From Hydrogenophaga sp. (GTDB lineage Bacteria > Pseudomonadota > Gammaproteobacteria > Burkholderiales > Burkholderiaceae_C), in the NCBI RefSeq assembly GCF_026125785.1, contig NZ_JAHCKL010000019.1, positions 1 to 64,000 on the forward strand: a DNA stretch of 64,000 nt. Direction: 5' to 3'. Positions 1 to 64,000 of the stretch are shown one piece after another (position 1 is the stretch's first letter; each line of letters opens with the position of its first letter). The translations under genes were made by a program, and so were the position numbers. The notes beneath the pieces are model-generated. The model saw only the letters and a list, made by a program, of their open reading frames with translations, was not told where the DNA came from and did not search any database.

Positions 1-597
1 TGTGTCCTGCGGCAAGCACGATCTTTATTCATTGCCAAAGAGTACAAGCACGGAACCATCACGCCAACCTGGCTGCGTGAGCTTGCCAAGCTCTCGACAT
101 TTGATGAAGGCCCAAAGCTCGCCCGGGAGTACCTCGCCCGTCACGGCATCACGCTTGTCATCGAAAAGCACTTCAAACGTACTTTTCTCGACGGCGCTGC
201 GATGCTAGACAACGATCGACCAATTGTTGCTTTGACGTTGCGACATGACCGCTTCGACAACTTCTGGTTTGCTTTGCTCCATGAGTTGGCGCACGTTGCC
301 AAACACCTGACCCCAGAGTCTCCCGTGTTCATCGACGACCTGGATCGCAGCAACCCCCAAGAGGTTGAAGCGGAAGCTGATGCTATGGCCCAGGAGGCGT
401 TGATCCCTGAAAAGAGTTGGCGCACCGCCAAAGTACGTCAAACACTACTCTCTGAGGATGCGATCTCTTTCGCAGATGAGATCAGCGTGCATCCCTCCAT
501 CGTGGCGGGACGCTTGCGCCATGAAGAGAAGAACTTCCGCTTGCTTTCGCATCTCATCGGTAAGACGGGGCAGGTCAGCCAGATCCTGAGTCAATGA
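1..597 (+). CDS. ImmA/IrrE-family metallopeptidase domain protein, 5' end missing
   Basis: The frame is open from base 1, so this is the C-terminal 198 residues of a longer protein; the ATG at 202 is internal. A zinc-peptidase motif HELAHVAKH is followed about 40 residues later by an acidic EVEAEADAMAQEAL helix, the usual ImmA/IrrE arrangement. Proteins of this shape often have an N-terminal XRE DNA-binding domain (HigA or phage-repressor type), which would lie outside the window. It probably is a regulator or antitoxin, but the missing N-terminus prevents a firm call. An inverted repeat starts a few bases after its stop. Confidence 0.75.
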   Translation, partial: CVLRQARSLFIAKEYKHGTITPTWLRELAKLSTFDEGPKLAREYLARHGITLVIEKHFKRTFLDGAAMLDNDRPIVALTLRHDRFDNFWFALLHELAHVAKHLTPESPVFIDDLDRSNPQEVEAEADAMAQEALIPEKSWRTAKVRQTLLSEDAISFADEISVHPSIVAGRLRHEEKNFRLLSHLIGKTGQVSQILSQ

Positions 598-602
598 ACA
601 AA

Positions 603-650
603 AATCCCAAAAAGGGAAACAACCATTTGCGTTGATCCTTTTTCGGGATT
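603..650 (+). terminator. inverted repeat after the ImmA/IrrE gene
   Basis: AATCCCAAAAAG (603-614) pairs with CTTTTTCGGGATT (638-650) with one bulged base, starting six bases after the stop codon at 597. A Rho-independent terminator is the simplest reading, although the loop is long (about 23 nt). Confidence 0.45.
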
Positions 651-721
651 ATCATAGAATCTACTCACCAGTACGGAATCGAACTCCCGAACGAGCCAGT
701 GGCCGTGCTGATAGAAGTCAC

Positions 722-802
722 GGTGTTGGCAGCTGGGTTTGTACCCAGTCGTCAACACCAAAGAAAAAGGCCCCGAAGTGCTACCAACACTTCAGAGCCT
801 TT
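722..802. ncRNA. two tandem hairpins with symmetric internal loops, candidate structured RNA or double terminator
   Basis: First hairpin: GGTGTTG (722-728) with CAACACC (753-759), a 4x4 internal loop, then CTGGGT (733-738) with ACCCAG (743-748) around a TTGT loop. Second hairpin: AAAGGC (766-771) with GCCTTT (797-802), a 3x3 internal loop, then GAAGTG (775-780) with CACTTC (788-793). No gene occupies 598-926. Strand and function are unknown. Confidence 0.35.
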
Positions 803-926
803 GGTGAGGTGAATAGGGGGCTACCAAACCACCCATGCACATCATGTCTTGAACGGACAGCGGATTTTACCAGTTCGCGGTGTGCTGGCAAGCCCAAACC
901 CCCTCAACTTTCATGAGGAGTTGGCC

Positions 927-1049
927 ATGGCCTACCACCGATGGAAGAGCGTCTTTGTGCGCGCATACACCCGGTTCCGGTTCGGACGCCGGGAGGCTGT
1001 GTGCCAGCACTGGCGATCTCATCCGGGTCAGATGCAATTGTTTGCCTGA
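927..1049 (+). CDS. small basic hypothetical protein (40 aa)
   Basis: An ATG at 927 follows an AGGAG site by about eight bases and opens a 40-codon frame rich in Arg, His, Trp and aromatic residues (MAYHRWKSVFVRAY at the N-terminus). The predicted peptide is strongly cationic. No domain is recognised. The ribosome site and its place at the head of a run of small plus-strand genes are the only support. Confidence 0.45.
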   Translation: MAYHRWKSVFVRAYTRFRFGRREAVCQHWRSHPGQMQLFA

Positions 1050-1122
1050 TCCATCCCTGACGGGACTCAGCAGGACCTGACTCCCGTCTCCCCTCTTTCC
1101 GCGAACTGATAAGGAAAATCCT

Positions 1123-1281
1123 ATGTCCTCCAAGAAACCGACGAACGAACACACCTCCGCCCGCGTGGCATCGACCGCTGCCAAGCTGTTGAGCAACCCA
1201 CGCACACCTGCATCCGTCAAATCCGTGGCGGCATCGGCACTGACCCAAAAGGCCAGTTCCAGCAAGGCAAAAGGCAAGTAA
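1123..1281 (+). CDS. small Lys/Ser/Ala-rich hypothetical protein (52 aa)
   Basis: A 52-codon frame starts at ATG 1123 behind AAGGAAAATCCT and ends at TAA 1279-1281. The product begins MSSKKPTNEHTSARVAS and ends in a basic SSSKAKGK tail; it is helical and without cysteine, so it may bind nucleic acid. It lies in the gap between its neighbours on the same strand. Function unknown. Confidence 0.55.
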   Translation: MSSKKPTNEHTSARVASTAAKLLSNPRTPASVKSVAASALTQKASSSKAKGK

Positions 1282-1373
1282 TCGTTGTTGTCACCCGATT
1301 TCTGCTCAGCGCCGAAGTCGGGTGACGCAGCGATCAGCTGTGGCACTGACGACAGCAACACCAGGAGGTTCTC

Positions 1374-1742
1374 TTGTTCTTCAACACTCAACCCTTCCGA
1401 ATCATTTCTCGCCCCAAGCTGACTGGCCTGGGGGAACACTGGGGCGTTCAACTGCCCGACGGCAACGTCGCGCACCTGACCCCTGAAGGCGAACAAATTG
1501 TGAGCTTCACGGAGTTCGCACAAGGCCGCCCTATCAAGGAAGTCCGACGCGCTGCACCCGAGCAGCGGGCGCAAATCATGCAACGGCTCTCCCTATCGCT
1601 GCAACACCGGGGCCCCTACCGGCTACTGGACCGCAATTGCGAAACCTACGCCACGTGGCTGCTGGGCGAAAAACCCCGGAGCCCTCAGGTGGAAGGCGTC
1701 ATTTTCTTGGGCGTGATCGCAGCCCTCCTGCGCTTCGCGTGA
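1374..1742 (+). CDS. LRAT-like (NlpC/P60-related) cysteine-hydrolase fold protein
   Basis: 122 aa starting at TTG 1374 with a strong AGGAGG five bases upstream, which decides this non-ATG start. The middle has GEHWGVQLPDGNVAHLTP, matching the His-containing first strand of lecithin:retinol acyltransferase-like domains, and about 80 residues later LLDRNCETYATWLL, matching the NCE/NCEHF region that carries the catalytic Cys. A short hydrophobic C-terminus (VIFLGVIAALL) could contact membrane. Bacterial members act on lipids or peptides, but most lack a known role. The family call rests on these two motifs. Confidence 0.6.
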   Translation: MFFNTQPFRIISRPKLTGLGEHWGVQLPDGNVAHLTPEGEQIVSFTEFAQGRPIKEVRRAAPEQRAQIMQRLSLSLQHRGPYRLLDRNCETYATWLLGEKPRSPQVEGVIFLGVIAALLRFA

Positions 1743-1902
1743 CCTTGTCCACAAACCTGCGCAGTCCTTCGTTCAGGAGCTACTGACACTGATCACGCTC
1801 CTTTCCGGGCGGGCTGTACAGAGATTGAGCAAACCACGCTGGTGAGCAGAGAAATCCAATCTGCTCGAGGGTTTCCATACGAATTTTGTATGGAGCCCAC
1901 CG

Positions 1903-2370
1903 ATGACAACCAAGTACTGCGCGCACTGCGGCCACCCCTTCGAACCCCGCCCACAGGTTCCCGACCAAGCCTTCTGCTCAGCCCCTGAATGCCAGCGTGC
2001 TCGCAAGCGCGAATGGCAGCGGGCAAAACTCCAATCCGATCCTGACTACCGCATCAATCAGCAGGCGGCCCAGCGCGCGTGGTCACAGCGCAATCATGAC
2101 TATTGGCGCAATCACCGAGACGCACAACAGGCCGACGGCGATCAAGGATCGCAACCGGATACGGCTCATCAGCAGCGAGTCATCGATCCTGTAAAGATGG
2201 ACGTGTCAGCCCTGCCTTCCGGCATCTACCGGATCACAAGACGGCCAGATTTTCCGAAGGGAACGCCGGGTTCTTGGGTGGTTGAAATCACGCTGCTGTA
2301 CGAAACCTGTGAATGCAAGATGGATGCGTCAAGAGATGACTTGATCGACAACCAGGGAGTCCGGCCTTAA
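1903..2370 (+). CDS. zinc-ribbon hypothetical protein of an integrative element
   Basis: 155 aa. The N-terminus has CAHCGHPFEP followed by CSAPECQRARKREWQ, a four-cysteine zinc knuckle next to a long basic helix (residues about 30-75 are Arg/Gln/Asn rich), typical of small nucleic-acid-binding proteins on mobile elements. The C-terminal half (ALPSGIYRITRRPDFPKGTPG) has no recognised motif. It lies directly upstream of the serine recombinase on the same strand. I do not recognise a named family. Confidence 0.55.
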   Translation: MTTKYCAHCGHPFEPRPQVPDQAFCSAPECQRARKREWQRAKLQSDPDYRINQQAAQRAWSQRNHDYWRNHRDAQQADGDQGSQPDTAHQQRVIDPVKMDVSALPSGIYRITRRPDFPKGTPGSWVVEITLLYETCECKMDASRDDLIDNQGVRP

Positions 2371-2518
2371 CTTCAAGCCCAAATGGGCTCTCGATCATCC
2401 TGGATGGCAACAATTTCAACCATGTGCATTCCGGCCGCGCATTGCAGGCCACGTGTATGCCAATGAGGTGAAAGGCAGGCCCGAGAGCAAGTTCACACAA
2501 CATAAAGTGATCGGGTCT

Positions 2519-4084
2519 ATGCAGGCAGAAGAGTTCTCCATTCCGGGGGCGGATCAGCCACCGACATTTCGGGCCGCCGAGTACGTGCGGATGTCGACCG
2601 AGCACCAGCAGTATTCGACGGAAAACCAAGCCGACAAGATCCGCGAATACGCTGCCCGGCGCAACATCGAGATCGTTCGCACCTATGCCGACGAGGGCAA
2701 GAGCGGCTTGCGCATCGATGGGCGCCGGGCGCTGCAGCAGCTGATCAAGGACGTCGAGGCAGGCATCGCGGATTTCCAGATCATTCTGGTCTATGACGTC
2801 AGCCGCTGGGGCCGGTTTCAGGATGCCGATGAGAGTGCCTATTACGAATACATTTGCCGCCGCGCCGGAATCCAGGTCGCGTACTGCGCAGAGCAGTTCG
2901 AAAACGACGGCTCGCCTGTGTCGACCATCGTCAAGGGCGTCAAGCGCGCGATGGCTGGCGAGTACAGCCGCGAGTTGTCGGCCAAGGTATTCGCCGGGCA
3001 GTGCCGCCTGATTGAGTTGGGTTTCCGACAGGGTGGCCCGGCTGGCTATGGGCTGCGACGCGTGCTGATCGATCAGTCCGGCACGCTCAAAGGTGAATTG
3101 GCTCGCGGCGAGCACAAGAGCCTGCAAACCGACCGCGTCATTCTTCAGCCGGGGCCGGATGATGAGGTTGCCGTGGTCAACCAGATCTACCGCTGGTTTG
3201 TCACCGACAACCTGACGGAGCTGGACGTCGCCGAACGGCTGAACGCACAAGGGACACGTACCGACCTTGGGCGTGACTGGACACGCGCAACCGTCCGCGA
3301 GGTGCTGTCCAACGAGAAATACATCGGTAACAACATCTACAACCGTCGATCTTTCAAGCTCAAGAAGCACCGGGTGGTTAACAGCCCCGACATGTGGATC
3401 AAGAAGGAAGGTGCATTCGAGGGCATCGTGCCGCCGGAGCTCTTCTACACGGCGCAGGGCATCTTGCGCGCAAGGGCACATCGCTACAGCGACGAGGAGT
3501 TGATCGAGAAGCTGCGCAATCTGTACCAGCGCCACGGGTACCTCTCCGGCCTGATCATCGATGAGGCAGATGGCATGCCATCTGCGGCGGCCTATGCACA
3601 TCGATTCGGCAGTTTGGTTCGCGCCTACCAGGCGGTGGGCTTCACTCCGGATCGCGACTACCAGTATCTGGAGGTGAATCAGTTTCTGCGCAGACTGCAT
3701 CCAGAGATCGTCAGCCAGACCGAACGGATGATCGCCGAGGTCGGTGGCATGGTCGAACGTGATTCGGCCACCGATCTCCTCACCGTCAACCACGAGTTCA
3801 CCGTCTCGCTGGTGCTGGCCCGTTGCCAGTTACTCGACAACGGGCGGCGGCGCTGGAAGGTGCGCTTCGACACCAGCCTCGCGCCCGACATCACGGTGGC
3901 CGTGCGGCTCGATGAAACCAATCAGGCGGCGCTGGATTACTACCTGTTGCCGCGACTCGACTTCGGTCAGCCCCGCATCCATCTGGCCGATCACAACGGC
4001 ATCGAGTTCGAGTGTTACCGCTTCGACAGCCTGGACTACCTGTACGGCATGGCCCGGCGCATCCGCATACGGAGGGCCGCATGA
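2519..4084 (+). CDS. large serine recombinase
   Basis: 521 aa from ATG 2519 (an upstream ATG at 2453 would add 22 unconserved-looking residues). The N-terminal resolvase domain has EYVRMSTEHQ with the catalytic Ser, then ADEGKSG and LVYDVSRWGR, the conserved Arg region. A recombinase domain (AERLNAQGTRTDLGRDWTR, then VREVLSNEKYIGNNIYNRRS) and a C-terminal DNA-binding region follow. Such enzymes integrate or excise elements at short att sites. The stop overlaps the start of the next gene (ATGA), so it is co-translated with two ParB-like proteins; this suggests a mobile-element maintenance module rather than an ordinary phage integrase. Confidence 0.9.
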   Translation: MQAEEFSIPGADQPPTFRAAEYVRMSTEHQQYSTENQADKIREYAARRNIEIVRTYADEGKSGLRIDGRRALQQLIKDVEAGIADFQIILVYDVSRWGRFQDADESAYYEYICRRAGIQVAYCAEQFENDGSPVSTIVKGVKRAMAGEYSRELSAKVFAGQCRLIELGFRQGGPAGYGLRRVLIDQSGTLKGELARGEHKSLQTDRVILQPGPDDEVAVVNQIYRWFVTDNLTELDVAERLNAQGTRTDLGRDWTRATVREVLSNEKYIGNNIYNRRSFKLKKHRVVNSPDMWIKKEGAFEGIVPPELFYTAQGILRARAHRYSDEELIEKLRNLYQRHGYLSGLIIDEADGMPSAAAYAHRFGSLVRAYQAVGFTPDRDYQYLEVNQFLRRLHPEIVSQTERMIAEVGGMVERDSATDLLTVNHEFTVSLVLARCQLLDNGRRRWKVRFDTSLAPDITVAVRLDETNQAALDYYLLPRLDFGQPRIHLADHNGIEFECYRFDSLDYLYGMARRIRIRRAA

Positions 4085-4992
4085 ACCAAGACAAAGAGCA
4101 TCGCCACTCAGAATTGCGGATGATCCCGCTGAGCCAGATCGAGGTTCTCAACCCCCGCGAACGCAACAGTCGCGTGTTCGAACAGATCGTCGGCAACATC
4201 CAGAGCATCGGCCTGAAGAAGCCCATCATCGTGACGCCACGCCCGGGGAATGATGGCGAGCACTACCTGCTCATCTGCGGCGAGGGGCGTTTCAAGGCCT
4301 TCAAGACGCTCGGCCACCAGGAAATCCCCGCGATGGTGATGAACGTCGATGACGAATCGGCTTTCATCATGAGCCTGACGGAGAACATCGCACGGCGAAA
4401 ATTCAGCCCGTTGGAGCTGCTGATCGGCATCGAACAACTGCGGGATCAGGGCTACGACAAGAAGGACATCGCCCAGAAAACGGGCCTGAGCCCGGAGTAT
4501 GTCCAGGGCATCTTGTACCTGCTCAAGAACGGCGAAGAGCGCCTGCTGATGGCCGTCGGCAGCGGGCGCATCCCGCTCAACGCGGCGATCACCATTGCTG
4601 GCGCGGGCACGGATGACAAGGCAATCCAAGCCGCCCTGCAGGAAGCCTATGAATCCGGCAAGTTGCGTGGCAGCCAACTGATCCAGGCACGTCGGGTGAT
4701 TGAGCGTCGCCGCACGCAAGGTCGGGCCGTCGGCGGCAAGATGTCATCCCGCAAACCCAATGCGGATGTGACCACGTCGAGTCTCGTGCGCAACTACCAA
4801 CGTGAAGTCGAGCGCCAGAAACAGCTGGTCAGGAAGGCAGAAACCGCGCAGCGCAACCTGCTGTTCATCGTCGGCGCGCTGCGTCAGTTGCTGGCGGACG
4901 AGAATTTCACCAACCTGCTGCGCGCCGAGGGAATGGATTCGTTGCCGCAGTATCTGGCAGATCGGGTCTGGGCGCGGGGGTGTGGCACATGA
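4081..4992 (+). CDS. ParB/Spo0J-like partition-type protein
   Basis: 303 aa. The N-terminal ParB nuclease-like domain contains ICGEGRFKAFKTLG (the GERR-like box) and LTENIARRKFSP; a central HTH (KKDIAQKTGLSPEYVQGIL) and a basic C-terminal coiled region follow. Its ATG overlaps the recombinase stop and its stop overlaps the start of the next gene, so three proteins are coupled. No ParA is present, so classical plasmid partition is unlikely. A role in accessory DNA binding during recombination, or in element regulation, is more plausible but is inference. Confidence 0.8.
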   Translation: MNQDKEHRHSELRMIPLSQIEVLNPRERNSRVFEQIVGNIQSIGLKKPIIVTPRPGNDGEHYLLICGEGRFKAFKTLGHQEIPAMVMNVDDESAFIMSLTENIARRKFSPLELLIGIEQLRDQGYDKKDIAQKTGLSPEYVQGILYLLKNGEERLLMAVGSGRIPLNAAITIAGAGTDDKAIQAALQEAYESGKLRGSQLIQARRVIERRRTQGRAVGGKMSSRKPNADVTTSSLVRNYQREVERQKQLVRKAETAQRNLLFIVGALRQLLADENFTNLLRAEGMDSLPQYLADRVWARGCGT

Positions 4993-5867
4993 GCAGACCT
5001 CCACTGGGCTTCGTGCCGGAGCCACTATTTCTTGAACTTTCAGCCATCCTGCCATCGCGCAAGACCCCCGAGGGCTTGTTTGCCTCCCGAAAATTCAAGC
5101 AGATCCTCGCGTCCATCGAAGCTATCGGGCTGATCGAACCCCTGTCGGTTGGAAAACCCTCCCGCGAGGGCCAGTACATCTTGCTCGACGGACACACACG
5201 GCTGGTGGCGCTGAAGCAGTTGGGCTTCGACAATGCGCCGTGCCTCGTGGCCACCGATGACGAGAGCTACACCTACAACAACCGGGTCAATCGTCTCTCC
5301 AGCATTCAGGAGCACCTGATGATCCGCCGCGCCGTCGAACGCGGCGTCACCCCGGAAAAGCTCGCGAAAGCATTGGACGTGGACATCAGCCACATCATCA
5401 AAAAACTGAACCTGCTCGACGGTATCTGCCCGGAGGCTGCCGAGTTGCTGCGCGACCAAACCTTCTCGGCCAACCTTGGCGCGGTGCTGCGCAAGCTCAA
5501 GCCAACCCGGCAGGTCGAGTGCGTCGAACTGATGGTCAGCGCCAACAACATCACGGTGGCCTACGCGCAGGCCTTGGTGGCCGCCACACCCAGCAATCTG
5601 CTCGTCGGCGAAACCAAGCCCAAGAAAATGACCGGCGTCAGTGCCGATCAGATGGCCAAGATGGAACGGGAAATGGGCAATCTTCAAGAACAGTTCAAGC
5701 TGGCCGAACAGACCTATGGCCAAGACATTCTCAATCTGGTGCTGGCCAAGGGCTATCTCGCCAAGCTGATGGCCAACGAAGCCATCTTGCGGCACCTGAC
5801 AAAGAATCATCCCGACGTGCTGAACGAGTTCGACAGCATCGTCCGCTTGGTGGCGCTGGACAAGTAA
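4989..5867 (+). CDS. RepB-like ParB-family protein
   Basis: 292 aa from ATG 4989 (ATGA overlap; GTG 4980 is an alternative). It has a ParB-type core ILLDGHTRLVALKQLG, then NRLSSIQEHLMIRRAVERGVTPEKLAKAL with the HTH around DVDISHIIKKLNLL, and a C-terminal RepB-type region ending in helices. It is paralogous in architecture to the preceding gene but diverged in sequence. It is the last gene of the recombinase-ParB-RepB unit; a 331-bp region without genes then precedes the defence operon. Confidence 0.75.
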   Translation: MSRPPLGFVPEPLFLELSAILPSRKTPEGLFASRKFKQILASIEAIGLIEPLSVGKPSREGQYILLDGHTRLVALKQLGFDNAPCLVATDDESYTYNNRVNRLSSIQEHLMIRRAVERGVTPEKLAKALDVDISHIIKKLNLLDGICPEAAELLRDQTFSANLGAVLRKLKPTRQVECVELMVSANNITVAYAQALVAATPSNLLVGETKPKKMTGVSADQMAKMEREMGNLQEQFKLAEQTYGQDILNLVLAKGYLAKLMANEAILRHLTKNHPDVLNEFDSIVRLVALDK

Positions 5868-6198
5868 GTGGCGCGTACTCAGAAGTCGTGAGCGAAATCC
5901 TTCCTACCGGAAGGTCGTAGTGCTGCCCGCGTGGGCGATACGCTGTTCTTTAACAATCTGGATGTATCAGGGCCATCGTTGCTGAGGCGGACGTCCCGTC
6001 TCGTCTGCAATCAGGAGCGATGGCCGACAGGCTTGCCGCTGGCCTGCCCATTCGTAGAGGGGCGTGCGAGTGGGCGAACAGCGGCTCCCTGCCTGATTTC
6101 TGGCTCGTTCCCCTGCCGCAACACGATAGTACAGAATCATTTTCTTCCTCTGGCCTAGAGAGCCCACCTATGGGAGAATTGGCAACTCTTGGCAATAT
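5868..6198 (+). promoter_or_regulatory. leader region of the defence operon, with a boxA-like motif
   Basis: No gene is seen in these 331 bases. They contain a short hairpin CCTTCC-TACC-GGAAGG (5899-5914), a boxA-like TGTTCTTTAACAA (5944-5956) that differs by one base from the E. coli rrn boxA TGCTCTTTAACA, and two TTGGCAA copies just before the first gene. No convincing sigma-70 promoter could be picked by eye. Confidence 0.45.
6179..6195. promoter_or_regulatory. TTGGCAA direct repeat, possible operator
   Basis: TTGGCAA occurs at 6179-6185 and 6189-6195, ten bases apart, so both copies present the same face of the helix. The repeat lies four bases before the first start codon of the operon's HTH gene, where a repressor could block transcription or translation. 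Binding by the HTH protein is a guess. Confidence 0.3.
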
Positions 6199-6474
6199 AT
6201 GGTCAATGGCGGCAAAGGCGAAGCAATGGCAAACGCTGAAGATGAGATCCTGACTCTGGACGAGGTTGCCGCCTATCTGAAGGCTGGCAAGCGAACGGTC
6301 TATAGGCTGGCTGCAGCCAAGAAGATCCCTGCCTTCAAGGTTGGCGGGACGTGGCGGTTCTTGCGCGCAGATATCGACCGCTGGATCAAGCAGCAGTCGA
6401 TGGAAGGGCTTGCCCCCGGTCGTGACGGGGATGACACAGCCGATGGCCAAACGAGCGATGGGGAGCGTAAGTAA
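6199..6474 (+). CDS. excisionase-type HTH (MerR-like) DNA-binding protein
   Basis: 91 aa (83 or so if ATG 6226 is used). The core is LTLDEVAAYLKAGKRTVYRLAAAKKIPAFKVGGTWRFLRADIDRWI, here given as segments LTLDEVAAYLKAGKRTVYRL and IPAFKVGGTWRFLRADID, a winged-helix of the excisionase/AlpA type. Its stop overlaps the next ATG (TAATG), so it is the first gene of the defence operon. It could be the operon regulator or a DNA-recognition subunit. Confidence 0.8.
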   Translation: MVNGGKGEAMANAEDEILTLDEVAAYLKAGKRTVYRLAAAKKIPAFKVGGTWRFLRADIDRWIKQQSMEGLAPGRDGDDTADGQTSDGERK

Positions 6475-9218
6475 TGCTTGGACTGACTCTACGGGATGAA
6501 TTTCGGGGCAAGCGCCTCAAAGGGACGGCCATTGAGCTCTCCAACGACTCCAACACCGGCGCGACCCAGATCGCGGCCCGGCAGTTCTTGGAGATTACCT
6601 ACCCCACGCATGATCTGCTGAAGGGCATCGAGGCCGTTGGCCCCAATCAGGGGCGTCCGGTAGTAGTGATCGGTGAGCGCGGCTTGGGTAAGTCGCACTT
6701 GATGGCCGCGCTCTACCATGCCGTCAGCGATGCCACATCGACCGGTGCATGGCTGAGTTCTTGGGCCACTACGCTGGGTGACGCCAACATCGGCAAGATC
6801 GCCTTGCGCGATGGAATGTTGGTCATTGGCGAGAGCTTGCACCGTCAGCGCTACAAATTCCTGTGGGACTTGCTGTTCGAGCGCCATCCTCGTGGCGAGT
6901 TCATCAAAGGCAAGTGGGAAGGTATGGGGTCGGCCAAGACCGATATCCCCTCCGACAAGCTCATCATTGAGCTGCTGGAGCACACGCCGACGATGCTGCT
7001 ACTGGATGAATTCCAGACCTGGTACGACGGCCTGACCAATACCAAGCAGTACCCGTGGAAGAACTGGGCGTTCAACTTTATCCAGATCCTTTCGGAGATT
7101 GCCAAGGAGCGGCCTGATCTGTTGGTGCTCGTGATCTCCGTGCGCAATGGTGGCAGCGATGCCTACCAGCAGGTTCACCGCGTCAATCCGGTGGCCATCG
7201 ACTTCAAGGCGGGTGGCAACGCCGAGCGTATCCAGCAGGATCGTCGGCGGATGTTGTTGCACCGCCTGTTCGACAACCGCCTGCAGATTGCCGACGGCAC
7301 CATTGAATCACTGGTCGCCCAGCACGTCTCGGAATGCTTCCGCCTGCTTGATGTGCCACCCTCCGAACAGGATCGCAAACGCCGCGAGTTCACCGAGTCT
7401 TGGCCTTATGCACCGCACCTGCTGCGTCTGCTTGAGGAGCAGGTGCTGATCGCCACTGACGCGCAGGAAACGCGCGACATGATTCGCATCCTGGCCAATC
7501 TTTACAAGAGCCGGGGCGAAGCCGTTCCCGTGCTCACCGCCGCCGACTTCCGGCTGGATGACGATACCTCGGGCATTGGCGCGCTGTTGGATTCGGTGTC
7601 CAACGAGCACCATCGCACCCTGCGCGAAAAGGCACAGCACAACATCATCTCGGTTACCGAGGCGGTGTACGACCACGCCAACCTTGCGCCACACCTGCAA
7701 GAGATCGTGGGCGCACTGTGGCTGCGGTCGATTGCTGTTGGTAACCTCGCTGGAGCCGATCCGGCCACGCTGCAGGTGGACATCACCCGCAGCAAGCCAG
7801 TGGACAGTAATGCCTTCCAGGTCGAGCTGGCGACGATTGTCGAGAACAGTTTCAACATCCATCAGGATGGCCCGCGTCTGGTCTTCCGTGAGGAAGAAAA
7901 CCCACGTGCCAAATTGATGGCTTGCGCTCGTAACGACAAGTTGTTTACAGATGGCTCCGATCAGGCGCAGCTGGCCAAGCAGGTTCGCTACGTCATCGGT
8001 GGCAGCGACGAGGTCGCCAAAACCTTCCGCGTGATTGCGCTGCCGAAATCTTGGCAGACGGACCCATGGACATCGCTCGACGAAGCCGAGCAGCCCGAGC
8101 GCTGGGACGACCGTTTGCCCGTCCTGGTGCTGCCGGAAGAGCCGGAGAAAGTCGACCAAACGCTGGGGCGTTGGCTCAAGGATCACCTGCAAAAGCGCCG
8201 CAACACCATTCGCTTCCTGCTGCCCAGATCGGGTTCCACCAATGCATTCTTGGATCGAGACTTGCTCATCCTCGCACGTGCCGAAATGAAGGCGCAGGAA
8301 TGGAGCGGCCAGAATCCGGAATACAAAAAGCTGCACAAAGAATTCGAAGGCACACTGCGTGACAACCTGAAGAAACGCTTTGACCGTTTCGCCGTCCTGC
8401 ACCGCTACGATCACCAGAACCCGCAGCAATCCCTGTTCAGTGTCGAGCACCTGAAAAAGCAAGGTGCGCAAATCCCCGAGGGCATCGAGGAAACGCTGGC
8501 CAACGATCTCTTTGTGCCAGAAGACTTCGAAGACCTCGTGCTCGAAGCGGCCTCGGAGAACGCGTCCCTTGGCAAGCTGCTGCGCGAATTGCAGGAGCCA
8601 CGCCCGGCGGGTCAGGACTGCATCCCTTGGCTGGGTGAAACCGCAATGAAGGAGCGCATCCTTCGTCTGTGCGCACGCGGCAAGATCGCCATCAACCTGC
8701 GCAATCTGGAGCATCTGCAAACCCACGCGGGCGAAGACGAGGACACCGCGTGGCGGCGCTTGCGGCCCAAGCTCTCCTACACGGGGCGTCAGCTGGATGA
8801 GGTATTCCTGATGGAGCCCTCGGCGGTGCCTGCCACTGGTGGCACTACGCCGCCCGCGCCGCAGCCGCCTGCTGGTGGAAACGGCGGTGATATCTTTGGC
8901 GGCGGAGGCACGACTACGCCACCCGCCCCACCTGCCGGTGGCGACAACACTCCCGGTACTGGTACATCGCCGAACGGAGGCGACATTTTTGGTGGCGGCA
9001 CAAGCACCACCAAACCGCGCATCCCGCTCTCTAACCCGCCAACCTCGCCGCTCAACCTGATCGGCAAGCTCGAAGGCTGGGGCATTGGCCCGGCCACGCC
9101 CGTGGCAGAAGTCTCGATCAAGGTGTCTGCCGCCACCGGCGCGCAGCTCAGGGAACTGCTCAAGAAACTGCCCGACGGCATGACTTTCGAGCTGAGTCTT
9201 GAGAAGGAGGACAACTGA
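6474..9218 (+). CDS. DUF499 / PglY-like ATPase
   Basis: 914 aa. A P-loop GERGLGKS at residues 67-74 is followed by Walker B MLLLDEFQTW near 175-182, as in DUF499/PglY AAA-type ATPases of Pgl/BREX-like defence loci. The long middle part is helical. Residues about 785-865 form a Pro/Gly/Thr-rich linker with GGDIFGGG present twice, followed by a compact C-terminal domain (LEGWGIGPATPVAEVSIKV). In Pgl systems PglY works with PglZ, whose gene follows here with a TGATG overlap. The assignment to the BREX/Pgl group comes from this ATPase plus its neighbours. Confidence 0.85.
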   Translation: MLGLTLRDEFRGKRLKGTAIELSNDSNTGATQIAARQFLEITYPTHDLLKGIEAVGPNQGRPVVVIGERGLGKSHLMAALYHAVSDATSTGAWLSSWATTLGDANIGKIALRDGMLVIGESLHRQRYKFLWDLLFERHPRGEFIKGKWEGMGSAKTDIPSDKLIIELLEHTPTMLLLDEFQTWYDGLTNTKQYPWKNWAFNFIQILSEIAKERPDLLVLVISVRNGGSDAYQQVHRVNPVAIDFKAGGNAERIQQDRRRMLLHRLFDNRLQIADGTIESLVAQHVSECFRLLDVPPSEQDRKRREFTESWPYAPHLLRLLEEQVLIATDAQETRDMIRILANLYKSRGEAVPVLTAADFRLDDDTSGIGALLDSVSNEHHRTLREKAQHNIISVTEAVYDHANLAPHLQEIVGALWLRSIAVGNLAGADPATLQVDITRSKPVDSNAFQVELATIVENSFNIHQDGPRLVFREEENPRAKLMACARNDKLFTDGSDQAQLAKQVRYVIGGSDEVAKTFRVIALPKSWQTDPWTSLDEAEQPERWDDRLPVLVLPEEPEKVDQTLGRWLKDHLQKRRNTIRFLLPRSGSTNAFLDRDLLILARAEMKAQEWSGQNPEYKKLHKEFEGTLRDNLKKRFDRFAVLHRYDHQNPQQSLFSVEHLKKQGAQIPEGIEETLANDLFVPEDFEDLVLEAASENASLGKLLRELQEPRPAGQDCIPWLGETAMKERILRLCARGKIAINLRNLEHLQTHAGEDEDTAWRRLRPKLSYTGRQLDEVFLMEPSAVPATGGTTPPAPQPPAGGNGGDIFGGGGTTTPPAPPAGGDNTPGTGTSPNGGDIFGGGTSTTKPRIPLSNPPTSPLNLIGKLEGWGIGPATPVAEVSIKVSAATGAQLRELLKKLPDGMTFELSLEKEDN

Positions 9219-10237
9219 TGGCGCTCGATGCAGGAATATTGCAGCGCCTGACTCAAGGCTCCGCTGCGGACGCGTGGCGCTTCATCATCGAACGCACGCT
9301 CGACATCGCCTCACGACCATTGGCAGAGGGCAATGCCCCGGGCGAGGTCATCAAGCGCGACCGCGAGATCGGCGAGCTCGATCTGTTCCTTGCGTCCAGT
9401 GGTTGGGATCTGTGGCGATGCTTCGGACAACCCGAGACCAGCGGCGTGGAACGCACCTCCGACCGCCTTGCGCGTTGGTGGGCCGAGCCGAGTTATGGCA
9501 ACGGTGCTGCCCGCGCCGTGCTGGTTCTGGATGCCTTGAGCCTGCGAGAACTGCCTTGGTTGCTGCAGGGCGCAAAAGAACGCGGCTTCACCCTGCAGGG
9601 CGTCACAGCCACCGCCTCCGAATTGCCCGGCGAAACCAACGAATTTGCCCGTGCAATTGGCTTGTCCAGTCGAAGCCAGTTGCAGGCCAACGGTGGCGGT
9701 TTGGCTCACAAGCTGCAACCGGCGCAGACCGAAACCATCGATCTGCCGTGGAAGGACTGCGAAGGCTTGGTGGGCAGTGCCTCGGGCGCGAAGAACTGGG
9801 TGTTCTGGCATCACTGGCCAGACGCCAAGCTGCACGACTACGGCGCAGGCCAAGGTCTGGAGCTGCTGACCAAAGATGCCGCGCAGCAACTGTCCAGCGA
9901 CGATTTCTGGGCCTTTGTTGAGCGCCTCGCCACTGGACGGCGCTTGGTCATTACCTCGGATCACGGCTACGCCGCCACGGGTTACTTCCCCGATGCCGAT
10001 GGTGAGGTCGCCGCCCATCTCAAGCAGACGTTTTCCAGTGGACGCAGCAAATCGGGTAATGGTGACGCAGGCCCCTTTGTTCCTCCGGTCGCGTTGCAAA
10101 TCGACAGCCCGCACGGCGCTCACCTGTTGGCGCTGGGCCGACGAAAGTGGCGCAGCCAAGGCGGTTACCCGACGCTGACGCATGGCGGCCTCTCGCTGCT
10201 GGAGGTGCTGTCGCCCTTCGTTGAACTATCGAAGTAG
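9218..10237 (+). CDS. compact PglZ-domain protein
   Basis: 339 aa, much shorter than usual PglZ proteins (typically well over 600 aa). It keeps alkaline-phosphatase-superfamily motifs: LVLDALSLRE (Asp105, Ser108), LVITSDHGYAATGYF (Asp248, His249) and LTHGGLSLLEVLSPFVEL (His322) near the C-terminus, the typical PglZ signature order. PglZ is a core component of BREX and Pgl defence. It starts in a TGATG overlap with the PglY-like gene, and the SIR2 gene starts six bases after its stop. It may be a minimal catalytic core with the usual N-terminal extension lost. Confidence 0.8.
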   Translation: MALDAGILQRLTQGSAADAWRFIIERTLDIASRPLAEGNAPGEVIKRDREIGELDLFLASSGWDLWRCFGQPETSGVERTSDRLARWWAEPSYGNGAARAVLVLDALSLRELPWLLQGAKERGFTLQGVTATASELPGETNEFARAIGLSSRSQLQANGGGLAHKLQPAQTETIDLPWKDCEGLVGSASGAKNWVFWHHWPDAKLHDYGAGQGLELLTKDAAQQLSSDDFWAFVERLATGRRLVITSDHGYAATGYFPDADGEVAAHLKQTFSSGRSKSGNGDAGPFVPPVALQIDSPHGAHLLALGRRKWRSQGGYPTLTHGGLSLLEVLSPFVELSK

Positions 10238-10243
10238 GTAGAT

Positions 10244-11320
10244 ATGACAGCCGCCGAATTGCCAGACGATTTTTTCGCAGACATCCAGGGGGTTTTTCGC
10301 AAAACCCCGGTGCTGCTAATCGGGTCTGGCTTTTCCTGCGGCTATGGCCTTCCCGGCATGGGGGCCTTGGCGGAGCACTTGGCAACCGCTGTCCGCGATG
10401 TGCTGTCCACCGATGAGGCAAGGAATACCTGGGCGCAATCAGTCGAAGCGATTAAGGAAAATCTGGAGACTGGCCTGAATGGCATTCCGCTTGGCATGGC
10501 GGAATGGGGAGAGATCGTGTCAGCCCTACGCGGAGAAACCGCGAAGTTGATTCTTGATAGAGCCATTGCAGCAGAGGCAAAGATTCTTGATGAAAAGGTG
10601 GCAGGCGGTCATGCGCCGTCACGTCTCCTGAACCGTTTGTTCAATGGCTCACCGCAAAATGCGGAAAGCATCCACGTCATTACGACCAACTACGATACGT
10701 TGGTGGAATTGTTTTGCGATCTCGCGGAAATTCCTCTGGACACTGGATTCACAGGGCTCCGTCGGCGTAAGCCACGCCCCCGACCACTTTTTCAGACGCA
10801 ATACAGCCGTGTTTTGGTGGCCGACAAACGCCAACAGCAGATCGATCACCGCATCTGTAAAACCGTTCGGCTGTATAAGCCTCATGGCTCGATCAGTTGG
10901 CTGACAACGGACGAGGGGCCATTGGAAGTTCTGAATGATGTTTCCATCGCAGAGCGAGCCATTGTCGTACCCGGCCCGTCAAAGTATCAGGATGCATTAG
11001 TCAACACGCTGTTCGATGCAATGCGTACCGAGATGAATGCGGTACTCGCCAATGCTCAGGCTCTTTTGTGTATCGGATTTGGCTTCAATGACGACCATTT
11101 GCAAGGCGTCATCAAGCGTCGACTGGCCGCAGGCATGCCCGCAATCATTGTCACGCGTGATCCCACCCTAAACATTGAACAACTGCTTGGCGAACACCCT
11201 CACGTGATTGCCGTGTTCAAAGACGGTGACGGGGCGGTTTGTCGCTGGAACGGGAAGGCACTGCGGTCACCAGAGCCGCTCTGGCAGCTTGATGACTTTT
11301 TGAAAAAATTTGTGGAGTGA
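10244..11320 (+). CDS. SIR2-family NAD-binding/NADase-like protein
   Basis: 358 aa. SIR2 motifs in order: LLIGSGFSCGYGLPG (residues 25-38, NAD-binding loop), VITTNYDTLVE (Asn149, Asp151), LYKPHGS (His214, the catalytic His) and LLCIGFGFNDDHL (about 275-286). Defence SIR2 proteins usually consume NAD+ when phage is sensed. The following gene is a HerA-type ATPase, matching the known two-gene SIR2-HerA arrangement. Sampled lines of this gene are about 45-53% GC, against about 65% in pglZ just before, which suggests a different origin. SD-like AGGTAG precedes the ATG. Confidence 0.88.
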   Translation: MTAAELPDDFFADIQGVFRKTPVLLIGSGFSCGYGLPGMGALAEHLATAVRDVLSTDEARNTWAQSVEAIKENLETGLNGIPLGMAEWGEIVSALRGETAKLILDRAIAAEAKILDEKVAGGHAPSRLLNRLFNGSPQNAESIHVITTNYDTLVELFCDLAEIPLDTGFTGLRRRKPRPRPLFQTQYSRVLVADKRQQQIDHRICKTVRLYKPHGSISWLTTDEGPLEVLNDVSIAERAIVVPGPSKYQDALVNTLFDAMRTEMNAVLANAQALLCIGFGFNDDHLQGVIKRRLAAGMPAIIVTRDPTLNIEQLLGEHPHVIAVFKDGDGAVCRWNGKALRSPEPLWQLDDFLKKFVE

Positions 11321-11327
11321 GGCGAGG

Positions 11328-13121
11328 ATGAGCATTTTCAATTTCACCGACGAGCAGTCATTGGGCGAAGTCCGCAGTGTTGAAACCTCGCGGATCACCG
11401 TGCGGGTAACGGACGGTCAGCGCCTGCAAAAAGCGCGCGTCGGTCGATTGGTTGCCATCCAGTCGATGGGGGATGAATGGCTGATTGGCATCATCGAACG
11501 GGTTTGGCGGCACCCGGTGGAACTACCGACGCTGCCCGAAGCTGATCCGCCAGCGGATTTGGTTGGTGTGCCCCAAGAGGAAAACGGCGTGTCGATCAGC
11601 TTGGTCGGCACCTATCGCGCTCGAGACGGGCAACGTAAGGACACCTTCACACGAGCTGTTTTCCTCTTGCCGGAAATCAACCGGTCGGTGTTCCCCATTG
11701 AAGAAAAATCTCTCGAAGACTTCATGGGCATCTTGAGCGCGTCCTCGAAGGCTGACGCAGCAGCCCCGCTCAAGGTCGGCACCTACACCCTGGACGGCAA
11801 GGCCAGCGCCTACATCGATGGCGACAAGCTCTTTCAGCGCCACTCTGCGCTGCTGGGTAGCACTGGTTCGGGAAAATCTTTCACCGTCGCCTCCATCCTT
11901 GAGCAGTCCGCACAACTACCTCACGCGAATATCGTCGTACTCGATTTACATGGCGAGTATTCGAGCATGAAATTCGCGTCGCATTACCGCATCGCAGGCA
12001 TTGGCGACATTAAGACCAAGAAAGACGGCGCGATCTTCCTGCCATTCTGGCTGCTGACCTATGACGAGATGCAATCAGTTTTTGTGGATCGTTCGGGGGA
12101 CAATGCACCCAATCAGGCACTTGCCCTGATGGATTCGGTCGTTGAAATGAAACGTGCTGCCATCAATGCGCTTGGCAAGCCAGAGCTGCTGGAAGGGTTC
12201 ACGGTCGACACACCGGTTCCCTACAAGTTGAATGACTTGGTGGAATCCCTCGACCGAAAAAACGACGAGGTCATTCCCACGGGCGAGGAATACGTCAGCG
12301 GTGCAAAGAAGGGCCAGCCCAAAACCGAAAAAGGCCCATTGAACGGCAAGCTCTCGCGCTTCTTAATTCGCTTGAAAACCAAGATGAACGACCGCCGCTA
12401 TGCGTTCATGTACCAAGCGCCGGAGGAGTACGAGACTTACGAGGCGCTGCACGAACTCGCAAAAAAACTGCTCGGCACGGGCAGCGTCAGCGATGGCGTC
12501 AATCCCGGCATCAAGATCATCGATTTCTCCGAGGTACCCTCGGACATCCTACCGGTGGTGGTGGGCTTGGTCGGGCGTCTGATCTACCAGATCCAGTTCT
12601 GGAGCAGCCCGGGCGAAGACGGTGATGCGCGCCACCCGATTGTCATCGTCTGCGATGAGGCTCACCTGTATTTACCAAGCAGTGCTGCCTCCACCGGGCC
12701 ACTGGAAAAGCGCGCCCTAGAAAACTACGAGCGCATTGCCAAAGAGGGCCGCAAATACGGTGTTGGACTGATGGTGGTTAGTCAACGCCCCTCGGATGTC
12801 AGCACGACCATTCTCAGCCAGTGCAGCAACATCATCAGCCTGCGCCTGGCCAACAAAACCGACCAGGCGGTGGTCAAGCAGCTCTTGCCAGAAAGCCTGG
12901 AGGGGCTGATGGAGGTGCTGCCGACGCTGGACGTAGGCGAGGCTGTGGTGGTCGGTGATGCCACCCTGCTGCCGACCCGCATCAAGATGTCGAAGCCCAA
13001 ACACGAACCGCGCAGTGCAACGATCCCCTTCTGGACCCGCTGGGCTGCGCCCAAGGCAGATGTCGATTTGGTTGCTGCTGTAGAAAACATGCGCAGGCAA
13101 TCCCGCGCACAAGAAGATTAA
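11328..13121 (+). CDS. HerA-type DNA-translocating ATPase (DUF87)
   Basis: 597 aa from ATG 11328, with GAGGCGAGG directly upstream and only seven bases after the SIR2 stop. An N-terminal HAS-like beta-barrel (about 1-120) precedes Walker A GSTGSGKS (177-184), NIVVLDLHGEYSSM, Walker B IVIVCDEAHLYLP, and the arginine-finger/sensor region VVSQRPSDVSTTILSQCSN, all typical of HerA/FtsK-like hexameric translocases. HerA partners of SIR2 form complexes that regulate NAD+ cleavage in known systems. It could also serve as the motor of the DUF499/DUF1156 machinery, since HerA-type ATPases also occur in such loci. Confidence 0.88.
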   Translation: MSIFNFTDEQSLGEVRSVETSRITVRVTDGQRLQKARVGRLVAIQSMGDEWLIGIIERVWRHPVELPTLPEADPPADLVGVPQEENGVSISLVGTYRARDGQRKDTFTRAVFLLPEINRSVFPIEEKSLEDFMGILSASSKADAAAPLKVGTYTLDGKASAYIDGDKLFQRHSALLGSTGSGKSFTVASILEQSAQLPHANIVVLDLHGEYSSMKFASHYRIAGIGDIKTKKDGAIFLPFWLLTYDEMQSVFVDRSGDNAPNQALALMDSVVEMKRAAINALGKPELLEGFTVDTPVPYKLNDLVESLDRKNDEVIPTGEEYVSGAKKGQPKTEKGPLNGKLSRFLIRLKTKMNDRRYAFMYQAPEEYETYEALHELAKKLLGTGSVSDGVNPGIKIIDFSEVPSDILPVVVGLVGRLIYQIQFWSSPGEDGDARHPIVIVCDEAHLYLPSSAASTGPLEKRALENYERIAKEGRKYGVGLMVVSQRPSDVSTTILSQCSNIISLRLANKTDQAVVKQLLPESLEGLMEVLPTLDVGEAVVVGDATLLPTRIKMSKPKHEPRSATIPFWTRWAAPKADVDLVAAVENMRRQSRAQED

Positions 13122-13131
13122 GGACGCTTGA

Positions 13132-16100
13132 ATGGCCACCAAAAAAGAACTACTCGCTCAGGAAGTCGCCAAGGCCGTTGGCGCGGGCAAGACGGTTGCG
13201 CTTGAAACCGTCGACTTCAACGATCCGAACCGTCCCAAGACTTGCTTGGAGGTCGATTTCCCGATCCTGCCTGTCAATCAGGTGGCCATCATTGAAGGTA
13301 ATGCGGGCAAGCCGATTTACCAGATGTCGAAGTGGTGGGCGCGGCGACGTTCCAGTGTGTTCCGTTCGATGTTGATCGCGGCGGCCACCAAGGCTCCGGA
13401 AGACAAGTCGCACGCGGCCAAGCTGGTGTGGGACAACTACTACGCCAACCACCAGAAGAAAGGCGCGTTCAAGCACCTGAAGGTGGCCGACATCTTCATG
13501 GGCGGCGGCACCACGCTGGTGGAAGGCTCGCGTCTCGGCATGCAGATGGTCGGCAACGATCTGAACCCGGTCGCGTGGTTCGTGGTCAAGCAAGAGCTGG
13601 CCAACGTCGATCTGGAACAAGTGAAAAAGCTGCTCGCCGACATCGAGGCCGAGGTCAAGCCGCAGATCATGCCGTACTACTACTGCGACGGCCCGAACGG
13701 CGAAAAGGGAACGTGGACGCACCTATCGACCAAAAAGGTGATGCCCGCCGACTTCGACCCGCTGACCATCCCGCGCGACGAGCGCAAGGACTACCGCTAC
13801 GAAGGCCCGGAGGCCATCTACACCTTCTGGGCCAAGCACGGCCCTTGTCAGGTGACGGGCTGCGGCCATCGCACGCCGATCATGAGCAGCCCGGTGATGG
13901 CGGTGAAGACCATCAGTGTGAAGCACTGGGAGCATTCGTGCAGCAAGTGCAGCGGCGAATTCCACGTTGAGGAAGACGCGGCACGCATGGCCCCGGATGC
14001 GCCACTGTATGTGGCACCGTCCGAACATCCGTTTTCCGTGCTCGACCGCCGGAAGGGCGTGATCTGCCCACATTGCGGTCATACGGCGATGGTCAACCTC
14101 GGGAAGGGCAAGAACAAGAAGGTCGAATTGAGCTTGCTCGTGCATCCGCAATGGTTGGCCGGTTCGCCAAAGCAGGATGCGAATAGTCAGCCTTACGGCG
14201 GCTCGGCGCAGGACGATGTGGCCGCGACCACCAGGTGGGACAGTGAGCGCGCATCCAAGATTCGGCTGCTGGAGGTGCGTGGCACGCTGCCGGAGGAAGT
14301 GACGTGCCCGGAAACGAAGATCACCTTCGCACCGGAAAACGGCACGGTGCCAAAGAAATCGCACTACGCCTGCGCTGCCTGCGGCACGGTGCAGGATGTG
14401 CTGACGACCATCAAGGCGACAGGCAAGACGGGGCCGATGGCCGCCTATGCGGTGCAGGGCTACGCACCCAAGCGCTATGCGGCAGGTAAACCCTACAGTG
14501 GCCGCTTCTTCGCTGCATACGGCACTGCGCACGCTCAGCAATACGACACCGCGTTCGCTGAATGGGAAGCGCGCAAAGATGACGACCTCAAGGACTACTG
14601 GCCGCGCTCTGAACTTCCCTACGGTTTCATGACCCACCATCTGCAAGGTGGCGTCCCGAACCACGGCTTCACCCACTGGTGGACGATGTTCAACCCGCGC
14701 CAGTTGCTGGTGCACACACAACTGCTCAAGGCCATTGTTGAAGTCGGCAACTACGACTGGAAGGTGCGCGAGTATGTGCTAGGCGCTTTCCAGAATTTCT
14801 TGCGCAATCAAAACTCGCTCGCTTTCTGGCACATGAAGCTCGACAAACTGGCTCCAGCCATGTCGAACAGCAACTTTCATCCTAAGAACAATGTGGTTGA
14901 AGTAGGTGTGTTCCCGCCAATGGGCTATGGCCCGTGGTCGTCCACCTATGAAGTTCTATTCAAAGGTGGGGAATGGGCGAAAACTCCGTGGGAGGCAGTG
15001 AGTGCGGAGTACCTAAATCGGCACGCACCGAGCATCGCTGGTGAGGTGTCAGGTAAAAGCGAAAAGGTTTACCCCGGCGATTCCTTGCTAGGCGCAACTA
15101 CGTATCAGGGATCGTCCACCGATCTGGCGCAGCTAGAAAGCGGTAGCCTCGATCTGGTCATCACCGATCCTCCGTTCGGTGGCCTGCTGCACTACTCGGA
15201 GCTGGCCGACTTTTTCTACGTCTGGCTGCGCTTGGCGCTCAAAGGCAAGTACCCAGAAATTTTCAATGCGGAGTACACGCCCAAATCGCTGGAGGCAGTG
15301 GCCAATCGCGCTCGTGAGCCGGAAGATCCGGATGGTTTCTACCAACGCCTGCTCACCCAGTGCTGGCGCGAGGCGCATCGCCTTTTGAAGCCCAGTGGCA
15401 TCTTGGCCTTCACCTTCCACCACAGCGAAGATGAACCGTGGGTGGCGGTGCTGGAGTCCTTGTTTGATGCCGGGTACTACCTCGAAGCGACGTACCCAAT
15501 ACGCTCCGACGAGACCAAGGGTGAAGGCGAGTTCGGCTCCAAGACCATCGAATACGACATCATCCACGTCTGCCGCAAGCGCACCGAAGAACCCAAGCCG
15601 GTGAGCTGGGGCCGCATGCGTCGCGAGGTGATGGCCGATGTGCGTCAGTTGCAGGCCATGCTAGAAAACCACGCCAAGGAGGGCCTGCCCGCCGCAGACA
15701 TTCAGGTGATCCGGCGCGGCAAGGCGCTGGAATATTTCTCTCGCCACTACGGCAAGGTCTATGTCGACGAAGGGCGCACGATTTCGGTCAAGGATGCACT
15801 GGTCGGTATCAACCAGCTCATCGACGAAGACGCCGACAAGGGCAAGGAGCCGCCGCCGGTGAATGCCGAGCCGATGACGCGGCAATTTCTGCGCACCTTC
15901 GGGACCGCGACAGAAATGAAGCGCGACCAATTACAGAAATTCCTGCGCGGCACCATCACCACACCAGATGACTTTGAGCAACGCGGGTGGTGCCGCGAGG
16001 TGAAGAAAGTTGTCACACGCACCAATCCGCTCGATTTCGCCCGCGATTGGTCGGGCAAACACAAGCGCAAGCTTACTTCCGACCTCGATCAGGCCCTGGT

Positions 16101-16341
16101 GCTGATCGGCGCATGTGTCGATGGCAGCGGCATCAATGCCTCGGACACGCTGAAGAACGATAACTTCAAGCCGCACGTGGCGCTCAAGCCGCTGCTGGAA
16201 TGGCTGCAGAAGAACGGCCCGGATCAAACCACCCGCAACGCAGCCTCACGCGCGGTGTCGATCTTCACCACCTGGCAAGCCAGCCAAGCACCCAAGCCTC
16301 TGCAGGCTTCGCTGTTCGATGACGATGGGGAGTATGCGTAA
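13132..16341 (+). CDS. DUF1156 Zn-ribbon adenine-specific DNA methyltransferase (PglX-type)
   Basis: 1069 aa. The N-terminal DUF1156 region has PIYQMSKWWARRRSSVFRSM (about 61-80), then the SAM-binding motif ADIFMGGGTTLVEG (119-132). Zinc-knuckle pairs (CQVTGCGH, CSKCSGE, CPHCGHT, CAACGT) fill the middle. The catalytic motif TDPPFGGLLHYSELADFFY lies near residue 680, followed by ILAFTFHHSEDEPW. This matches the methylase called PglXI in type-3 BREX. It would mark self DNA. It begins ten bases after herA and ends in a TAATG overlap with the next gene. Confidence 0.88.
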   Translation: MATKKELLAQEVAKAVGAGKTVALETVDFNDPNRPKTCLEVDFPILPVNQVAIIEGNAGKPIYQMSKWWARRRSSVFRSMLIAAATKAPEDKSHAAKLVWDNYYANHQKKGAFKHLKVADIFMGGGTTLVEGSRLGMQMVGNDLNPVAWFVVKQELANVDLEQVKKLLADIEAEVKPQIMPYYYCDGPNGEKGTWTHLSTKKVMPADFDPLTIPRDERKDYRYEGPEAIYTFWAKHGPCQVTGCGHRTPIMSSPVMAVKTISVKHWEHSCSKCSGEFHVEEDAARMAPDAPLYVAPSEHPFSVLDRRKGVICPHCGHTAMVNLGKGKNKKVELSLLVHPQWLAGSPKQDANSQPYGGSAQDDVAATTRWDSERASKIRLLEVRGTLPEEVTCPETKITFAPENGTVPKKSHYACAACGTVQDVLTTIKATGKTGPMAAYAVQGYAPKRYAAGKPYSGRFFAAYGTAHAQQYDTAFAEWEARKDDDLKDYWPRSELPYGFMTHHLQGGVPNHGFTHWWTMFNPRQLLVHTQLLKAIVEVGNYDWKVREYVLGAFQNFLRNQNSLAFWHMKLDKLAPAMSNSNFHPKNNVVEVGVFPPMGYGPWSSTYEVLFKGGEWAKTPWEAVSAEYLNRHAPSIAGEVSGKSEKVYPGDSLLGATTYQGSSTDLAQLESGSLDLVITDPPFGGLLHYSELADFFYVWLRLALKGKYPEIFNAEYTPKSLEAVANRAREPEDPDGFYQRLLTQCWREAHRLLKPSGILAFTFHHSEDEPWVAVLESLFDAGYYLEATYPIRSDETKGEGEFGSKTIEYDIIHVCRKRTEEPKPVSWGRMRREVMADVRQLQAMLENHAKEGLPAADIQVIRRGKALEYFSRHYGKVYVDEGRTISVKDALVGINQLIDEDADKGKEPPPVNAEPMTRQFLRTFGTATEMKRDQLQKFLRGTITTPDDFEQRGWCREVKKVVTRTNPLDFARDWSGKHKRKLTSDLDQALVLIGACVDGSGINASDTLKNDNFKPHVALKPLLEWLQKNGPDQTTRNAASRAVSIFTTWQASQAPKPLQASLFDDDGEYA

Positions 16342-16853
16342 TGAGGCAGGTGCTCGATACGGTGTGGCAACGGCGCGGCACCAGCTGGCTGTGGGATGAG
16401 GAAGCACGCAACACGGTGTGCGCAGCGGGAGAGGTGTGGAGTCTGCGGCAGTTCTTGCAGGCCGCCGCCCCGAATGGAAGTGGATGGCCGGATGACCTCC
16501 CCAGCAACGACAACCAGACGCTGGTGGTGGCCGGTCTTGAAGGCAGTCTTGATCTGCTGGCTCCCGATCAGGGCGAAATATGGCTATCCGACACGATCAA
16601 GCGCGCCATCCTTTCGTTTCAGGATGCCTACGCGGGCGAAGCCGCGCTGATTTTCTGGTTGCCACAGGGCAATAGCCGTCTCAAGGTGCAGACGTCCACC
16701 GATGCGGTTTCGTGGTTGTGTGAAGCGCCACACCGGGGCAGTCAGCTCGATTTTGGCCGCCTGCTTTGGGGCGAGGCCAACGAGTACCCGCAGGAGATTC
16801 TGCTGCGCGAGGGCGCGAAAGCGGCGGGCCTCTTCCACTTGCGAATTACCTGA
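16341..16853 (+). CDS. 170-aa protein of unknown function in the defence operon
   Basis: Starts in a TAATG overlap with the methylase stop and ends nine bases before the helicase. It is soluble, with Trp/Leu-rich segments (TVWQRRGTSWLWDEEARNT, AALIFWLPQGNSRLKVQTS) and a C-terminal ILLREGAKAAGLFHLRIT. No motif for catalysis or metal binding is visible. Conserved position between a DUF1156 methylase and an SNF2 helicase suggests a specificity or bridging subunit. I cannot assign a family; DUF3780, which is linked to DUF1156 loci, would be the first comparison to make. Confidence 0.7.
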   Translation: MRQVLDTVWQRRGTSWLWDEEARNTVCAAGEVWSLRQFLQAAAPNGSGWPDDLPSNDNQTLVVAGLEGSLDLLAPDQGEIWLSDTIKRAILSFQDAYAGEAALIFWLPQGNSRLKVQTSTDAVSWLCEAPHRGSQLDFGRLLWGEANEYPQEILLREGAKAAGLFHLRIT

Positions 16854-16862
16854 GGTCGGCGC

Positions 16863-19640
16863 GTGGAAGCAGAGGCTCAGTTTCAACCCGGCGAACGGAT
16901 CACCCACCACGAATTCGGCCAAGGTGTCGTTCTTGACCCGGCGCGTGATGGCTATTTGCGCGCCTTCTTCGGCGTGGGCGAGCGCCGTGTGCCGGTGGGT
17001 GCGGTGCGCCGTCAGCTCTCGCGCACCGAGCGCATCCTGCGTGCCGTCGATGGTGGCGCAGAGCGGGCGCGCAAAGCGTGGCTGTCCTACGAGGCCCACG
17101 CGCTGCCCGTCATGGAAAGCGCGTCGGCGCTGACCTCGGCCAAGATCGACCTGCTGCCACATCAAGTGGTGCTGACGCACCGTATTGCCACTGCATCTCC
17201 CCGGCGCTATCTGATTGCCGACGAGGTGGGCTTGGGCAAGACCATCGAAACCGCGCTGATTTTGCGAGAGCTGGCCAGCCGGGGCGAGCTGAACCGCGCG
17301 CTGATGGTGGTGCCCGCCGGGCTGGTGAACAACTGGCACCGCGAGCTGAACGAAGTGTTCAACCTCGACTTCGAGGTGTTCGGCTCCGAGGGCGATATCA
17401 CCGACCGCAAGACCAATGCTTTCGCCAAGCACGACCGGCTGATCGCGAGTATCGACACGCTCAAACGCCCGGCGCGTATCAAGCGCCTGCTGGACGCGCC
17501 GCGTTGGGATCTGGTGGTGTTCGACGAAGCACACCATCTGACGGCCTACCGCACCGGCGGCAAGGTGCGGAAGACGGAGAATTACAAGCTGGCCGAGGCG
17601 TTGAAAGATCATTCGCGTGACCTGATGCTGCTGTCGGCTACGCCGCACCAGGGCAATCACTTCCAATTCTGGATGCTGGCGCAGCTCCTGAACCCCACGC
17701 TGTTTGGCAGCCCCGAAGAGATGCTGGAGAACCGCCACCGTCTCAATACGGTGATGTTCCGCCGCACCAAGGCCGATGCCTGCCAGCCCGATGGTTCGCC
17801 GCTGTTTGCGCGGCGCTGGGTACATACCGAGTCTTTCCTGATGAATCAGGACGAGCGGCTGTTCTACGAGAAGCTGCGCGAGTATCTGGAGGATGGCTTC
17901 GATCTGGCACGTCGCCAGGGCGGCCAGGGGCGAGCCCTCGGCTTCTTGATGGCGATCTTCCAGAAGATTGCGGCATCGAGCTTCGCTGCCGTGCGGCGAA
18001 CCATGAAACGCCGCCTGCTGATGCTGACACTGCACGAGGCGCTGCTGCGCGACAAGGAGCTTGATATTGAAGGCCGTGAGCGGCTGACTGACGAAGCGCG
18101 GGCACTGATTCACGAAGAATTCGGACTGCCGCAGGACAGCATCGGGCGCAGCGAGGTAGATCGTGTGCTGGCTGACCTCAAGTACCGCTTGGTCAAAAAG
18201 CTGGACGAGGAGGCGCTGGAAATGGCCTCCGACCCTTACGGCAGCGAATATTCCGCAACGCACGCCGAGGAAGCGGCGTCGGCAGTCGTGGAACTCCACC
18301 TGCCCGAGGAGCGCCTGCGCATCGGCGATCTGCTCAAGGTCTTCCCGCAGCAGCGGGAAACCAAGGCACAGAAGCTGCTCGATGGTCTGGGCTATTTGTG
18401 GCGGCAGAATGCAAGCGAGAAGATCGTTATCTTTGCCACCTACCTCGGCACGGTTGATCTGATTGCCCGAGAGATTGAGCAGGCCTATCCCGGCCAGGGT
18501 GTGGTGGTGCTGCGCGGCGGTGACCACGGTGCCAAGCTGGCGGCAGAGCGGAAATTCCGCCTGAAAGACGGACCGCGTGTTCTGGTGTGTACAGCGGCTG
18601 GCCGCGAAGGCTTGAACCTACAGTTCGCGCGCATCCTGTTCAATTTCGATTTGCCGTGGAATCCGATGGATGTGGAACAACGCATCGGGCGCATCCACCG
18701 TTATGGACAGAACCACACGGCACAGGTCTACAACCTCGTCCTGTCCGACACCATCGAAGGGCGAATTTTCCTGATGCTCGACGAGAAGCTGACGGAAATT
18801 GCCAAGACGGTCGGCAAGGTCGATGACCAAGGCAACGTGGCCGAAGACCTGCGCGCACAGATTCTTGGCCAGCTATCCGAGCGCCTCAATTACGACCGCT
18901 TGTACCAGGAGGCGTTGTCCGACCCTGAGCTGAAACGCACACAGGTGGAGTTGGAGGCTGCGCTCTCGAATTCACGCGAAGCGCGGCAGGTGGTGTTTGA
19001 TCTATTCCAAGACCTCGAAGGCTTCAGTCTTGATGACTACAAGCCGTTCTCCGACGTGTCCTCCAGTCTGGATCGACTGGTGCGTTTCCTCTCGGCAGCG
19101 GTGGTGGATCGTCAGCAGCGCTTGGTCAAGATCGACGACGAGACCTACGACCTCGTGACTATTGATGGCGCACGTCGGGCACGATTTACCTTGAGCCGCG
19201 ATACAGCCACGAGCAGCGATAGCGTGGAATTGATGGGTCTGGATCATCCGCTGATACAGGAAGAGCTTGGACGCTGGCGCAGTGTTCCGCCCGAGGATGT
19301 TGGCATTGCGGTTTCAGGGGACGTAGACGCGCCGGTTCTACTTTCTCTCTGGATGGTTGAGGCGTCCGCAGGCAACGGTGAACGCCGCGTCGTCGTTCAA
19401 CCCATTGCCGTCAAGCAGGATGGCACACGGGTTCCGGCGGTCGAGAGGCAGGCTGAGCAATACCTGCAGGCACCAGTAACGTCTCCGAGGTTTGCGCCAG
19501 AGCAACGGCAGGAACTATTCGCGCATGTGGTTGAACCGACTCTGCAGCGGGAACTGAAACACAAGGGCGCAGCGAATGGAGACGGCAGCTATTCGGCGGA
19601 ACTGATTGGATACGTTGAAATCATGAATCAGGGGGCATGA
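16863..19640 (+). CDS. SNF2-family helicase (BrxHII/DrmD-like)
   Basis: 925 aa from GTG 16863. Motif I is LIADEVGLGKTIETALILREL (residues about 117-137, split here as LIADEVGLGKTIET and ALILREL); motif II is VVFDEAHHLTA; then LLSATPHQGNHFQF (motif III). The C-terminal helicase half has LVCTAAGREGLNLQ and EQRIGRIHRYGQ (motifs V and VI). SNF2 helicases of this build accompany PglZ/DUF1156 in BREX type-3-like loci and DISARM. Likely role: DNA translocation during restriction. The last bases (GGGGGCATGA) overlap the next ATG. Confidence 0.88.
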   Translation: MEAEAQFQPGERITHHEFGQGVVLDPARDGYLRAFFGVGERRVPVGAVRRQLSRTERILRAVDGGAERARKAWLSYEAHALPVMESASALTSAKIDLLPHQVVLTHRIATASPRRYLIADEVGLGKTIETALILRELASRGELNRALMVVPAGLVNNWHRELNEVFNLDFEVFGSEGDITDRKTNAFAKHDRLIASIDTLKRPARIKRLLDAPRWDLVVFDEAHHLTAYRTGGKVRKTENYKLAEALKDHSRDLMLLSATPHQGNHFQFWMLAQLLNPTLFGSPEEMLENRHRLNTVMFRRTKADACQPDGSPLFARRWVHTESFLMNQDERLFYEKLREYLEDGFDLARRQGGQGRALGFLMAIFQKIAASSFAAVRRTMKRRLLMLTLHEALLRDKELDIEGRERLTDEARALIHEEFGLPQDSIGRSEVDRVLADLKYRLVKKLDEEALEMASDPYGSEYSATHAEEAASAVVELHLPEERLRIGDLLKVFPQQRETKAQKLLDGLGYLWRQNASEKIVIFATYLGTVDLIAREIEQAYPGQGVVVLRGGDHGAKLAAERKFRLKDGPRVLVCTAAGREGLNLQFARILFNFDLPWNPMDVEQRIGRIHRYGQNHTAQVYNLVLSDTIEGRIFLMLDEKLTEIAKTVGKVDDQGNVAEDLRAQILGQLSERLNYDRLYQEALSDPELKRTQVELEAALSNSREARQVVFDLFQDLEGFSLDDYKPFSDVSSSLDRLVRFLSAAVVDRQQRLVKIDDETYDLVTIDGARRARFTLSRDTATSSDSVELMGLDHPLIQEELGRWRSVPPEDVGIAVSGDVDAPVLLSLWMVEASAGNGERRVVVQPIAVKQDGTRVPAVERQAEQYLQAPVTSPRFAPEQRQELFAHVVEPTLQRELKHKGAANGDGSYSAELIGYVEIMNQGA

Positions 19641-20941
19641 TGTTGGACGAATACTCCATCGAGCAGCGCGCGACGCAGATTTTCGACGCGCGCAGCAAGG
19701 AATATTTTTCCGAGGTGTTGAGCTGCTATTCGGCAGGCAACCATCGGTCAGCGGTCGTGATGCTCTGGTCGGTCGTGGTCTGCGACCTGTTGTTCAAGCT
19801 CCAGCATTTGGTTGATCTCTACGGGGATGCCAAGGCTAAGGGCATTCTGGCCGAGATTGGACAGATGCAGCAGGATAACGAGCGGTCGCCCGTGTGGGAA
19901 ACGAAGCTGGTGGAATCGGTGGCCGAGCAGACTCAGCTACTGGACATTGCTGAACGTGAAAATCTGCTCCATCTTCAACGGCAGCGCCATCTTGCAGCGC
20001 ACCCGGTGGTCAACGCGAATTTTCAGTTGCATCGCCCAAACCGGGACACAGCCCGCGCCCTGATTCGCAACGCACTTGACGGTCTGCTCACGAAGGCTCC
20101 GATTCTGTCGAAGCAGATTGTGGGTGATCTGGTCGAGGACCTTGAACAGGCATCTGGCATCCTGATCGATGACAAGAAGCTGAAGGCGTACCTGGAGAGC
20201 AAGTATTTCTCGCGCTTCAATCCGGAGGTCGAAAAGGCCGTATTCAAAGCCCTCTGGAAATTCGCATTCCGGCTGACGGACGAAAAATGCGAGAAAAACC
20301 GCGCCATCAACTACAGCGCGCTGACTCTGCTCTATAGTCGCAACCCCGGCCAGTTTCGAGCGCAGATCGAAGCCGACAAGGATTACTTCAGCACGATAGC
20401 GACTGGCGGCACGGCGCTTGTTTGCCTGATCCACTTTCTATCGCGTTCGGCCCCGATCTACGGGCTGTTGGCAGATCACGCTAAAACCGCGATTCAGCAT
20501 GTCGTCGACAATGACGTGTCATCCCGATGTTTGGCGTGCTTCACAGCAGCGTCCTTGCCGGAGCATGCCGAACGCCTGCGTGCGTGGATTGTTGGGGATA
20601 CGTATCCGGAGATCGGGCGCGAAACCTGGAATGCTTTGCGGGAAATATCGGATTCTCTGGAATGGGAGAAAACGGTAGTGCGTCTTGCAAGCGCGTACTA
20701 TGTAGCAAGCTCCAGCTACGACGGCGCGGACAGGCGCTTCAATGAGGCAATCCGGCCTTTGCTTCCGAAATTTGATCTGGACGACTGCATTGAGCTGATT
20801 CGCGGCATCGAACAAAACGGTCAGACGTGGGAGCGACGCGGAGCCTACACAGACCACAGGGAGCTTCGTGCTCGCGCGCTGGAGATAAACCCAGCAGCAG
20901 ATTTGACCGAGTACCAAGTGTTCAATCGGCACCTCGGATAA
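19637..20941 (+). CDS. HEPN-like protein, possible effector at the end of the defence operon
   Basis: 434 aa, ATGA-coupled to the helicase. The N-terminal 170 residues are all-helical, with QRQRHLAAHPVVN giving Arg117-x4-His122, the arrangement of HEPN ribonuclease or DUF4145-type domains (YSAGNHRSAVVMLWSVVVCDLLF is the usual first long helix, residues 31-53). The remaining part is a helical repeat-like domain without motifs. HEPN proteins in defence islands are often RNA-cleaving toxins. The domain call is by eye from helix pattern and the R-x4-H motif. Its stop directly abuts the stop of the convergent prophage endolysin. Confidence 0.6.
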   Translation: MMLDEYSIEQRATQIFDARSKEYFSEVLSCYSAGNHRSAVVMLWSVVVCDLLFKLQHLVDLYGDAKAKGILAEIGQMQQDNERSPVWETKLVESVAEQTQLLDIAERENLLHLQRQRHLAAHPVVNANFQLHRPNRDTARALIRNALDGLLTKAPILSKQIVGDLVEDLEQASGILIDDKKLKAYLESKYFSRFNPEVEKAVFKALWKFAFRLTDEKCEKNRAINYSALTLLYSRNPGQFRAQIEADKDYFSTIATGGTALVCLIHFLSRSAPIYGLLADHAKTAIQHVVDNDVSSRCLACFTAASLPEHAERLRAWIVGDTYPEIGRETWNALREISDSLEWEKTVVRLASAYYVASSSYDGADRRFNEAIRPLLPKFDLDDCIELIRGIEQNGQTWERRGAYTDHRELRARALEINPAADLTEYQVFNRHLG

Positions 20942-21400
20942 TTACATCAAGAGAGCCAATTCAGCGTGGCGACGGGCAACCAGTCCCGGCAGCACTTTCC
21001 CGCCGCCATAGACCCAGCGCCGAAGCTCCGTCGCGGCGGCAGCCCACTCCCGCTGGTTGACGCGCCGTCGCAGCGTCGATGTCTGCAATCGCCCTGCGCC
21101 AAGGTTGAACGTGAAATCCACGATGGCCGCGAGCCTTCTCTCGGGCTCTGTGGCCAGCACCGGGCAGTAGCGCAGCGTGGCGGCGAGCGCTGATTGCAGG
21201 TCGCGCGCCAGATAGACCTCGGCTTCGGCCTCGGTGATCGGCAGGTGCATTGGATCACAGAGGTGCCCGTAGCCAATCGTCCAGAAGCCTGCGGGGCAGA
21301 TGTAGGGGACGGCGGTGATCTCGACACCACGCTTGACCTTGCGCTCGAAACCTTCGAAGCGCTTGGCCAGTTCGATGGCCGTTCTTGGCACCTCGATCAC
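20942..21400 (-). CDS. GH24 lysozyme-like phage endolysin
   Basis: 152 aa from GTG 21400, chosen because it overlaps the preceding stop (GTGA). Glu in LAKRFEGFERKV is the expected catalytic residue; TIGYGHLCDP (the T/G-x-GYGH box) and the Thr/Asp region follow, as in phage T4/P22-type muramidases. LAAIVDFTFNLGAGRLQTST is the usual structural core. It hydrolyses peptidoglycan at lysis. No signal or anchor peptide is seen, so it needs the holin-like gene next to it. Its stop abuts the stop of the defence operon. Confidence 0.88.
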   Translation of the reverse strand: MIEVPRTAIELAKRFEGFERKVKRGVEITAVPYICPAGFWTIGYGHLCDPMHLPITEAEAEVYLARDLQSALAATLRYCPVLATEPERRLAAIVDFTFNLGAGRLQTSTLRRRVNQREWAAAATELRRWVYGGGKVLPGLVARRHAELALLM

Positions 21401-21873
21401 GGTCGCACCCGGTCGAACACGCGCCCGAGGAACCAGAAGTTCAGCACCCCGGCCCATAGGGCTTGGTCTGCCTCCGTCCAGGCATACAGGATGGCAACGC
21501 CCCAGCCAGCGCCACCCGTCACGGCGGCTGCGACTGTTGCCGTCTTGGTCGCACAGTACAGCGCCATGAACCAGTAGGTGATGACCGGGCGGACGCTGGA
21601 ACTCAGTGCATCGGCCCAGCGCACGCCGGTCTTCTCGCCCTGAGAGCGAACGGCTTCGCGCAGTGTTTCGATGGCCCCGACATTCCACGCGGCGTCGGCA
21701 CCAGCGCCGATTTCCGACATCCGCTGTGCGCCGCGAATCTTCTCGAATTCCAGCGCCTTGTCCTGCATCGCCAGTTCGTGGCCGCGCTCACCCTTGCGGT
21801 CGAGCCACTTGAGGACTTCAGGGGCAAGACGGAAGGCCCCGCCAAGGAGGCCGCCAAGTAGTGTCTCGATCAT
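21397..21873 (-). CDS. phage membrane protein, probable holin
   Basis: 158 aa from ATG 21873. A charged helical N-terminal half (LKWLDRKGERGHELAMQDKA) is followed by two or so hydrophobic segments (VRPVITYWFMALYCATKTAT, AVTGGAGWGVAILYAW and LWAGVLNFWFLGRVF). It is translationally coupled to the endolysin by GTGA, the expected position for a holin. Sequence-level identification as a holin family was not possible. Confidence 0.6.
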   Translation of the reverse strand: MIETLLGGLLGGAFRLAPEVLKWLDRKGERGHELAMQDKALEFEKIRGAQRMSEIGAGADAAWNVGAIETLREAVRSQGEKTGVRWADALSSSVRPVITYWFMALYCATKTATVAAAVTGGAGWGVAILYAWTEADQALWAGVLNFWFLGRVFDRVRP

Positions 21874-22175
21874 TGCGGGCCTCCCATCAGTTTTAGCTTG
21901 ATGGCGGCACCGACCAGCAGCGCGGCCAGGATGCCGGTGGTGATGACCTTGACGGTGGTCTGCCACGCGGTGCGCCGGGCGTCACGCCAGGCTTCCAGCA
22001 GGTCGCGCAGTTCGCGGATGTCACGGGCGGCGTGGCCGTTTTCCAGCCCGAGATGGGCGAGCACACGCTCGGCACCGCGTTCAGCGGCGTGAGCCAGTAG
22101 TTCGTCGAAGTCCTCGCGGCGCAGGAGCAGCATGTTCTCTACGTGCGCAGGCTGTTGTTGTTCGGGTTCGGTCAT
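21870..22175 (-). CDS. DUF6127-like phage protein with C-terminal membrane segment
   Basis: 101 aa from ATG 22175 with CTGGAGAA upstream. The N-terminal MLLLRREDFDELLAHAAERG helix precedes one C-terminal hydrophobic segment (VKVITTGILAALLVGAAIK). The gene overlaps the holin-like gene by four bases (ATGA) and follows a hairpin. It may be part of the lysis module (for example an i-spanin or holin partner), but no spanin pair is obvious. Confidence 0.6.
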   Translation of the reverse strand: MTEPEQQQPAHVENMLLLRREDFDELLAHAAERGAERVLAHLGLENGHAARDIRELRDLLEAWRDARRTAWQTTVKVITTGILAALLVGAAIKLKLMGGPQ

Positions 22176-22194
22176 TGGCGTTCTCCAGAAATGC

Positions 22195-22219
22195 GAAACC
22201 CGCCTCGGGGGCGGGTTTC
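22195..22219 (-). terminator. GC-rich hairpin before the lysis genes
   Basis: GAAACCCGCC (22195-22204) pairs perfectly with GGCGGGTTTC (22210-22219) around a five-base loop. It lies between the tail gene and the lysis genes on the minus strand, with a moderately T-rich tail. The same hairpin core followed by a CATTTCTGGAGA ribosome site also precedes the major capsid gene. Confidence 0.6.
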
Positions 22220-22242
22220 TGGTGGGTGCGAAGGAAGGAAAG

Positions 22243-22593
22243 TCAGATGGCGAGGCCTGCGCTCCAGCCGGTGGACTTGAAGGCCGAGAGCTTGGCCTCG
22301 TCCTCGATGTAGCAAAGCCAGCCGATCTTGGGCGTGTGGTACTCCCAGGCATCGGCGATGCGAGCGGCGATCTGGTTGGTCTTGCCTGCCCACACGCCGG
22401 TGGCGGCGGCAGGAATGAGGTAGCGGTCGCCGTTGGCGGGGCTGGCCGGTGGTGTGGTCAGGTCGCGGTCTTTCACGGACAGGCCGACCACCGCGCCGAG
22501 GCGCTTGAGGTTGGCATCCATGCCGGTGTCCCAGCCGCTTTCGCCGAGTGTCCAGCCGTAGTTAATTCCAAGGTTCGGGTCGATTGATGACAT
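22243..22593 (-). CDS. DUF2793-type tail or fibre-associated phage protein
   Basis: 116 aa. The pattern SGWDTGMDANLKRLGAVVGL and ANGDRYLIPAAATGVWAGK, then IADAWEYHTPKIGWLCYIED, matches the DUF2793 domain found in tail-fibre-like proteins and gene transfer agents. It comes just after the tail-tip genes, as such genes do. Likely a small fibre or receptor-facing component. Confidence 0.65.
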   Translation of the reverse strand: MSSIDPNLGINYGWTLGESGWDTGMDANLKRLGAVVGLSVKDRDLTTPPASPANGDRYLIPAAATGVWAGKTNQIAARIADAWEYHTPKIGWLCYIEDEAKLSAFKSTGWSAGLAI

Positions 22594-22596
22594 GGT

Positions 22597-23205
22597 CTAT
22601 CTCCAGAGATTCGCTGCTTGGCGAATGCGTCGGACTGCTTCCGGATCGCCGGTTCGGTGGCTCTGCTGCGGGTGCTGCCGCCAGTGACGCCCGACGATAG
22701 GCAGGTACAGCACACCGCCACGCTTGGCCACCAGCAGGGTCAGCAGCCAATCGGCAAAGTTGTTGAGGTCGGTGGTTTCTTTGAGCACGGTTTCCACGGC
22801 AGATCGGCGCATCACGATCAGGCCGTGAACGTGACTGGCGCTGTTGGCGTGTTGCCAGCGGCTGTAGGCCAGACGTCGCACGGCGATGTCGTGGCCAGCC
22901 TCGTCCGTCAGCGCCTCGTCGGTGTAGGCCATCACAGCCTGCGGGCAGGCATCCAGCGCATCGGCCAACTGCGTGAATGCGTTGGCTTCGTACAGGTCGT
23001 CGGGATCGACGAAGGACACCAGCGGCAGCGTGCCTTGCGCATAGCCAGCGGCGCGCGCTTCGCCAATACGGCCCGGGATGCCCGGCAAGACGTGCAACTG
23101 GATCGGTGCGCCTTCGAGGCTGGCAATACAGGCTTCACGCCATTCGGTAAGTTCGTTCAGGGTGAGCAGGTGAACATCGATGCGTGGTTCCATTGGCGTT
23201 TCCAT
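22597..23205 (-). CDS. glycosyltransferase family 2 (GT-A fold)-like phage protein
   Basis: 202 aa from ATG 23205, overlapping the upstream stop (ATGA); ATG 23193 is also possible. A GT-A-like core is visible: an N-terminal VHLLTLNELTEWREACIASL, then VSFVDPDDLYEANAFTQLAD, where DPDD resembles the DxD metal/nucleotide-sugar motif, and later HVHGLIVMRRSAVE. Phage genes like this may modify host glycans or virion parts. Catalytic function is inferred only from the fold-like pattern. Confidence 0.55.
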   Translation of the reverse strand: METPMEPRIDVHLLTLNELTEWREACIASLEGAPIQLHVLPGIPGRIGEARAAGYAQGTLPLVSFVDPDDLYEANAFTQLADALDACPQAVMAYTDEALTDEAGHDIAVRRLAYSRWQHANSASHVHGLIVMRRSAVETVLKETTDLNNFADWLLTLLVAKRGGVLYLPIVGRHWRQHPQQSHRTGDPEAVRRIRQAANLWR

Positions 23206-25475
23206 CACACACCTCCCCAATACTGTCCCCAGCGCAGGCCGTAGCCCGTCCGATCCATGACTCGCACCTGTGGCTGCCAGCTGCTCAGGCCATCGCGCTC
23301 GGCGCTGATCTCCACGGTGATCCGGTCGACCAGCGCACCGGCATCCAGCGCGGCCACTGCTGCCGTCCAGATAAAGGCAGTGCCGAGCAGTCCCGTTTCG
23401 GTGTGCACCAACACGCCGTTGCGATTGCGGATACGCAGCGTGTAGGTCACGCCCAGTTCCGGCCCGATATCGCCTTCGTCTTGCTGAACGAGGTAGGCGG
23501 TCTGCTGCGTGCGGTCGCGATGCGCCCACGCCACGGTGAGGTCACCGGCCACCACGGCAGGCTCGGTTTGGCCATTGATGCGGATGCGACCGGGGGGATA
23601 CGGCAAAGCCTGCCGACCGGCCAGCGTCATCGGCTGCCCATTCGCGGCCAGCACTGGATCGCCCTGATCGGTCGACGTGCGTGGAATCGCGCCCACGAAC
23701 ACCGATTCGCCCGGGGCCCGCTCCGCACCTTCGGATGCCAGCCATTCGCCGACACCGATCAACCGAGTCCCCGAGGCATGTGCTTGGGGTGTGGTGTCGA
23801 GCACGCCGCGTGCGAGATCGATGGTCGCGTTGGCAGCATCGAAGGCCAGGACGGCAACGGCCTCTGCAATCGCCCCACTGGCATCCACCAGATAGGCGTA
23901 GTCGCCCTCGGCCATTCTCTCCGGCTGGCTGATCGCCGTCACTGGTACACCGATGGCATCGGCCTCACTGGCAGGCAAGGCTGCATCAAGCGTCAGTAGC
24001 GGCGCATAGTCCTCGCCCACCACGGCAGTGAGGTCGCCGCCTGAAGCGCCGGTAGCCAGTTGCCAATTCAACTGCCCGCTGCCACCGGCGGTGGCCAGCG
24101 CACCGAGATAGGTGTCCGTATCGGTCAGGTAGGCCAGATCTGCGCGCGACAAGCGCCGGGCCAGTTCCCAATACGGCACCTCGACGGCCAGCACCAAGGC
24201 GGGCGACAACGGTTCGATGGTCGGCTCCTCGACGTGCGGTGGCGGGGGCGACAGCACGGTGTTGCTCATGCCGAACACATCTTCCATGGCTTCGATGCGC
24301 CACTCGGCTGCGCCCAATGTGCCGGTGTCGATGCCGGTGACGCGCACCACCATCTGATCCACACCCAAGCGTGGCCAGTTCAGCAGAAATACATCACCCG
24401 GCAGCGGCGCACGCTCCAGGGTGTCGCGTGCCACCGTCAGGCTCATCCGGGCCAGGGGCGAACCCAAGGCGCGCAAGTCACGCAATGCCAGCCGCGCGGC
24501 CAGTGGCCCGTAGTTGACGCCCGGGTAGTCGCGGCGTTGATTGATCACGCCGCCTTGCAACTGGATGGCGGCCAGGTTCTCGACCGTAACGGCAGCATCA
24601 CCGCCGTTCTGCCAGTCGGTGTAGACAACCGTTAGTTCGTTGGGAAGCTCCCCCCACTGGGCGCGTTCGAAGCGTTCCAGCCGCACGATTTCGTCAGGCC
24701 CCAACTGCGGTAGGCTGTCGATCCAATAGTCGTCGCGCAGCAGCTTGAGCTCAAACGTGCCTTGCTCCGGGTCGGTGTAGAGGATGCCGCCAATGTGGTC
24801 GATGACCTGGCCGATGAAGCTCTCGATGGGCTGCTGGCGCGTCCAGATCAGATTTAGGCCGAAGGCCTCGCTCGACAGGGCCCACGCTGCGTTCCAGAAA
24901 CTCCAACCGATGGTGCTCTGCGGATAGCCCATGCCCCAGTGCGGATCGGTGAGGCACTGCACCAGGATGTGCGCCGGGTTCATGCCGACGCTGATTTCCC
25001 GGCCTTCGTCCTCATCCCAGGTGCGGACTTCGGAATCCCCCATCCACGCGTGATCATGCCAACCGGAATTGAAGCGACGCACCCGTACCGCCCACGGCTT
25101 GATGTAGGGGTTGTTGGCCGCGAACAGGATCTTGCGTGCCACCAATGACAGCACGCCCCGGAATGCCGGAATGGAACTGCCGAGGCGGCTCATCAGGTAG
25201 TCGTTGCGTCCTTGTCCGGCATGACCAGACAGCACATCGATGGTGCCGACCACGCCCCCTTCGCGCTCGTCGCCGCCAAACAGGGTTGGCTTGTTGATGC
25301 TCAGGCTGGTCAGCCCGTGGCCGGTGGACAGCGACGCGCGGTCGGCATCACCCCACGCGGTACGGTCGCCCATCTGGATTTCCTGCACGGCATCGACGGG
25401 CCCCTGGCACAAGGCCAGATGCAGCCCCATCCGGTAGCGGTAGCCAACGGTTTGCGATTTGCTGCTGCCACCCAT
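23205..25475 (-). CDS. tail tip / host-specificity protein (gpJ-like)
   Basis: 756 aa. The N-terminus (MGGSSKSQTVGYRYRMGLHL) and the region with RQQPIESFIGQVIDHIGGIL and QGTFELKLLRDDY match tip-attachment protein J-type proteins of siphoviruses, as does the position at the end of the tail operon. The C-terminal third contains Ser/Thr/Gly-rich beta-type repeats likely to form the receptor-facing end. ATGA overlaps join it to both neighbours. Confidence 0.75.
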   Translation of the reverse strand: MGGSSKSQTVGYRYRMGLHLALCQGPVDAVQEIQMGDRTAWGDADRASLSTGHGLTSLSINKPTLFGGDEREGGVVGTIDVLSGHAGQGRNDYLMSRLGSSIPAFRGVLSLVARKILFAANNPYIKPWAVRVRRFNSGWHDHAWMGDSEVRTWDEDEGREISVGMNPAHILVQCLTDPHWGMGYPQSTIGWSFWNAAWALSSEAFGLNLIWTRQQPIESFIGQVIDHIGGILYTDPEQGTFELKLLRDDYWIDSLPQLGPDEIVRLERFERAQWGELPNELTVVYTDWQNGGDAAVTVENLAAIQLQGGVINQRRDYPGVNYGPLAARLALRDLRALGSPLARMSLTVARDTLERAPLPGDVFLLNWPRLGVDQMVVRVTGIDTGTLGAAEWRIEAMEDVFGMSNTVLSPPPPHVEEPTIEPLSPALVLAVEVPYWELARRLSRADLAYLTDTDTYLGALATAGGSGQLNWQLATGASGGDLTAVVGEDYAPLLTLDAALPASEADAIGVPVTAISQPERMAEGDYAYLVDASGAIAEAVAVLAFDAANATIDLARGVLDTTPQAHASGTRLIGVGEWLASEGAERAPGESVFVGAIPRTSTDQGDPVLAANGQPMTLAGRQALPYPPGRIRINGQTEPAVVAGDLTVAWAHRDRTQQTAYLVQQDEGDIGPELGVTYTLRIRNRNGVLVHTETGLLGTAFIWTAAVAALDAGALVDRITVEISAERDGLSSWQPQVRVMDRTGYGLRWGQYWGGV

Positions 25476-25690
25476 CAGCCTTGCTCCCGCTGGCTGGATT
25501 GATTGCGGGCGTGCTCGACCACACGTTGGGCCATTGCATCGCCGGTGGCCAGCAAGGTGTCGGCGTCACAGCCATCGCGCAGGAAGGCCCGGAAATCCAG
25601 ATCGTGACGCGCAAACCACGTACGCGTGCCGTTCACGCACAGGCCCACGGCGCGCACGTGATCGATGGTGATGACAGTCTGAGTGGTCAT
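25475..25690 (-). CDS. small phage tail-module protein, unknown
   Basis: 71 aa, sitting between two tail-tip genes with overlaps at both ends. Sequence (VITIDHVRAVGLCVNGTRTW, then FLRDGCDADTLLATGDAMA) shows two cysteines and no membrane segment. The tight coupling supports that it is real. Function unknown; perhaps an assembly factor. Confidence 0.6.
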   Translation of the reverse strand: MTTQTVITIDHVRAVGLCVNGTRTWFARHDLDFRAFLRDGCDADTLLATGDAMAQRVVEHARNQSSQREQG

Positions 25691-25914
25691 TTCTTGCCAC
25701 CTTTCTTCTTGATGGGGTCGGCTTCCAGATCGCCGTACCAGACGACGTTGGAGCCACGCAGCAGCACGGTGCCGAACACGACGGGAATCGGTCGGCCTTC
25801 TTCTGCGGTGGGGGCATCGACGTCAGATAAGGATGCCGGTTTGGGTTCGGGCGGTTTCGGTGCGAGCGCGACCGAAACCAGCGCCGCCACCACGATGACG
25901 ACGAGGTACCACAT
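25687..25914 (-). CDS. small phage tail assembly protein with N-terminal membrane segment
   Basis: 75 aa. MWYLVVIVVAALVSVALAP is a clear hydrophobic anchor or signal-like segment. It is followed by a Pro-rich stretch and RPIPVVFGTVLLRGSNVVWY, a segment also typical of the N-terminus of J-type tail proteins. A Lys-rich end follows. It is ATGA-coupled to the next gene. Probably an accessory of tail-tip assembly. Confidence 0.55.
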   Translation of the reverse strand: MWYLVVIVVAALVSVALAPKPPEPKPASLSDVDAPTAEEGRPIPVVFGTVLLRGSNVVWYGDLEADPIKKKGGKK

Positions 25915-25932
25915 GGCGATTTCTCCAGGGAT

Positions 25933-26721
25933 TCAGAACACGCCCGTCGAGAACGGGTTTTTGCTCGGGATGGCGGGAAAGCCGCCGTAGTTGTCGAGGT
26001 TGCCGAAGCGCGACTCGCACGTGGCCGTGCTGTGATCGCAGCCGACCGTCAGAAGTACCTCTGTGCCGACGTCTATGGCGACCGGATAGAGCAACTCGAC
26101 GCCGCCACCGTAGTCATTGACGATCATGTGGCGGGCACCTTCCGAGGTTTGCAGCCAGCCACCGGCCAAGCCACCACTGACGCTGCCGGGCGTGCCACCG
26201 TCGAGATCGACGTTGCGGCCATTGCTGTTGCTCACCAAGGCGCTGGCAGAAATCGGTGAGGCACCACAGGCAGCCGAATACAGCACGTGGGAACACTTGC
26301 GGCTGTAGAGCCGCCGCAACCCGATGCGCTTGAGACTGACTTGCGCCGACTCGCAGCGAACGCGAGCCACATCGTCAGCAACTTCGACGCCCAGCACCCG
26401 GCCCATCCAGCGCGTGCCGGAGATCCACCAGTAGTCGCCCCAAGTGTCGCGCCGTCCGATGCGCAGGGTGATCGAGGTGGTGTCGCCGGTCAGCGAGTTG
26501 GCGAGCAGGTGGCGTACCAAATCACAGTTCGGCGGCAGTTTCAGATCCAAGCCAGCCTTCGCAGCTTCAGCACCCAGCGCCAATTCGTTGCGTTCCAAGG
26601 CCAGGCTCTTGTAGAGGTTGCCATCCAGATCAACATCGAATTCGTGCGGCGTCAGATAGAACTGCGCGCTGTTGCTGGCGAAGGCATACAGCTCGATTTC
26701 CAATAGAGGACTTTGGCTCAT
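25933..26721 (-). CDS. phage BR0599-family tail protein
   Basis: 262 aa. The C-terminal signature VGCDHSTATCESRFGNLDNY and GFPAIPSKNPF is characteristic of BR0599/DUF2163 proteins, and the N-terminal half (LYAFASNSAQFYLTPHEFDV) resembles the DUF2163 part. Conserved cysteines (KCSHVLYSAACG) may bind metal. In related phages and gene transfer agents these form the distal tail or hub region. Position before the tip gene agrees. Confidence 0.75.
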   Translation of the reverse strand: MSQSPLLEIELYAFASNSAQFYLTPHEFDVDLDGNLYKSLALERNELALGAEAAKAGLDLKLPPNCDLVRHLLANSLTGDTTSITLRIGRRDTWGDYWWISGTRWMGRVLGVEVADDVARVRCESAQVSLKRIGLRRLYSRKCSHVLYSAACGASPISASALVSNSNGRNVDLDGGTPGSVSGGLAGGWLQTSEGARHMIVNDYGGGVELLYPVAIDVGTEVLLTVGCDHSTATCESRFGNLDNYGGFPAIPSKNPFSTGVF

Positions 26722-26723
26722 GT

Positions 26724-28295
26724 TCAGGCAGGCTCGTAAGTGACGCGGTCGTTGCCGCGTGGTTCGGGCAACTGGCGCGCGGTCAAGGTGATCTCCAGCA
26801 GCGTCGGGCTGTGCCAGTACAGATCGATGGCGTCGTGGTCGAGGCGGCAGCGCACGAGGCGAATGACGCGGCTGCCTGCAGGCACCCAGTCGTCAAGGCC
26901 CGAGCGCAGCACCAGCACACCGCCTTGATCCAGATGGCTGGTCGCCGTCAGGGCGTACTGCCTATAGCCGTCTGGATGCACGATCACGCAGCCGGCGGGG
27001 CGATGCCAGAACGCCGAGATGTCTTTGCCATCCGCGCGCAGGAAGCCATCTTCGGGATCGGCTTCGACGTTCACCCACAGGATCGGAGCCAAGCCATCGG
27101 GCAGCCAGAAGGCTTCCAGACGGCCTTGGGTGCGCCACAACCGCGCCCGCCAGATCTCGATTTCATCGAGTGAGCTGGCCAGATAGCGCCGCTGCAAAGT
27201 TGTCGTCGCCCACGGATCGTCCCGGCGCACCCACGGATCTGCAGGCGAGAAGTCTTGGCGGGTGATCGTGGCTTGCGCGGCGGCCGTTGGATCGTCACGC
27301 CAGTTCCCATCTGGCCAGACCGGGATCTCGTCGAGCCATGGGCCATCGAGAACATCCTGGTCGGGCAGTGGCGCAGGCTGGATCTGTGTGGGAATGTTGC
27401 CGCCGACCATGCCGGGTACCCACTGCGTGAGATCCGCCGGATCGATGGCCTTGCCCCACACCAAGGGCATGATGGTGCTACCCACGGCTGCGGCGCGTGC
27501 CAACGGTTCCATCAGCCACAGCAGAGCGCTTTCCACATCGCTGAGTTGGGCGATCTGCCAGCCATCGGCGGCGATGATCAAAATCCAGCGGCCATTGTTC
27601 TCAGTTTCCTGCCAGCCCTGCACACCGTCATAGGTCAGTTGCACATTGGCCGAGAGTGTCCCGAACTGTCGCCCGTCAGCTTCGGTCACATTGAGTGCCA
27701 GTGCGCCACGTTCGCAGGACTCGGTCAGGTGCACCGCGTACTGCGGCAGCGGCCACAGCGCCATTTGACCGAGATGATCGGCCAGCCAGTCGGCCACCAG
27801 GGCATCGATCTGGCGAGCGTTGCCCACCTTGTAGGTGAGCCAGCGCCGGGGAACGCGTCGGCGTGCCTGCCGTGATTCATTACCACTGGCCAGCCGCGTG
27901 ACGCTGGTCTGCCACTCCAGCCGTTCCACGAGGGGTTCTGCCCAATCGTGGCGGAAGGCAAACACACCGCGTTGTGCGTCGGGCCACGGCTGGTCGCCAA
28001 AGGCATCCATACCGGTGGCGACGATGGCGCTTGATGCCGTATCCCGGCGCAGCACTTCGACCAGAAATATCGGTGCATCGATGGGTGGCCAAGGGCCCGC
28101 CAAGGATTCCGCCAGCAGGCTGGCCGCCAGATTGGGAGGCAGCGGAGCGACAGCCGTTTCCGGCGTGAAGCTGGCTGCGCTCGCCCCAAAAGTGGCGCGC
28201 GAGAGCACTTCACCCTGGAAGGCGGTCAGTTCGCTTCCCGGCGTCGGCTTGCAGGAAACCTCAGCGATGTCTTGAACGATGACGCGATCCGTCAT
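26724..28295 (-). CDS. large phage tail-module protein, unknown
   Basis: 523 aa, between the BR0599-type protein and a putative beta-sandwich protein. It is rich in Trp, Pro and Asp (WRARLWRTQGRLEAFWLPDG, AYRQYALTATSHLDQGGVL-like segments), fitting a structural tail component. It starts MTDRVIVQDIAEVSCKP and shares an ATGA overlap with the preceding gene. No catalytic motif found. Confidence 0.65.
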   Translation of the reverse strand: MTDRVIVQDIAEVSCKPTPGSELTAFQGEVLSRATFGASAASFTPETAVAPLPPNLAASLLAESLAGPWPPIDAPIFLVEVLRRDTASSAIVATGMDAFGDQPWPDAQRGVFAFRHDWAEPLVERLEWQTSVTRLASGNESRQARRRVPRRWLTYKVGNARQIDALVADWLADHLGQMALWPLPQYAVHLTESCERGALALNVTEADGRQFGTLSANVQLTYDGVQGWQETENNGRWILIIAADGWQIAQLSDVESALLWLMEPLARAAAVGSTIMPLVWGKAIDPADLTQWVPGMVGGNIPTQIQPAPLPDQDVLDGPWLDEIPVWPDGNWRDDPTAAAQATITRQDFSPADPWVRRDDPWATTTLQRRYLASSLDEIEIWRARLWRTQGRLEAFWLPDGLAPILWVNVEADPEDGFLRADGKDISAFWHRPAGCVIVHPDGYRQYALTATSHLDQGGVLVLRSGLDDWVPAGSRVIRLVRCRLDHDAIDLYWHSPTLLEITLTARQLPEPRGNDRVTYEPA

Positions 28296-29350
28296 GCCGA
28301 CTCCACGCCGAACTCAGCGGCATTGAAGGCGGCCTCCGTCCACTGCACGTTGCCGTTCGGGTTGCGTTCGAACAGCGTGCTCTGCCAGGCCAGTTGCTCC
28401 TGCAGAATGATGTCGGTGCTGACGGCGCTTTGCGCACCACTGACCACGAGGCCTTTGACCTTGCCCAGACCGGCGTCGGTCTTGCGGGCCAGCATCGTGA
28501 GCTGGACGCCATAGATGGCGGGCGTGGCCATCACCGGCAACGGCTCGACATCGAAGGACTGGCGCAGCCCCACGTTCGGTGCATTGATCGCCGTAGCTTC
28601 GTCCTCGTCGCTCACGGCTTCCCATGCGGCGGTACCGACCGGGCTGGCCGTCCACTGGTTCAGGCTGCCATCGGCCTGTGCCTGCAAGGCATCGACGCGC
28701 ACATCACCGAGGAAGGTGTTGTTGATCGTGCCGCTGGTGTCAGCAATGTAGAAGTCGTCGACGTCGATGGTGAGCGGGCAGCTCTGGCCGGGCACCGCGC
28801 CCACGAATGCCGTGAGCAGTTGGCCACCACCTTGAATGGTGTTCTGCGCAGTCATCTGGATGGCCAGGATGCCGTTGATGCGTACTGACAGAATGCCGTT
28901 GCTGGTGCCCTGCGTGACCTGCAACTCGATGTAGTGCCAGCCGCGCGCCGGAGCGCTGGCAACTGAGACAGAGATCAACTGGTCATAGCCGTATTGCCAG
29001 CGGTAGAGCTTGAGCCGACCGTCCTCGCCGATTTTCACGAGATGCGCGACCTGCGAGTTGGCATCGCGCACGCCCAGCAGCAGTGGCTCGGTGTAGGTGT
29101 TTTGGTACGGCACCACGCGAATGGCCGCCCCGACGATCAGGCTGGTCTTGGTGGCGTCGAGGTTCTTGACGTAGCCACCCCCCGAACCTTCCGGCAAACG
29201 CAGGGCATAGGAGGACGGGCGACGGCCATTGATACAGGTGGCCTGCGGCGACAGATACGCCGCCTTGCCACGCGCAAGCCACGGATCGCCAAAGCTGTCC
29301 ACGGCTTGCGGGTCGTAGTGGTCGAAACCGTCGATGAACAGAAGTGCCAT
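28292..29350 (-). CDS. phage tail-associated protein with a possible LamG-like domain
   Basis: 352 aa. MALLFIDGFDHYDPQAVDSF and the following Gly/Tyr-rich strands, then WHYIELQVTQGTSNGILSVR and LTIDVDDFYIADTSG, resemble concanavalin/LamG-like beta sandwiches found in virion glycan-binding proteins. It follows the tape measure in the tail operon. Adhesin-like decoration is a reasonable guess only. Confidence 0.6.
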   Translation of the reverse strand: MALLFIDGFDHYDPQAVDSFGDPWLARGKAAYLSPQATCINGRRPSSYALRLPEGSGGGYVKNLDATKTSLIVGAAIRVVPYQNTYTEPLLLGVRDANSQVAHLVKIGEDGRLKLYRWQYGYDQLISVSVASAPARGWHYIELQVTQGTSNGILSVRINGILAIQMTAQNTIQGGGQLLTAFVGAVPGQSCPLTIDVDDFYIADTSGTINNTFLGDVRVDALQAQADGSLNQWTASPVGTAAWEAVSDEDEATAINAPNVGLRQSFDVEPLPVMATPAIYGVQLTMLARKTDAGLGKVKGLVVSGAQSAVSTDIILQEQLAWQSTLFERNPNGNVQWTEAAFNAAEFGVESA

Positions 29351-29368
29351 TGGACTTTCCCCTGAAAT

Positions 29369-32074
29369 TCAGCCTTGCAGCGCCGCACGGATGGCCCGTG
29401 CATTGCGCCCGATGATGTTGACGATGACTTTCTCTCCGGCAGGCGACTGCAGGTGGTCGTGGGTCACACCCGGATCGACCGCGTTGACGATGCGCACCGC
29501 CTGATTCATCTGCGGCTGCGCGGGCGGCACTTTCACCTCTGGTACCAGTCCGCCCGCTGCGAAGGCCAAGTCGCCACCCTTGAAACGTGGGCCTGCCGAC
29601 AAACCGTTGAGCGAATCGAGGAAGGCCACACCGAGCTGGCGCACGGCGGCCGCCCGCATCACGTACTCGCCTGCGGACAGACGCGCCGGGATCGAATCCG
29701 AGGTGGCGCTGCCCGGCCCGGAGACCAGACCACCGCCCGCAAACTTCTTGATGCCACCCAAGAGCGCCATCACAGCGGCGACCATGGCTACCATCGCGGC
29801 TACCGCGAGTGCCGGGCCAACGTAGGGAATGGAAGCCTGCGACGCCGCCGCCCCGGCTCCCGCCTTGGCTGCATCCATCGACACCACGGCGGTGGTTTCG
29901 GTGGTCTTTTGGGCGACCTTGGCGGCGCTGGCCGCCGCATCGACGGTCTGCTCTTGCTGGATGAAACCGAGCTTGAGCGCCAGCATCCGCGCCTGCATGG
30001 CGATCCACTGCTGGAACGGCTGGATCACGATCTGCTGCAGGAAGGCGTCGGACACCTGCTGGAAGATGCTCGCCAAGGCACTGCGCCAGGTCTGCGCGCC
30101 GGTGATCATCCCGTTGAGCGCACCGCCAAAACTCTCGCCGATGCGATTCCACAGCGGGGCCATTTCATCGACCGTGAGCCGGGTGCGATCCAGCTCGTTG
30201 CGCCACGCCTGCACGCGAATCACCGCATCCGGCCCGATGGCCTGCGCAGCTTGCTGCATGGTCGGCAACAGGCGCTCCATCTCGGTGGCTGATTGCTGTT
30301 GCAAGGCCACGATCTGCTGACGCGCCTGTGCTTCGGTTAGCAGCCCAGCCTGCTGCTGGGTCTGAATGGCCTCCTGCGCATTACGCAGACGCTCAGTGAC
30401 TTGCCGCCACTGAGCTTCAAGCGCAGCCAGATTGGCCTGTGCAGCCTTCACATTGATCAGCCGATCAACGAGCGACACACCGTCGGCATCGCTTTCTGCT
30501 GCCAGCCGTGCCCGCAGATCCCGGTAGCTGCGCTCGATGGCGGCTTGGCGGTCGGTATCCGTCGCCGTGCCGGTGATCTGCGCCAGTTCCTCACGCGCCT
30601 GCGCCAGCGCATCGGCCAGCTCACGCTCGGCTTGTGCCGCCTTGCGGGCGTTGGCCTGCTCGATGTCCGTGCGCCGATTGTTGAGCGTGATGAGGTCGGC
30701 TTCCGCCTTGGCGACCTCAGCCTTGGCTTTCAGGCGGTCGTTTTCCGATTTGCCCGTGGTGGCGACTTGCTGACCGCGGGCCAGCTCCTGCTGCTTGCGC
30801 GCGATCTCGGCTTCGACCTCGCGCTGTTCGAGGGCATTTTTCTGCGTGTAGTAATCGCGCACCGATACCAGACGGTCTTCGAGCGCAGCATCCAGCGCAG
30901 TTTGTAGCCGGTTCAGACCGTCCTTGAGCAGCGCGAACTCGGCGTCCAGCTGCGCTTTCATCAGCGTGGTTTGCGCGCCGGTCGTGTCCTGCGCAGGCTT
31001 GACGGCTTTGGGTTTGGTCAGGCGTTGAAGCAGTTCCGGATCGGCCTGGATCTTGGGTGCCTTGACCTCGATGGGCTTTGGGTCGAACAGGCTGTCACGG
31101 AAGGACGCCAGTTCATCCAGCCGTTTGACCAGATTGCCTTTGAGGTCGGCAATGATGGCCTTGGCCCCATCGGTGTTGCCCTTGAGCGCTTCCACAGCGG
31201 CGGCGACACCCGCGCCAATGGCTTCGCCCAAGGCGACGAAGGCCTTGCCGACCGTGGCGGCACCGAGCGCCAGGGTCTTGAGCACCAGCACCACGCCATC
31301 CAGGATCGCGCGCAGCGTCCCGCCTTGCTTGGCCGACTCGACCATGCCACCGGCCATGTCATTCAGGGCGGGCAGCAAGGACGCGATGATCTGATTGCCG
31401 ATGCTCTGGGTGGCCAGATGCAGTTTGTCGAGCGCATCGTTGAAGTTGCCCGCCTGCGCCGCAGTCTCACTACTCATCTGCACGCCGAGCGCCTGCATCT
31501 CGGCGGCGAGCTCATTGATGCCGTCGCGCCCCTGATTCAGGAACGGGATCAGCTCGGCTCCCGACTTGCCGAACAGTTGCACGGCCAGGGCGGTTTTTTC
31601 TGCGCCATCGGGCATGACCTTGAAGCGTTCGGCCAGATCGAGTAGCACCTGATCGGTGGCGCGCAGGGTGCCGTCCTGGTTCTTGAACTCGACACCTACG
31701 GCGGAGAATCCGCGCGCGGCATCTTCCGACCCGGTCGCGGCTTCCAGCATTGTGGTGGACAGCTTGCGCAGCCCCTTCTCGAACGATTCGCCGGACACAC
31801 CGGACTGCTCGGCTGCCGGTTTCCATACCGAAAGGGTCTCGACGCTGACACCGACACGTTGCGACATCTCGTCCAGCGCATCACCAGTGTCGATGGCCGA
31901 TTTCACCATCGCGGTCAGACCGGCCACGGAGACGGCCACCCCGAGGTTGGCCAGCACGCCGTTGACGCTCTTGGCGGTGTCGGTCAGGCCACCAAGGCCC
32001 CGCTTGATCGAGTCGAAAGCGGTCTTGGTCTGGTCGACGGCACTGATCAGGATTTGGGCACGATTGCTTGCCAT
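29369..32074 (-). CDS. phage tail tape measure protein
   Basis: 901 aa. The long helical protein begins with AQILISAVDQTKTAFDSIKR, the usual TMP N-terminus, contains extended coiled coil (about 350-640, with QEALARGQQ/AKAEADLITL-type heptads), and has hydrophobic, glycine-rich segments (PYVGPALAVAAMVAMVAAVM) near residue 780. A TP901-type TMP is expected here, after the chaperone genes. It determines tail length. It starts in an ATGA overlap with the preceding gene. Confidence 0.88.
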   Translation of the reverse strand: MASNRAQILISAVDQTKTAFDSIKRGLGGLTDTAKSVNGVLANLGVAVSVAGLTAMVKSAIDTGDALDEMSQRVGVSVETLSVWKPAAEQSGVSGESFEKGLRKLSTTMLEAATGSEDAARGFSAVGVEFKNQDGTLRATDQVLLDLAERFKVMPDGAEKTALAVQLFGKSGAELIPFLNQGRDGINELAAEMQALGVQMSSETAAQAGNFNDALDKLHLATQSIGNQIIASLLPALNDMAGGMVESAKQGGTLRAILDGVVLVLKTLALGAATVGKAFVALGEAIGAGVAAAVEALKGNTDGAKAIIADLKGNLVKRLDELASFRDSLFDPKPIEVKAPKIQADPELLQRLTKPKAVKPAQDTTGAQTTLMKAQLDAEFALLKDGLNRLQTALDAALEDRLVSVRDYYTQKNALEQREVEAEIARKQQELARGQQVATTGKSENDRLKAKAEVAKAEADLITLNNRRTDIEQANARKAAQAERELADALAQAREELAQITGTATDTDRQAAIERSYRDLRARLAAESDADGVSLVDRLINVKAAQANLAALEAQWRQVTERLRNAQEAIQTQQQAGLLTEAQARQQIVALQQQSATEMERLLPTMQQAAQAIGPDAVIRVQAWRNELDRTRLTVDEMAPLWNRIGESFGGALNGMITGAQTWRSALASIFQQVSDAFLQQIVIQPFQQWIAMQARMLALKLGFIQQEQTVDAAASAAKVAQKTTETTAVVSMDAAKAGAGAAASQASIPYVGPALAVAAMVAMVAAVMALLGGIKKFAGGGLVSGPGSATSDSIPARLSAGEYVMRAAAVRQLGVAFLDSLNGLSAGPRFKGGDLAFAAGGLVPEVKVPPAQPQMNQAVRIVNAVDPGVTHDHLQSPAGEKVIVNIIGRNARAIRAALQG

Positions 32075-32715
32075 CAGACTTTGTCCAGTTCTTGTTGAAT
32101 CGCCCGCGCCAAGGCAGGCAGTGCGCGTTGCACGCCACCCGCCAGATTTAGTCGTCGTTTGAGATCGACGCGCTTGACCAGCACGGCGATGGGAATCTCC
32201 TGGCCACGCTTGATCTGCTTGGCCCCGGTACGACCACGCTCAGCGCGCTTGAAGCGGTTGAGTTGCGATGCGTTCTCTTTGATGTTCTCGGCCATCAGCA
32301 GCACGCGACCGTTCTTCTCGATGAAGAAGGCATTGCCCGAGCGCATCAGGCCGTCAATGACCGCCTTGAAGCGCTTGGGGCCGATGCGCCCGGGCAGCAG
32401 CGGTATCAGCAAATTGCCGCTCGCCGTGCCGCCTTTTTCATGCAGACCGAGCCAGGGAATCTTGCTGCCCACCAGCAGGGCGGGCAGCAGTTCGGGCTTC
32501 TTGTCGAACACCTTCACGCCCATCGAGGAGATGAAGCTGTTGCGCTTGACGGTGAAGGCACTGCGCATCTCGGATCGCGCCGCGTCACGCACTTCACGCC
32601 CACCGGACTGCATGCCCTTGGCGACGGCGGTGTGGATGGCGCGACGCCGCTCGGTGCTCCACGCCGCCAACTGGCGCGGGTCCAGCAAGCCGGTGGTGGT
32701 GAGCGAGAGACGCAT
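32074..32715 (-). CDS. DUF6441-type minor tail or morphogenesis protein
   Basis: 213 aa, basic and helical (AWSTERRRAIHTAVAKGMQS, RSEMRSAFTVKRNSFISSMG), with WLGLHEKGGTASG, a loop also seen in phage neck/minor tail proteins. It lies between the tail chaperones and the tape measure, which is an unusual insertion; in lambda the tape measure follows the chaperones directly. The DUF6441 name is by resemblance. Confidence 0.65.
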   Translation of the reverse strand: MRLSLTTTGLLDPRQLAAWSTERRRAIHTAVAKGMQSGGREVRDAARSEMRSAFTVKRNSFISSMGVKVFDKKPELLPALLVGSKIPWLGLHEKGGTASGNLLIPLLPGRIGPKRFKAVIDGLMRSGNAFFIEKNGRVLLMAENIKENASQLNRFKRAERGRTGAKQIKRGQEIPIAVLVKRVDLKRRLNLAGGVQRALPALARAIQQELDKV

Positions 32716-32718
32716 GGG

Positions 32719-33012
32719 TTAGTCCTTCAGAAGATCGCGTTGCAGTTGTTCGATGCCACGCTTCTCGCCCTGGGCAGCCACGGCATGGATGCCGAGCAAC
32801 TGGGCAAGTTGCTGCCGTTCGATCTGGCCGTCGGCATCCAGGAAGGCTTGCGCCTGCGTGAGCGTGTAGGCCATCACGTCGCCCAGGCGGTGACCGGCGC
32901 GGATCAGGCGTGCGACGGCAGCGTCCCACCCGAGTTCGTCAGTGAGCTCAGCGTCGGTGCGAGTCGCTGGGCTGCGCCTTGCACTGCCGGAACGACGTGC
33001 GCCACGAAAAAA
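32719..33012 (-). CDS. tail assembly chaperone extension (T part), reached by -1 frameshift
   Basis: Frame open through 32719 encoding ...TDELGWDAAVARLIRAG..., QAQAFLDADGQIERQQLAQL and LQRDLLKD. No ATG with a ribosome site lies at its conserved beginning; the only nearby ATG is after about 45 residues. This frame is exactly the -1 frame relative to the upstream chaperone gene, and T-TTT-TTC lies inside the overlap. The natural product is therefore probably a 195-aa fusion, like lambda gpG-T. The fusion recruits tail tube protein to the tape measure. Confidence 0.7.
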   Translation of the reverse strand, partial: FFRGARRSGSARRSPATRTDAELTDELGWDAAVARLIRAGHRLGDVMAYTLTQAQAFLDADGQIERQQLAQLLGIHAVAAQGEKRGIEQLQRDLLKD

Positions 33013-33305
33013 TCCGCGTTCACCTCGAACACGGCGGCGGCCAGTTGCACGGCGTCCTCCAGCGACAGGTCGTTTATCCACGCGCGTTCACGCCGGGTGG
33101 TGATCGCCAGCAAATCCAGCACGGCATCGCCGTGCCGTCCCAGCAGCGCCATCCAGTCCGGATCACTGGTGATTTCCTCGGCCAGCGGGCGCACCACGGC
33201 CAGCAGGCGTGGCAACTCACCCAGCCGGATCGGCGTCAGTTCCAGCGCAGTGCCGGACAGCGTCACGACCACAGGCTCAGGGGGGAAGGTCTTGAAGCCG
33301 TCCAT
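32904..33305 (-). CDS. tail assembly chaperone (G part)
   Basis: 133 aa from ATG 33305, which overlaps the tail tube stop (ATGA). The protein starts MDGFKTFPPEPVVVTLSGT and has a helical second half (RLLAVVRPLAEEITSDPDWM, DLSLEDAVQLAAAVFEVNAD), as short tail chaperones do. Its end overlaps the next frame by about 100 bases with a slippery heptamer, so it is made alone or as the longer fusion. In lambda about 3-4% of ribosomes shift; the rate here is unknown. Confidence 0.75.
   Translation of the reverse strand: MDGFKTFPPEPVVVTLSGTALELTPIRLGELPRLLAVVRPLAEEITSDPDWMALLGRHGDAVLDLLAITTRRERAWINDLSLEDAVQLAAAVFEVNADFFVAHVVPAVQGAAQRLAPTLSSLTNSGGTLPSHA
33006..33012 (-). promoter_or_regulatory. T-TTT-TTC slippery heptamer for -1 frameshifting
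   Basis: On the minus strand the zero-frame codons read GAT TTT TTC GTG, giving the X-XXY-YYZ heptamer T-TTT-TTC. A one-base backward slip enters the frame that runs to 32719. Confidence 0.65.
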
Positions 33306-34057
33306 CACAGCAGCACCAGACGTCCGAACTGACCGAGATCACCGCCGACTGGCTTGGTCAGATCCGCCAGTACCTGGCCCGACAGCTCGAACTTCAGCAG
33401 TTCGTCCGTGATGATCGAGAGTTCCTTGGCTGGATTGATGGCCACGCGGTACAGGTCGATCACTACCTCGCGGTTGCCGTCGGCGGTGTTGAGCCCCTCG
33501 AAGCGAATCCAGCGCTCGGGCAAGGGCTGGGTGAACATCGCCGTGCTCTGCGCCGCGCCATAGGCGTAATCGACGGTGAACGGCTCGGTGTAGGGGCCGC
33601 CCGACGTGGCATCCAGCACCACCAGTGAACCGTGCTTGGCATTGACGCTGTACTGGCTGGCCGGGAGCGTCTTTGGCGTGGCATCTGAGTCCTGGATCTG
33701 CACCGCCGACACGTTTTGCATGGTCAACGGATACAGACTGCCCGGGGTGACAGGGTTGGGCAGTAGTTCGCCAGTTACCGCGCCGGGGGTGATCGTGGTC
33801 GTGGTGCCGTAGAGCGCGAGCGCCAAGTTGGTAGCGATCAGCTCTTCCAACGTGCAGGCGAACTCGCCTTTCTTGGTCTTGATGAGCTGGAGGTCAGTCA
33901 GGCGCTGACCCGACTGCGCTTCCTGGTGCTCGATGGTGTCCACCGACAGCGACACCTTCAGCTCGGGCACGTTGCCGACGAAGGTCAGTCCAGCTGGATT
34001 GCCGAGGTCATCGCGTGCGCCGATGTAGACGCGGCCTTGTCCGGAAAAGTAAGCCAT
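33305..34057 (-). CDS. phage major tail tube protein
   Basis: 250 aa. YIGARDDLGNPAGLTFVGN, LSVDTIEHQEAQSGQRLTDL and KGEFACTLEELIATNLALAL are typical tail tube strands and the beta-sandwich end (WIRFEGLNTADGNREVVIDL) fits. It lies between the head-completion genes and the chaperones, the standard place. It polymerises around the tape measure to form the tube. Confidence 0.82.
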   Translation of the reverse strand: MAYFSGQGRVYIGARDDLGNPAGLTFVGNVPELKVSLSVDTIEHQEAQSGQRLTDLQLIKTKKGEFACTLEELIATNLALALYGTTTTITPGAVTGELLPNPVTPGSLYPLTMQNVSAVQIQDSDATPKTLPASQYSVNAKHGSLVVLDATSGGPYTEPFTVDYAYGAAQSTAMFTQPLPERWIRFEGLNTADGNREVVIDLYRVAINPAKELSIITDELLKFELSGQVLADLTKPVGGDLGQFGRLVLL

Positions 34058-34059
34058 GT

Positions 34060-34272
34060 TCAGTCTCCTTGGGTGGCTGCAGTTGTGGAAACACCGGGCG
34101 TGGCATCACGGCGGGTGGGTTTGGAATCGGTGGCGGGGATGGCCGCTTTGGCCGTGCCTTGTGCGATCAGCCAACGGGCACTGGCGTCATTCAGATCAAG
34201 GCGATCACCCACGGCGAGGCGCTTGCCTGCGTGGGTATGGGGTTTCAGTAGTTCGATGGAGAGATTTGGCAT
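34060..34272 (-). CDS. small phage protein (DUF7210-like)
   Basis: 70 aa from ATG 34272. NLSIELLKPHTHAGKRLAVG and DLNDASARWLIAQGTAKAA resemble a small domain repeatedly found next to tail tube and head-tail completion genes. The Thr/Ala-rich tail is disordered. It may be an accessory of the neck or tail terminator. Confidence 0.6.
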   Translation of the reverse strand: MPNLSIELLKPHTHAGKRLAVGDRLDLNDASARWLIAQGTAKAAIPATDSKPTRRDATPGVSTTAATQGD

Positions 34273-34279
34273 AAGGGGT

Positions 34280-34705
34280 TCATCCTGTTTGGGTGAGATC
34301 AATGGCGTGGGTGCGGTAGCGGATTTCGTAGCGGGCGGGCAGCGCGACGGCACCGGAGTCGGCGTCGTCGAACTCCCATTCGCAGTCGATCTCGCGCACT
34401 GCGATGGCCAGACCGCCCAGATTCGGGTCGGCGAGCATTGCCGCGTGGGCCGCGACCAGCGCCTGGTCGGCGACATCGAAGGCATCCGCACCGCGTGCCA
34501 CCACGGCAAGCCGGACGATCAGCATCCGGTCGACCAGGTGGTTGGCGTGGGCGGTAATGCTGTCGCCATCGACGAACAGCAGCAGCGCTGGACTGGCCTC
34601 GCGGGTGACCGGCACGGCAGGCATGCGCAGCACCGGTGTCGGGCCAATCGCAGATGCCAGGCGCGTGACGATCTCCCGCAAGGCGCGCTCGCGGACGGAG
34701 TTCAT
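34280..34705 (-). CDS. phage tail terminator or minor tail protein (gpU-like)
   Basis: 141 aa from ATG 34705. It has the pattern of tail completion proteins: an N-terminal helix (RERALREIVTRLASAIG), central LLLFVDGDSITAHANHLVDR, then beta strands MLIVRLAVVARGADAFDVA and LGGLAIAVREIDCEWEFDDA, ending YEIRYRTHAIDLTQTG. It lies between the head-tail joiner and the tail tube gene, as U/Z genes do. Confidence 0.65.
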   Translation of the reverse strand: MNSVRERALREIVTRLASAIGPTPVLRMPAVPVTREASPALLLFVDGDSITAHANHLVDRMLIVRLAVVARGADAFDVADQALVAAHAAMLADPNLGGLAIAVREIDCEWEFDDADSGAVALPARYEIRYRTHAIDLTQTG

Positions 34706-34715
34706 GGGGAGTTCC

Positions 34716-34994
34716 TCAGAGTTGGGAGAGCGAGGCGCGACGCTCGGTACCGTCGCCAATGGCACGCACGTCGCGCACCTGAAAGGTGTTGCCTGCCACC
34801 TCGACCGTGTCCCCGACTGCCAGCGTCAGCCAGGACGCCGGGTAGTCGATCTGGTAGTCCCGCGACAGTGCAAAACCATCCAGCACGGTTTCGTCTGGGG
34901 CACGGAAGGCGCATTGCACGGTGGTGCCCGCCACCGTGACGGCGGTCAGGAGTCCGGCATTGCGGGCCGCTTCGTACAGCGTCGCGACATCCAT
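34716..34994 (-). CDS. head-tail joining protein (gpFII-like)
   Basis: 92 aa from ATG 34994, overlapping the capsid stop (ATGA). FRAPDETVLDGFALSRDYQI and LTLAVGDTVEVAGNTFQVRD match the small beta-barrel head completion family of lambda FII. It attaches to the portal-connector and receives the tail. Confidence 0.7.
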   Translation of the reverse strand: MDVATLYEAARNAGLLTAVTVAGTTVQCAFRAPDETVLDGFALSRDYQIDYPASWLTLAVGDTVEVAGNTFQVRDVRAIGDGTERRASLSQL

Positions 34995-36016
34995 CAGGCT
35001 GCAACGAGCTTGATCAGCACGCCCGGGCGGTGGCACATCGGCAGCGGGTTCGACTGCGTGTGCAGATCGGTGCCCCGGTCGAACTTGCGCGGCTCCTGCT
35101 TGGCATACAACGGCTGGCCGATGGTATTCACGGTCTCGTTGAAGTCCGCAGGCGCGAAGTACGTGGCGAAGGTATCCACCGTGCCGACCGGGAAGGCATG
35201 GGCTTCCCCTGCGGCAATGAAGCGGCGCGACCCCAGCGTGCCGTCGGCCTGCACAAAGGACGCCTGGCCACGGTATTCCTCGAAGGTGATGCCGCTGTAG
35301 CTGAAGCCCGAGCGCATGTCGTTGATCAGCACTGCGCCCTGCTGCCAGTTCTGGTAGGCGGTCTTGACCTCCTTGTGGGTGGTCAGCGCCCGGAAGAACT
35401 CGGTCGAGCACAGCACATGCACACCGGTCGAGAACTCGCCGGTGAGTCCATCTTCCATGAGCCCCAGCAGTTCCAGGCAGGCAGTCTTGATTTGCCCGTT
35501 GTCGGCCGCCGTCGAAAACTCGAAGGACACCGATTGCGCAGTGATGTCGAACTCGTCGAACAGATCGACGAGCTCGCTGCCATCAGCGTCGAGAATCTTG
35601 CCCTTGAGCGCCCCCATGCGCAGATGCTCCAGAGTGATCGCGTGCTTGTTGCGCATGGTCTCCAGATGGCGGGCCATGACACCGCCGATGGCTTCCATTT
35701 CGGTTTCGGAACCGAAGGCGCGCAGTCCTTGCACTTCCTCTGGCAGCACCACGTCGTCGTGGGGGATGTGCGGGATCACGAAGGAGCGCAGGTTGCGCTT
35801 GCCACGTTCACCCACCGTGCCGGGCGAACCGGGCGCGCGGGTGGGCAGCAGGTTCAGACGACCGGCGTACTCCTCGACGATGATCTGCCGGGTGCGCACC
35901 GGCTTGGCCGGGAACAGGTTGAGTTGCTCCAGCCGCCCATAGCGGTTGGGCAGGAGGTTGATGGCGGCCGTCAGGCTGGCCATCGAGAAGCCGGGGTTTT
36001 CAAAAGGGTTCTGCAT
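34994..36016 (-). CDS. major capsid protein (lambda gpE family)
   Basis: 340 aa. Typical gpE features: an N-terminal AINLLPNRYGRLEQLNLFPA, RTRQIIVEEYAGRLNLLPT, then RNKHAITLEHLRMGALKGKI with ADGSELVDLFDEFDI, and the C-terminal EAHAFPVGTVDTFATYFAPA and PRKFDRGTDLHTQSNPL. The fold builds the icosahedral shell; decoration is by the gpD gene just upstream. A hairpin and CTGGAGA site precede its start. Confidence 0.9.
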   Translation of the reverse strand: MQNPFENPGFSMASLTAAINLLPNRYGRLEQLNLFPAKPVRTRQIIVEEYAGRLNLLPTRAPGSPGTVGERGKRNLRSFVIPHIPHDDVVLPEEVQGLRAFGSETEMEAIGGVMARHLETMRNKHAITLEHLRMGALKGKILDADGSELVDLFDEFDITAQSVSFEFSTAADNGQIKTACLELLGLMEDGLTGEFSTGVHVLCSTEFFRALTTHKEVKTAYQNWQQGAVLINDMRSGFSYSGITFEEYRGQASFVQADGTLGSRRFIAAGEAHAFPVGTVDTFATYFAPADFNETVNTIGQPLYAKQEPRKFDRGTDLHTQSNPLPMCHRPGVLIKLVAA

Positions 36017-36037
36017 TTGGGATCTCCAGAAATGACG

Positions 36038-36058
36038 AAACCCGCCAGCGGCGGGTTT
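36038..36058 (-). terminator. hairpin between decoration and capsid genes
   Basis: AAACCCGCC (36038-36046) pairs with GGCGGGTTT (36050-36058) around AGC. On the minus strand it ends in a short T run before the capsid ribosome site. It may adjust the ratio of gpD to gpE messages rather than stop transcription completely. Confidence 0.55.
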
Positions 36059-36090
36059 TGGGGGGAGTGAAACGGAGCGTTGGAAGTGGG

Positions 36091-36468
36091 TCAGGCGCTA
36101 TCGCGGGCCAGGACTCCACGTTCTGCGAGTTGCTTGATGGCAGCCACTTTGTGCGCAGTGCTGATGCCGGTCGGCCAGATCAATGCGCCGTGCGCGACGA
36201 TGGCGTGGCGGGCGATCAGGATCGCGTCCTCACGGTCAATCAGCGTCGCATCGACGTCATTGCCGAGCACGCCGACGGCGGTTTCCGTGCCGTCCGAAGC
36301 GCTCGGGTCGAGGGCCTTGAGCTTGGCGGTAGCCGTTTCGCGGCCCACCACGGTACCCAGCGACAGGTTCTGCGCGGCCGCGACGGTGTCTTGGTCACGC
36401 GAGTAGAGATTCGGCGCTTCGTACTTCAACAGGTCGCCGAGATTCTTGGGTTGAGAGACAGTGGGCAT
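36091..36468 (-). CDS. head decoration protein (gpD-like)
   Basis: 125 aa. LLKYEAPNLYSRDQDTVAAA and LSLGTVVGRETATAKLKALD, then EDAILIARHAIVAHGALIWP and AVGVLGNDVDATLIDRE are the HDPD (lambda gpD) pattern. It is placed between the S49 protease and capsid genes. Trimers stabilise the expanded capsid. Confidence 0.85.
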   Translation of the reverse strand: MPTVSQPKNLGDLLKYEAPNLYSRDQDTVAAAQNLSLGTVVGRETATAKLKALDPSASDGTETAVGVLGNDVDATLIDREDAILIARHAIVAHGALIWPTGISTAHKVAAIKQLAERGVLARDSA

Positions 36469-36471
36469 GGC

Positions 36472-36846
36472 TTACTCCTTGGCGGTGAGTTTCTTGACGG
36501 CAGCGACCACCGGACTGTTTTCCGGGTGCTGGCTGGTTCCTGCATCGGCGGTGATACGCGAGGCAATTTCGGGTTGGTCGGCACGGGCGTCGAGCAAGGC
36601 GCGGCGCACCTGCGCTTCCGAGAAGCCTGCTGCGAGGAATTCCGCCGTGCGTTGGGACTGGCCCGCGATCAGGCACATCTCTGCAATGGCCTGAGCTTGG
36701 CCGCGCCCGCTGGCGAAGGACTGCGCCAGTGCGGCTTGGGCGGCAGGCGTCGGTTGCGGATCGCTGTCGGTCTGCGGCTGGTCGCCCTGTGGGTCGGTGT
36801 CGGCCGGATGGCTCGGGTTTTCGTGGTCGTCTTTGGGGTCGGTCAT
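36472..36846 (-). CDS. nested scaffold protein from an internal start (Nu3-like)
   Basis: In frame with the S49 gene, ATG 36846 follows CTGGAGAACACC with ideal spacing for a ribosome site. The 124-aa product begins MTDPKDDHENPSHPADTDPQ and is Asp/Gln/Pro-rich, then helical (LAQSFASGRGQAQAIAEMCL). It corresponds to lambda Nu3, which is made the same way inside gpC. Confidence 0.65.
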   Translation of the reverse strand: MTDPKDDHENPSHPADTDPQGDQPQTDSDPQPTPAAQAALAQSFASGRGQAQAIAEMCLIAGQSQRTAEFLAAGFSEAQVRRALLDARADQPEIASRITADAGTSQHPENSPVVAAVKKLTAKE

Positions 36847-37779
36847 GGTGTTCTCCAGGGTGAAAGGTTTGCTTCGGGGCGGGTTTGAAATGGATTGAGT
36901 GGACAGGCTTCGCGGCGAGGCGCGGGCCACGCCAGGCTGCGCCAACCGCTGCTTGGCCGCCAACGCGTCGGTGAACTCGGTCATCACCGCATCAAACGGC
37001 ATCACCGCGTCGGCGAGGCCCGCTGCCACCGCCTGCTCGCCATAGAACAGCCCCGCCTCGGTGGCGCGCACGGCATCCGGATCGATTCCGCGCATCTGTC
37101 CGACCTGATTCACGAAGATGTCGTACAGGCGATCCACCTCAGTCTGCAACGCGGTGGTGGCCTGGGGGGTGAGTGGCTCGTGCGGGGAGAAATCGTTCTT
37201 GTGACTGCCCGCGAAGACAGCGGTGTAGTTCAGGCCGTCCTTGGCGTCCTTCACCGACTGGTCGACGTGCAGCGCGATCACGCCAATCGACCCGACGCCA
37301 GCGGTCTGCGACAGCGTCAGGCGCTGGCAGGCAGCCGCGATGGCAAAAGCCGCCGAGTACGCGGCATCGTTGGCGTGCGCCCAGATCGGCTTGATGGTGC
37401 TGGCAGCGCGGATGCGCTCGGCCAACTCGAACACACCCGATGCCTCGCCGCCGGGCGAATCCAGATCGAGCAGGATGCCCGCCACCTGTGGGTCGGCCAG
37501 CGCGGCGTCCAGTCGGGCTTCGATCTCGCCGTAGGACATCAGGCCAGAGGCGGCTTCGATACCCATCGAACGTCTGACCAGCGTGCCGACCACCGGGATG
37601 ACGGCAATGCCCGCCTGACCCGATGTGGCGTTCTGGCGCGGCATGGGCAGCGGCATCGCCATGTCCAGATCTGGCAAGCCGATGCGGGAACCCAGCACGG
37701 AGAGGATCACGTCGAGTTTGGGACGCGCAATGAGGAGCGGCGTCCCGTAGAGGCGGGACGCCAGATGAACGAGTTGCAT
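36472..37779 (-). CDS. S49-family head maturation protease fused to scaffold (gpC/Nu3-like)
   Basis: 435 aa from ATG 37779. The N-terminal two thirds is an S49/SppA-like peptidase: GILLDLDSPGGEASGVFELA, WAHANDAAYSAAFAIAAACQ with the presumed nucleophile Ser, and AGVGSIGVIALHVDQS. A Pro/Asp/Gln-rich linker leads into a 124-residue C-terminal helical scaffold (MTDPKDDHENPSHPAD onward). An internal ribosome site allows the scaffold to be made separately. It processes the prohead. Confidence 0.85.
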   Translation of the reverse strand: MQLVHLASRLYGTPLLIARPKLDVILSVLGSRIGLPDLDMAMPLPMPRQNATSGQAGIAVIPVVGTLVRRSMGIEAASGLMSYGEIEARLDAALADPQVAGILLDLDSPGGEASGVFELAERIRAASTIKPIWAHANDAAYSAAFAIAAACQRLTLSQTAGVGSIGVIALHVDQSVKDAKDGLNYTAVFAGSHKNDFSPHEPLTPQATTALQTEVDRLYDIFVNQVGQMRGIDPDAVRATEAGLFYGEQAVAAGLADAVMPFDAVMTEFTDALAAKQRLAQPGVARASPRSLSTQSISNPPRSKPFTLENTMTDPKDDHENPSHPADTDPQGDQPQTDSDPQPTPAAQAALAQSFASGRGQAQAIAEMCLIAGQSQRTAEFLAAGFSEAQVRRALLDARADQPEIASRITADAGTSQHPENSPVVAAVKKLTAKE

Positions 37780-37780
37780 G

Positions 37781-39313
37781 TCAGTTGTCCTGTTGGTCTT
37801 GCGGCACGGCCACTGTGGCGGCCGCATTTATGGGAGCGCCCGATGCCGATGGTTGGGGCGCTTTGTCGTGGCGCGGGTCGGAGTCAAAGACCAGACCGAG
37901 CTCATCGGCACGCTGGTTGTCGGCGGCGATCTCGCGGTCGATGTCCTCGGCGTCGTAGCCGAAGGCCGAGATGGCTTCCGAGCGAGACAGCAGCCCGGCG
38001 CGAATGGCTGTCAGCATCGCGTCGAATTCCTTCTTGGGATCGACCCACTGCCAACCCTGTGGAATCCATTTGGCCGCGAAGTAGTCGCGCTTCTTCTCGG
38101 TGAACTGCGGCAGCGCCAGCGCGCCTTCAAGTAGCGCCTGCTCCATCCAGGCACGCCAGATCGGGCGGCACAGCTGGTGGACGATCACGCCGTGCTGGAT
38201 GGCCTCACAGCGGCGGCGAAACTCCAGCAGCCCGGCCCGGATCGACGAATAGTTCACTTGCGTCAGGTCGCCGGTCAGCATCTCGTAGGTGATGCCCATC
38301 GCCGCTGCCACCGCGCGGAACTGCATGCGCAGGAATTCGGCGTAGCTCGCGCCAACGTCGGCGGGCTGACTGAACTTCACGTCCTCGCCGGGCTCCAGGA
38401 TCTGCATCGTGCCCGGCTCCAGCCCGGCCAATGCCGCTCCGCTGGCATCCGGCAAGCCTTCACCCATCAGGTTGTCCTCAGGTGACAGGCGCGTGATGAA
38501 GCCCGCGAACATAGCGGCGGTTTTCTTGCGCACGAGCTCGGCGTCGTCGTACTGGTCGAGTTCGTTGAGCTTGACCAGTGCGCGCGCCAGCCACGGTTCG
38601 CCCCGGATCTGTCCGGGCCGCAAGGGACGAAACAGGTGGATGATTTCGCTAGCCGGGACACGCACTGTGTCGAGACCGCCCACCACGCCACCAGTGCCCG
38701 ACATCGGAGCCAGTGAGCCATCACCCGGGTGTGAGCGATACAGGTGGTAAGCCACCCGCCGTCCGAGCTTGTCGAATTCGATGCCCGCACGGATTACATT
38801 TCCCGAAGCCAATTCCTGATTCAGCGTGGCTGGCAGGTGTTCGGGTTCGAGCAACTGCAATTGCAGGCCTACCGGCAGGCCATCCTCCGGGCGGCGATAG
38901 CGCAGCCGCACCAGACATTCCCCGCCTTCGAGCATGGCGCGACAGGCCAAGGCCTGCAGTCCGTAGAAATCGGTCAGTCCGGCGGCATCGGCCTCCTCGC
39001 ACCAGTCCCACCACAGGCTGTGGATCGCTTCGCGCAGGGGCTGATCAGCCAGCATGCTCTGCGGCTTGATGCCGGTGCCGATAGCGTTCGAGACAAAGGC
39101 TTCAACGCCTGCCGCTGCCCAGGCATTGCGGCGTACCAGATCGCGGCTCTTGGCGCGCAATTCGTTCTGGGTGAACGCCAGTGCTGCGACTGCGCCTGGA
39201 TTGCCGACCTGCCACGCCAATGCGCGACGGCCGCCACCGATACCGTCATAGAACGGGGTGCCGCCAAGCAGACTCATGCCGACGCGCCTGCGCATTCGGT
39301 CAAACCATTGCAT
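37781..39313 (-). CDS. phage portal protein (lambda gpB family)
   Basis: 510 aa from ATG 39313. NELRAKSRDLVRRNAWAAAG, LQALACRAMLEGGECLVRLR and FDKLGRRVAYHLYRSHPGD, then VPASEIIHLFRPLRPGQIRG and ITYEMLTGDLTQVNYSSIRA are all gpB-family landmarks. The C-terminus is disordered and basic. It forms the dodecameric channel for packaging. Confidence 0.9.
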   Translation of the reverse strand: MQWFDRMRRRVGMSLLGGTPFYDGIGGGRRALAWQVGNPGAVAALAFTQNELRAKSRDLVRRNAWAAAGVEAFVSNAIGTGIKPQSMLADQPLREAIHSLWWDWCEEADAAGLTDFYGLQALACRAMLEGGECLVRLRYRRPEDGLPVGLQLQLLEPEHLPATLNQELASGNVIRAGIEFDKLGRRVAYHLYRSHPGDGSLAPMSGTGGVVGGLDTVRVPASEIIHLFRPLRPGQIRGEPWLARALVKLNELDQYDDAELVRKKTAAMFAGFITRLSPEDNLMGEGLPDASGAALAGLEPGTMQILEPGEDVKFSQPADVGASYAEFLRMQFRAVAAAMGITYEMLTGDLTQVNYSSIRAGLLEFRRRCEAIQHGVIVHQLCRPIWRAWMEQALLEGALALPQFTEKKRDYFAAKWIPQGWQWVDPKKEFDAMLTAIRAGLLSRSEAISAFGYDAEDIDREIAADNQRADELGLVFDSDPRHDKAPQPSASGAPINAAATVAVPQDQQDN

Positions 39314-39315
39314 GT

Positions 39316-39537
39316 TCAGAACCCTTTGCCGGTGGTGACCCGGATCTGGCGTGGCGCACCGGGCCACAGCCCGGTATCCACGGCCTGCTCGAAGAGGTCG
39401 CGCTTGACCGCTCCAATGGCGGCCTGGAGTTCATCGACGCTGCGGTACTCGACGGTCTTGTCGCCAAAGGTCACCCGCTTTTCGCCCTTGACCAGCGCCG
39501 CTTCCAATGCGTCGAGGTGTGCTTGTGTGTAAGCCAT
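39316..39537 (-). CDS. head-tail joining protein gpW
   Basis: 73 aa. AHLDALEAALVKGEKRVTFG, DKTVEYRSVDELQAAIGAVK and the basic C-terminus (APRQIRVTTGKGF) are typical for gpW. It has an ATGA overlap with the gene before it and lies directly before the portal gene, as in lambda. It is required for head stability and joining of FII. Confidence 0.85.
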   Translation of the reverse strand: MAYTQAHLDALEAALVKGEKRVTFGDKTVEYRSVDELQAAIGAVKRDLFEQAVDTGLWPGAPRQIRVTTGKGF

Positions 39538-39929
39538 CAGCGGTACACCGTGAGGTTGATTTCGGAGGAGTCGTCGAACGATGCAGACGTGGTGGCGCAA
39601 CTGATGTCGACGTACTGGGCGGTCTTCTGGTCGGTGGTGGATCGCACAATGGCAATGCGCTGCGTGCCGCTGTTGGTGCTGCTGCGGGCAAGCGCCGTCC
39701 AGCAATAGTTGGCGTCGGGCATGGCAACGGAGAAGGTCACGCGGTAGCGGCCCGCCGCCGTCCGGGTCACGCTGGCCACGTTGTGCGATGCGCGCACGAC
39801 GACCTGCGTGCCGACATAGCCGAAACACACCCACGCCCGGGCCACGCCGGGGTGAGTGGCGTCGATCTTGGTCTTGACCTCGAGCCCGACACGACTGGCC
39901 AGCGCACTGATGCGCGATGCGAGGCTCAT
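39537..39929 (-). CDS. small fibre-like structural protein
   Basis: 130 aa. The C-terminal part (YRVTFSVAMPDANYCWTALA, TTDQKTAQYVDISCATTSA) resembles the beta-rich receptor-binding ends of tail fibres. The N-terminus MSLASRISALASRVGLEVKT is a short coiled coil, similar to the start of the next gene upstream (MSLATRIESLVIRVAQEFND). Both lie in an unusual place, between terminase and gpW. Confidence 0.55.
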   Translation of the reverse strand: MSLASRISALASRVGLEVKTKIDATHPGVARAWVCFGYVGTQVVVRASHNVASVTRTAAGRYRVTFSVAMPDANYCWTALARSSTNSGTQRIAIVRSTTDQKTAQYVDISCATTSASFDDSSEINLTVYR

Positions 39930-40420
39930 CAGACCAGCGCACCCACAAAGACCGCGACGAAGTCAGTGTCGGTGTTGCCGACATCACTGGCCGCGACGGC
40001 ACCGATGTTGCTGCGTGCCTGAAGTTGCTCGGCCACGGTCAGCGACTGCGCCGCATCGAAGCGCACACGGTTGTTGACGGCGGCGAGCAGCGCATCCAGG
40101 CCACTGGTGCCGTTCTGCAGCAGTTGCTGGATTTCCACCAGCGTGTCGTAGGCGGCATCGGCACCGCCCAAGATTTCGGTCTTGAGCGCATCGAGCAGCG
40201 AGACGATCTTGTTGGACGAGTACGTGGTCGTGGCCGCGACGTGCGCATCGTCGATCACCGCCGACGACACCACGGCGGCTTTCAGTTCGTTGATGGCCGC
40301 GACCAGATTTGACTTGTCGGTGGTGGTGAGGTTGGCCAGGTTGCCTGCCTTGGCGCGGACGTCGTTGAATTCCTGCGCGACGCGGATGACCAAGCTTTCG
40401 ATACGGGTAGCAAGACTCAT
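39929..40420 (-). CDS. coiled-coil fibre or neck-fibre protein
   Basis: 163 aa. Heptad-like MSLATRIESLVIRVAQEFND and LTTTDKSNLVAAINELKAAV, then KTEILGGADAAYDTLVEIQQ and LLQNGTSGLDALLAAVNNRV; the latter stretch resembles the coiled-coil stems of phage tail fibres. It ends in an ATGA overlap with the paralogous-looking gene downstream. Possibly a neck whisker. Confidence 0.55.
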   Translation of the reverse strand: MSLATRIESLVIRVAQEFNDVRAKAGNLANLTTTDKSNLVAAINELKAAVVSSAVIDDAHVAATTTYSSNKIVSLLDALKTEILGGADAAYDTLVEIQQLLQNGTSGLDALLAAVNNRVRFDAAQSLTVAEQLQARSNIGAVAASDVGNTDTDFVAVFVGALV

Positions 40421-40437
40421 GTTTTCTCCTTGAGGTG

Positions 40438-42399
40438 TCAGGACAGCCAGCGGCTTTTGATCACGCGCCGACCGGTGTTACGGTTGCCAGAAACAGCGAG
40501 GCCACCGCGTTGGGTGGCCTCGTTGATCGATTCGGTAGGTGTTTCAAGGGCTGGCGGACTGGCCAGCCCCAGTTGTCGCTCCAATTCCCGCCAGTGACGT
40601 TCCTCGAAGCGATCCAGACCCGCCGCCGATGCAGCCGCGCGGGCGTAGACGTAGCAGTCGAGCGCCTCATTGCGCTCACGCATCTTTTGCCACTCACGCA
40701 CAGGGAAGCCGTTGCGGTCGCGGCGGGTGATCAGTTGTTCCGCGCAGAGTTGCTGGATGAACTCAGCGTCGATCTTGGGCAGATGGACGAACCCGGCCGG
40801 GAACACCGTGGTCAATCCGTCCTCGCCAACATCGGCGCTCTTGCGCAGGTTGTTGTAGAACTCGAGCTTGGCGATGCTGACCGCCACCGTGTACACCTTG
40901 ATGCCCCGGCGCAGCTTCTTGCCACCCTGCGAGACATCGATGGCGGTCGGCGTGCCGATCAAGGCTGCACCGCGAGGCACCCCCTTGACCGCCATCACAC
41001 GCGAATCGCGGCAGGCCCGCACAAAGGCGTAGGCCTCCTGCGTGGCAAACCCGGTATCCAAGGCAAAGCGCACCAGCGGCATCGCCGCGCCCGAGGCATG
41101 TGTCCATGTTTCGGCCAGCATTTCAGCGAGGCTCTTCCACACCGCGTCGCGGGCGGTGTCACCCATCAGCACGCGGTGCTCAACCAGCCAGGACTCCTTA
41201 CCGCGCCCAAAGGCCCAGACCGACGCCTCGATGCGATCTTTCTGCACGTCGGCCGCGCCGACCAAGAGCAGACCACCTTGCGGCACCGTACCGACGCGAT
41301 AGTCCTCGCGGCGTTCGACCAGTCGTTGCCAGTCCGGCGCTTCGCCTTCCTCGACCCAGGTTTCGCCTAGCTCGGTGTTCTTGAAGGTCTTGATGGCGGC
41401 GGCCGATCCCGACTCTTTACTGACGGCGGCTTCCCACGCAGCGGCGATCTCCCGCCACGAACGCCAGCCCACCGGGCTGTACAGCGACGACAGGTGGAAG
41501 CCTGCCGTCTTACCCGCGCCATCTGTGATCATCGCGCGCCACTCGCCGTGCTCCAGCATCCACGTCTTGTGGTGCTCGGCAATGGCGGTGTCACATGACT
41601 CGCAGATGTAGGCGGCGGTCTCCGGTTGCCCTTTGTCCCAACGCAGCTGCTCGAAACGCAGCCACTGACGGTGGGAGCAATGCGGACACGGCACAAAGTA
41701 GCGACGTTGGTCACTGGCCTCGTACTCGCGCTCGATAGCCGATGCCCCTGAGATCGTCGGCGTCGAGACGATAAAGATCTTGCGCCGCGCGAAGGTGCGT
41801 GTACGCGCCTCGGCCAGCGAGATTGCATCCCCTTCACCCTCGACGTCCAACGGATAACCGTCGACCTCGTCGAGGAACAGATACCGCACCGGCATCGAGC
41901 GCAGCCCGACCGCGCTGTTGGCCCCGGTCATCACCAGCACGCCACCCCGGAACTCCTTGGCCAGGATGGTGTTGCCGGCATCCCGGCTGCGCGCCGGTGC
42001 AATCAGTTCAGCCAGTGCGGACGACTCCTCGATCAGCGGATCGATCCGCTGCTTGGAGTTGCGCTTGGCCATCTCCACTGTCGGCCACACCGCCATCATT
42101 GGCCCGGGTGCGTGATGGATCACATAGCCGATCCAGTTCGATCCCATCTCGGTCGCGCCAAGCTGCGCCGCTTTCATGAACACAACACGTTCAACCGGCG
42201 AGGTCGGCGACAGGCAATCCATGATTGCTTTAAGGTACGGCGTGCGGCTGGTACGCCAGCGCCCGGGCTCGGCAGAGGCCTTGCTGGAGAGCATTCGGTG
42301 GCGATCCGACCATTCGGACACAGTGAGCAGCGGGTCGGGCGTCAGACCTTCGCGCCACGCGCGTTCAATCTCGGCAGCGCCTTCGTAGTCCATGTCCAT
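40438..42399 (-). CDS. terminase large subunit (gpA family)
   Basis: 653 aa from ATG 42399 (ATGA overlap with the small subunit; a TTG one codon upstream is unlikely). The ATPase part has VVFMKAAQLGATEMGSNWIG (adapted Walker A) and RYLFLDEVDGYPLD (Walker B). Two zinc-like CxxC pairs (CPHCSHRQWL, CESCDT) follow. The nuclease region has VRFALDTGFATQEAYAFVRA. It packages DNA; lambda-type gpA makes cos-type cuts. Confidence 0.92.
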   Translation of the reverse strand: MDMDYEGAAEIERAWREGLTPDPLLTVSEWSDRHRMLSSKASAEPGRWRTSRTPYLKAIMDCLSPTSPVERVVFMKAAQLGATEMGSNWIGYVIHHAPGPMMAVWPTVEMAKRNSKQRIDPLIEESSALAELIAPARSRDAGNTILAKEFRGGVLVMTGANSAVGLRSMPVRYLFLDEVDGYPLDVEGEGDAISLAEARTRTFARRKIFIVSTPTISGASAIEREYEASDQRRYFVPCPHCSHRQWLRFEQLRWDKGQPETAAYICESCDTAIAEHHKTWMLEHGEWRAMITDGAGKTAGFHLSSLYSPVGWRSWREIAAAWEAAVSKESGSAAAIKTFKNTELGETWVEEGEAPDWQRLVERREDYRVGTVPQGGLLLVGAADVQKDRIEASVWAFGRGKESWLVEHRVLMGDTARDAVWKSLAEMLAETWTHASGAAMPLVRFALDTGFATQEAYAFVRACRDSRVMAVKGVPRGAALIGTPTAIDVSQGGKKLRRGIKVYTVAVSIAKLEFYNNLRKSADVGEDGLTTVFPAGFVHLPKIDAEFIQQLCAEQLITRRDRNGFPVREWQKMRERNEALDCYVYARAAASAAGLDRFEERHWRELERQLGLASPPALETPTESINEATQRGGLAVSGNRNTGRRVIKSRWLS

Positions 42400-42947
42400 C
42401 AATCCACCCTCGGGCGCATCTCGCCCAGTTCCTGCAGGTGCTCACGCACCGCCGCCTCCAAGGCGATGTGCATCGTGTGGGGATCGACGCCGAGCTTGGC
42501 TGCCATCTGTGCCGAGATGCGTGCGGGCCAGTTGAGCCAGGCATCGCGTTCGGATCGCGCCAGCTTGAAGACATGGGCGATGGCCTGCGGCCGATCCACC
42601 AGCTCGCCCTTGAGTCGGGCCAGACGCACCTTGTTGGTTTGCGCCTTGACCACTTCGTTGACCGTCCGCGCTTGCAACAAGGACGTGCCACCTGCTGCGG
42701 ATGTTGCTAATGAGGCTGCTTGCCCGTCTCCTGTGGCCCCGCTGGATTCCTGGACGGCGACCTTGACCGCGCGGGTGGCCGTGCCATTGCGCGGTGCATC
42801 GGAATTGCGCGCCCACTCGCGGTCGACGCGCTCGGCATCAATCGTTCCGTCTGCCTCCGGCGTGATCCGCCCAGCAGCGATGGCCTTGCGCACCGCTGCA
42901 TCGGACACCCCTCGGTGGCGTGCGTAGGCACGAATCGAAATACCCAT
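42399..42947 (-). CDS. terminase small subunit (Nu1-like)
   Basis: 182 aa from ATG 42947 with GGGGAAAT upstream. An N-terminal winged helix (ISIRAYARHRGVSDAAVRKA, IAAGRITPEADGTIDAERVD) is followed by a disordered Ala/Thr linker and a helical coiled part that binds the large subunit (NEVVKAQTNKVRLARLKGEL). It recognises cos. Confidence 0.8.
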   Translation of the reverse strand: MGISIRAYARHRGVSDAAVRKAIAAGRITPEADGTIDAERVDREWARNSDAPRNGTATRAVKVAVQESSGATGDGQAASLATSAAGGTSLLQARTVNEVVKAQTNKVRLARLKGELVDRPQAIAHVFKLARSERDAWLNWPARISAQMAAKLGVDPHTMHIALEAAVREHLQELGEMRPRVD

Positions 42948-42999
42948 ATTTCCCCTTCGGGGCACCTTCAATCATTTGTTCGTCATTCCTGCGGATTGA

Positions 43000-43030
43000 G
43001 CTTGGCTTCCATCTGGAACAGCGCGTTCAT
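43000..43030 (+). repeat. 31-bp leader element, copy 1
   Basis: GCTTGGCTTC - 9 nt - CAGCGCGTTCAT. The ATG of the following gene lies 34 bases after the element. This copy has no upstream complementary arm, unlike copies 2 and 4. Confidence 0.8.
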
Positions 43031-43064
43031 ACGTTCGTCATCAACACCATGAAAGGACACGGAC

Positions 43065-43262
43065 ATGAGCAAGCTCGAACAACTCCTGACCCAGATCGCG
43101 CAAAACAAGCTAGGCATCGAAACCCTGGAAACCCGCCGCTCGGACAGCCTCGATTTCCACGATGTAGCGGTCTGGTGCCTACGCGATGCGCTTGAAGCCG
43201 CCTTCAACGCGGGTCTTGAGCAGGGGCGCAATGCCAACCCGTCAGACAAGGCCAACACCTGA
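43065..43262 (+). CDS. small hypothetical phage protein
   Basis: 65 aa, acidic and helical (MSKLEQLLTQIAQNKLGIET, WCLRDALEAAFNAGLEQGRN). AAAGGACACGGAC precedes the ATG. The gene is on the plus strand, divergent from the terminase genes, and is the first of five small plus-strand genes. Function unknown. Confidence 0.65.
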   Translation: MSKLEQLLTQIAQNKLGIETLETRRSDSLDFHDVAVWCLRDALEAAFNAGLEQGRNANPSDKANT

Positions 43263-43291
43263 TTGCGAAGCGAAGAAGCCAAGCAGAAAGC

Positions 43292-43322
43292 GCTTGGCTT
43301 CACTTGAGAACAGCGCGTTCAT
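43292..43322 (+). repeat. 31-bp leader element, copy 2
   Basis: GCTTGGCTTC (43292-43301), 9 nt, CAGCGCGTTCAT (43311-43322). The left arm GAAGCCAAGC at 43275-43284 pairs perfectly with GCTTGGCTTC, so copy 2 begins with a hairpin. The next ATG lies 34 bases downstream, exactly as for copy 1. Confidence 0.8.
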
Positions 43323-43356
43323 CACATCACCGTCCACCACATCGAAGGAGCAAAAC

Positions 43357-43920
43357 ATGACCACCACCCAGCTGACCCCTGCCCAGCACGCGATCCTGGC
43401 CCACGCGGTTGAACACACCAGCGGCAAGATCGACTGGTTCCCCGACAACATCAAAGGCGGCGCACGCAAGAAGGTGCTCGACGGACTTTTCAACCGCGCA
43501 CTGATCACCACCGACAGCACCGACTGGTTTGTCGCTGCGGAGGGCTATGACGCCCTGGGCATTCCGCGTCCCGACGTGAATAGAAAGGACAGCGGTCAGT
43601 TCGAAGCCAATCTCGACCAGATCATTGCCAACGCTGAAGGCGCGCCTGCGGCCGCGAGCGATCCCGAACTGGAAGCCGCCGTAACCGCCGCCGAAGCCAC
43701 GTGGGTCAAGCCACGCACACGCGAGAACAGCAAGCAAGCCGAAGTGATCCGGATGCTGCAACGCCCTGAGGGCGCAACCATCGGCCAGATCTGCACCGCC
43801 ACCGGTTGGCAGGCGCACACGGTGCGCGGCACCTTCGCCGGAGCCTTCAAGAAAAAGCTCGGCCTGACCATCGTCTCGGACAAGCCGCAGGGTGGCGAGC
43901 GGATCTACCGCATCGCCTGA
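43357..43920 (+). CDS. DUF3489-family DNA-binding-like protein
   Basis: 187 aa from ATG 43357 with GAAGGAG upstream. It has two parts: an N-terminal helical part (LTPAQHAILAHAVEHTSGKI) and the C-terminal DUF3489 winged helix (ENSKQAEVIRMLQRPEGATI, GQICTATGWQAHTVRGTFAG, AFKKKLGLTIVSDKPQGGER). The domain is common in mobile elements and proteobacterial accessory loci; it likely binds DNA. Function unknown. Confidence 0.78.
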   Translation: MTTTQLTPAQHAILAHAVEHTSGKIDWFPDNIKGGARKKVLDGLFNRALITTDSTDWFVAAEGYDALGIPRPDVNRKDSGQFEANLDQIIANAEGAPAAASDPELEAAVTAAEATWVKPRTRENSKQAEVIRMLQRPEGATIGQICTATGWQAHTVRGTFAGAFKKKLGLTIVSDKPQGGERIYRIA

Positions 43921-43977
43921 AAGCGAGCACAGCGAGTTTCGGCGATGCCAAAAAGATGGCGAGAGGAGCCATGAATA

Positions 43978-44008
43978 GCTTGGCTTCTCTCCCCACCAGC
44001 GCGTTCAT
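43978..44008 (+). repeat. 31-bp leader element, copy 3
   Basis: GCTTGGCTTC (43978-43987), 9 nt, CAGCGCGTTCAT (43997-44008). A weaker upstream arm (GGAGCCA) can pair with TGGCTTC. The next ATG lies 41 bases downstream. It shares ACAGGTGTCG immediately after the element with copy 4. Confidence 0.8.
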
Positions 44009-44049
44009 ACAGGTGTCGTGATTGACGACGCCATACCAGGAAAACCGCC

Positions 44050-44409
44050 ATGAGCACCATGACCATCACCATCGAACGCACCCCACGCACCCTGCAGTTC
44101 GCAGGCCAAAGCCTCCAGGTCGAAGAGTTGAGTATCCGCCTGCCGTTTGCACGCAAATCTGCCGACCTCGGCGAACTGGGCGGTCGCGACCAGCACAAGA
44201 TCTACGTCACTGAGACCAAGGAGCTCACCCCTGCCGAATTCGACGCCTTTGGGCGCAGCCTGCTGGTGTCACGCGACTGGCTGCGTGGCAAGGGTGGCGG
44301 CACTGGTGACGGCTGCCTCTGCGTCGAGGTCACTGCTCCCGGACGCCCTTACCTCTACGTCAATCCCGAGGGCGGTGATTACGCCCGCTACGTAGCCCGT
44401 CTCGGGTGA
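44050..44409 (+). CDS. hypothetical phage protein
   Basis: 119 aa. A beta-rich N-terminal part (MTITIERTPRTLQFAGQSLQ) and a C-terminal part with GRPYLYVNPEGGDYARYVAR; no motif. It is preceded by repeat copy 3 and by CAGGAAAACCGCC as a weak ribosome site. Unknown function. Confidence 0.65.
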   Translation: MSTMTITIERTPRTLQFAGQSLQVEELSIRLPFARKSADLGELGGRDQHKIYVTETKELTPAEFDAFGRSLLVSRDWLRGKGGGTGDGCLCVEVTAPGRPYLYVNPEGGDYARYVARLG

Positions 44410-44440
44410 TCGAAATTGATCGAGAAAGAAGCCAGGAACA

Positions 44441-44471
44441 GCTTGGCTTCTCAATCGAACAGCGCGTTACT
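44441..44471 (+). repeat. 31-bp leader element, copy 4
   Basis: GCTTGGCTTC (44441-44450), 9 nt, CAGCGCGTTACT (44460-44471), the most diverged at its 3' end. GAAGCCAGG at 44429-44437 pairs with CTTGGCTTC with one wobble pair. The next ATG lies 35 bases downstream. Confidence 0.75.
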
Positions 44472-44506
44472 ACAGGTGTCGCAACGATCAACCCGGAGAA
44501 GACACC

Positions 44507-44869
44507 ATGACCACCAACCAGATACCCGCCACCCAAAACGAAGCCTGGGGTTTTTGGGGCACGATGAACGAACAGGCCGCAGCAGCCTGGCCCTTGGCGA
44601 TGATCGCCATCTCGGACGCCACCGGCCAGCCACTCGAATCTGTGCGGACCTTCCTCGACAGCCGCCACGGACGCCACTTTGCCGACGACGTCCAGAACGG
44701 TTTGCACCAAGGCCAATCCTTGCAGGATGCGATCAACGCCGCCACCCAACGTTGGATGGGCTGGACGATTGGCCGCCAGACCAGCAAGCAGTACGGCATC
44801 CCGCGCGGCCTGCCTTACCTGACAGGCTTTGTGATCCACAGCGAAATCTGCGAAGAGATGGCTGCCTAA
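44507..44869 (+). CDS. hypothetical phage protein
   Basis: 120 aa with CCCGGAGAAG upstream. Sequence (AWGFWGTMNEQAAAAWPLAM, VRTFLDSRHGRHFADDVQNG, WMGWTIGRQTSKQYGIPRGL) indicates a small globular helical protein with several aromatic residues. It is coupled to the following gene by TAATG. Unknown function. Confidence 0.65.
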   Translation: MTTNQIPATQNEAWGFWGTMNEQAAAAWPLAMIAISDATGQPLESVRTFLDSRHGRHFADDVQNGLHQGQSLQDAINAATQRWMGWTIGRQTSKQYGIPRGLPYLTGFVIHSEICEEMAA

Positions 44870-45108
44870 TGACAACGCCCGCCACCGAACGGGAGCAGGC
44901 GCTGCGTTGGCTGATTGCCAACCGGCGTCCAGACGTCTCCATCGAGCAGGCTGTGCGCGTCATGTGCATGGCACTGCCGCGCGATCTCACTACCCTGCAA
45001 ATCCTGCGGCGCATCGCCGAGGAAGAAGAGGCCAAGCAGCCTGGCCAGCCATTCAACTGGCGCACACTTCCTGGTCTGCTGCCTCGCGGATGGCCGTCTG
45101 GCCGGTGA
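44869..45108 (+). CDS. hypothetical phage protein overlapping the methylase tail
   Basis: 79 aa from ATG 44869 (TAATG overlap). Helical (TEREQALRWLIANRRPDVSI, EQAVRVMCMALPRDLTTLQI), no motif. Its last 56 bases overlap antisense with the 3' end of the convergent DNA methyltransferase gene. Lacks a repeat element of its own. Confidence 0.55.
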   Translation: MTTPATEREQALRWLIANRRPDVSIEQAVRVMCMALPRDLTTLQILRRIAEEEEAKQPGQPFNWRTLPGLLPRGWPSGR

Positions 45109-46288
45109 AGTCCTCCCACCGGCGCACGATCACATCCACGTACTTCGGATCGAGTTCGATCAGTCGCGCGACGCGACCTGATTTTTCGGCCGCAATCAAC
45201 GTTGTGCCAGAACCACCGAACGGATCGAGCACCACGTTACCCGGGCGGCTCGAATTGCGGATGGCTCGCTCAACCAGCTCCACCGGCTTCATCGTCGGAT
45301 GCAGATCGTTCTTCTGCGGCTTCTTGATAGCCCACACATCGCCCTGATCGCGGTCACCACACCAGTGGCGTTGCGCACCCTCGGGCCATCCGTACAAGAT
45401 CGGTTCGTACTGGCGCTGGTAATCGGCACGGCCCAGCGTGAAGGTGTTCTTGGCCCAGATGATGAACGTCGACCACTTACCACCGGCGGCGCGAAAGGCG
45501 GCCTGCAGCACATCCAGCTCGCTGGATGACATCGCCACATAGATGCCGCCCCGGCAGTTCGCCACGGTGGGCGTCAATGCTGCCAACAGGAAGTCGTAGA
45601 AGCCATCGCCCAAGTTGTCGTTGAGGATCGCGCGATCCTTGCCGCGCATCTTGTCCTTGGCGCTGTTGGCGTAGTTCACGTTGTACGGCGGGTCGGTGAA
45701 GACCATGTCTGCCACGTCGCCTTGCATCAGCCGGGCATAGCTCTCTGCCACAGTCGAGTCGCCGCACAGCAGGCGGTGCTGGCCCATGATCCAGACATCG
45801 CCCGGGCGCGATATTGGAATTTCGCCAACCTCCGGTACCGCATCCTCATCGGTCTGTCCCTTATTGTCCGGCTCGTCGCCCGCGATCAGTTCGGCCAGCG
45901 CGTCGGCGTCGAAGCCGGTGATGTCCAGATCGAAACCTTCGAGTTGCAAGGCTTCCAGTTCGATCCGGAGCATCGCATCGTCCCAGCCCGCGTTCTCCGC
46001 GATGCGGTTGTCTGCGATGACCAAGGCGCGGCGCTGGGTCGGGCTCAGGTGATCCAGTACGACCACGGGCACGATCTCAAGCCCAAGCTTCTGCGCAGCG
46101 GCCAAGCGTCCATGCCCAGCGACGATGATGCCGTCACTGCCTGCAAGGATCGGATTGGTGAAGCCAAACTCGGCAATCGATGCGGCGATCTGCGCCACCT
46201 GATCATCCGAGTGCGTCCGCGCATTGCGGGCATAGGGCAGCAGTTTGGCTGTCGGCCACTGCTCGATCTTGTCGGCCAGCCAGTTCAT
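45053..46288 (-). CDS. ParB-domain DNA methyltransferase (DPPY type)
   Basis: 411 aa. The N-terminal 100 residues are a ParB-like domain (ILAGSDGIIVAGHGRLAAAQ with KLGLEIVPVVVLDHLSPTQR). The methylase part has ADMVFTDPPYNVNYAN (motif IV) before NVVLDPFGGSGTTLIAAEKS (motif I), the beta-type order; NPPY/DPPY suggests N6-adenine methylation. It is coupled to a paralogue by a four-base overlap. It may protect phage DNA from host restriction. Confidence 0.88.
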   Translation of the reverse strand: MNWLADKIEQWPTAKLLPYARNARTHSDDQVAQIAASIAEFGFTNPILAGSDGIIVAGHGRLAAAQKLGLEIVPVVVLDHLSPTQRRALVIADNRIAENAGWDDAMLRIELEALQLEGFDLDITGFDADALAELIAGDEPDNKGQTDEDAVPEVGEIPISRPGDVWIMGQHRLLCGDSTVAESYARLMQGDVADMVFTDPPYNVNYANSAKDKMRGKDRAILNDNLGDGFYDFLLAALTPTVANCRGGIYVAMSSSELDVLQAAFRAAGGKWSTFIIWAKNTFTLGRADYQRQYEPILYGWPEGAQRHWCGDRDQGDVWAIKKPQKNDLHPTMKPVELVERAIRNSSRPGNVVLDPFGGSGTTLIAAEKSGRVARLIELDPKYVDVIVRRWEDFTGQTAIREAADQEVCAS

Positions 46289-47697
46289 GCCGCCACCTCC
46301 ATTTCGCGTTCAGTGGCGATCTCCTCGAAAGATTGGCCGGTGGCGATGAGCGTGACCGGCACGCCGGGGTGGTTTTGCTGAAAGCGCTTGATGGCCACGT
46401 CCACGTACTCCGGCGCAATCTCGACGCTGCGACAAATGCGGCCAGTGCGCTGCGCGGCCAGCATCGTCGTGCCACTGCCGCCGAACGGCTCGAACACGAT
46501 GTCTCCGGCGTCGGTGTAGGACTCGATGGCGAACTCCGGCAACGCCACCGGGAAGACGGCGGGGTGATCAATGTCCTGACCGATCTTGCCCTTGTGGCGC
46601 ATCACGCGAATCACCGAGTCGGGGATTCGGGTGTCCTGCGTCGGCTGACCCTTGTGCGTCCAGTCGCCGACCTCGCCATCCTTACCGCGCATCGCCGTGG
46701 ACGACCCGTCAGCGCGCAGGTGCGATTCCTGGCCTGCGTGCTTGCAAGGAACAATCTTGTTGGGTTTGCGGGTGCTGCGATTGAAGTGGAAAACAAACTC
46801 GAAGCTGGGAGCCAATCGGCCCTGCCAGTCGCCGGGCATGCCTGGCCCCTGATCCCAGACGTACCACGCGAAGCGCCGCCACCCTAGCTGACGCATCCAG
46901 GACAGCCAGCCGTCCCAATAGGGGATGACTTCGTTGTCGCGGTGGATCAGCCCAAGATTGACCAGCACCTGTCCGTCGTCCGCCATCGGCAGATGTGCGA
47001 ACACACCGCGCATCAGGACATCCCAATCGGCAATGCCGCCGGAGGTGTAGTCGCGCTGGTTGCCATACGGCGGCGAGGTGAAGCAAAGCTGCGCGGTGTC
47101 ACCCTGCATCAGCGTGGCGACCACGGCTGGGTCGGTGGCGTCGCCACAGATCAACCGGTGCGAGCCGATGGCCCAGACATCTCCCTCGCGCGACACCGCC
47201 ACCACTGGCGTGTCAGGTACGTTATCGGTCGTATCGGGTTCATCGGCGTCTACACCATCCTGCGCCGCAGGTTCTGCTTCGGTGGGCGTGGCATCTGCCA
47301 GCAGCGCATCGATCTCGATGTTTTCGAAGCCGGTCAGCGCCAGTTCGAAACCCGCTTCGGAAAGCTCCGCCAGTTCGAGCGCCAACATCTCCTCATCCCA
47401 GCCAGCGTCAAGCGCCAGCCGGTTGTCGGCGATGACCAAGGCGCGCTTTTGCGCGGTGGTGAGATGGGCCAGTTCGATCACCGGCACCTGATCCAGCCCC
47501 AGCTTGCGTGCAGCAGCCAAACGACCGTGGCCCGCGATGATGCCGTTGTCGCCATCAACCAGGACCGGGTTCGTCCAGCCATATTCGACGATGCTGGCGG
47601 CGATCTTGGTGATCTGCGCATCGGAATGTGTGCGCGGATTGCGGGCGTAGGGAATCAGCGCCTCGACCTTGCGGTACTCGACGTTGAGCGTATTCAA
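46285..47697 (-). CDS. ParB-domain DNA methyltransferase (SPPY type)
   Basis: 470 aa, same architecture as its neighbour: ParB-like domain with VDGDNGIIAGHGRLAAARKL, an acidic linker, then AQLCFTSPPYGNQRDYTSGG (motif IV) and DIVFEPFGGSGTTMLAAQRT (motif I). SPPY occurs in N4-cytosine methylases, so the two tandem enzymes may differ in target base. Catalytic type is inferred from the tetrapeptide. Confidence 0.87.
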   Translation of the reverse strand: MNTLNVEYRKVEALIPYARNPRTHSDAQITKIAASIVEYGWTNPVLVDGDNGIIAGHGRLAAARKLGLDQVPVIELAHLTTAQKRALVIADNRLALDAGWDEEMLALELAELSEAGFELALTGFENIEIDALLADATPTEAEPAAQDGVDADEPDTTDNVPDTPVVAVSREGDVWAIGSHRLICGDATDPAVVATLMQGDTAQLCFTSPPYGNQRDYTSGGIADWDVLMRGVFAHLPMADDGQVLVNLGLIHRDNEVIPYWDGWLSWMRQLGWRRFAWYVWDQGPGMPGDWQGRLAPSFEFVFHFNRSTRKPNKIVPCKHAGQESHLRADGSSTAMRGKDGEVGDWTHKGQPTQDTRIPDSVIRVMRHKGKIGQDIDHPAVFPVALPEFAIESYTDAGDIVFEPFGGSGTTMLAAQRTGRICRSVEIAPEYVDVAIKRFQQNHPGVPVTLIATGQSFEEIATEREMEVAA

Positions 47698-47717
47698 AGA
47701 GGGTGTCCTGAAAATAG

Positions 47718-47750
47718 AAAACCCGCCGACGACAACCGTGGGCGGGTTTT
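47718..47750 (-). terminator. hairpin upstream of the methyltransferase genes
   Basis: AAAACCCGCC (47718-47727) pairs with GGCGGGTTTT (47741-47750). On the minus strand it is followed by CTATTTTC. It separates the methyltransferase pair from the early genes. Confidence 0.55.
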
Positions 47751-47769
47751 GGGGTTGGTGTGAACTGAC

Positions 47770-47809
47770 GGGTGCGAACTGCGAACCGTGCGAACCTTGG
47801 TTCGCACCC
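47770..47809. promoter_or_regulatory. cluster of GCGAAC(C) repeats, probable operator
   Basis: GGGTGCGAAC (47770-47779) and GTTCGCACCC (47800-47809) form an inverted repeat; in between GCGAACC occurs at 47781-47787 and 47790-47796. The same core GCGAACC occurs three times at 56289-56341. Region 47698-48024 has no gene; beyond these elements nothing else was seen. Confidence 0.5.
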
Positions 47810-48024
47810 TGACGCTAAAAAAGCGCCGCGCTGTCGCCCCCCGCATTGGCTTTTGGCCGGGAAGGACCCGTTGATTTCTGGTCTGCTTCCTCTGCCGTCA
47901 CCTCTGTCCAGACGATAGATGAATACTACGCAAGATCAGGTCGTTTTGTTGCAGGGGTAAAAACCGCTGATTGCCGCGTGATGGCGCACATCCCCGACCA
48001 TACGCGCCAAATCACGCCAAAACC

Positions 48025-48411
48025 CTACGCGACCACCACACCATTGAGTTGATCTGCGACCGTCTGCAATGCCCGCTGCCAATGCCGCCATGCCGTCGTG
48101 CGGTCGCAGGCAAAGCGGATCGTGATATCCCGCCAGCCATAGCGCTTCGCGCGCATCCATACGAGATGACGTTGCTCGATGGTGAGCCACTGCACCCAGC
48201 GCATAACCTCCAGCATTCGTTCAATTGCCTCTGGACTCGGCGGAAAGGATCGGTACACCCTCTCGTCCGCTGCAAAGGTCTCCCATTCGCTTCGGACAAT
48301 GGCGGGCCAGCAGTTGAAGTAACCCTGCACTCGAACAGGAGGCAACCGTCGACTGGTGCTTGCGGCCTCTTCAAACCGAGCAGCAACGTCCTCGATAGTC
48401 CACTTAGTCAT
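48025..48411 (-). CDS. DUF6362-like phage protein
   Basis: 128 aa from ATG 48411. MTKWTIEDVAARFEEAASTS and WLTIEQRHLVWMRAKRYGWR, then ITIRFACDRTTAWRHWQRAL, the latter an HTH-like helix pair. The family is seen in phage early regions. It may be a transcription or replication regulator. It overlaps the next gene by eight bases. Confidence 0.65.
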   Translation of the reverse strand: MTKWTIEDVAARFEEAASTSRRLPPVRVQGYFNCWPAIVRSEWETFAADERVYRSFPPSPEAIERMLEVMRWVQWLTIEQRHLVWMRAKRYGWRDITIRFACDRTTAWRHWQRALQTVADQLNGVVVA

Positions 48412-48607
48412 TGCGTCGCCCTCCGTAGAGCCGGTCACCGATGCGTCGCACGATCTCGCGCTCGATGAAGTCCAGACGTTCGTCGGATGCGTTGACCACC
48501 AGGATGTGTTGGTCACGCCAGCCACGTTCCTTGATCGCATCCAGATCCGTGGCCTGAGGTTGCAGACGACCGAGGGGGCAGCGGTATTGGGGTGTCGGCA
48601 CCTTCAT
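48404..48607 (-). CDS. small hypothetical phage protein
   Basis: 67 aa from ATG 48607. MKVPTPQYRCPLGRLQPQAT and DLDAIKERGWRDQHILVVNA, ERLDFIEREIVRRIGDRLYG. Helical C-terminus with basic end. It is coupled to its neighbours by overlaps. Function unknown. Confidence 0.6.
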   Translation of the reverse strand: MKVPTPQYRCPLGRLQPQATDLDAIKERGWRDQHILVVNASDERLDFIEREIVRRIGDRLYGGRRND

Positions 48608-48608
48608 G

Positions 48609-49073
48609 TCACACCTCCTGCGTCTCGACAGCCCAGTGCAGCAAGGCCAGGGCGTCGGCTTCGTTGTCGTCGACTGGGGTGTGACCACGCAGGCGGACGG
48701 ACGCGATCATGTCGTCCTTGCCCGCGTTGCCCTTGCCGGTCGTGTGCTTCTTGATCGTGCCGACCGGAACACCCTGGTAAGGGATGTTGTGATGCTCACA
48801 CCACGCGGTCAGGTGTCCCATGAAGCCACCGTAGGCGTGCGCCGCATCAACGCCAGCGTGCCGTCGAACCTCCTCGAAGAACACCGCGTTGATGTGGTTG
48901 CTGGCCGAGAGCAATTCGTTGAGCCAGCGTTTGAAACGAAGGAAACGCATGCCGCCCCCTTCAAATCGCTGCGGCTTGAAGTGCTCCGTGCCGCTGGTGA
49001 TAGTGCCGTCCAGGTGCAGCAAAGCCCACCCGGTGTGTGTGCCCAGATCAAGGGCCAAGATTGTCGTGTTCAT
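48609..49073 (-). CDS. RuvC-like Holliday junction resolvase
   Basis: 154 aa. LALDLGTHTGWALL (first acidic residue), AVFFEEVRRHAGVDAAHAYG (second) and DDNEADALALLHWA (final Asp pair) mark the RNase H/RuvC fold. VGTIKKHTTGKGNAGKDDM fits. It resolves branched phage DNA before packaging. It is separated from the primase by the long inverted repeat. Confidence 0.82.
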   Translation of the reverse strand: MNTTILALDLGTHTGWALLHLDGTITSGTEHFKPQRFEGGGMRFLRFKRWLNELLSASNHINAVFFEEVRRHAGVDAAHAYGGFMGHLTAWCEHHNIPYQGVPVGTIKKHTTGKGNAGKDDMIASVRLRGHTPVDDNEADALALLHWAVETQEV

Positions 49074-49091
49074 CGTCGTGCTCCAGTTCGG

Positions 49092-49191
49092 GGGCGAGTG
49101 ACGGATGCGACGGGTTCATTGGAAAACAGCCTTTACGTGCGCGCACGCGTAGAGCGTCAATCAGGAAACCCGTCAAATCCGTCACTCGCCC
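49092..49191. repeat. long near-perfect inverted repeat between primase and resolvase genes
   Basis: GGGCGAGTGACGGAT (49092-49106) pairs with ATCCGTCACTCGCCC (49177-49191), and after a 2x2 mismatch GACGGGTT (49109-49116) pairs with AACCCGTC (49167-49174). Total arms 25 nt around a 50-nt interior containing GTGCGCGCAC. No gene is in 49074-49198. Candidate replication origin, regulatory RNA or transcription signal. Confidence 0.65.
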
Positions 49192-49198
49192 GGATTGC

Positions 49199-51496
49199 TC
49201 AGTCATCTCGGTAGGGGTAGCCATGGCTATACGGCTTGGGCCTGAGGGCTATGCCCGTGATCCCACGTGCGCCCCCCGTCAGCCGACACTTCTCGAACTT
49301 GCGGGCCGCCATCAGTTCGGAGAAGCGCTTGACCGAGCCCACGTACTCACCCGCGCGCTCAGCCCATTCACGCCAGTCGGCGAACAATTCGGAAACACCT
49401 TCACGGTGGGTCTTGGCCAGCAGGCAACGCTCTTCGATCCACTGCCCGAGCGCGTCCTCGGCCTCGAAATACTCCTCAGTCGCCGACACCACACTGGCGG
49501 GTGGCTTCAGTCCTTGGCGTTGCCAAAGGCTGCAGCCCTCGACCGCCCACGCCAGAATGCCGTCCCGTTCCTTGAGCAGCTTTTCCGTCAGCCTGCCGTC
49601 ACGCCGCTCGGGCGGGATCGTCACCGTGAACGGGATCAGGTGCAGCCGTCGCTTCATCGCCTCATCCACGTTGCGGATCGATGGCTTGTGGTTGCCTGCG
49701 ATCACCAACTTGAACTGCGGCACGTACTCGAAGAAGTCCTGGCGCATGAAGCGTGCGGAAACCTTGTCGCCACCGGTGATGGCCTTGACCTTGGATTCGT
49801 TCCAGCGCCGACCCTGTTCGGTTTCGATGGAGGACACAAAGCGGGCACCGCGCAGGCCCGCCAAGTCGGTCGGATGCCGGTCGGTGCGCGCCTCCATGAA
49901 CGTGTCCATCGGCGCGTTGGCCGCGTAGTCGCCCAAGATGGTGGTCAGGACGTTGACGAACACCGACTTGCCGTTCGCGCCGGTCCCGTACAGGAAGAAC
50001 AGCGCGTGCTCGCTGGTCACGCCCGTCAGGCAGTAGCCAACCATCAGTTGCAGGTAGGCAATTAGTTCAGCGTCACCGCCTGTGACGTCGGCCAGGAATG
50101 CGCGCCACGTCGGACTGTCGCCCTGCGGTGTGGCCGTGGTCACCTTGGTCATCCGATCATCGCGCCGGTGCGGTCGCATGCGGCCCGTGCGCAGATCAAC
50201 CACACCGCCTGGTGTGTTGAGTGCCCAGACGTCGGCATCCCACTCCTCGGCGGTGGACGCGTGCTTGGGATCGGAGCGTGCGATTTTCTCGACGGACGAG
50301 ATCGTGGCGGAGCTGGCCAGCTTGCCTTTGAGCCGAGGGCTGTCCGCCTTGAGTGACGCCATCCGGCAGATACCGCGTGCCAGATGAGACACGTAGAGCA
50401 CCTGATCCGGATTCCAGCGCACGCCGGTCCAGACCAGCCATTTGCCCCAAAGCGCGCAGTAGCGCCAGTCCTCGCCATAGCGGCGTGTGAAGGCCGAGGA
50501 CAAGCCGTCCTCCGTAGCCCAGTCGACACCAGTCAGCAGATCCGGTGGTGGCGTCTCCTCGACCGACCGCATCACCGGCATCCGCTCGCCGACGGCGAGG
50601 AAGCCCCTCACATCGAAGCCGTCCGGAATGGCGTCAGCCGCATCCCATCCTTCCGGCTTGTCATCGGGTGGCACCAGAATGGCGACCGTGGTCGCACCCG
50701 CGTTCAGGATTGCTTGCGATGCACGGTCAGCGTAATCCCAGCCTGGCGCGTCCCGGTCAGGCCAGATCAGAACGGATTTGCCCGCCAGCGGCGACCAGTC
50801 GGTCTTATCGACGGGAGCGTTTGCGCCATGCATGGCCGTGGTTGCCACCACGCCGATGGCGATCAGGGCCTGCGCACACTTCTCGCCCTCGACCAGCACA
50901 ACGTGACCAGCGGCAGCCAGCCCCGGCTGGTTGTACAGCGGGCGCGGATCGGGCGGAGTCATCTTGCGCCGCTTGGCATCCCACGGCCGGAACTCCTTCT
51001 TGCGCCCGGGTGGGTCGTAGCGGTACACGACCGCAATCAGTTTGCCGGTGGCATCGAAGTAGTCCCACTTGGCCGTGGCCGGGCCGAGATCATCAACCGG
51101 AGCTTCCTTCTTGGCGCGGCGTACCGGCACTGATCGCGAACGACCGAGCAGATCAGCTGCCTCGTCGAGCACCCGGGGAAAGTCGGTGTGGACGTTGGCC
51201 CCGAGGTAGGCGGCGATCAAGGCAAAGATGTCACCGCCATCGCCCGTGGCACGATCCGTCCAGAGACCGGCCTTGTCGCCTTCGAGTACCACCTCAAGAC
51301 TGTCGCCCGGGCTGCCCAGGATGTCCCCGATCAGAAACTTGCCACGACGCTTCTTTCCTGCCGGAAACATCGTGGTCAGGACTGATTCCATGCGTGCGAT
51401 CAGTTCAGTGCGAATCTCGTCCCGCTCGCTGTCATTGACGTTGCGCCGGCCCGTTTCTCCCGGTGGTGATGTGTCATTGAAATCAAGCATCGGCAC
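49199..51496 (-). CDS. phage primase-helicase (TOPRIM plus D5/SF3)
   Basis: 765 aa (763 if ATG 51490). The N-terminal half has a DNA-primase-like part with GHVVLVEGEKCAQALIAIGV and SVLIWPDRDAPGWDYADRAS (TOPRIM). The C-terminal D5-type helicase has FLYGTGANGKSVFVNVLTTI (Walker A) and VIAGNHKPSIRNVDEAMKRR (motif C/sensor), then a wHTH end. P4/D5 primase-helicases start replication. Phage replisome core. Confidence 0.9.
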   Translation of the reverse strand: MPMLDFNDTSPPGETGRRNVNDSERDEIRTELIARMESVLTTMFPAGKKRRGKFLIGDILGSPGDSLEVVLEGDKAGLWTDRATGDGGDIFALIAAYLGANVHTDFPRVLDEAADLLGRSRSVPVRRAKKEAPVDDLGPATAKWDYFDATGKLIAVVYRYDPPGRKKEFRPWDAKRRKMTPPDPRPLYNQPGLAAAGHVVLVEGEKCAQALIAIGVVATTAMHGANAPVDKTDWSPLAGKSVLIWPDRDAPGWDYADRASQAILNAGATTVAILVPPDDKPEGWDAADAIPDGFDVRGFLAVGERMPVMRSVEETPPPDLLTGVDWATEDGLSSAFTRRYGEDWRYCALWGKWLVWTGVRWNPDQVLYVSHLARGICRMASLKADSPRLKGKLASSATISSVEKIARSDPKHASTAEEWDADVWALNTPGGVVDLRTGRMRPHRRDDRMTKVTTATPQGDSPTWRAFLADVTGGDAELIAYLQLMVGYCLTGVTSEHALFFLYGTGANGKSVFVNVLTTILGDYAANAPMDTFMEARTDRHPTDLAGLRGARFVSSIETEQGRRWNESKVKAITGGDKVSARFMRQDFFEYVPQFKLVIAGNHKPSIRNVDEAMKRRLHLIPFTVTIPPERRDGRLTEKLLKERDGILAWAVEGCSLWQRQGLKPPASVVSATEEYFEAEDALGQWIEERCLLAKTHREGVSELFADWREWAERAGEYVGSVKRFSELMAARKFEKCRLTGGARGITGIALRPKPYSHGYPYRDD

Positions 51497-51710
51497 GACC
51501 CTCTTGTGACGTCTGCTGCGCAGCGATCCAGGCTTCCAGCTCGTTGGGTTTGAAGCGAACCAGTTTGCCGACGCGGTAATGCGGAATGCGACGCTCCTGT
51601 CGCTCCTTGGCTTGGGAGAGCCAATACGACGGCAGGTTGAACATCAGTGCAGCCTGGCGCACGTCGATCAGCTGCTCGCCCAGTACGTGATTCAAATTCG
51701 AGGTATTCAT
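51483..51710 (-). CDS. excisionase/AlpA-type HTH protein
   Basis: 75 aa from ATG 51710. LIDVRQAALMFNLPSYWLSQ and PHYRVGKLVRFKPNELEAWI form the winged helix of excisionase-type proteins. Its end overlaps the primase start by 14 bases. Regulator of the replication genes, or of excision. Confidence 0.75.
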   Translation of the reverse strand: MNTSNLNHVLGEQLIDVRQAALMFNLPSYWLSQAKERQERRIPHYRVGKLVRFKPNELEAWIAAQQTSQEGRADA

Positions 51711-52444
51711 GTTTGTGTCCTCCAGCAGCGGTCTTGCCAGGCGCACATCCGGCATTCGAAATGGGTCGGGTCATTGAAGGCGCGGGGAAGGAGGTCGCCC
51801 GCCTCGGTGGCCGTAATGACCTTGACCGCCCGATCCGACATGCGTTGGGCCAGTGCTGCGTCAAAGGGCACGAGCTCGGTGTAGATCTCCATCGTGTCGG
51901 CGTTGAGTGCCGTGAAGATCGCCGGGTGCTCGTGCAGTTCGAGATAGGCTTGGTAGATCGCCACTTGTGCGGCGTAGACGGGCTTGGATAGAGTCAGGCC
52001 CTTCTTGTCCAGATCGCTCCAGGACTTGTTGCCGAGACACTTACATTCCCAGAGCGCGGGATAGGCGAAGCCATCGGGGCCGCCGACGATGACGCCGTCG
52101 ATGTGGCCCTGCAGGCGGCCATCGGCCACCGAGAAACCGAACTGCTCGCCGTCGGCCTTGCGGGTGCGCAGGTCAAAGCCCGCGTCCCGGAGCCACGCGA
52201 CCATGCAGTCCTCCATGACGTGACCACGCTCGAAGATGCGCAGCATCCGGCCCGGGGTGTCGCGCCCGTGGTCGATGGGTGCCTTGGCGTACTCGAACTG
52301 CAGCGCGCGTTCGCAGGCCACACCCAGACGCGAGGCTCCGAGGTACTGGCGCTCGGACTGGCGAGCGCGGGCCTGCTGCAGGCCCGTGTCCACCAGGGTG
52401 GTAACCTGACCCGAGATGCTCGATGAGGAGTTGAAGTCGATCAT
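51707..52444 (-). CDS. PD-(D/E)XK nuclease (Cas4/RecB-like)
   Basis: 245 aa from ATG 52444. N-terminal RQYLGASRLGVACERALQFE, then VADGRLQGHIDGVIVGG (Asp), ALWECKCLGNKSW (ExK) and a C-terminal HFECRMCAWQDRCW cysteine set, probably for an Fe-S cluster, as in Cas4/AddB-type exonucleases. With the Sak4-like ATPase it fits a recombination pair. Overlaps the previous gene by four bases. Confidence 0.8.
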   Translation of the reverse strand: MIDFNSSSSISGQVTTLVDTGLQQARARQSERQYLGASRLGVACERALQFEYAKAPIDHGRDTPGRMLRIFERGHVMEDCMVAWLRDAGFDLRTRKADGEQFGFSVADGRLQGHIDGVIVGGPDGFAYPALWECKCLGNKSWSDLDKKGLTLSKPVYAAQVAIYQAYLELHEHPAIFTALNADTMEIYTELVPFDAALAQRMSDRAVKVITATEAGDLLPRAFNDPTHFECRMCAWQDRCWRTQT

Positions 52445-52929
52445 GGCTTCTTCCCCTTCGGCTCTTCCCAGGGCAGGTCGTCCTCCAGATCCGCGAACGG
52501 GTTGGCCAGAGGGTCGGGCGCAGGCGTCATGCCGCGTACCGGTGGGTACTTGCTCGCCTCGTGGTGCGTGACCATTGCCTCGGTGTAGCAAGTGACGATG
52601 GCGTCGATCACTTGCAGCGCCTCGGCTTCGGAGTAGTCGCCCAGCGGCTTGGTGAAGCCAATCTCGCCCGCAGCCTCGCCGAAGGCCTTGAGGCACTTCT
52701 TCATCGCGGCCAGTTCGACATCAGATGGATCGATCATGGCGACCTCCGTACTGTCGACGCGACCTTCCTTGACCCGCAGCCAGTTGCCGTACAGCGCATG
52801 AAACGCGTTTTGGCAGCGTTGTGAGCAGAACACCCAGTCGATGGGGTAGCGCCGGGGATGGCCGACACCGTGACGGTTGTCGGTGTGGCCGAATCCCCGG
52901 GCCTGTCGTTTGCAGACCCAGCATTTCAT
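52441..52929 (-). CDS. DUF6511-like zinc-knuckle phage protein
   Basis: 162 aa. N-terminal CWVCKRQARGFGHTDNRHGV and FCSQRCQNAFHALY form a four-Cys zinc site. The rest is helical (CLKAFGEAAGEIGFTKPLGD) with an acidic C-terminus (ADLEDDLPWEEPKGKKP). Found in early phage operons. Possible DNA or RNA binder. Confidence 0.65.
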   Translation of the reverse strand: MKCWVCKRQARGFGHTDNRHGVGHPRRYPIDWVFCSQRCQNAFHALYGNWLRVKEGRVDSTEVAMIDPSDVELAAMKKCLKAFGEAAGEIGFTKPLGDYSEAEALQVIDAIVTCYTEAMVTHHEASKYPPVRGMTPAPDPLANPFADLEDDLPWEEPKGKKP

Positions 52930-52938
52930 CGGCCTCCC

Positions 52939-53568
52939 TCACTGTGCCCACGACGGCTTGCCGGTCACCGGTGCGCGTTGTGGAGCCGGTGCCTGATACG
53001 CAGGCGCAGCCGCCTGCGCCGGAGCGCCGGAATGTCCACTGCCCGGAGCCTTGGGCGGCACGCCCATCAGTTTTGCGTAGTCGGGGTGATCAGGCTCGAC
53101 CGCGATCTTTACCACGTTCCGGTCTTGGCCCTTGCCATCCTTCTCAATGTCCACGCGCGCCAGAAACTCCAGGCCATCCAGTTCATGAAAGCCCTGGATG
53201 CGGCGCGCGGCGGCGGCCTGCGGGCTGTTGTCCTGGGGGTGGACGTTGCGTGCGCTGTTGAGCGCGGCGCGGATGAAACTGCGCCCCATCTGGCCCCAGG
53301 TCGGCCCCTTCTTGGAGTGCAGGCCGATGTTGCTCCACATCTTGCGCTTTGCATGGTCGCCAGCCGTGACCACGAATTCAGCGGCGAGATAGATGGAGCC
53401 GGTTTCGAAGGACTCGGTGGCGTAGCCGCCGCCCCAGCCTTGTCCCGGATCGTCATAGCCACCGGGCTTGATGGTCATGCGCACTGGCACGACAGCGCCC
53501 TTGGGGATCAGGTCAAAGCCCGACTGTTGGGGATCGGCATCTTGGAAATCAAAATAGCTGGACGACAT
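52939..53568 (-). CDS. phage early protein, possible single-strand binding analogue
   Basis: 209 aa. Beta-rich N-terminal half (LIPKGAVVPVRMTIKPGGYD, YLAAEFVVTAGDHAKRKMWS) and a Pro/Ala/Gln-rich tail ending PSWAQ, like the acidic/flexible tails of SSB proteins but not acidic. It lies between a Sak4-like ATPase and recombination genes, where SSBs are common. The SSB role is inferred from context. Confidence 0.5.
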   Translation of the reverse strand: MSSSYFDFQDADPQQSGFDLIPKGAVVPVRMTIKPGGYDDPGQGWGGGYATESFETGSIYLAAEFVVTAGDHAKRKMWSNIGLHSKKGPTWGQMGRSFIRAALNSARNVHPQDNSPQAAAARRIQGFHELDGLEFLARVDIEKDGKGQDRNVVKIAVEPDHPDYAKLMGVPPKAPGSGHSGAPAQAAAPAYQAPAPQRAPVTGKPSWAQ

Positions 53569-53573
53569 GGCGA

Positions 53574-54437
53574 TTACTCCTTGGATTCGGTGGTGTTTTC
53601 AGTAGTGGGGGTGCCGGTGCTAACGGGCATAGGCAATGGCGACTGGCCTGCGCACTTGGCGATCAGTGCGCCGAGATGCGGCGGCTCCAGCAGGTCGAGG
53701 CGGCCGCTGCGGTCTTTGGCTGGAAAGCCGTAGGAATTGACGGTGTGGGTGACGAAGGCGCGGTAGGCACTGCCGTCGTCGGCCTTGATCTCGGCCAGCG
53801 TCACGACCTCATCGACGATGCCGGGCAACTCCAGACTGGTCTTGCTGCCTTCGATCTGCGGCACGAACACCTTGCGGTTGTAGTCATCGAGACGTTCGTC
53901 GAGGATGGCGACGAACACCACGTTCTTGCCGCGTGCGTGCTGCAGATGTGTCAGTGCGCCGATCATTTCCTGGCCAAGCAGGCCATATGCGGCGCGCAGA
54001 TCGGGTTTGCCGGAACGGTCGCTAGTGGCTCCGGGTTGCGTCTTGCACCACGCGAAGCACTGCCGGGACAACTGCGTGATCGAGTCGAGGAAGAAGGTCT
54101 GGTAGCGGTCGAGCTGCGTCGGGTTGCCAAATTTCTCGATGACATGGTCGTAATGCGCCTGCGAAAACGCGCTCTCTGGCGGCAGTGACTTGTCCGGGCC
54201 CGCGAGGAACACGAAAAAGTCGCGGCTTTCCGGCCACGAGGCCGGGCGGATGGTGTCGCCCGGCCAGTCGGCCACGGCGAGATCGCCCGCCTCGATGTCG
54301 AGGAACAAGGTGGTGGCAGGGTCGAGGTCTTTGAGCCGGGTGGTCTTGCCGATGCCGGATTTGCCCAGCATCAGCAACTTCACACCCTTGCGCTCTGCCA
54401 AGCGCTGCTGCGCGGAAATGATCGGGAGGGACATCAC
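53574..54437 (-). CDS. RecA-like ATPase (Sak4-type single-strand annealing protein)
   Basis: 287 aa. LLMLGKSGIGKTTRLKDLDP has the P-loop; TFFLDSITQLSRQCFAW is Walker B; ALTHLQHARGKNVVFVAILD and the region EIKADDGSAYRAFVTHTVNS complete the core. Sak4 proteins are phage recombinases related to Rad51. Coupled to the BRO gene by a four-base overlap (ATGATG). Confidence 0.75.
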   Translation of the reverse strand: MMSLPIISAQQRLAERKGVKLLMLGKSGIGKTTRLKDLDPATTLFLDIEAGDLAVADWPGDTIRPASWPESRDFFVFLAGPDKSLPPESAFSQAHYDHVIEKFGNPTQLDRYQTFFLDSITQLSRQCFAWCKTQPGATSDRSGKPDLRAAYGLLGQEMIGALTHLQHARGKNVVFVAILDERLDDYNRKVFVPQIEGSKTSLELPGIVDEVVTLAEIKADDGSAYRAFVTHTVNSYGFPAKDRSGRLDLLEPPHLGALIAKCAGQSPLPMPVSTGTPTTENTTESKE

Positions 54438-55195
54438 GCCACCTCCTTCAGTTGTTCCGCGACCGCGGGATTCCAGAGGATCTGGTAGCCGCTGTGGCCG
54501 TTGCGCGAGTACGGCATGGCTTCAGCCCATGCTTCACCGGCCTCGGTCAGCTCCCACTCGTCCCGGTCGTTGCGGAACTGAAGGCCACTGGATGCCAGCA
54601 ACTGGTTCGTGGCTTTGGCTGAGCGACTCAGCAATTTGCCGAGCTGTGTGGCGTTGAGCGAGCAGATAGGCTCGTTGGCGGCAGGCAAAGCGCGGCGCAG
54701 CACTTCCGTGGTCAGGCCGGTGTTTTCCTGAATGCAGGTCAACGTGGCAGCCATTGCAATGCCAGTCTTGACGCCTGGCACCTTGGCGACCGCTTCGCCG
54801 ATCAGCAGGATGGCAGTGACGCGATCTTGGGTCTGCGCGGGCAAGGCGGCCATCGAGGTGGCGGCGGAATACGCGCCTGTCTTGCGGATTGCAGGCAGCA
54901 CTTCACCGGTGATCCAGCGCTTGAAACGTTTGGCGGCATCCTTGGTGCTGCCGAGGATCAGGGCGTAAAGGCCTGACTCGTTGACGTGGTTGGCACGCTG
55001 TGTGCGCCCGAGGCTGTCGATGACCTCCAATTTCTGGAGATCATCGGCATCGACATGGGACTTGATCGCCTGAGACGGATTGCCCATCTCCAGGGCGTCG
55101 CAGACATCGGTGGCGTTGAACCACGGCTGCCCGAGTTCATCGACCTGGACGCGCACGGCGTGCGCTTCGAAATGGAAGGGAATGATCGCGCTCAT
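54434..55195 (-). CDS. BRO-family antirepressor
   Basis: 253 aa from ATG 55195. The BRO-N domain shows PWFNATDVCDALEMGNPSQA and GLYALILGSTKDAAKRFKRW with ITGEVLPAIRKTGAYS. The C-terminal domain (NATQLGKLLSRSAKATNQLL and EWELTEAGEAWAEAMPYSRN) is a KilAC-like DNA-binding part. These proteins modulate repressors or DNA. Three bases separate it from the next gene. Confidence 0.85.
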   Translation of the reverse strand: MSAIIPFHFEAHAVRVQVDELGQPWFNATDVCDALEMGNPSQAIKSHVDADDLQKLEVIDSLGRTQRANHVNESGLYALILGSTKDAAKRFKRWITGEVLPAIRKTGAYSAATSMAALPAQTQDRVTAILLIGEAVAKVPGVKTGIAMAATLTCIQENTGLTTEVLRRALPAANEPICSLNATQLGKLLSRSAKATNQLLASSGLQFRNDRDEWELTEAGEAWAEAMPYSRNGHSGYQILWNPAVAEQLKEVA

Positions 55196-55197
55196 GA

Positions 55198-55485
55198 TCA
55201 GCCCTCCCACGACACGTCGGCGATACGGTCGACTCCACGCGCGGCACGTTTGCGCACCTCGGTGTGGAGTTCTTCCAGCGCGGTGCGGCGGCGGCCGAGC
55301 GCCAGCGATTCCGCGTTGGCTGTCTGGATGGCAAAAGCCAGCTCATCCACAGTGGCGACATCAAGCGGGACTACGACGTCCTGACCGTCCGCGCGGCGAT
55401 ACCGGATTTCGTCAGGGAGGTGTTCGCCGTAGATGGACGGCAGCTGTTGACGCAGCGAGGCGATGAGATTGGTGCTCATGGTCAT
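55198..55485 (-). CDS. small hypothetical phage protein
   Basis: 95 aa. LIASLRQQLPSIYGEHLPDE, VVPLDVATVDELAFAIQTAN, RRTALEELHTEVRKRAARGV. Helical and coupled to both neighbours. Function unknown. Confidence 0.6.
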   Translation of the reverse strand: MTMSTNLIASLRQQLPSIYGEHLPDEIRYRRADGQDVVVPLDVATVDELAFAIQTANAESLALGRRRTALEELHTEVRKRAARGVDRIADVSWEG

Positions 55486-55961
55486 TACTCCGAATCGATG
55501 GAAAGGGTGAAAGACGGCTTGCCGGAATCCACGGTGCGAGCGGCGGCGAACTGCTGTTGCAAAGCAGGCGGCCAGTTCGTGAAGCGGGATTCGGAGACGG
55601 ACAACTTGATGTCGAGGTAACCCTCGACCTTCTCGCCTGAGGCGACGATGCGTTCAGCGATCTCAGCCAGTTGCTTCTGATCCCAGCTGACCTTCTTGGG
55701 CAGCTCGAACTTCAGGTGCAGCGGGCCATCGCTGATGTGTGCGGTGCCGAAGTCACGGCCGGATTCGCGCAGCGCGGTCCGTGCCTGCTCGCCGTAGCAC
55801 TGATCCAGTGCCGCATCGAACTTGGTGCGCGCCTTCTTCAGCCAGTCGATGGCTGCATCGAGGTTCTTGTCGATCTCGTGTTTCTGCGCGGGCGGCAATG
55901 CGGCCAGTTGGCTGACCGACATCTCGGCGATGTCGGCAGGAAAGATGGTGATGTCATTCAT
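55485..55961 (-). CDS. hypothetical early phage protein
   Basis: 158 aa from ATG 55961. DITIFPADIAEMSVSQLAAL, AAIDWLKKARTKFDAALDQC and WDQKQLAEIAERIVASGEKV; helical and slightly acidic. Placement before the BRO gene suggests an accessory of recombination. Overlaps its downstream gene by one base. Unknown. Confidence 0.6.
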   Translation of the reverse strand: MNDITIFPADIAEMSVSQLAALPPAQKHEIDKNLDAAIDWLKKARTKFDAALDQCYGEQARTALRESGRDFGTAHISDGPLHLKFELPKKVSWDQKQLAEIAERIVASGEKVEGYLDIKLSVSESRFTNWPPALQQQFAAARTVDSGKPSFTLSIDSE

Positions 55962-55972
55962 CGCATCTCTCC

Positions 55973-56236
55973 TCAAACCGCCGCGCGTTCGGATGTCGAG
56001 TCGTGCAGCGCTTCGCGCTCAAACTCGAGGATCGCGTCGACCGGGTAGCCGACACGCTTGGACAGCTTCAGGTAGCGTGGACCGCGACCCTCACTGCGCC
56101 AGCGCTGCAAAGTCTTGGGGCTAACGCCCCAGCGTTGCGCGAGCTCGTTTTCGTTGAGCACGCGGCGATCACCGGGTGACATGGTGTTGATCGCCTGCTG
56201 TGGCGACCGGGGGATACCGCTGGTTGGTGTCTGCAT
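55973..56236 (-). CDS. AlpA/excisionase-type HTH regulator
   Basis: 87 aa from ATG 56236. RRVLNENELAQRWGVSPKTL and QRWRSEGRGPRYLKLSKRVG, then YPVDAILEFEREALH: winged helix of the AlpA type. It is the first gene of the early operon, with three GCGAACC repeats about 50-105 bases upstream, so autoregulation is likely. Confidence 0.75.
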   Translation of the reverse strand: MQTPTSGIPRSPQQAINTMSPGDRRVLNENELAQRWGVSPKTLQRWRSEGRGPRYLKLSKRVGYPVDAILEFEREALHDSTSERAAV

Positions 56237-56288
56237 GGAATGCTCCTGTGACGTTGTTGAGTAACAGGTGTCATTCCAAACTTCGGGT

Positions 56289-56341
56289 GGCGAACCTTTA
56301 AGGGACGCAATGGCGAACCACGACGGAACTCCAGGTTCGCC
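56289..56341. promoter_or_regulatory. three GGCGAACC repeats upstream of the early HTH gene
   Basis: GGCGAACC at 56289-56296 and 56312-56319, and GGTTCGCC at 56334-56341, spaced 22-23 bases apart (about two helical turns). The outer two are in opposite orientation. They share the core GCGAACC with the cluster at 47770-47809. Confidence 0.55.
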
Positions 56342-56364
56342 AATGGCCCAGTGCAGAAAAGCAA

Positions 56365-56387
56365 ACGGCGAGCACATGGCTCGCCGT
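56365..56387 (-). terminator. Rho-independent terminator after the recombinase set
   Basis: ACGGCGAGC (56365-56373) pairs perfectly with GCTCGCCGT (56379-56387). On the minus strand it is followed by TTGCTTTTCTG. It comes 24 bases after the stop of the HTH-like gene at 56411. Confidence 0.75.
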
Positions 56388-56410
56388 CATTGGGTGTGTC
56401 TGGAGGCAGA

Positions 56411-56875
56411 TCAGACGTCGGAAAAGCCGAGCAATCGACGCTGCGCAGCCCAATCGCGCGGTAGTTGCTCTTGGCGGCCACGCAAGGTGTGCAGATTCAA
56501 GTGGCGTGGCTGACGTCCTTCGAATATCGCCTCCACGATATCGGGGGCCAGCATGGTCATGCGCAAGACCTCGGCAGCCCAGCCCGGCTCCACTTTCATG
56601 GCGTGCGCCAAGTCCGTTGTCGTGGAGTAGGTGCCATCGTCGATCAAGCGCTTCCAATAGAAGGCCTTGCCCAGCGTTTTGATCATCGGCACATCGAAGC
56701 CACCGATTCGGTCCGCGATCTCGGGGGCTGGCGGTATCAGCAGCTTCCGATTCTGGCGGCGCTTGATCGTCAGGGGCACCAAGGTGACCCGCTGCCCCTC
56801 GCTGACATAACTGCGCGCCTCGGATCCGACCTCGATGCGGACGGCGCGCTGGCGCTGGTGAGTTGTGGCATTCAT
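56411..56875 (-). CDS. HTH-like partner of the serine recombinase
   Basis: 154 aa from ATG 56875, ATGA-coupled to the recombinase. VTLVPLTIKRRQNRKLLIPP, PMIKTLGKAFYWKRLIDDGT and YSTTTDLAHAMKVEPGWAAE, VLRMTMLAPDIVEAIFEGRQ. The middle HTH is of a type known next to DUF2924 and serine recombinases on mobile elements. It may be a directionality or regulatory factor. Confidence 0.65.
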   Translation of the reverse strand: MNATTHQRQRAVRIEVGSEARSYVSEGQRVTLVPLTIKRRQNRKLLIPPAPEIADRIGGFDVPMIKTLGKAFYWKRLIDDGTYSTTTDLAHAMKVEPGWAAEVLRMTMLAPDIVEAIFEGRQPRHLNLHTLRGRQEQLPRDWAAQRRLLGFSDV

Positions 56876-58284
56876 GCCAAAACCTCCTCGACACGCTCTT
56901 GGGACTCTTCGATCAAGGGATGCGTGCTGATGTCCGCACCGAATCCGATCCAACCGTCCTCTCGCCAAACGATATCCAGGCCGTGCCCGTGTAGTTGCAC
57001 GCGTTCGATCAACAGCCGTGTGATCCGTTGCTGCTCGGCAGGGAACAGTTGCGACCACACGTCACCGATGCGCTGCATGGCGACCACCACCTGTGCCTCG
57101 TCCAGCGTCGCCCCCGCCGGATGCTGCTGGCAGGATCTCCACACTGCGATCAGCATTTGCGGCGATGAGAGCGCAGCATGGATTTGCGCCAATACGGCAT
57201 CTTCGATCTCGGCGGCTGGCAGGTGGCCCACGTCCGGCGTATGCGGAGCCAGGCTGGCACCGGCGTTGCGCCGCTTGTGCAGGTAAGGCACGTAGTAGCG
57301 GTACTGCCGACCATTTTTCTTCTTGACGAAGGAGTGCAACATGCGTTGGCCATCTGGTGCAAACAGAAGTCCCGCCAGCAGTGCCGGATGCTTGGCTCGG
57401 TGTTCGCGCGGTGCCTGCTTTCGCCGCTCAATGAAGGCATGTGCCGCGTCCCACAATTCTTGAGAAATGATGGGGTCGTGCTGGCCCGAGTACCACGTCT
57501 CGTGATTGCAGATTTCACCGAGGTAAATGCGGTTACGCAGCAAGGTAAAGAGGTACTGCTGATCGATGCTGCGCCCCAATCGCTCCCGGCCGGACTGGGT
57601 GACCCATGCCTTGGTGGTATGCCCTTCGATATCCAGTTCGCGGACGAGTCGCGCAGCCGAGCCATGCTCGGCGTAGCGGCGGAAGATGTCACGTACCAGC
57701 GCAGCTTCACGGTCGTTGATGACGAGCTTGCGTTCGACCACGTCGTATCCGAGGGGCGGGACTCCGCCCATCCACATGCCTTTGGCCTTGCTGGCGGCGA
57801 TCTTGTCGCGGATGCGTTCGCCGGTGACTTCGCGTTCGAACTGCGCGAATGACAAAAGGATGTTGAGCGTCAATCGCCCCATCGATGTGGTGGTGTTGAA
57901 CTGCTGCGTGACCGCGACAAAGGAGACGCCGTTGCGGTCGAAAACCTCGACCAGCTTTGCGAAGTCCGGCAGGCTGCGCGTGAGGCGGTCGATTTTGTAG
58001 ACGACCACGGTATCGATCTTCCCCGCCTCGATGTCGATCATCAGTCGGCGCAACCCGGGCCGTTCCATGTTTCCGCCAGAGTAGCCGCCGTCGTCGTATC
58101 CGTCGTCGACGGCAATCCAGCCTTCATGTCGTTGGCTTGCAATGAAGGCCAAGCCCGCATCACGCTGTGCCTCGAGGCTGTTGTATTCCTGGTCGAGGCC
58201 TTCGTCAGTGGACTTGCGTGTGTAGACGGCGCAGCGCTTCTTTGGCGTGACTGCGGGAATCTGGTTTCGACGCACTAAGCTCAT
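56872..58284 (-). CDS. serine recombinase (probable phage integrase)
   Basis: 470 aa from ATG 58284. CAVYTRKSTDEGLDQEYNSL holds the catalytic Ser; VVVYKIDRLTRSLPDFAKLV and ILLSFAQFEREVTGERIRDK complete the resolvase domain. The recombinase domain (FTLLRNRIYLGEICNHETWY) and zinc-ribbon/coiled-coil parts follow. It is 470 aa and the most likely integrase for the prophage, and differs from the recombinase at 2519. Confidence 0.88.
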   Translation of the reverse strand: MSLVRRNQIPAVTPKKRCAVYTRKSTDEGLDQEYNSLEAQRDAGLAFIASQRHEGWIAVDDGYDDGGYSGGNMERPGLRRLMIDIEAGKIDTVVVYKIDRLTRSLPDFAKLVEVFDRNGVSFVAVTQQFNTTTSMGRLTLNILLSFAQFEREVTGERIRDKIAASKAKGMWMGGVPPLGYDVVERKLVINDREAALVRDIFRRYAEHGSAARLVRELDIEGHTTKAWVTQSGRERLGRSIDQQYLFTLLRNRIYLGEICNHETWYSGQHDPIISQELWDAAHAFIERRKQAPREHRAKHPALLAGLLFAPDGQRMLHSFVKKKNGRQYRYYVPYLHKRRNAGASLAPHTPDVGHLPAAEIEDAVLAQIHAALSSPQMLIAVWRSCQQHPAGATLDEAQVVVAMQRIGDVWSQLFPAEQQRITRLLIERVQLHGHGLDIVWREDGWIGFGADISTHPLIEESQERVEEVLA

Positions 58285-58754
58285 GCTGCCCCCTTCTTCG
58301 AAGCAGGTGCCTTCAAACCAAAGAACACCGGGCCTGACCAATGGCTGCCTGTGATGCGTTTGGCTACAGCGGACAGGCTCTTGAAGCGTTGCCCCTGGTA
58401 CTCGAAATCATTCGATCCGCGCACCAGCACACGATGTTCAATGTCGTCGTAGATGCGTGTCAGGACGGTACCGGGCAGTAGGCGTTGGCTATCGCCGCGC
58501 AGTTGCTTGGGCAAGATGCCGGTTTCGCCAACCTCCTCGAGCTTCTTGCGCAGTGACGGTTTCAAACCGCCAAACGCACGCTCTTGCATCCGGTAGGCCA
58601 GGCGACTTTCCAACCAGACCCGATGGTGGTGATTCGGCCGTTCATCGAAATGGTCGTCCCAGAGAGCCCAAAGATCATCCATCGAAAGATGGGGAATAGC
58701 CGCGACGCGGGCGGCGACTGAGGCGGGCGTTGGTGAGGTTGCGTGTGCTGTCAT
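58281..58754 (-). CDS. DUF2924 protein
   Basis: 157 aa from ATG 58754. MDDLWALWDDHFDERPNHHH, RVWLESRLAYRMQERAFGGL and RIYDDIEHRVLVRGSNDFEY, then YQGQRFKSLSAVAKRITGSH with WSGPVFFGL: the classic DUF2924 protein. It always travels with serine recombinases on mobile elements. Coupled to the recombinase by a four-base overlap. Confidence 0.85.
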   Translation of the reverse strand: MTAHATSPTPASVAARVAAIPHLSMDDLWALWDDHFDERPNHHHRVWLESRLAYRMQERAFGGLKPSLRKKLEEVGETGILPKQLRGDSQRLLPGTVLTRIYDDIEHRVLVRGSNDFEYQGQRFKSLSAVAKRITGSHWSGPVFFGLKAPASKKGAA

Positions 58755-58966
58755 GGGCGAACTCCGTTGTTGTGATCGGGGTTCGCATTCACGCGCTGTT
58801 GGCCGGGGAAGCCAAGGCAAACCTGCTCGCTGTTTTTGGGGATATCGCGCGATTGGCGGGCACGAAGGCGCAGCAGCGCGGCAGCTAACAGATCAGCGAT
58901 TTCTTGATGCCCGTGCCGTGGCCGGTCAGGTGATGTGCAAATGGAGATAGGTTCGATTTCTGTCAT
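58751..58966 (-). CDS. small hypothetical protein of the recombinase set
   Basis: 71 aa from ATG 58966, with GGAACG upstream. Helical DLLAAALLRLRARQSRD and VCLGFPGQQRVNANPDH. Its stop overlaps the start of DUF2924. Likely the first gene of the set. Unknown function. Confidence 0.55.
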   Translation of the reverse strand: MTEIEPISICTSPDRPRHGHQEIADLLAAALLRLRARQSRDIPKNSEQVCLGFPGQQRVNANPDHNNGVRP

Positions 58967-59056
58967 GGCAAGCGTTCCGATGGAAAACGCTGCTCATGCT
59001 AGAAACCAAGGGCACTTCGCGTAACGTGATTTAGCGTGAGTGCGCGGGTCTTCGCG

Positions 59057-59905
59057 CTAACTGATGCGCTGATTGAAGCAATAGTGATCTGGCATGCTCG
59101 GCCGCGTACTCGCATGCACTTCGGTGATCCGGAATTCGTACCCGAAATCGGTCATCTGATTCAGCGGGACTTCGACATACGCAGTCGGCCCCGTACCTAC
59201 CGGTTGAGGGCCGAAGTCCGGCCACGCTTTGAACAGAGCCCGATACTCCTTCTCTCGACTGTAGGTCTGACCGCACAGGTAGAAGGCACACAATCTGGAG
59301 ATGCCTTGAAGCACGAACTCACGCCCATGTTGCTGCCGAATGGTCGAAACCAGATCAGTCAGTAGCGGGATGGGCGTCCCTGGCTGCGGTTCGTACACAA
59401 TCTTCCGGAAATTGGGGTTCTTGGCCGTGATGTCGATGGTCAACCGAACACCATCGGACGCAGCGAAGTTTCGCCAGAAGTATTCCTCGTCTTCGTGCGA
59501 CAGGTTTGCTTCTGTGAAAGATGCATAGAACAACTGCGGCAGCAACAGAGCGCGATACGTCGGTTCGCCACTTGCATCAGGCTCAAGGTATCCACGCAGT
59601 CCATGCGTCTGGCAGAAGGTGACGATCTCCCCATCGGTGAGTCGCTTCTCGATATTCGTCAATCGGAAGATTCCGGTCGAGAGAATGTTTTCTGCCGCCT
59701 CACGCGACGTGTAGTGATAGACGGTCGCCGAGCTGATGCTTGGCCATAGATGGGCTGTAATCGCATCCGACAACCTCGGGGTCGGTTTCGCCATGTCGCT
59801 GACGGTCTTGTCTGTCACGGTGATGTCGCGCAGTTGCATGGCATCGGAAACGCCATGCTTCGAGAGGATCGCATTGATGTCGGCGACGATGGCGTTTAGG
59901 GTCAT
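59057..59905 (-). CDS. DUF2971-like protein, possible effector
   Basis: 282 aa from ATG 59905. TVYHYTSREAAENILSTGIF and RLTNIEKRLTDGEIVTFCQT, YRALLLPQLFYASFTEANLS, then SRLCAFYLCGQTYSREKEYR form a DUF2971-like fold, whose HYTS start and EKEYR end resemble ADP-ribosyl-transferase-like proteins. It is the third gene in an XRE / ImmA-IrrE operon. A toxin role is conjecture. Confidence 0.6.
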   Translation of the reverse strand: MTLNAIVADINAILSKHGVSDAMQLRDITVTDKTVSDMAKPTPRLSDAITAHLWPSISSATVYHYTSREAAENILSTGIFRLTNIEKRLTDGEIVTFCQTHGLRGYLEPDASGEPTYRALLLPQLFYASFTEANLSHEDEEYFWRNFAASDGVRLTIDITAKNPNFRKIVYEPQPGTPIPLLTDLVSTIRQQHGREFVLQGISRLCAFYLCGQTYSREKEYRALFKAWPDFGPQPVGTGPTAYVEVPLNQMTDFGYEFRITEVHASTRPSMPDHYCFNQRIS

Positions 59906-59923
59906 GATTTGTATTGCCGCCAA

Positions 59924-60853
59924 TCAGCGAACCGGCATCTGGCCGTTGGAGACAAACTGATCGAAGCTGTCAAAGCTCTCGCCGTCTTGCCAAGACCGAT
60001 CCCATGACCGTGGTTCAGCACTTTCCAGTAGCAGAAGGGTCAGGACGCGATCTCCTGTGGTGTAGCTGTGCTTGAACTCGCGCAACTTCATGTGTGGTGC
60101 CTCCTCCGGGCACCAGATCGCGGCAGACATCTCCGTGCCATCCCACTCCTGCTCAACGGTGGAATCAGCAGCCAGGGTGCCGGGTAATGGTTCCTGCGGA
60201 TCGTCAGTGCGCCGAATGCGGGCGCGCGTCTTGACCGCGCTGCTGCTGCGCCATTCGTACTTCACGAAACCGTTGTCCCAATAGACAAGGATTGCCCGCT
60301 GCGTGGTGAATTTGATGAACCGAATGCACAGCGCCTCGAACGACACCTGGAACCGTTTGGCAAGGGCGCTCAGGACATGCAAGTCGATGCGCTGGTTTGA
60401 GATCCACTCGCGCAGCAAGTCGCCAGGCATCAGCAGGTTGCTGGCAAAGTCGTCCGCCTCACGTTCGATGACACGGATAGTGTCCGCGCCGGAGTACACG
60501 CTTTCCTTGTCGCAGTTGAAACTTTGCCGCTGATCACGGTGAAGGATGAAGTGGCCCAGTTCGTGAGCGATGGTGAAACGCTGGCGCTCGGGGTTTGCCT
60601 TGCCGTTATAGAAGATGCCCCACTCTGCGGTGTCCTGTGGGTTGCGCACCAGCATGCCTTCGCAGCTATTGATGTCCAGCACCATCGGGGCCTTGATCTC
60701 CCGCACCCCTTTGCCGTAAGGCGTCTCTGGAAGCATTTGCCGGACGACTTCCAGATCCACGGCATCTGGCATGCCGTCGGCGTGCCAGGCCCGCAACCAT
60801 CTCAAGACGGTGCTGGCCGCGATGGAACCGGTGAGGGGCTGGGATACGCTCAA
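59924..60853 (-). CDS. ImmA/IrrE-family metallopeptidase
   Basis: 309 aa from TTG 60853 with AAGGCGG upstream. RFTIAHELGHFILHRDQ gives the zinc site HExxH; IREREADDFASNLLMPGDLL-like (VIEREADDFASNLLMPGDLL) supplies the third ligand. A C-terminal domain of about 130 aa has no motif. In phage and mobile elements these proteases cleave XRE repressors; such a repressor is the preceding gene. Confidence 0.88.
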   Translation of the reverse strand: MSVSQPLTGSIAASTVLRWLRAWHADGMPDAVDLEVVRQMLPETPYGKGVREIKAPMVLDINSCEGMLVRNPQDTAEWGIFYNGKANPERQRFTIAHELGHFILHRDQRQSFNCDKESVYSGADTIRVIEREADDFASNLLMPGDLLREWISNQRIDLHVLSALAKRFQVSFEALCIRFIKFTTQRAILVYWDNGFVKYEWRSSSAVKTRARIRRTDDPQEPLPGTLAADSTVEQEWDGTEMSAAIWCPEEAPHMKLREFKHSYTTGDRVLTLLLLESAEPRSWDRSWQDGESFDSFDQFVSNGQMPVR

Positions 60854-60866
60854 TTGTCAGACCGCC

Positions 60867-61196
60867 TTAGCTCTTGTCAGGGAACATGATTTTGAGGGCC
60901 TGACGGTAGCGATCCTTCTCCTCGTCCGTCATTCCAGCGTACTCGCGGAAGAAAGCCACATCTTCTGGACTGGCTTGGGGAACCTGATCGACGGGCTCCC
61001 CCATCACATCCTCCATCGTCACGCCCAGCACCTTGGCTATCGCCTGAATTCGCTCGGCAGAAGGGCGCTGGCCGTCCTTCATCTCCAGTTCCCATATGTA
61101 CGCCTTGGTACAGCCGACAGCGTCGGCGACCTGTTGCAAGGTCAATTTCTTCGCCTCGCGTAAGCGTCGCAGGCGTGCTCCGAACGCTGAAGCCAT
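60867..61196 (-). CDS. XRE-family repressor
   Basis: 109 aa. ARLRRLREAKKLTLQQVADA, VGCTKAYIWELEMKDGQRPS, AERIQAIAKVLGVTMEDVMG: classic XRE HTH, with an acidic C-terminal helix (DEEKDRYRQALKIMFPDKS). It is in an operon with ImmA/IrrE and a DUF2971-like gene. It probably binds the GCGAGATACAA sites between itself and the divergent gene. Confidence 0.88.
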   Translation of the reverse strand: MASAFGARLRRLREAKKLTLQQVADAVGCTKAYIWELEMKDGQRPSAERIQAIAKVLGVTMEDVMGEPVDQVPQASPEDVAFFREYAGMTDEEKDRYRQALKIMFPDKS

Positions 61197-61246
61197 AGCG
61201 ATGCTCCTGTAGGGGAAAACAGTCAGTTAACAAAAACAAGACCGCC

Positions 61247-61336
61247 AGTATAGCCGCGAGATACAAACGAGGTCTAGATGTGCCGATTTGATTGACAAGC
61301 GGAAATCTGAGGTTCAGAATCGCGCTTGTATCTCGC
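61247..61336. promoter_or_regulatory. divergent promoter region with paired operators
   Basis: GCGAGATACAA (61256-61266) and its inverse TTGTATCTCGC (61326-61336). Minus-strand TATACT (61247-61252) could be the -10 box for the XRE gene. On the plus strand TTGACA (61292-61297) and CAGAAT (61315-61320) are 17 bases apart, with the second operator at the expected start of transcription. Confidence 0.6.
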
Positions 61337-61440
61337 TACTTTACTTGTGCGAGGTGCGTGTTCAGTAACCCAGTCGCTGGCCAGTGCAGTCCGTACATCG
61401 GTCGCAGACCTTCGACGCCGATCCAGAAAGGACGATCAAG

Positions 61441-62676
61441 ATGAAGAAGACCTTTGTCGACGTGATGCTCGAGCTGCCGGTGGATGCCACGTTGCGCGAC
61501 TTCCTGACCACCCACAGCCTGCCGGTGCCCCATGGCTTTGCCTGGGATGACACACCTGAGACCAGCCAGTTTCTGGTCGAAGCGGTTAAGGTCTGGCCCG
61601 ACATTGCTGCCCGCGACCGGATGACAGCCAACCTCATGGCCAGCGTTCAGTTGGGCGATGCGGCAGGCAAGCAGGCGATGTTTGAGGCGGCCGTGGCCGA
61701 TGGTGCTGCGCTGGCGGGCTTGGCGCTGTGTGCAAGTGACGTCCACCGTTCCTTCTGGCTCTACGTCCACCACCCGGCGCTGTTCGAGCGCGCCTATGAC
61801 TTCAGCTTTTGGGAACAGCATGGGCAGCAGACGCAGCAATACGACCTTGGCTTGAAACGCCAACCGAACGGTTCGGATGCCAATCTGACAGCGTTGCGTC
61901 ATGCCATCTCGGCTTTCTACAAGCGCGAACTGCAATGCGGAGACGGCAGCGTGGCGCACTTGGTCGAGCGCAGTCCGGGGGTGTTCCTGTTGTCGGTCCA
62001 TGTCAAGGACATGGCGATGCTGCGCCTGGAGTTTGAGGGAGCGACCCTGAAGCGCCGGGTCGGCAACCCCAACATTCACATGGTGCTGGAGTACGCCAAG
62101 TCCACCGGTGTCGTGCGCACGCTGGTGCGCGGCGGGGCAAAGTATCAGCAAATGCTGGTCGAGGCCTTCGCGGAGCATGTGCTGGGCGTGAAAGCAAGCG
62201 CTCACAAGATCAAGTCGCCGACTCTGGATCTGTCGATGCTGCGCACCGGGTTCGATGTGCCGGAGGTCTTTGAGGACGGTTTTTCGATGGTGCAGCTCAA
62301 GGCACTCACCCTGCTCAGCCCCGACACGGCGCTGAAGATCGAATGCACGGCGATGCAGTCCAGCCAGCAACGCTCGGTGCACGATTTGCTGAAGGAGAAA
62401 CTCCCAGGCCCGCTGGAGGGTCAGTGGGCGGTGACAGCGGCACAGGTCAATCTCTATTACCCGCCCGAGCCGGGCAGGACTCGCCCCAAGGTGGTCACCA
62501 TCGAAGTGACCAGCAAAGGGCGGCTGAACCTGCACAAGTTCGACGCCAAGATGCAGGCGCAACTGGAGGGTTACCTTGTCGCGGTGGGCATCTTGCAGAA
62601 GGGCCAGACCCTCAGTGCCCAGGAATTGCCGCCAGAGACCGACGCAGTCAGTTCATCATCGGCCTACGAGGACTGA
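61441..62676 (+). CDS. hypothetical protein of an integrative element
   Basis: 411 aa from ATG 61441 with AAAGGA upstream. Acidic and mixed alpha/beta (MKKTFVDVMLELPVDATLRD, FERAYDFSFWEQHGQQTQQY, VVTIEVTSKGRLNLHKFDAK). No enzymatic motif recognised. It is followed after three bases by a Zn-ribbon protein gene; the two probably act together. The promoter at 61292 could drive it. Confidence 0.65.
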   Translation: MKKTFVDVMLELPVDATLRDFLTTHSLPVPHGFAWDDTPETSQFLVEAVKVWPDIAARDRMTANLMASVQLGDAAGKQAMFEAAVADGAALAGLALCASDVHRSFWLYVHHPALFERAYDFSFWEQHGQQTQQYDLGLKRQPNGSDANLTALRHAISAFYKRELQCGDGSVAHLVERSPGVFLLSVHVKDMAMLRLEFEGATLKRRVGNPNIHMVLEYAKSTGVVRTLVRGGAKYQQMLVEAFAEHVLGVKASAHKIKSPTLDLSMLRTGFDVPEVFEDGFSMVQLKALTLLSPDTALKIECTAMQSSQQRSVHDLLKEKLPGPLEGQWAVTAAQVNLYYPPEPGRTRPKVVTIEVTSKGRLNLHKFDAKMQAQLEGYLVAVGILQKGQTLSAQELPPETDAVSSSSAYED

Positions 62677-62679
62677 TCA

Positions 62680-63645
62680 ATGGCGACGCACGATGCCTGG
62701 GCCTTGGTTTGCCGTCTGTTCGCGGGTGGCACGCCGGTACTGCGTGCCACGCTGTCGCCACGCGAGGTATCTGCTTTGTCTGTGCTCGGCAAAACGGTCA
62801 GGCCAGCAGCGCTGGATCAGTCTTTTGTGCTCTGCCCCCACTGCCAGCAGCATCGGGCGCAGGTCTGGAGTGACGGCCGGGGCGGTCGGATCTGCCGTTG
62901 CCCGGAGTGTGGCCAGGTGCCGGTCGAGGCAATCGATGGTGCGGCATTGGCCCTGGATGAAGACTGGCTGCGGCAGAAAATGCGCCTCGCGCTCGACATC
63001 GAGAGCCGCGACGACATCGATGACTTGGGCGACGGTGCTTGGCGGCTCGGTAATGCCCGCAGCTCGCCGGTCGTGCTGGCCCGAGAGCTGACGAGAGTGC
63101 TGCATGAGCCGTCCTTGCTGGATCGTGTTCGGGTGGCGGGAAGCAACATCCGGGTAATCACCCCCAGGCCGCGCACGACCCGTGGATCGCCCTTCGGCTC
63201 CGGTGTGGAATGGCTGGCGCTGGAAGAACGATTCACGTTCTATGGCGGCGGGATCGCCTTCATCCCTTCGGTACCGTCTGTAGCGCCAGCAGTGGCCGAT
63301 CCGGCCGCACCTGTGAACGGGCCATTCTCGGCGGACTTCAAGTGGGCGACGCTGCCGGACGTGCAGGCAGCGCCGATCCGCTTTACTGACGGTCAAGCGA
63401 AGGTGTTCGAAGCGCTCTGGTCGTTCAAGGGGGCCGAGGTGGACGGCGAAAGGATCATGCAGCGCGCTGGCCAGAAGAGCGACAAGCCGATTGACCTGTT
63501 CAAGATCAAGTCGAAGGACAAGGGCAAGCCGGAGCACGAGGCTCGACTGGCAGCCTACGGGGCACTCGTCGTCACACAGCAACGCGCTGGACTGTATGCG
63601 ATGCCGTGTTCGGCAACTGGAAAGGGGGCGAACGTCATGACATGA
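62680..63645 (+). CDS. zinc-ribbon hypothetical protein
   Basis: 321 aa. CPHCQQHRAQVWSDGRGGRI and CRCPECGQVPV form a four-Cys ribbon at about residues 45-80. The rest has a helical DIESRDDIDDLGDGAWRLGN and a C-terminal ADFKWATLPDVQAAPIRFTD, FTDGQAKVFEALWSFKGAEV with wHTH character. Partner of the preceding gene. Unknown function. Confidence 0.65.
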   Translation: MATHDAWALVCRLFAGGTPVLRATLSPREVSALSVLGKTVRPAALDQSFVLCPHCQQHRAQVWSDGRGGRICRCPECGQVPVEAIDGAALALDEDWLRQKMRLALDIESRDDIDDLGDGAWRLGNARSSPVVLARELTRVLHEPSLLDRVRVAGSNIRVITPRPRTTRGSPFGSGVEWLALEERFTFYGGGIAFIPSVPSVAPAVADPAAPVNGPFSADFKWATLPDVQAAPIRFTDGQAKVFEALWSFKGAEVDGERIMQRAGQKSDKPIDLFKIKSKDKGKPEHEARLAAYGALVVTQQRAGLYAMPCSATGKGANVMT

Positions 63646-63716
63646 ATTCTGCACCGAAGCGCCTGGCTCGCGCTGACTTCAAGAGCCTGACTTTTTCATT
63701 TTTTGGAGAGATTGAA

Positions 63717-63947
63717 ATGAGCGGAAAGAACCAATGGGTCGTACCCATCAACGGCGGCGATCAATGGGGTGTGCGGGGAGAAGGCAACGACCGTCTCACC
63801 TCCATCCATAACACGCAGCAACAGGCGATTGACCGTGCGCGGGACATCGCCATCAACCAGCAGAGCGAGATGCTCATCCAAGGGCGGAACGGCCAGATCC
63901 GTGAGCGCAACAGCTACGGTGACGATCCGTTCCCGCCCAAGGGTTGA
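63717..63947 (+). CDS. DUF2188 protein
   Basis: 76 aa from ATG 63717 with GGAGAG upstream. WVVPINGGDQWGVRGEGNDR, TQQQAIDRARDIAINQQSEM and QGRNGQIRERNSYGDDPFPP are the DUF2188 pattern. Small, hydrophilic, usual on mobile elements. Role unknown. Confidence 0.8.
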   Translation: MSGKNQWVVPINGGDQWGVRGEGNDRLTSIHNTQQQAIDRARDIAINQQSEMLIQGRNGQIRERNSYGDDPFPPKG

Positions 63948-63963
63948 CGTGGAGGCTGGCCTC

Positions 63964-64000
63964 GCGGGTTTGCCGTTCTGCTTTGCTCGTGCAAACCCGC
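63964..64000 (+). terminator. hairpin at the right end of the window
   Basis: GCGGGTTTGC (63964-63973) pairs perfectly with GCAAACCCGC (63991-64000), 17 bases after the DUF2188 gene. The loop is 17 nt. It probably terminates this operon; sequence beyond 64000 is not visible. Confidence 0.55.

Follow-up and report, generated by a model that had tools for sequence, protein, structure and literature searches.

A Type-3 BREX-Related-Like Operon in a Hydrogenophaga Prophage with SIR2-HerA in a Slot for Exchangeable Modules

Introduction

The "Type-3 BREX-Related (BR)" system was named in January 2026 by Rakesh and Krishnan (NAR 2026, PMC12839542), covers 569 taxa there and, in the parts of that paper drawn on here, comprises a DUF499 ATPase, an N6-methylase with two 4C motifs, a standalone active PglZ, a BrxHII-like helicase without nuclease and an additional small core protein, with an iSTAND gene in 82% of the Type-3 BR taxa. 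The same parts catalogue nuclease effectors, give auxiliary nucleases of Type-3 BR as absent or as limited instances, propose backup effectors for BREX/BR and define Type-1 BR as ATPase, methylase and helicase only; SIR2, sirtuin and IetA are absent from the main text. In one restriction-modification (R-M) operon, the type IC operon EcoprrI, an effector gene, prrC, lies among the core genes; according to the passages used of PMC3874165, the R-M complex keeps PrrC sequestered until infection by T4. PD-T7-3 comes from Vassallo et al. 2022 (PMC9519451, used in part), and one table in PMC10952713, the portion of that source used, groups it with HEPN.

Here, an operon of Hydrogenophaga sp. is compared with these systems. 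The window is the whole 64,000-nucleotide stretch of DNA analysed.

Results

Operon Anatomy and Genomic Setting

The operon consisted of nine ORFs on the + strand at positions 6199-20941 of the window. The features of the window were the following:

2453..4084, +, large serine recombinase (Resolvase and Recombinase domains), left side of the operon-bearing prophage
4012..5867, +, two ParB/RepB-type genes (4012-4992 and 4980-5867), between recombinase and operon
6199..6474, +, MAD1-type/excisionase small HTH protein, 91 aa (HTH_17, NF047737)
6474..9218, +, DUF499 AAA+ ATPase, 914 aa (PF04465, Walker motifs)
9218..10237, +, standalone PglZ-fold predicted phosphodiesterase/nuclease, 339 aa (AlphaFold model, Foldseek, conservation)
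10238..13131, +, slot A, from pglZ stop to methylase start, holding SIR2-HerA in the window
10244..11320, +, SIR2 protein, predicted NADase, 358 aa (SIR2_2, PADLOC SIR2)
11328..13121, +, HerA-type ATPase, SIR2 partner, 597 aa from ATG (TTG at 11310 possible)
13132..16341, +, DUF1156-type N6-adenine methylase, 1069 aa (PF01555, TDPPFGG motif)
16341..16853, +, 170-aa core protein (confident model; family not matched)
16863..19640, +, SNF2 helicase, BrxH/DrmD type, 925 aa (Pfam, PADLOC)
19637..20941, +, PD-T7-3 family protein, 434 aa, Rx4H HEPN-like motif, in variable tail slot D
20942..51496, -, prophage genes: lysozyme, tail, tape measure, major head, protease, portal and terminase, further two DNA methylases and a primase

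The nine co-directional genes with overlaps or gaps of at most 10 nt given in the preliminary description were borne out by the junction list. Neighbouring genes overlapped by 1 nt at the HTH/DUF499, DUF499/pglZ and methylase/170-aa junctions and by 4 nt at SNF2/last gene, and were separated by 6 nt at pglZ/SIR2, 10 nt at HerA/methylase and 9 nt at 170-aa/SNF2; at SIR2/HerA the gap was 7 nt from the ATG at 11328, or an overlap of 11 nt from the TTG ORF start at 11310. From this spacing we infer that the nine genes are made from one message. Core gene order was identical in 83 of 83 loci with five core genes visible (best 80 of 108 genome_contigs relatives), and the arrangement is therefore beyond chance. 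The promoter and terminator scan of the operon was uninformative, with 0 promoter sites versus 4.1 in shuffles.

The operon lies within a prophage; of the 15 proteins scanned in 20942..51496, 12 had a phage-type match in Pfam or PHROG. The window's own genome contained a second operon copy on an ICE-like contig, with IetAS as cargo, and the two copies were 95% (DUF499), 87% (PglZ), 95% (methylase) and 92% (SNF2) identical.

Core Proteins and Their Relation to Described Systems

The small HTH protein, a probable operon regulator, scored 85.3 bits against NF047737 'MAD1' (cut-off 80), and its gene was found in 37 of the 87 loci with the upstream side visible (best 80 of 108 genome_contigs relatives). 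MADS (mad1-mad8) was rejected as an assignment for the operon since only this protein passed the equivalog cut-off; the HerA match to mad8 (8e-23) and the methylase match to mad2 (4e-8) were far below each protein's best family, and no other mad gene was among the best matches listed for the nine proteins. The DUF499 protein matched PF04465 (E 2.1e-7, 29.6 bits, cut-off 23), with Walker A GERGLGKS and Walker B MLLLDE retained, with minor variants, in 87 of 87 rows.

With the PF08665 (PglZ) profile, the whole genome of the window gave no match, and none of the 36 members of PglZ alignment A2 was matched at E 0.1. The window protein was without Pfam match; the PADLOC (E 0.085) and NCBIfam (E 0.0034) PglZ models both matched it weakly. 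Its identity therefore rests on fold and residues. The AlphaFold model (pLDDT 83.7) resembled PorX 8thp (Foldseek E 4.7e-10) and chain B of 9zn5, a BREX BrxC-BrxB/PglZ complex (Foldseek E 1.6e-7), and residues D105, S108, D202, H206, D248, H249 and H322, which we take to be metal/nucleophile residues, were invariant in the 36 aligned rows (A2, P0003 plus 35 of 36 loci preselected from 83 usable, L101 left out). Judged by model and conservation, the 339-aa protein is a standalone PglZ with an intact predicted active site. No PglZ-encoding phage record was found at E 1e-5.

The methylase matched N6_N4_Mtase (PF01555, E 4e-7), its DUF1156 match falling below the cut-off of that family, and the TDPPF motif was present in 89 of 89 rows. 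Two 4C motifs (C239 C244 C270 C273 and C312 C315 C414 C417), invariant in 11 of 11, have the sequence features of zinc fingers. The most variable stretch (residues 551-650) appeared target-recognition-like and assorted separately; between the window operon and the second copy of its genome, this stretch was 94-100% alike. The 170-aa gene is part of the core. The confident model of its product (pLDDT 92.4) had no Foldseek match at E 0.001 or better, with weak RecA-fold and other matches all at E >= 0.38, and none of the 35 members of the family (alignment A3, P0007 plus 34 of 76 loci) matched PADLOC; it is possibly the inactive STAND (iSTAND, BrxB/BrxF-like) protein of Type-3 BR. The SNF2 protein matched Pfam SNF2 (E 4e-21) and, as best PADLOC match, BrxHI/HII (E 6.8e-102); Pfam revealed no nuclease domain on it, helicase/ATPase families alone being matched.

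As far as sequence features and models go, the operon core thus matches the Type-3 BR definition, from the ATPase to the small core protein. The surveyed loci differ in prominently carrying non-nuclease modules, in contrast to the nuclease effectors in the parts used of PMC12839542. The canonical BREX types 1-6, type 3 in particular, were rejected, since BrxA, BrxB/F, BrxC (DUF6079), BrxL and PglW were absent among the matches listed for the nine proteins (Pfam, PADLOC, NCBIfam), in line with the earlier view of BREX-like components that do not match any canonical type. Hma was considered as well, given that the helicase matched HmaA (1.4e-90) and the methylase HmaB (1e-36), but the HmaC match was weak (2e-4). 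Both Hma and Type-1 BR were rejected because the window core adds PglZ and the 170-aa gene, and its helicase is without nuclease.

The SIR2-HerA Pair and the PD-T7-3 Gene

The SIR2 protein matched SIR2_2 (E 9e-12) and PADLOC SIR2 (E 3.5e-88), and the HerA protein matched PADLOC HerA (E 3.7e-225). All 9 full-length copies, namely the E. coli copy and 8 from slot A that include the window's, had the SIR2 motifs GSGFS, TTNYD and KPHGS and the HerA Walker motifs, so that the intact pair first noticed between pglZ and the methylase stands. A system of this kind was reportedly described by Gao et al. in 2020. The window pair shares with it adjacent SIR2 and HerA genes with conserved catalytic and Walker motifs, but is docked inside the operon of another system and constitutes a distinct subfamily, as indicated by NCBIfam scores far under the equivalog cut-offs (49 versus 500 for SIR2, 301 versus 850 for HerA); among the solved SIR2 and HerA chains, distant relatives were found by sequence. 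The SIR2 subfamily appears rare, since at E 1e-40 a sample of 398 genomes from the phylum gave a match in the window's own genome only, and the SIR2 query had no match in the viral_contigs collection. SIR2 of this type was also found on 34 plasmid records, 32 of them typed conjugative, of which L007 and L010 were inspected.

The last gene had been called 'HEPN-like'; the motif (Rx4H, retained in 5 of 5 aligned) stands, and the family name that was missing is PD-T7-3 (PADLOC E 6.1e-164, residues 4-430). Unlike described PD-T7-3, it occupies the tail slot of an operon of BR type.

Slot A Survey and Module Exchange

The 94 loci with pglZ and methylase comprised 79 genome_contigs loci (best 80 of 108 relatives, L083 dropped for want of a visible pglZ), 8 viral contigs, 3 plasmids, 3 further genomes and the window. 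The count excludes cross-collection duplicates (L010, a near-copy of L007, and L017, L019, L102-L105 and L107), L021, which has no core, and the short loci L001-L006 from the searches. Since many records are MAGs, single-locus taxonomy is uncertain.

Within this sample (best 80 of 108 genome_contigs relatives), slot A was empty in 64 of the 94 loci and held SIR2-HerA in 9 (window included, one broken), the IetA-IetS pair in 9 and other genes in 12; for the 79 genome_contigs loci alone the figures were 54, 7, 7 and 11, respectively. The other cargo, annotated on representatives, included PemK-type, PIN and genes without known family. IetAS, absent from the window, was verified by HMM in L016 (PADLOC, IetA E 3e-144, IetS E 0), with which the other IetAS loci cluster by BLAST. 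Every SIR2-HerA and every IetAS pair (9 of each) occupied slot A, and neither was found in slot B or C (best 80 of 108). Slots B, C and D were also occupied in some loci, and at least one of gaps A-C held >300 bases in 36 of 84 loci with the gaps visible (best 80 of 108). Family-matched genes of slots A-C were mostly of defence or toxin types (SIR2-HerA, IetAS, PemK, PIN, AAA+DUF4276, Schlafen), the exceptions being a lipase, a ParA-like ATPase and a weak aspartyl protease match. In many loci the docked modules adjoined or overlapped the methylase start codon.

Both SIR2-HerA genes were full length and without stops in 8 of 9 slot A loci; in L068, a full-length core stood next to a broken pair. 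A one-off insertion, for which the pair should be missing from other loci of the same gene order, was rejected, as 8 other distinct surveyed loci carried it, one in broken form (best 80 of 108 relatives).

Loci L023 (IetAS) and L025 (SIR2-HerA) of Stutzerimonas were 98% (DUF499), 96% (PglZ), 93% (methylase) and 98% (SNF2) identical, which, like the two copies in the window's genome, shows modules swapped between near-identical cores. In the reverse case of L023 and L029, IetA/IetS were 95/92% alike with DUF499 at 84% and PglZ at 79%. The DUF499 tree required 7 changes for 9 SIR2-HerA rows and 9 changes for 9 IetAS rows, and AU tests rejected a single clade (p 6e-5 and 5e-35, respectively); the SNF2 tree required 4 changes for 8 and 4 changes for 6 rows, respectively. 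Tree building was quick (LG+G4), and distant rows drew long-branch warnings.

SIR2-HerA without the Core in E. coli

Of 5,426 E. coli genomes, 20 had SIR2-HerA but lacked the remainder of the queried region, the pair being 84/92% identical to that of the window. In the one context inspected, both genes were full length, chromosomal and within an integrated element. The match began 55 bases upstream of SIR2, and about 50 bases upstream of SIR2 resembled the end of pglZ, with an alignment score of 33-38 to the window and L007 that was reached by 0 of 500 shuffles; blastn with kilobase queries detected no pglZ remnant at the pair, the remnant being found by the short upstream alignment. Because of this trace the E. 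coli pair is not of independent origin, and it probably left a BR operon.

Discussion

The preliminary description had proposed that the methylation system and the NADase may be one machine. As an obligate machine this was rejected, given the cores with an empty or swapped slot, among them 98% DUF499 cores with different modules, and the core-less E. coli pair. Different modules in the same gap of relatives point to a conserved platform with exchangeable weapons and not to one fixed machine. The reading that we prefer, with a probability of roughly 0.57, is a Type-3 BR restriction-modification-like core with docked, largely autonomous abortive-infection modules. From the protein families, the methylase would mark self DNA, its variable region determining the target site, the DUF499 ATPase, SNF2 helicase and 170-aa protein would assemble on unmarked invading DNA, and PglZ would nick or block it. 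SIR2-HerA would form a largely autonomous second layer, in which the two proteins together sense infection and deplete NAD+, and PD-T7-3 (HEPN, probable RNase) a third, presumably with no signal passing between core and module. Sharing a probable transcript with the core, the modules would be gained, expressed and transferred together with it, and conserved flanks may recombine homologously so that modules are swapped.

Autonomy is called into question by the modules at the methylase start codon, which suggest adaptation to the operon; the start overlap could reflect regulated dosage or contact. The probable BR origin of the E. coli pair counts against autonomy as well. This tight coupling and the fixed slot favour a PrrC-like guard, in which the core would hold the docked module inactive until a phage that inhibits or bypasses the core releases it to deplete NAD+; this extends to any docked module the preliminary idea that SIR2 is triggered when self/non-self control fails. 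EcoprrI offers an analogous precedent in the passages used of PMC3874165, the backup effectors proposed by Rakesh and Krishnan agree with it as far as the parts used of PMC12839542 go, and the E. coli pair, seemingly BR-derived, is no independent source of the module. However, PrrC is a single enzyme-sequestered effector (PMC3874165, same passages), whereas several unrelated modules (SIR2-HerA, IetAS, PemK-type, unknown) alternate here on the same core, which makes one contact surface unlikely. In E. coli, SIR2-HerA is found apart from the core, and the Klebsiella plasmid L010 has full-length SIR2-HerA beside a DUF499 match starting at residue 214, although loss of the guard would be expected to be toxic. 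We regard such a guard as unlikely. Exclusive use of slot A by the two pairs could mean that position matters functionally, though a single ancestral insertion disseminated by recombination also accounts for it.

Passive accretion at a permissive recombination site in the pglZ/methylase gap, with co-expression but no selected role, would account for the several unrelated small genes without known family in slot A, for the use of slots B, C and D and for the empty slot as the commonest state (best 80 of 108 genome_contigs relatives). It is improbable in view of the mostly defence or toxin types among the family-matched genes, the rarity of damage in the SIR2-HerA loci (intact in 8 of 9) and the recurrence of two module pairs 9 times each (best 80 of 108 relatives). 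More improbable still is that the modules mainly stabilise a prophage, ICE or plasmid against competitors or loss: the operon's location on a prophage and an ICE-like contig, the largely conjugative plasmid records and the PemK or PIN toxin families among the modules fit this, but slot A showed no antitoxin-like gene next to SIR2-HerA or IetAS. The chromosomal integrated location of the E. coli pair is neutral in this respect.

Beyond the preferred reading of docked, largely autonomous modules, a more far-reaching and doubtful possibility is that Type-3 BR is a plug-in platform whose core licenses or guards any of several effector systems (the NADase SIR2-HerA, the protease IetAS, a PemK-type nuclease and others). 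Specificity, with the methylase TRD as cassette, and killing mode, with the docked module as cassette, would then exchange independently, and modules could leave, a possibility suggested by the pglZ trace next to SIR2-HerA in E. coli. Entire defence systems are exchanged cassette-like at one fixed operon junction on a prophage, an ICE-like element and plasmids, which qualifies the claim, in the parts used of PMC12839542 and concerning nucleases, that auxiliary effectors of Type-3 BR are absent or limited. Natural matched pairs with the same core and different modules, such as L023 and L025 of Stutzerimonas or the two copies in one cell, would allow a direct test of whether backup effectors are functionally coupled to the restriction core or just move along with it.

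Operon anatomy and gene families

The operon at 6199-20941 comprises nine open reading frames, all on the + strand, with junctions ranging from a 4-nt overlap to a 10-nt gap (HerA start taken as ATG 11328). Profile searches identified an HTH protein, a DUF499 ATPase, a divergent PglZ-like protein, SIR2, HerA, an N6-methylase (with a weak DUF1156 match), an SNF2 helicase and a PD-T7-3 family protein, and assigned the 170-aa product to no family. The model of this product folds well, but its matches were weak, many of them RecA-like and all at E 0.38 or worse. The HEPN-like label given to the last gene in the preliminary description was fair: a table in PMC10952713 places PD-T7-3, which is reported to be protective (PMC9519451), under HEPN, and the Rx4H motif was conserved in 5/5 aligned family members.

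No Pfam PglZ match was obtained for the 339-aa protein or for the rest of its alignment (36 members searched). Its AlphaFold model (pLDDT 83.7) matched PorX (E 4.7e-10), in which a PglZ domain is present (PMC12839542), and chain B of 9zn5, an Acinetobacter BREX BrxC-BrxB/PglZ complex (E 1.6e-7). The TSDHG and HGG stretches line up with PorX, at a weak E-value (0.05). Residues D105, S108, D202, H206, D248, H249 and H322 are invariant across the 36 aligned rows, and we take them to be the metal ligands and nucleophile of the PglZ superfamily. On the basis of these fold matches, invariant residues and aligned stretches, the protein is likely an active, standalone PglZ.

DUF499-centred BREX-Related (BR) systems were described by Rakesh and Krishnan (PMC12839542). 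Their Type-3 combines the ATPase with an N6-methylase that in a subset bears two 4C zinc motifs, a BrxHII-like helicase lacking a nuclease, and an active PglZ that stands alone; 82% of taxa also have an inactive STAND protein. Judged feature by feature, the window core shows four of these five, with the 170-aa protein as a possible candidate for the inactive STAND protein, and by this match it would be named Type-3 BR.

Survey of related loci

A methylase profile search of genome contigs gave 108 relatives, the best 80 of which were kept, and further loci were added from plasmids, viral contigs and other genomes. Both pglZ and the methylase gene were visible in 94 distinct loci (window counted) and all five core genes in 83, with identical order in 83/83. 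The record titles were those of Alpha-, Beta- and Gammaproteobacteria, with single loci titled Acidobacteria, Akkermansiaceae, Synergistaceae, Chlorobiota and others, and included many MAGs. DUF499 was present in five of 398 sampled genomes of the phylum, the window's own among them.

The gap between pglZ and the methylase gene (slot A) was shorter than 150 bases in 64/94 loci, typically 15 (TAAGGA plus nine) ahead of the methylase ATG. It held SIR2-HerA in 9/94, a 334- to 347-aa AAA ATPase with a large subtilase-type gene (>800 aa) in 9/94, and other genes in 12/94. The ATPase/subtilase pair of locus L016 is IetA and IetS (PADLOC 3e-144 and 0); the IetAS call in the remaining eight loci is by BLAST clustering with L016.

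Genes found in gaps of the core (L numbers are surveyed loci)
Slot A, SIR2-HerA: window, L007 (Klebsiella plasmid), L024, L025 (Stutzerimonas), L046, L068 (broken), L070, L085, L087
Slot A, PemK family protein: L019/L079, L073 (Pfam); L093, L096 (BLAST cluster)
Slot A, PIN protein: L034
Slot A, unclassified 307- to 315-aa proteins: L033:9052-9999, L054:9075-9998, L100:9063-10001
170-aa gene to SNF2, OLD/AbiL-like AAA: L034 (PADLOC HEC-01A); L039, L087, L093 (BLAST)
170-aa gene to SNF2, DUF4276 (Pfam): L034, L039, L087, L093, with the AAA; also L045, L063
170-aa gene to SNF2, Schlafen-AlbA/HATPase protein: L035

The 307- to 315-aa proteins are possibly unknown effectors; those of L033 and L054 gave no Pfam or PADLOC match, and that of L100 clusters with L054's. 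The rest of the 12 loci carry further unclassified genes.

All three gaps could be seen in 84 loci, of which 36 had at least one filled by more than 300 bases and 7 had two. The L038 protein clusters with the Schlafen-AlbA/HATPase protein of L035, yet shows HATPase and TPR parts only. Between the methylase and 170-aa genes, a Schlafen/HATPase gene and, next after it, a ParA-like ATPase gene form a recurrent pair (L073:13733-16008, L086:9382-11573), and a viral contig carries a class 3 lipase gene (L108:13241-14500). PD-T7-3 homology lies 3' of SNF2 in the window, L038, L052, L085 and L092, with a distant relative in L096. In L007 only a C-terminal remnant (29172-29372, about residues 367-433) follows SNF2, and therefore the tail-slot gene was once there and has since been lost. 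GmrSD-type restriction genes follow SNF2 in L011 (HMM-checked), L012 and L029 (BLAST cluster), and a reverse-transcriptase gene lies immediately 3' of it at L062:16552-18090.

Modules and cores

Sequence comparison indicates that the modules move independently of the cores. On the DUF499 tree (87 loci) the nine SIR2-HerA rows required 7 label changes and the nine IetAS rows required 9; on the SNF2 tree (75 rows) the figures were 4 for 8 rows and 4 for 6, such counts not telling gain from loss. The SNF2 labels were clustered beyond chance (as low in 0/500 and 2/500 shuffles, respectively), so related cores tend to carry the same module. AU tests (81 rows) rejected a single clade for SIR2-HerA (p 5.8e-5) and IetAS (p 5e-35). 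Despite near-identical cores (DUF499 98%, PglZ 96%, methylase 93%, SNF2 98%), the Stutzerimonas locus L023 carries IetAS and L025 SIR2-HerA, while L023 and L029 share IetA/IetS at 95/92% with cores at 84/79% (DUF499/PglZ). The pglZ tail LSPW[IL]EIS occurs in 7/9 IetAS loci, and SPW in 0/64 empty, 0/9 SIR2-HerA and 3/12 other loci, as would be expected if pglZ ends moved with the module through homologous recombination. The shared junctions fit a single ancestral insertion per module plus recombination as well as repeated insertion.

The genome holds two copies of the operon. That of the window lies in a prophage: it is preceded by genes for a large serine recombinase and two RepB/ParB proteins and followed, on the opposite strand, by lysozyme, tail, tape measure, head, portal, terminase and primase genes. 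This prophage also has two adjoining ParB-domain/DNA-methyltransferase genes at 45053-47697 (-), phrog_498 being the best match of both. On contig C25 is the second copy, with IetAS; it is ICE-like, being flanked by a relaxase-like DUF3363 gene on one side and by TraG-, secretion-ATPase (T2SSE)-, TrbC- and TrbE-like genes on the other. The methylase varies most at residues 551-650, where the median identity to the window is 52-54%. The two copies, which differ in module, are 94-100% alike there; the window and L007 carry the same SIR2-HerA but reach just 40-54%. Hence the putative target specificity and the docked module appear to assort separately.

In E. coli, 20 of 5,426 genomes matched a query of window 6474-14000, each across SIR2-HerA and the 55 preceding bases only. 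The proteins are 84/92% identical, and the full-length genes lie in an integrated element without the core (one context inspected). About 50 bases upstream of the start codon (L021:14000-14053) resemble the pglZ end and stop, with local alignment scores of 33 against the window and 38 against L007 (shuffle maxima 27 and 24, 500 each); omitting the last 18 bases, both still beat every shuffle. Scores against other SIR2-HerA loci were 29 (L068) and, weaker, 21 (L046), 20 (L070, L085), 17 (L025) and 16 (L024). Because of this resemblance, a BR operon is the most likely origin of the E. coli pair. In L068 SIR2-HerA is broken beside a full-length core, and in the Klebsiella plasmid L010 both genes are full length, next to a DUF499 match that begins only at residue 214. 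The core-less pair and these two loci favour SIR2-HerA autonomy. Among the 20 plasmid records listed (L010 and similar), at least nine have a DUF499 gene matching residues 214-914 only, and the L010 record has a blaKPC-2 gene nearby.

Proposed function

Within the open-licence literature searched in full text, no title or abstract described module exchange in such operons. PMC12839542 proposes backup nucleases for BREX/BR, with Type-3 BR and BRC lacking them or having them in limited instances. Its main text has no mention of SIR2 or IetA, whereas here SIR2-HerA and IetAS are docked in a core that matches Type-3.

The preliminary description proposed the methylation system and the NADase SIR2 as one machine. 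A PrrC-like guard, in which the core would hold the docked module, has a strong precedent: prrC is embedded within the EcoprrI operon, and the enzyme sequesters its product (PMC3874165). The variety of modules and the persistence of SIR2-HerA without the core speak against one single contact logic, and we consider this guard unlikely. We favour a layered defence (probability about 0.57), in which the core would mark self DNA and restrict via PglZ, SIR2-HerA would deplete NAD+ upon its own trigger, and PD-T7-3, a probable RNase, would contribute a further layer.
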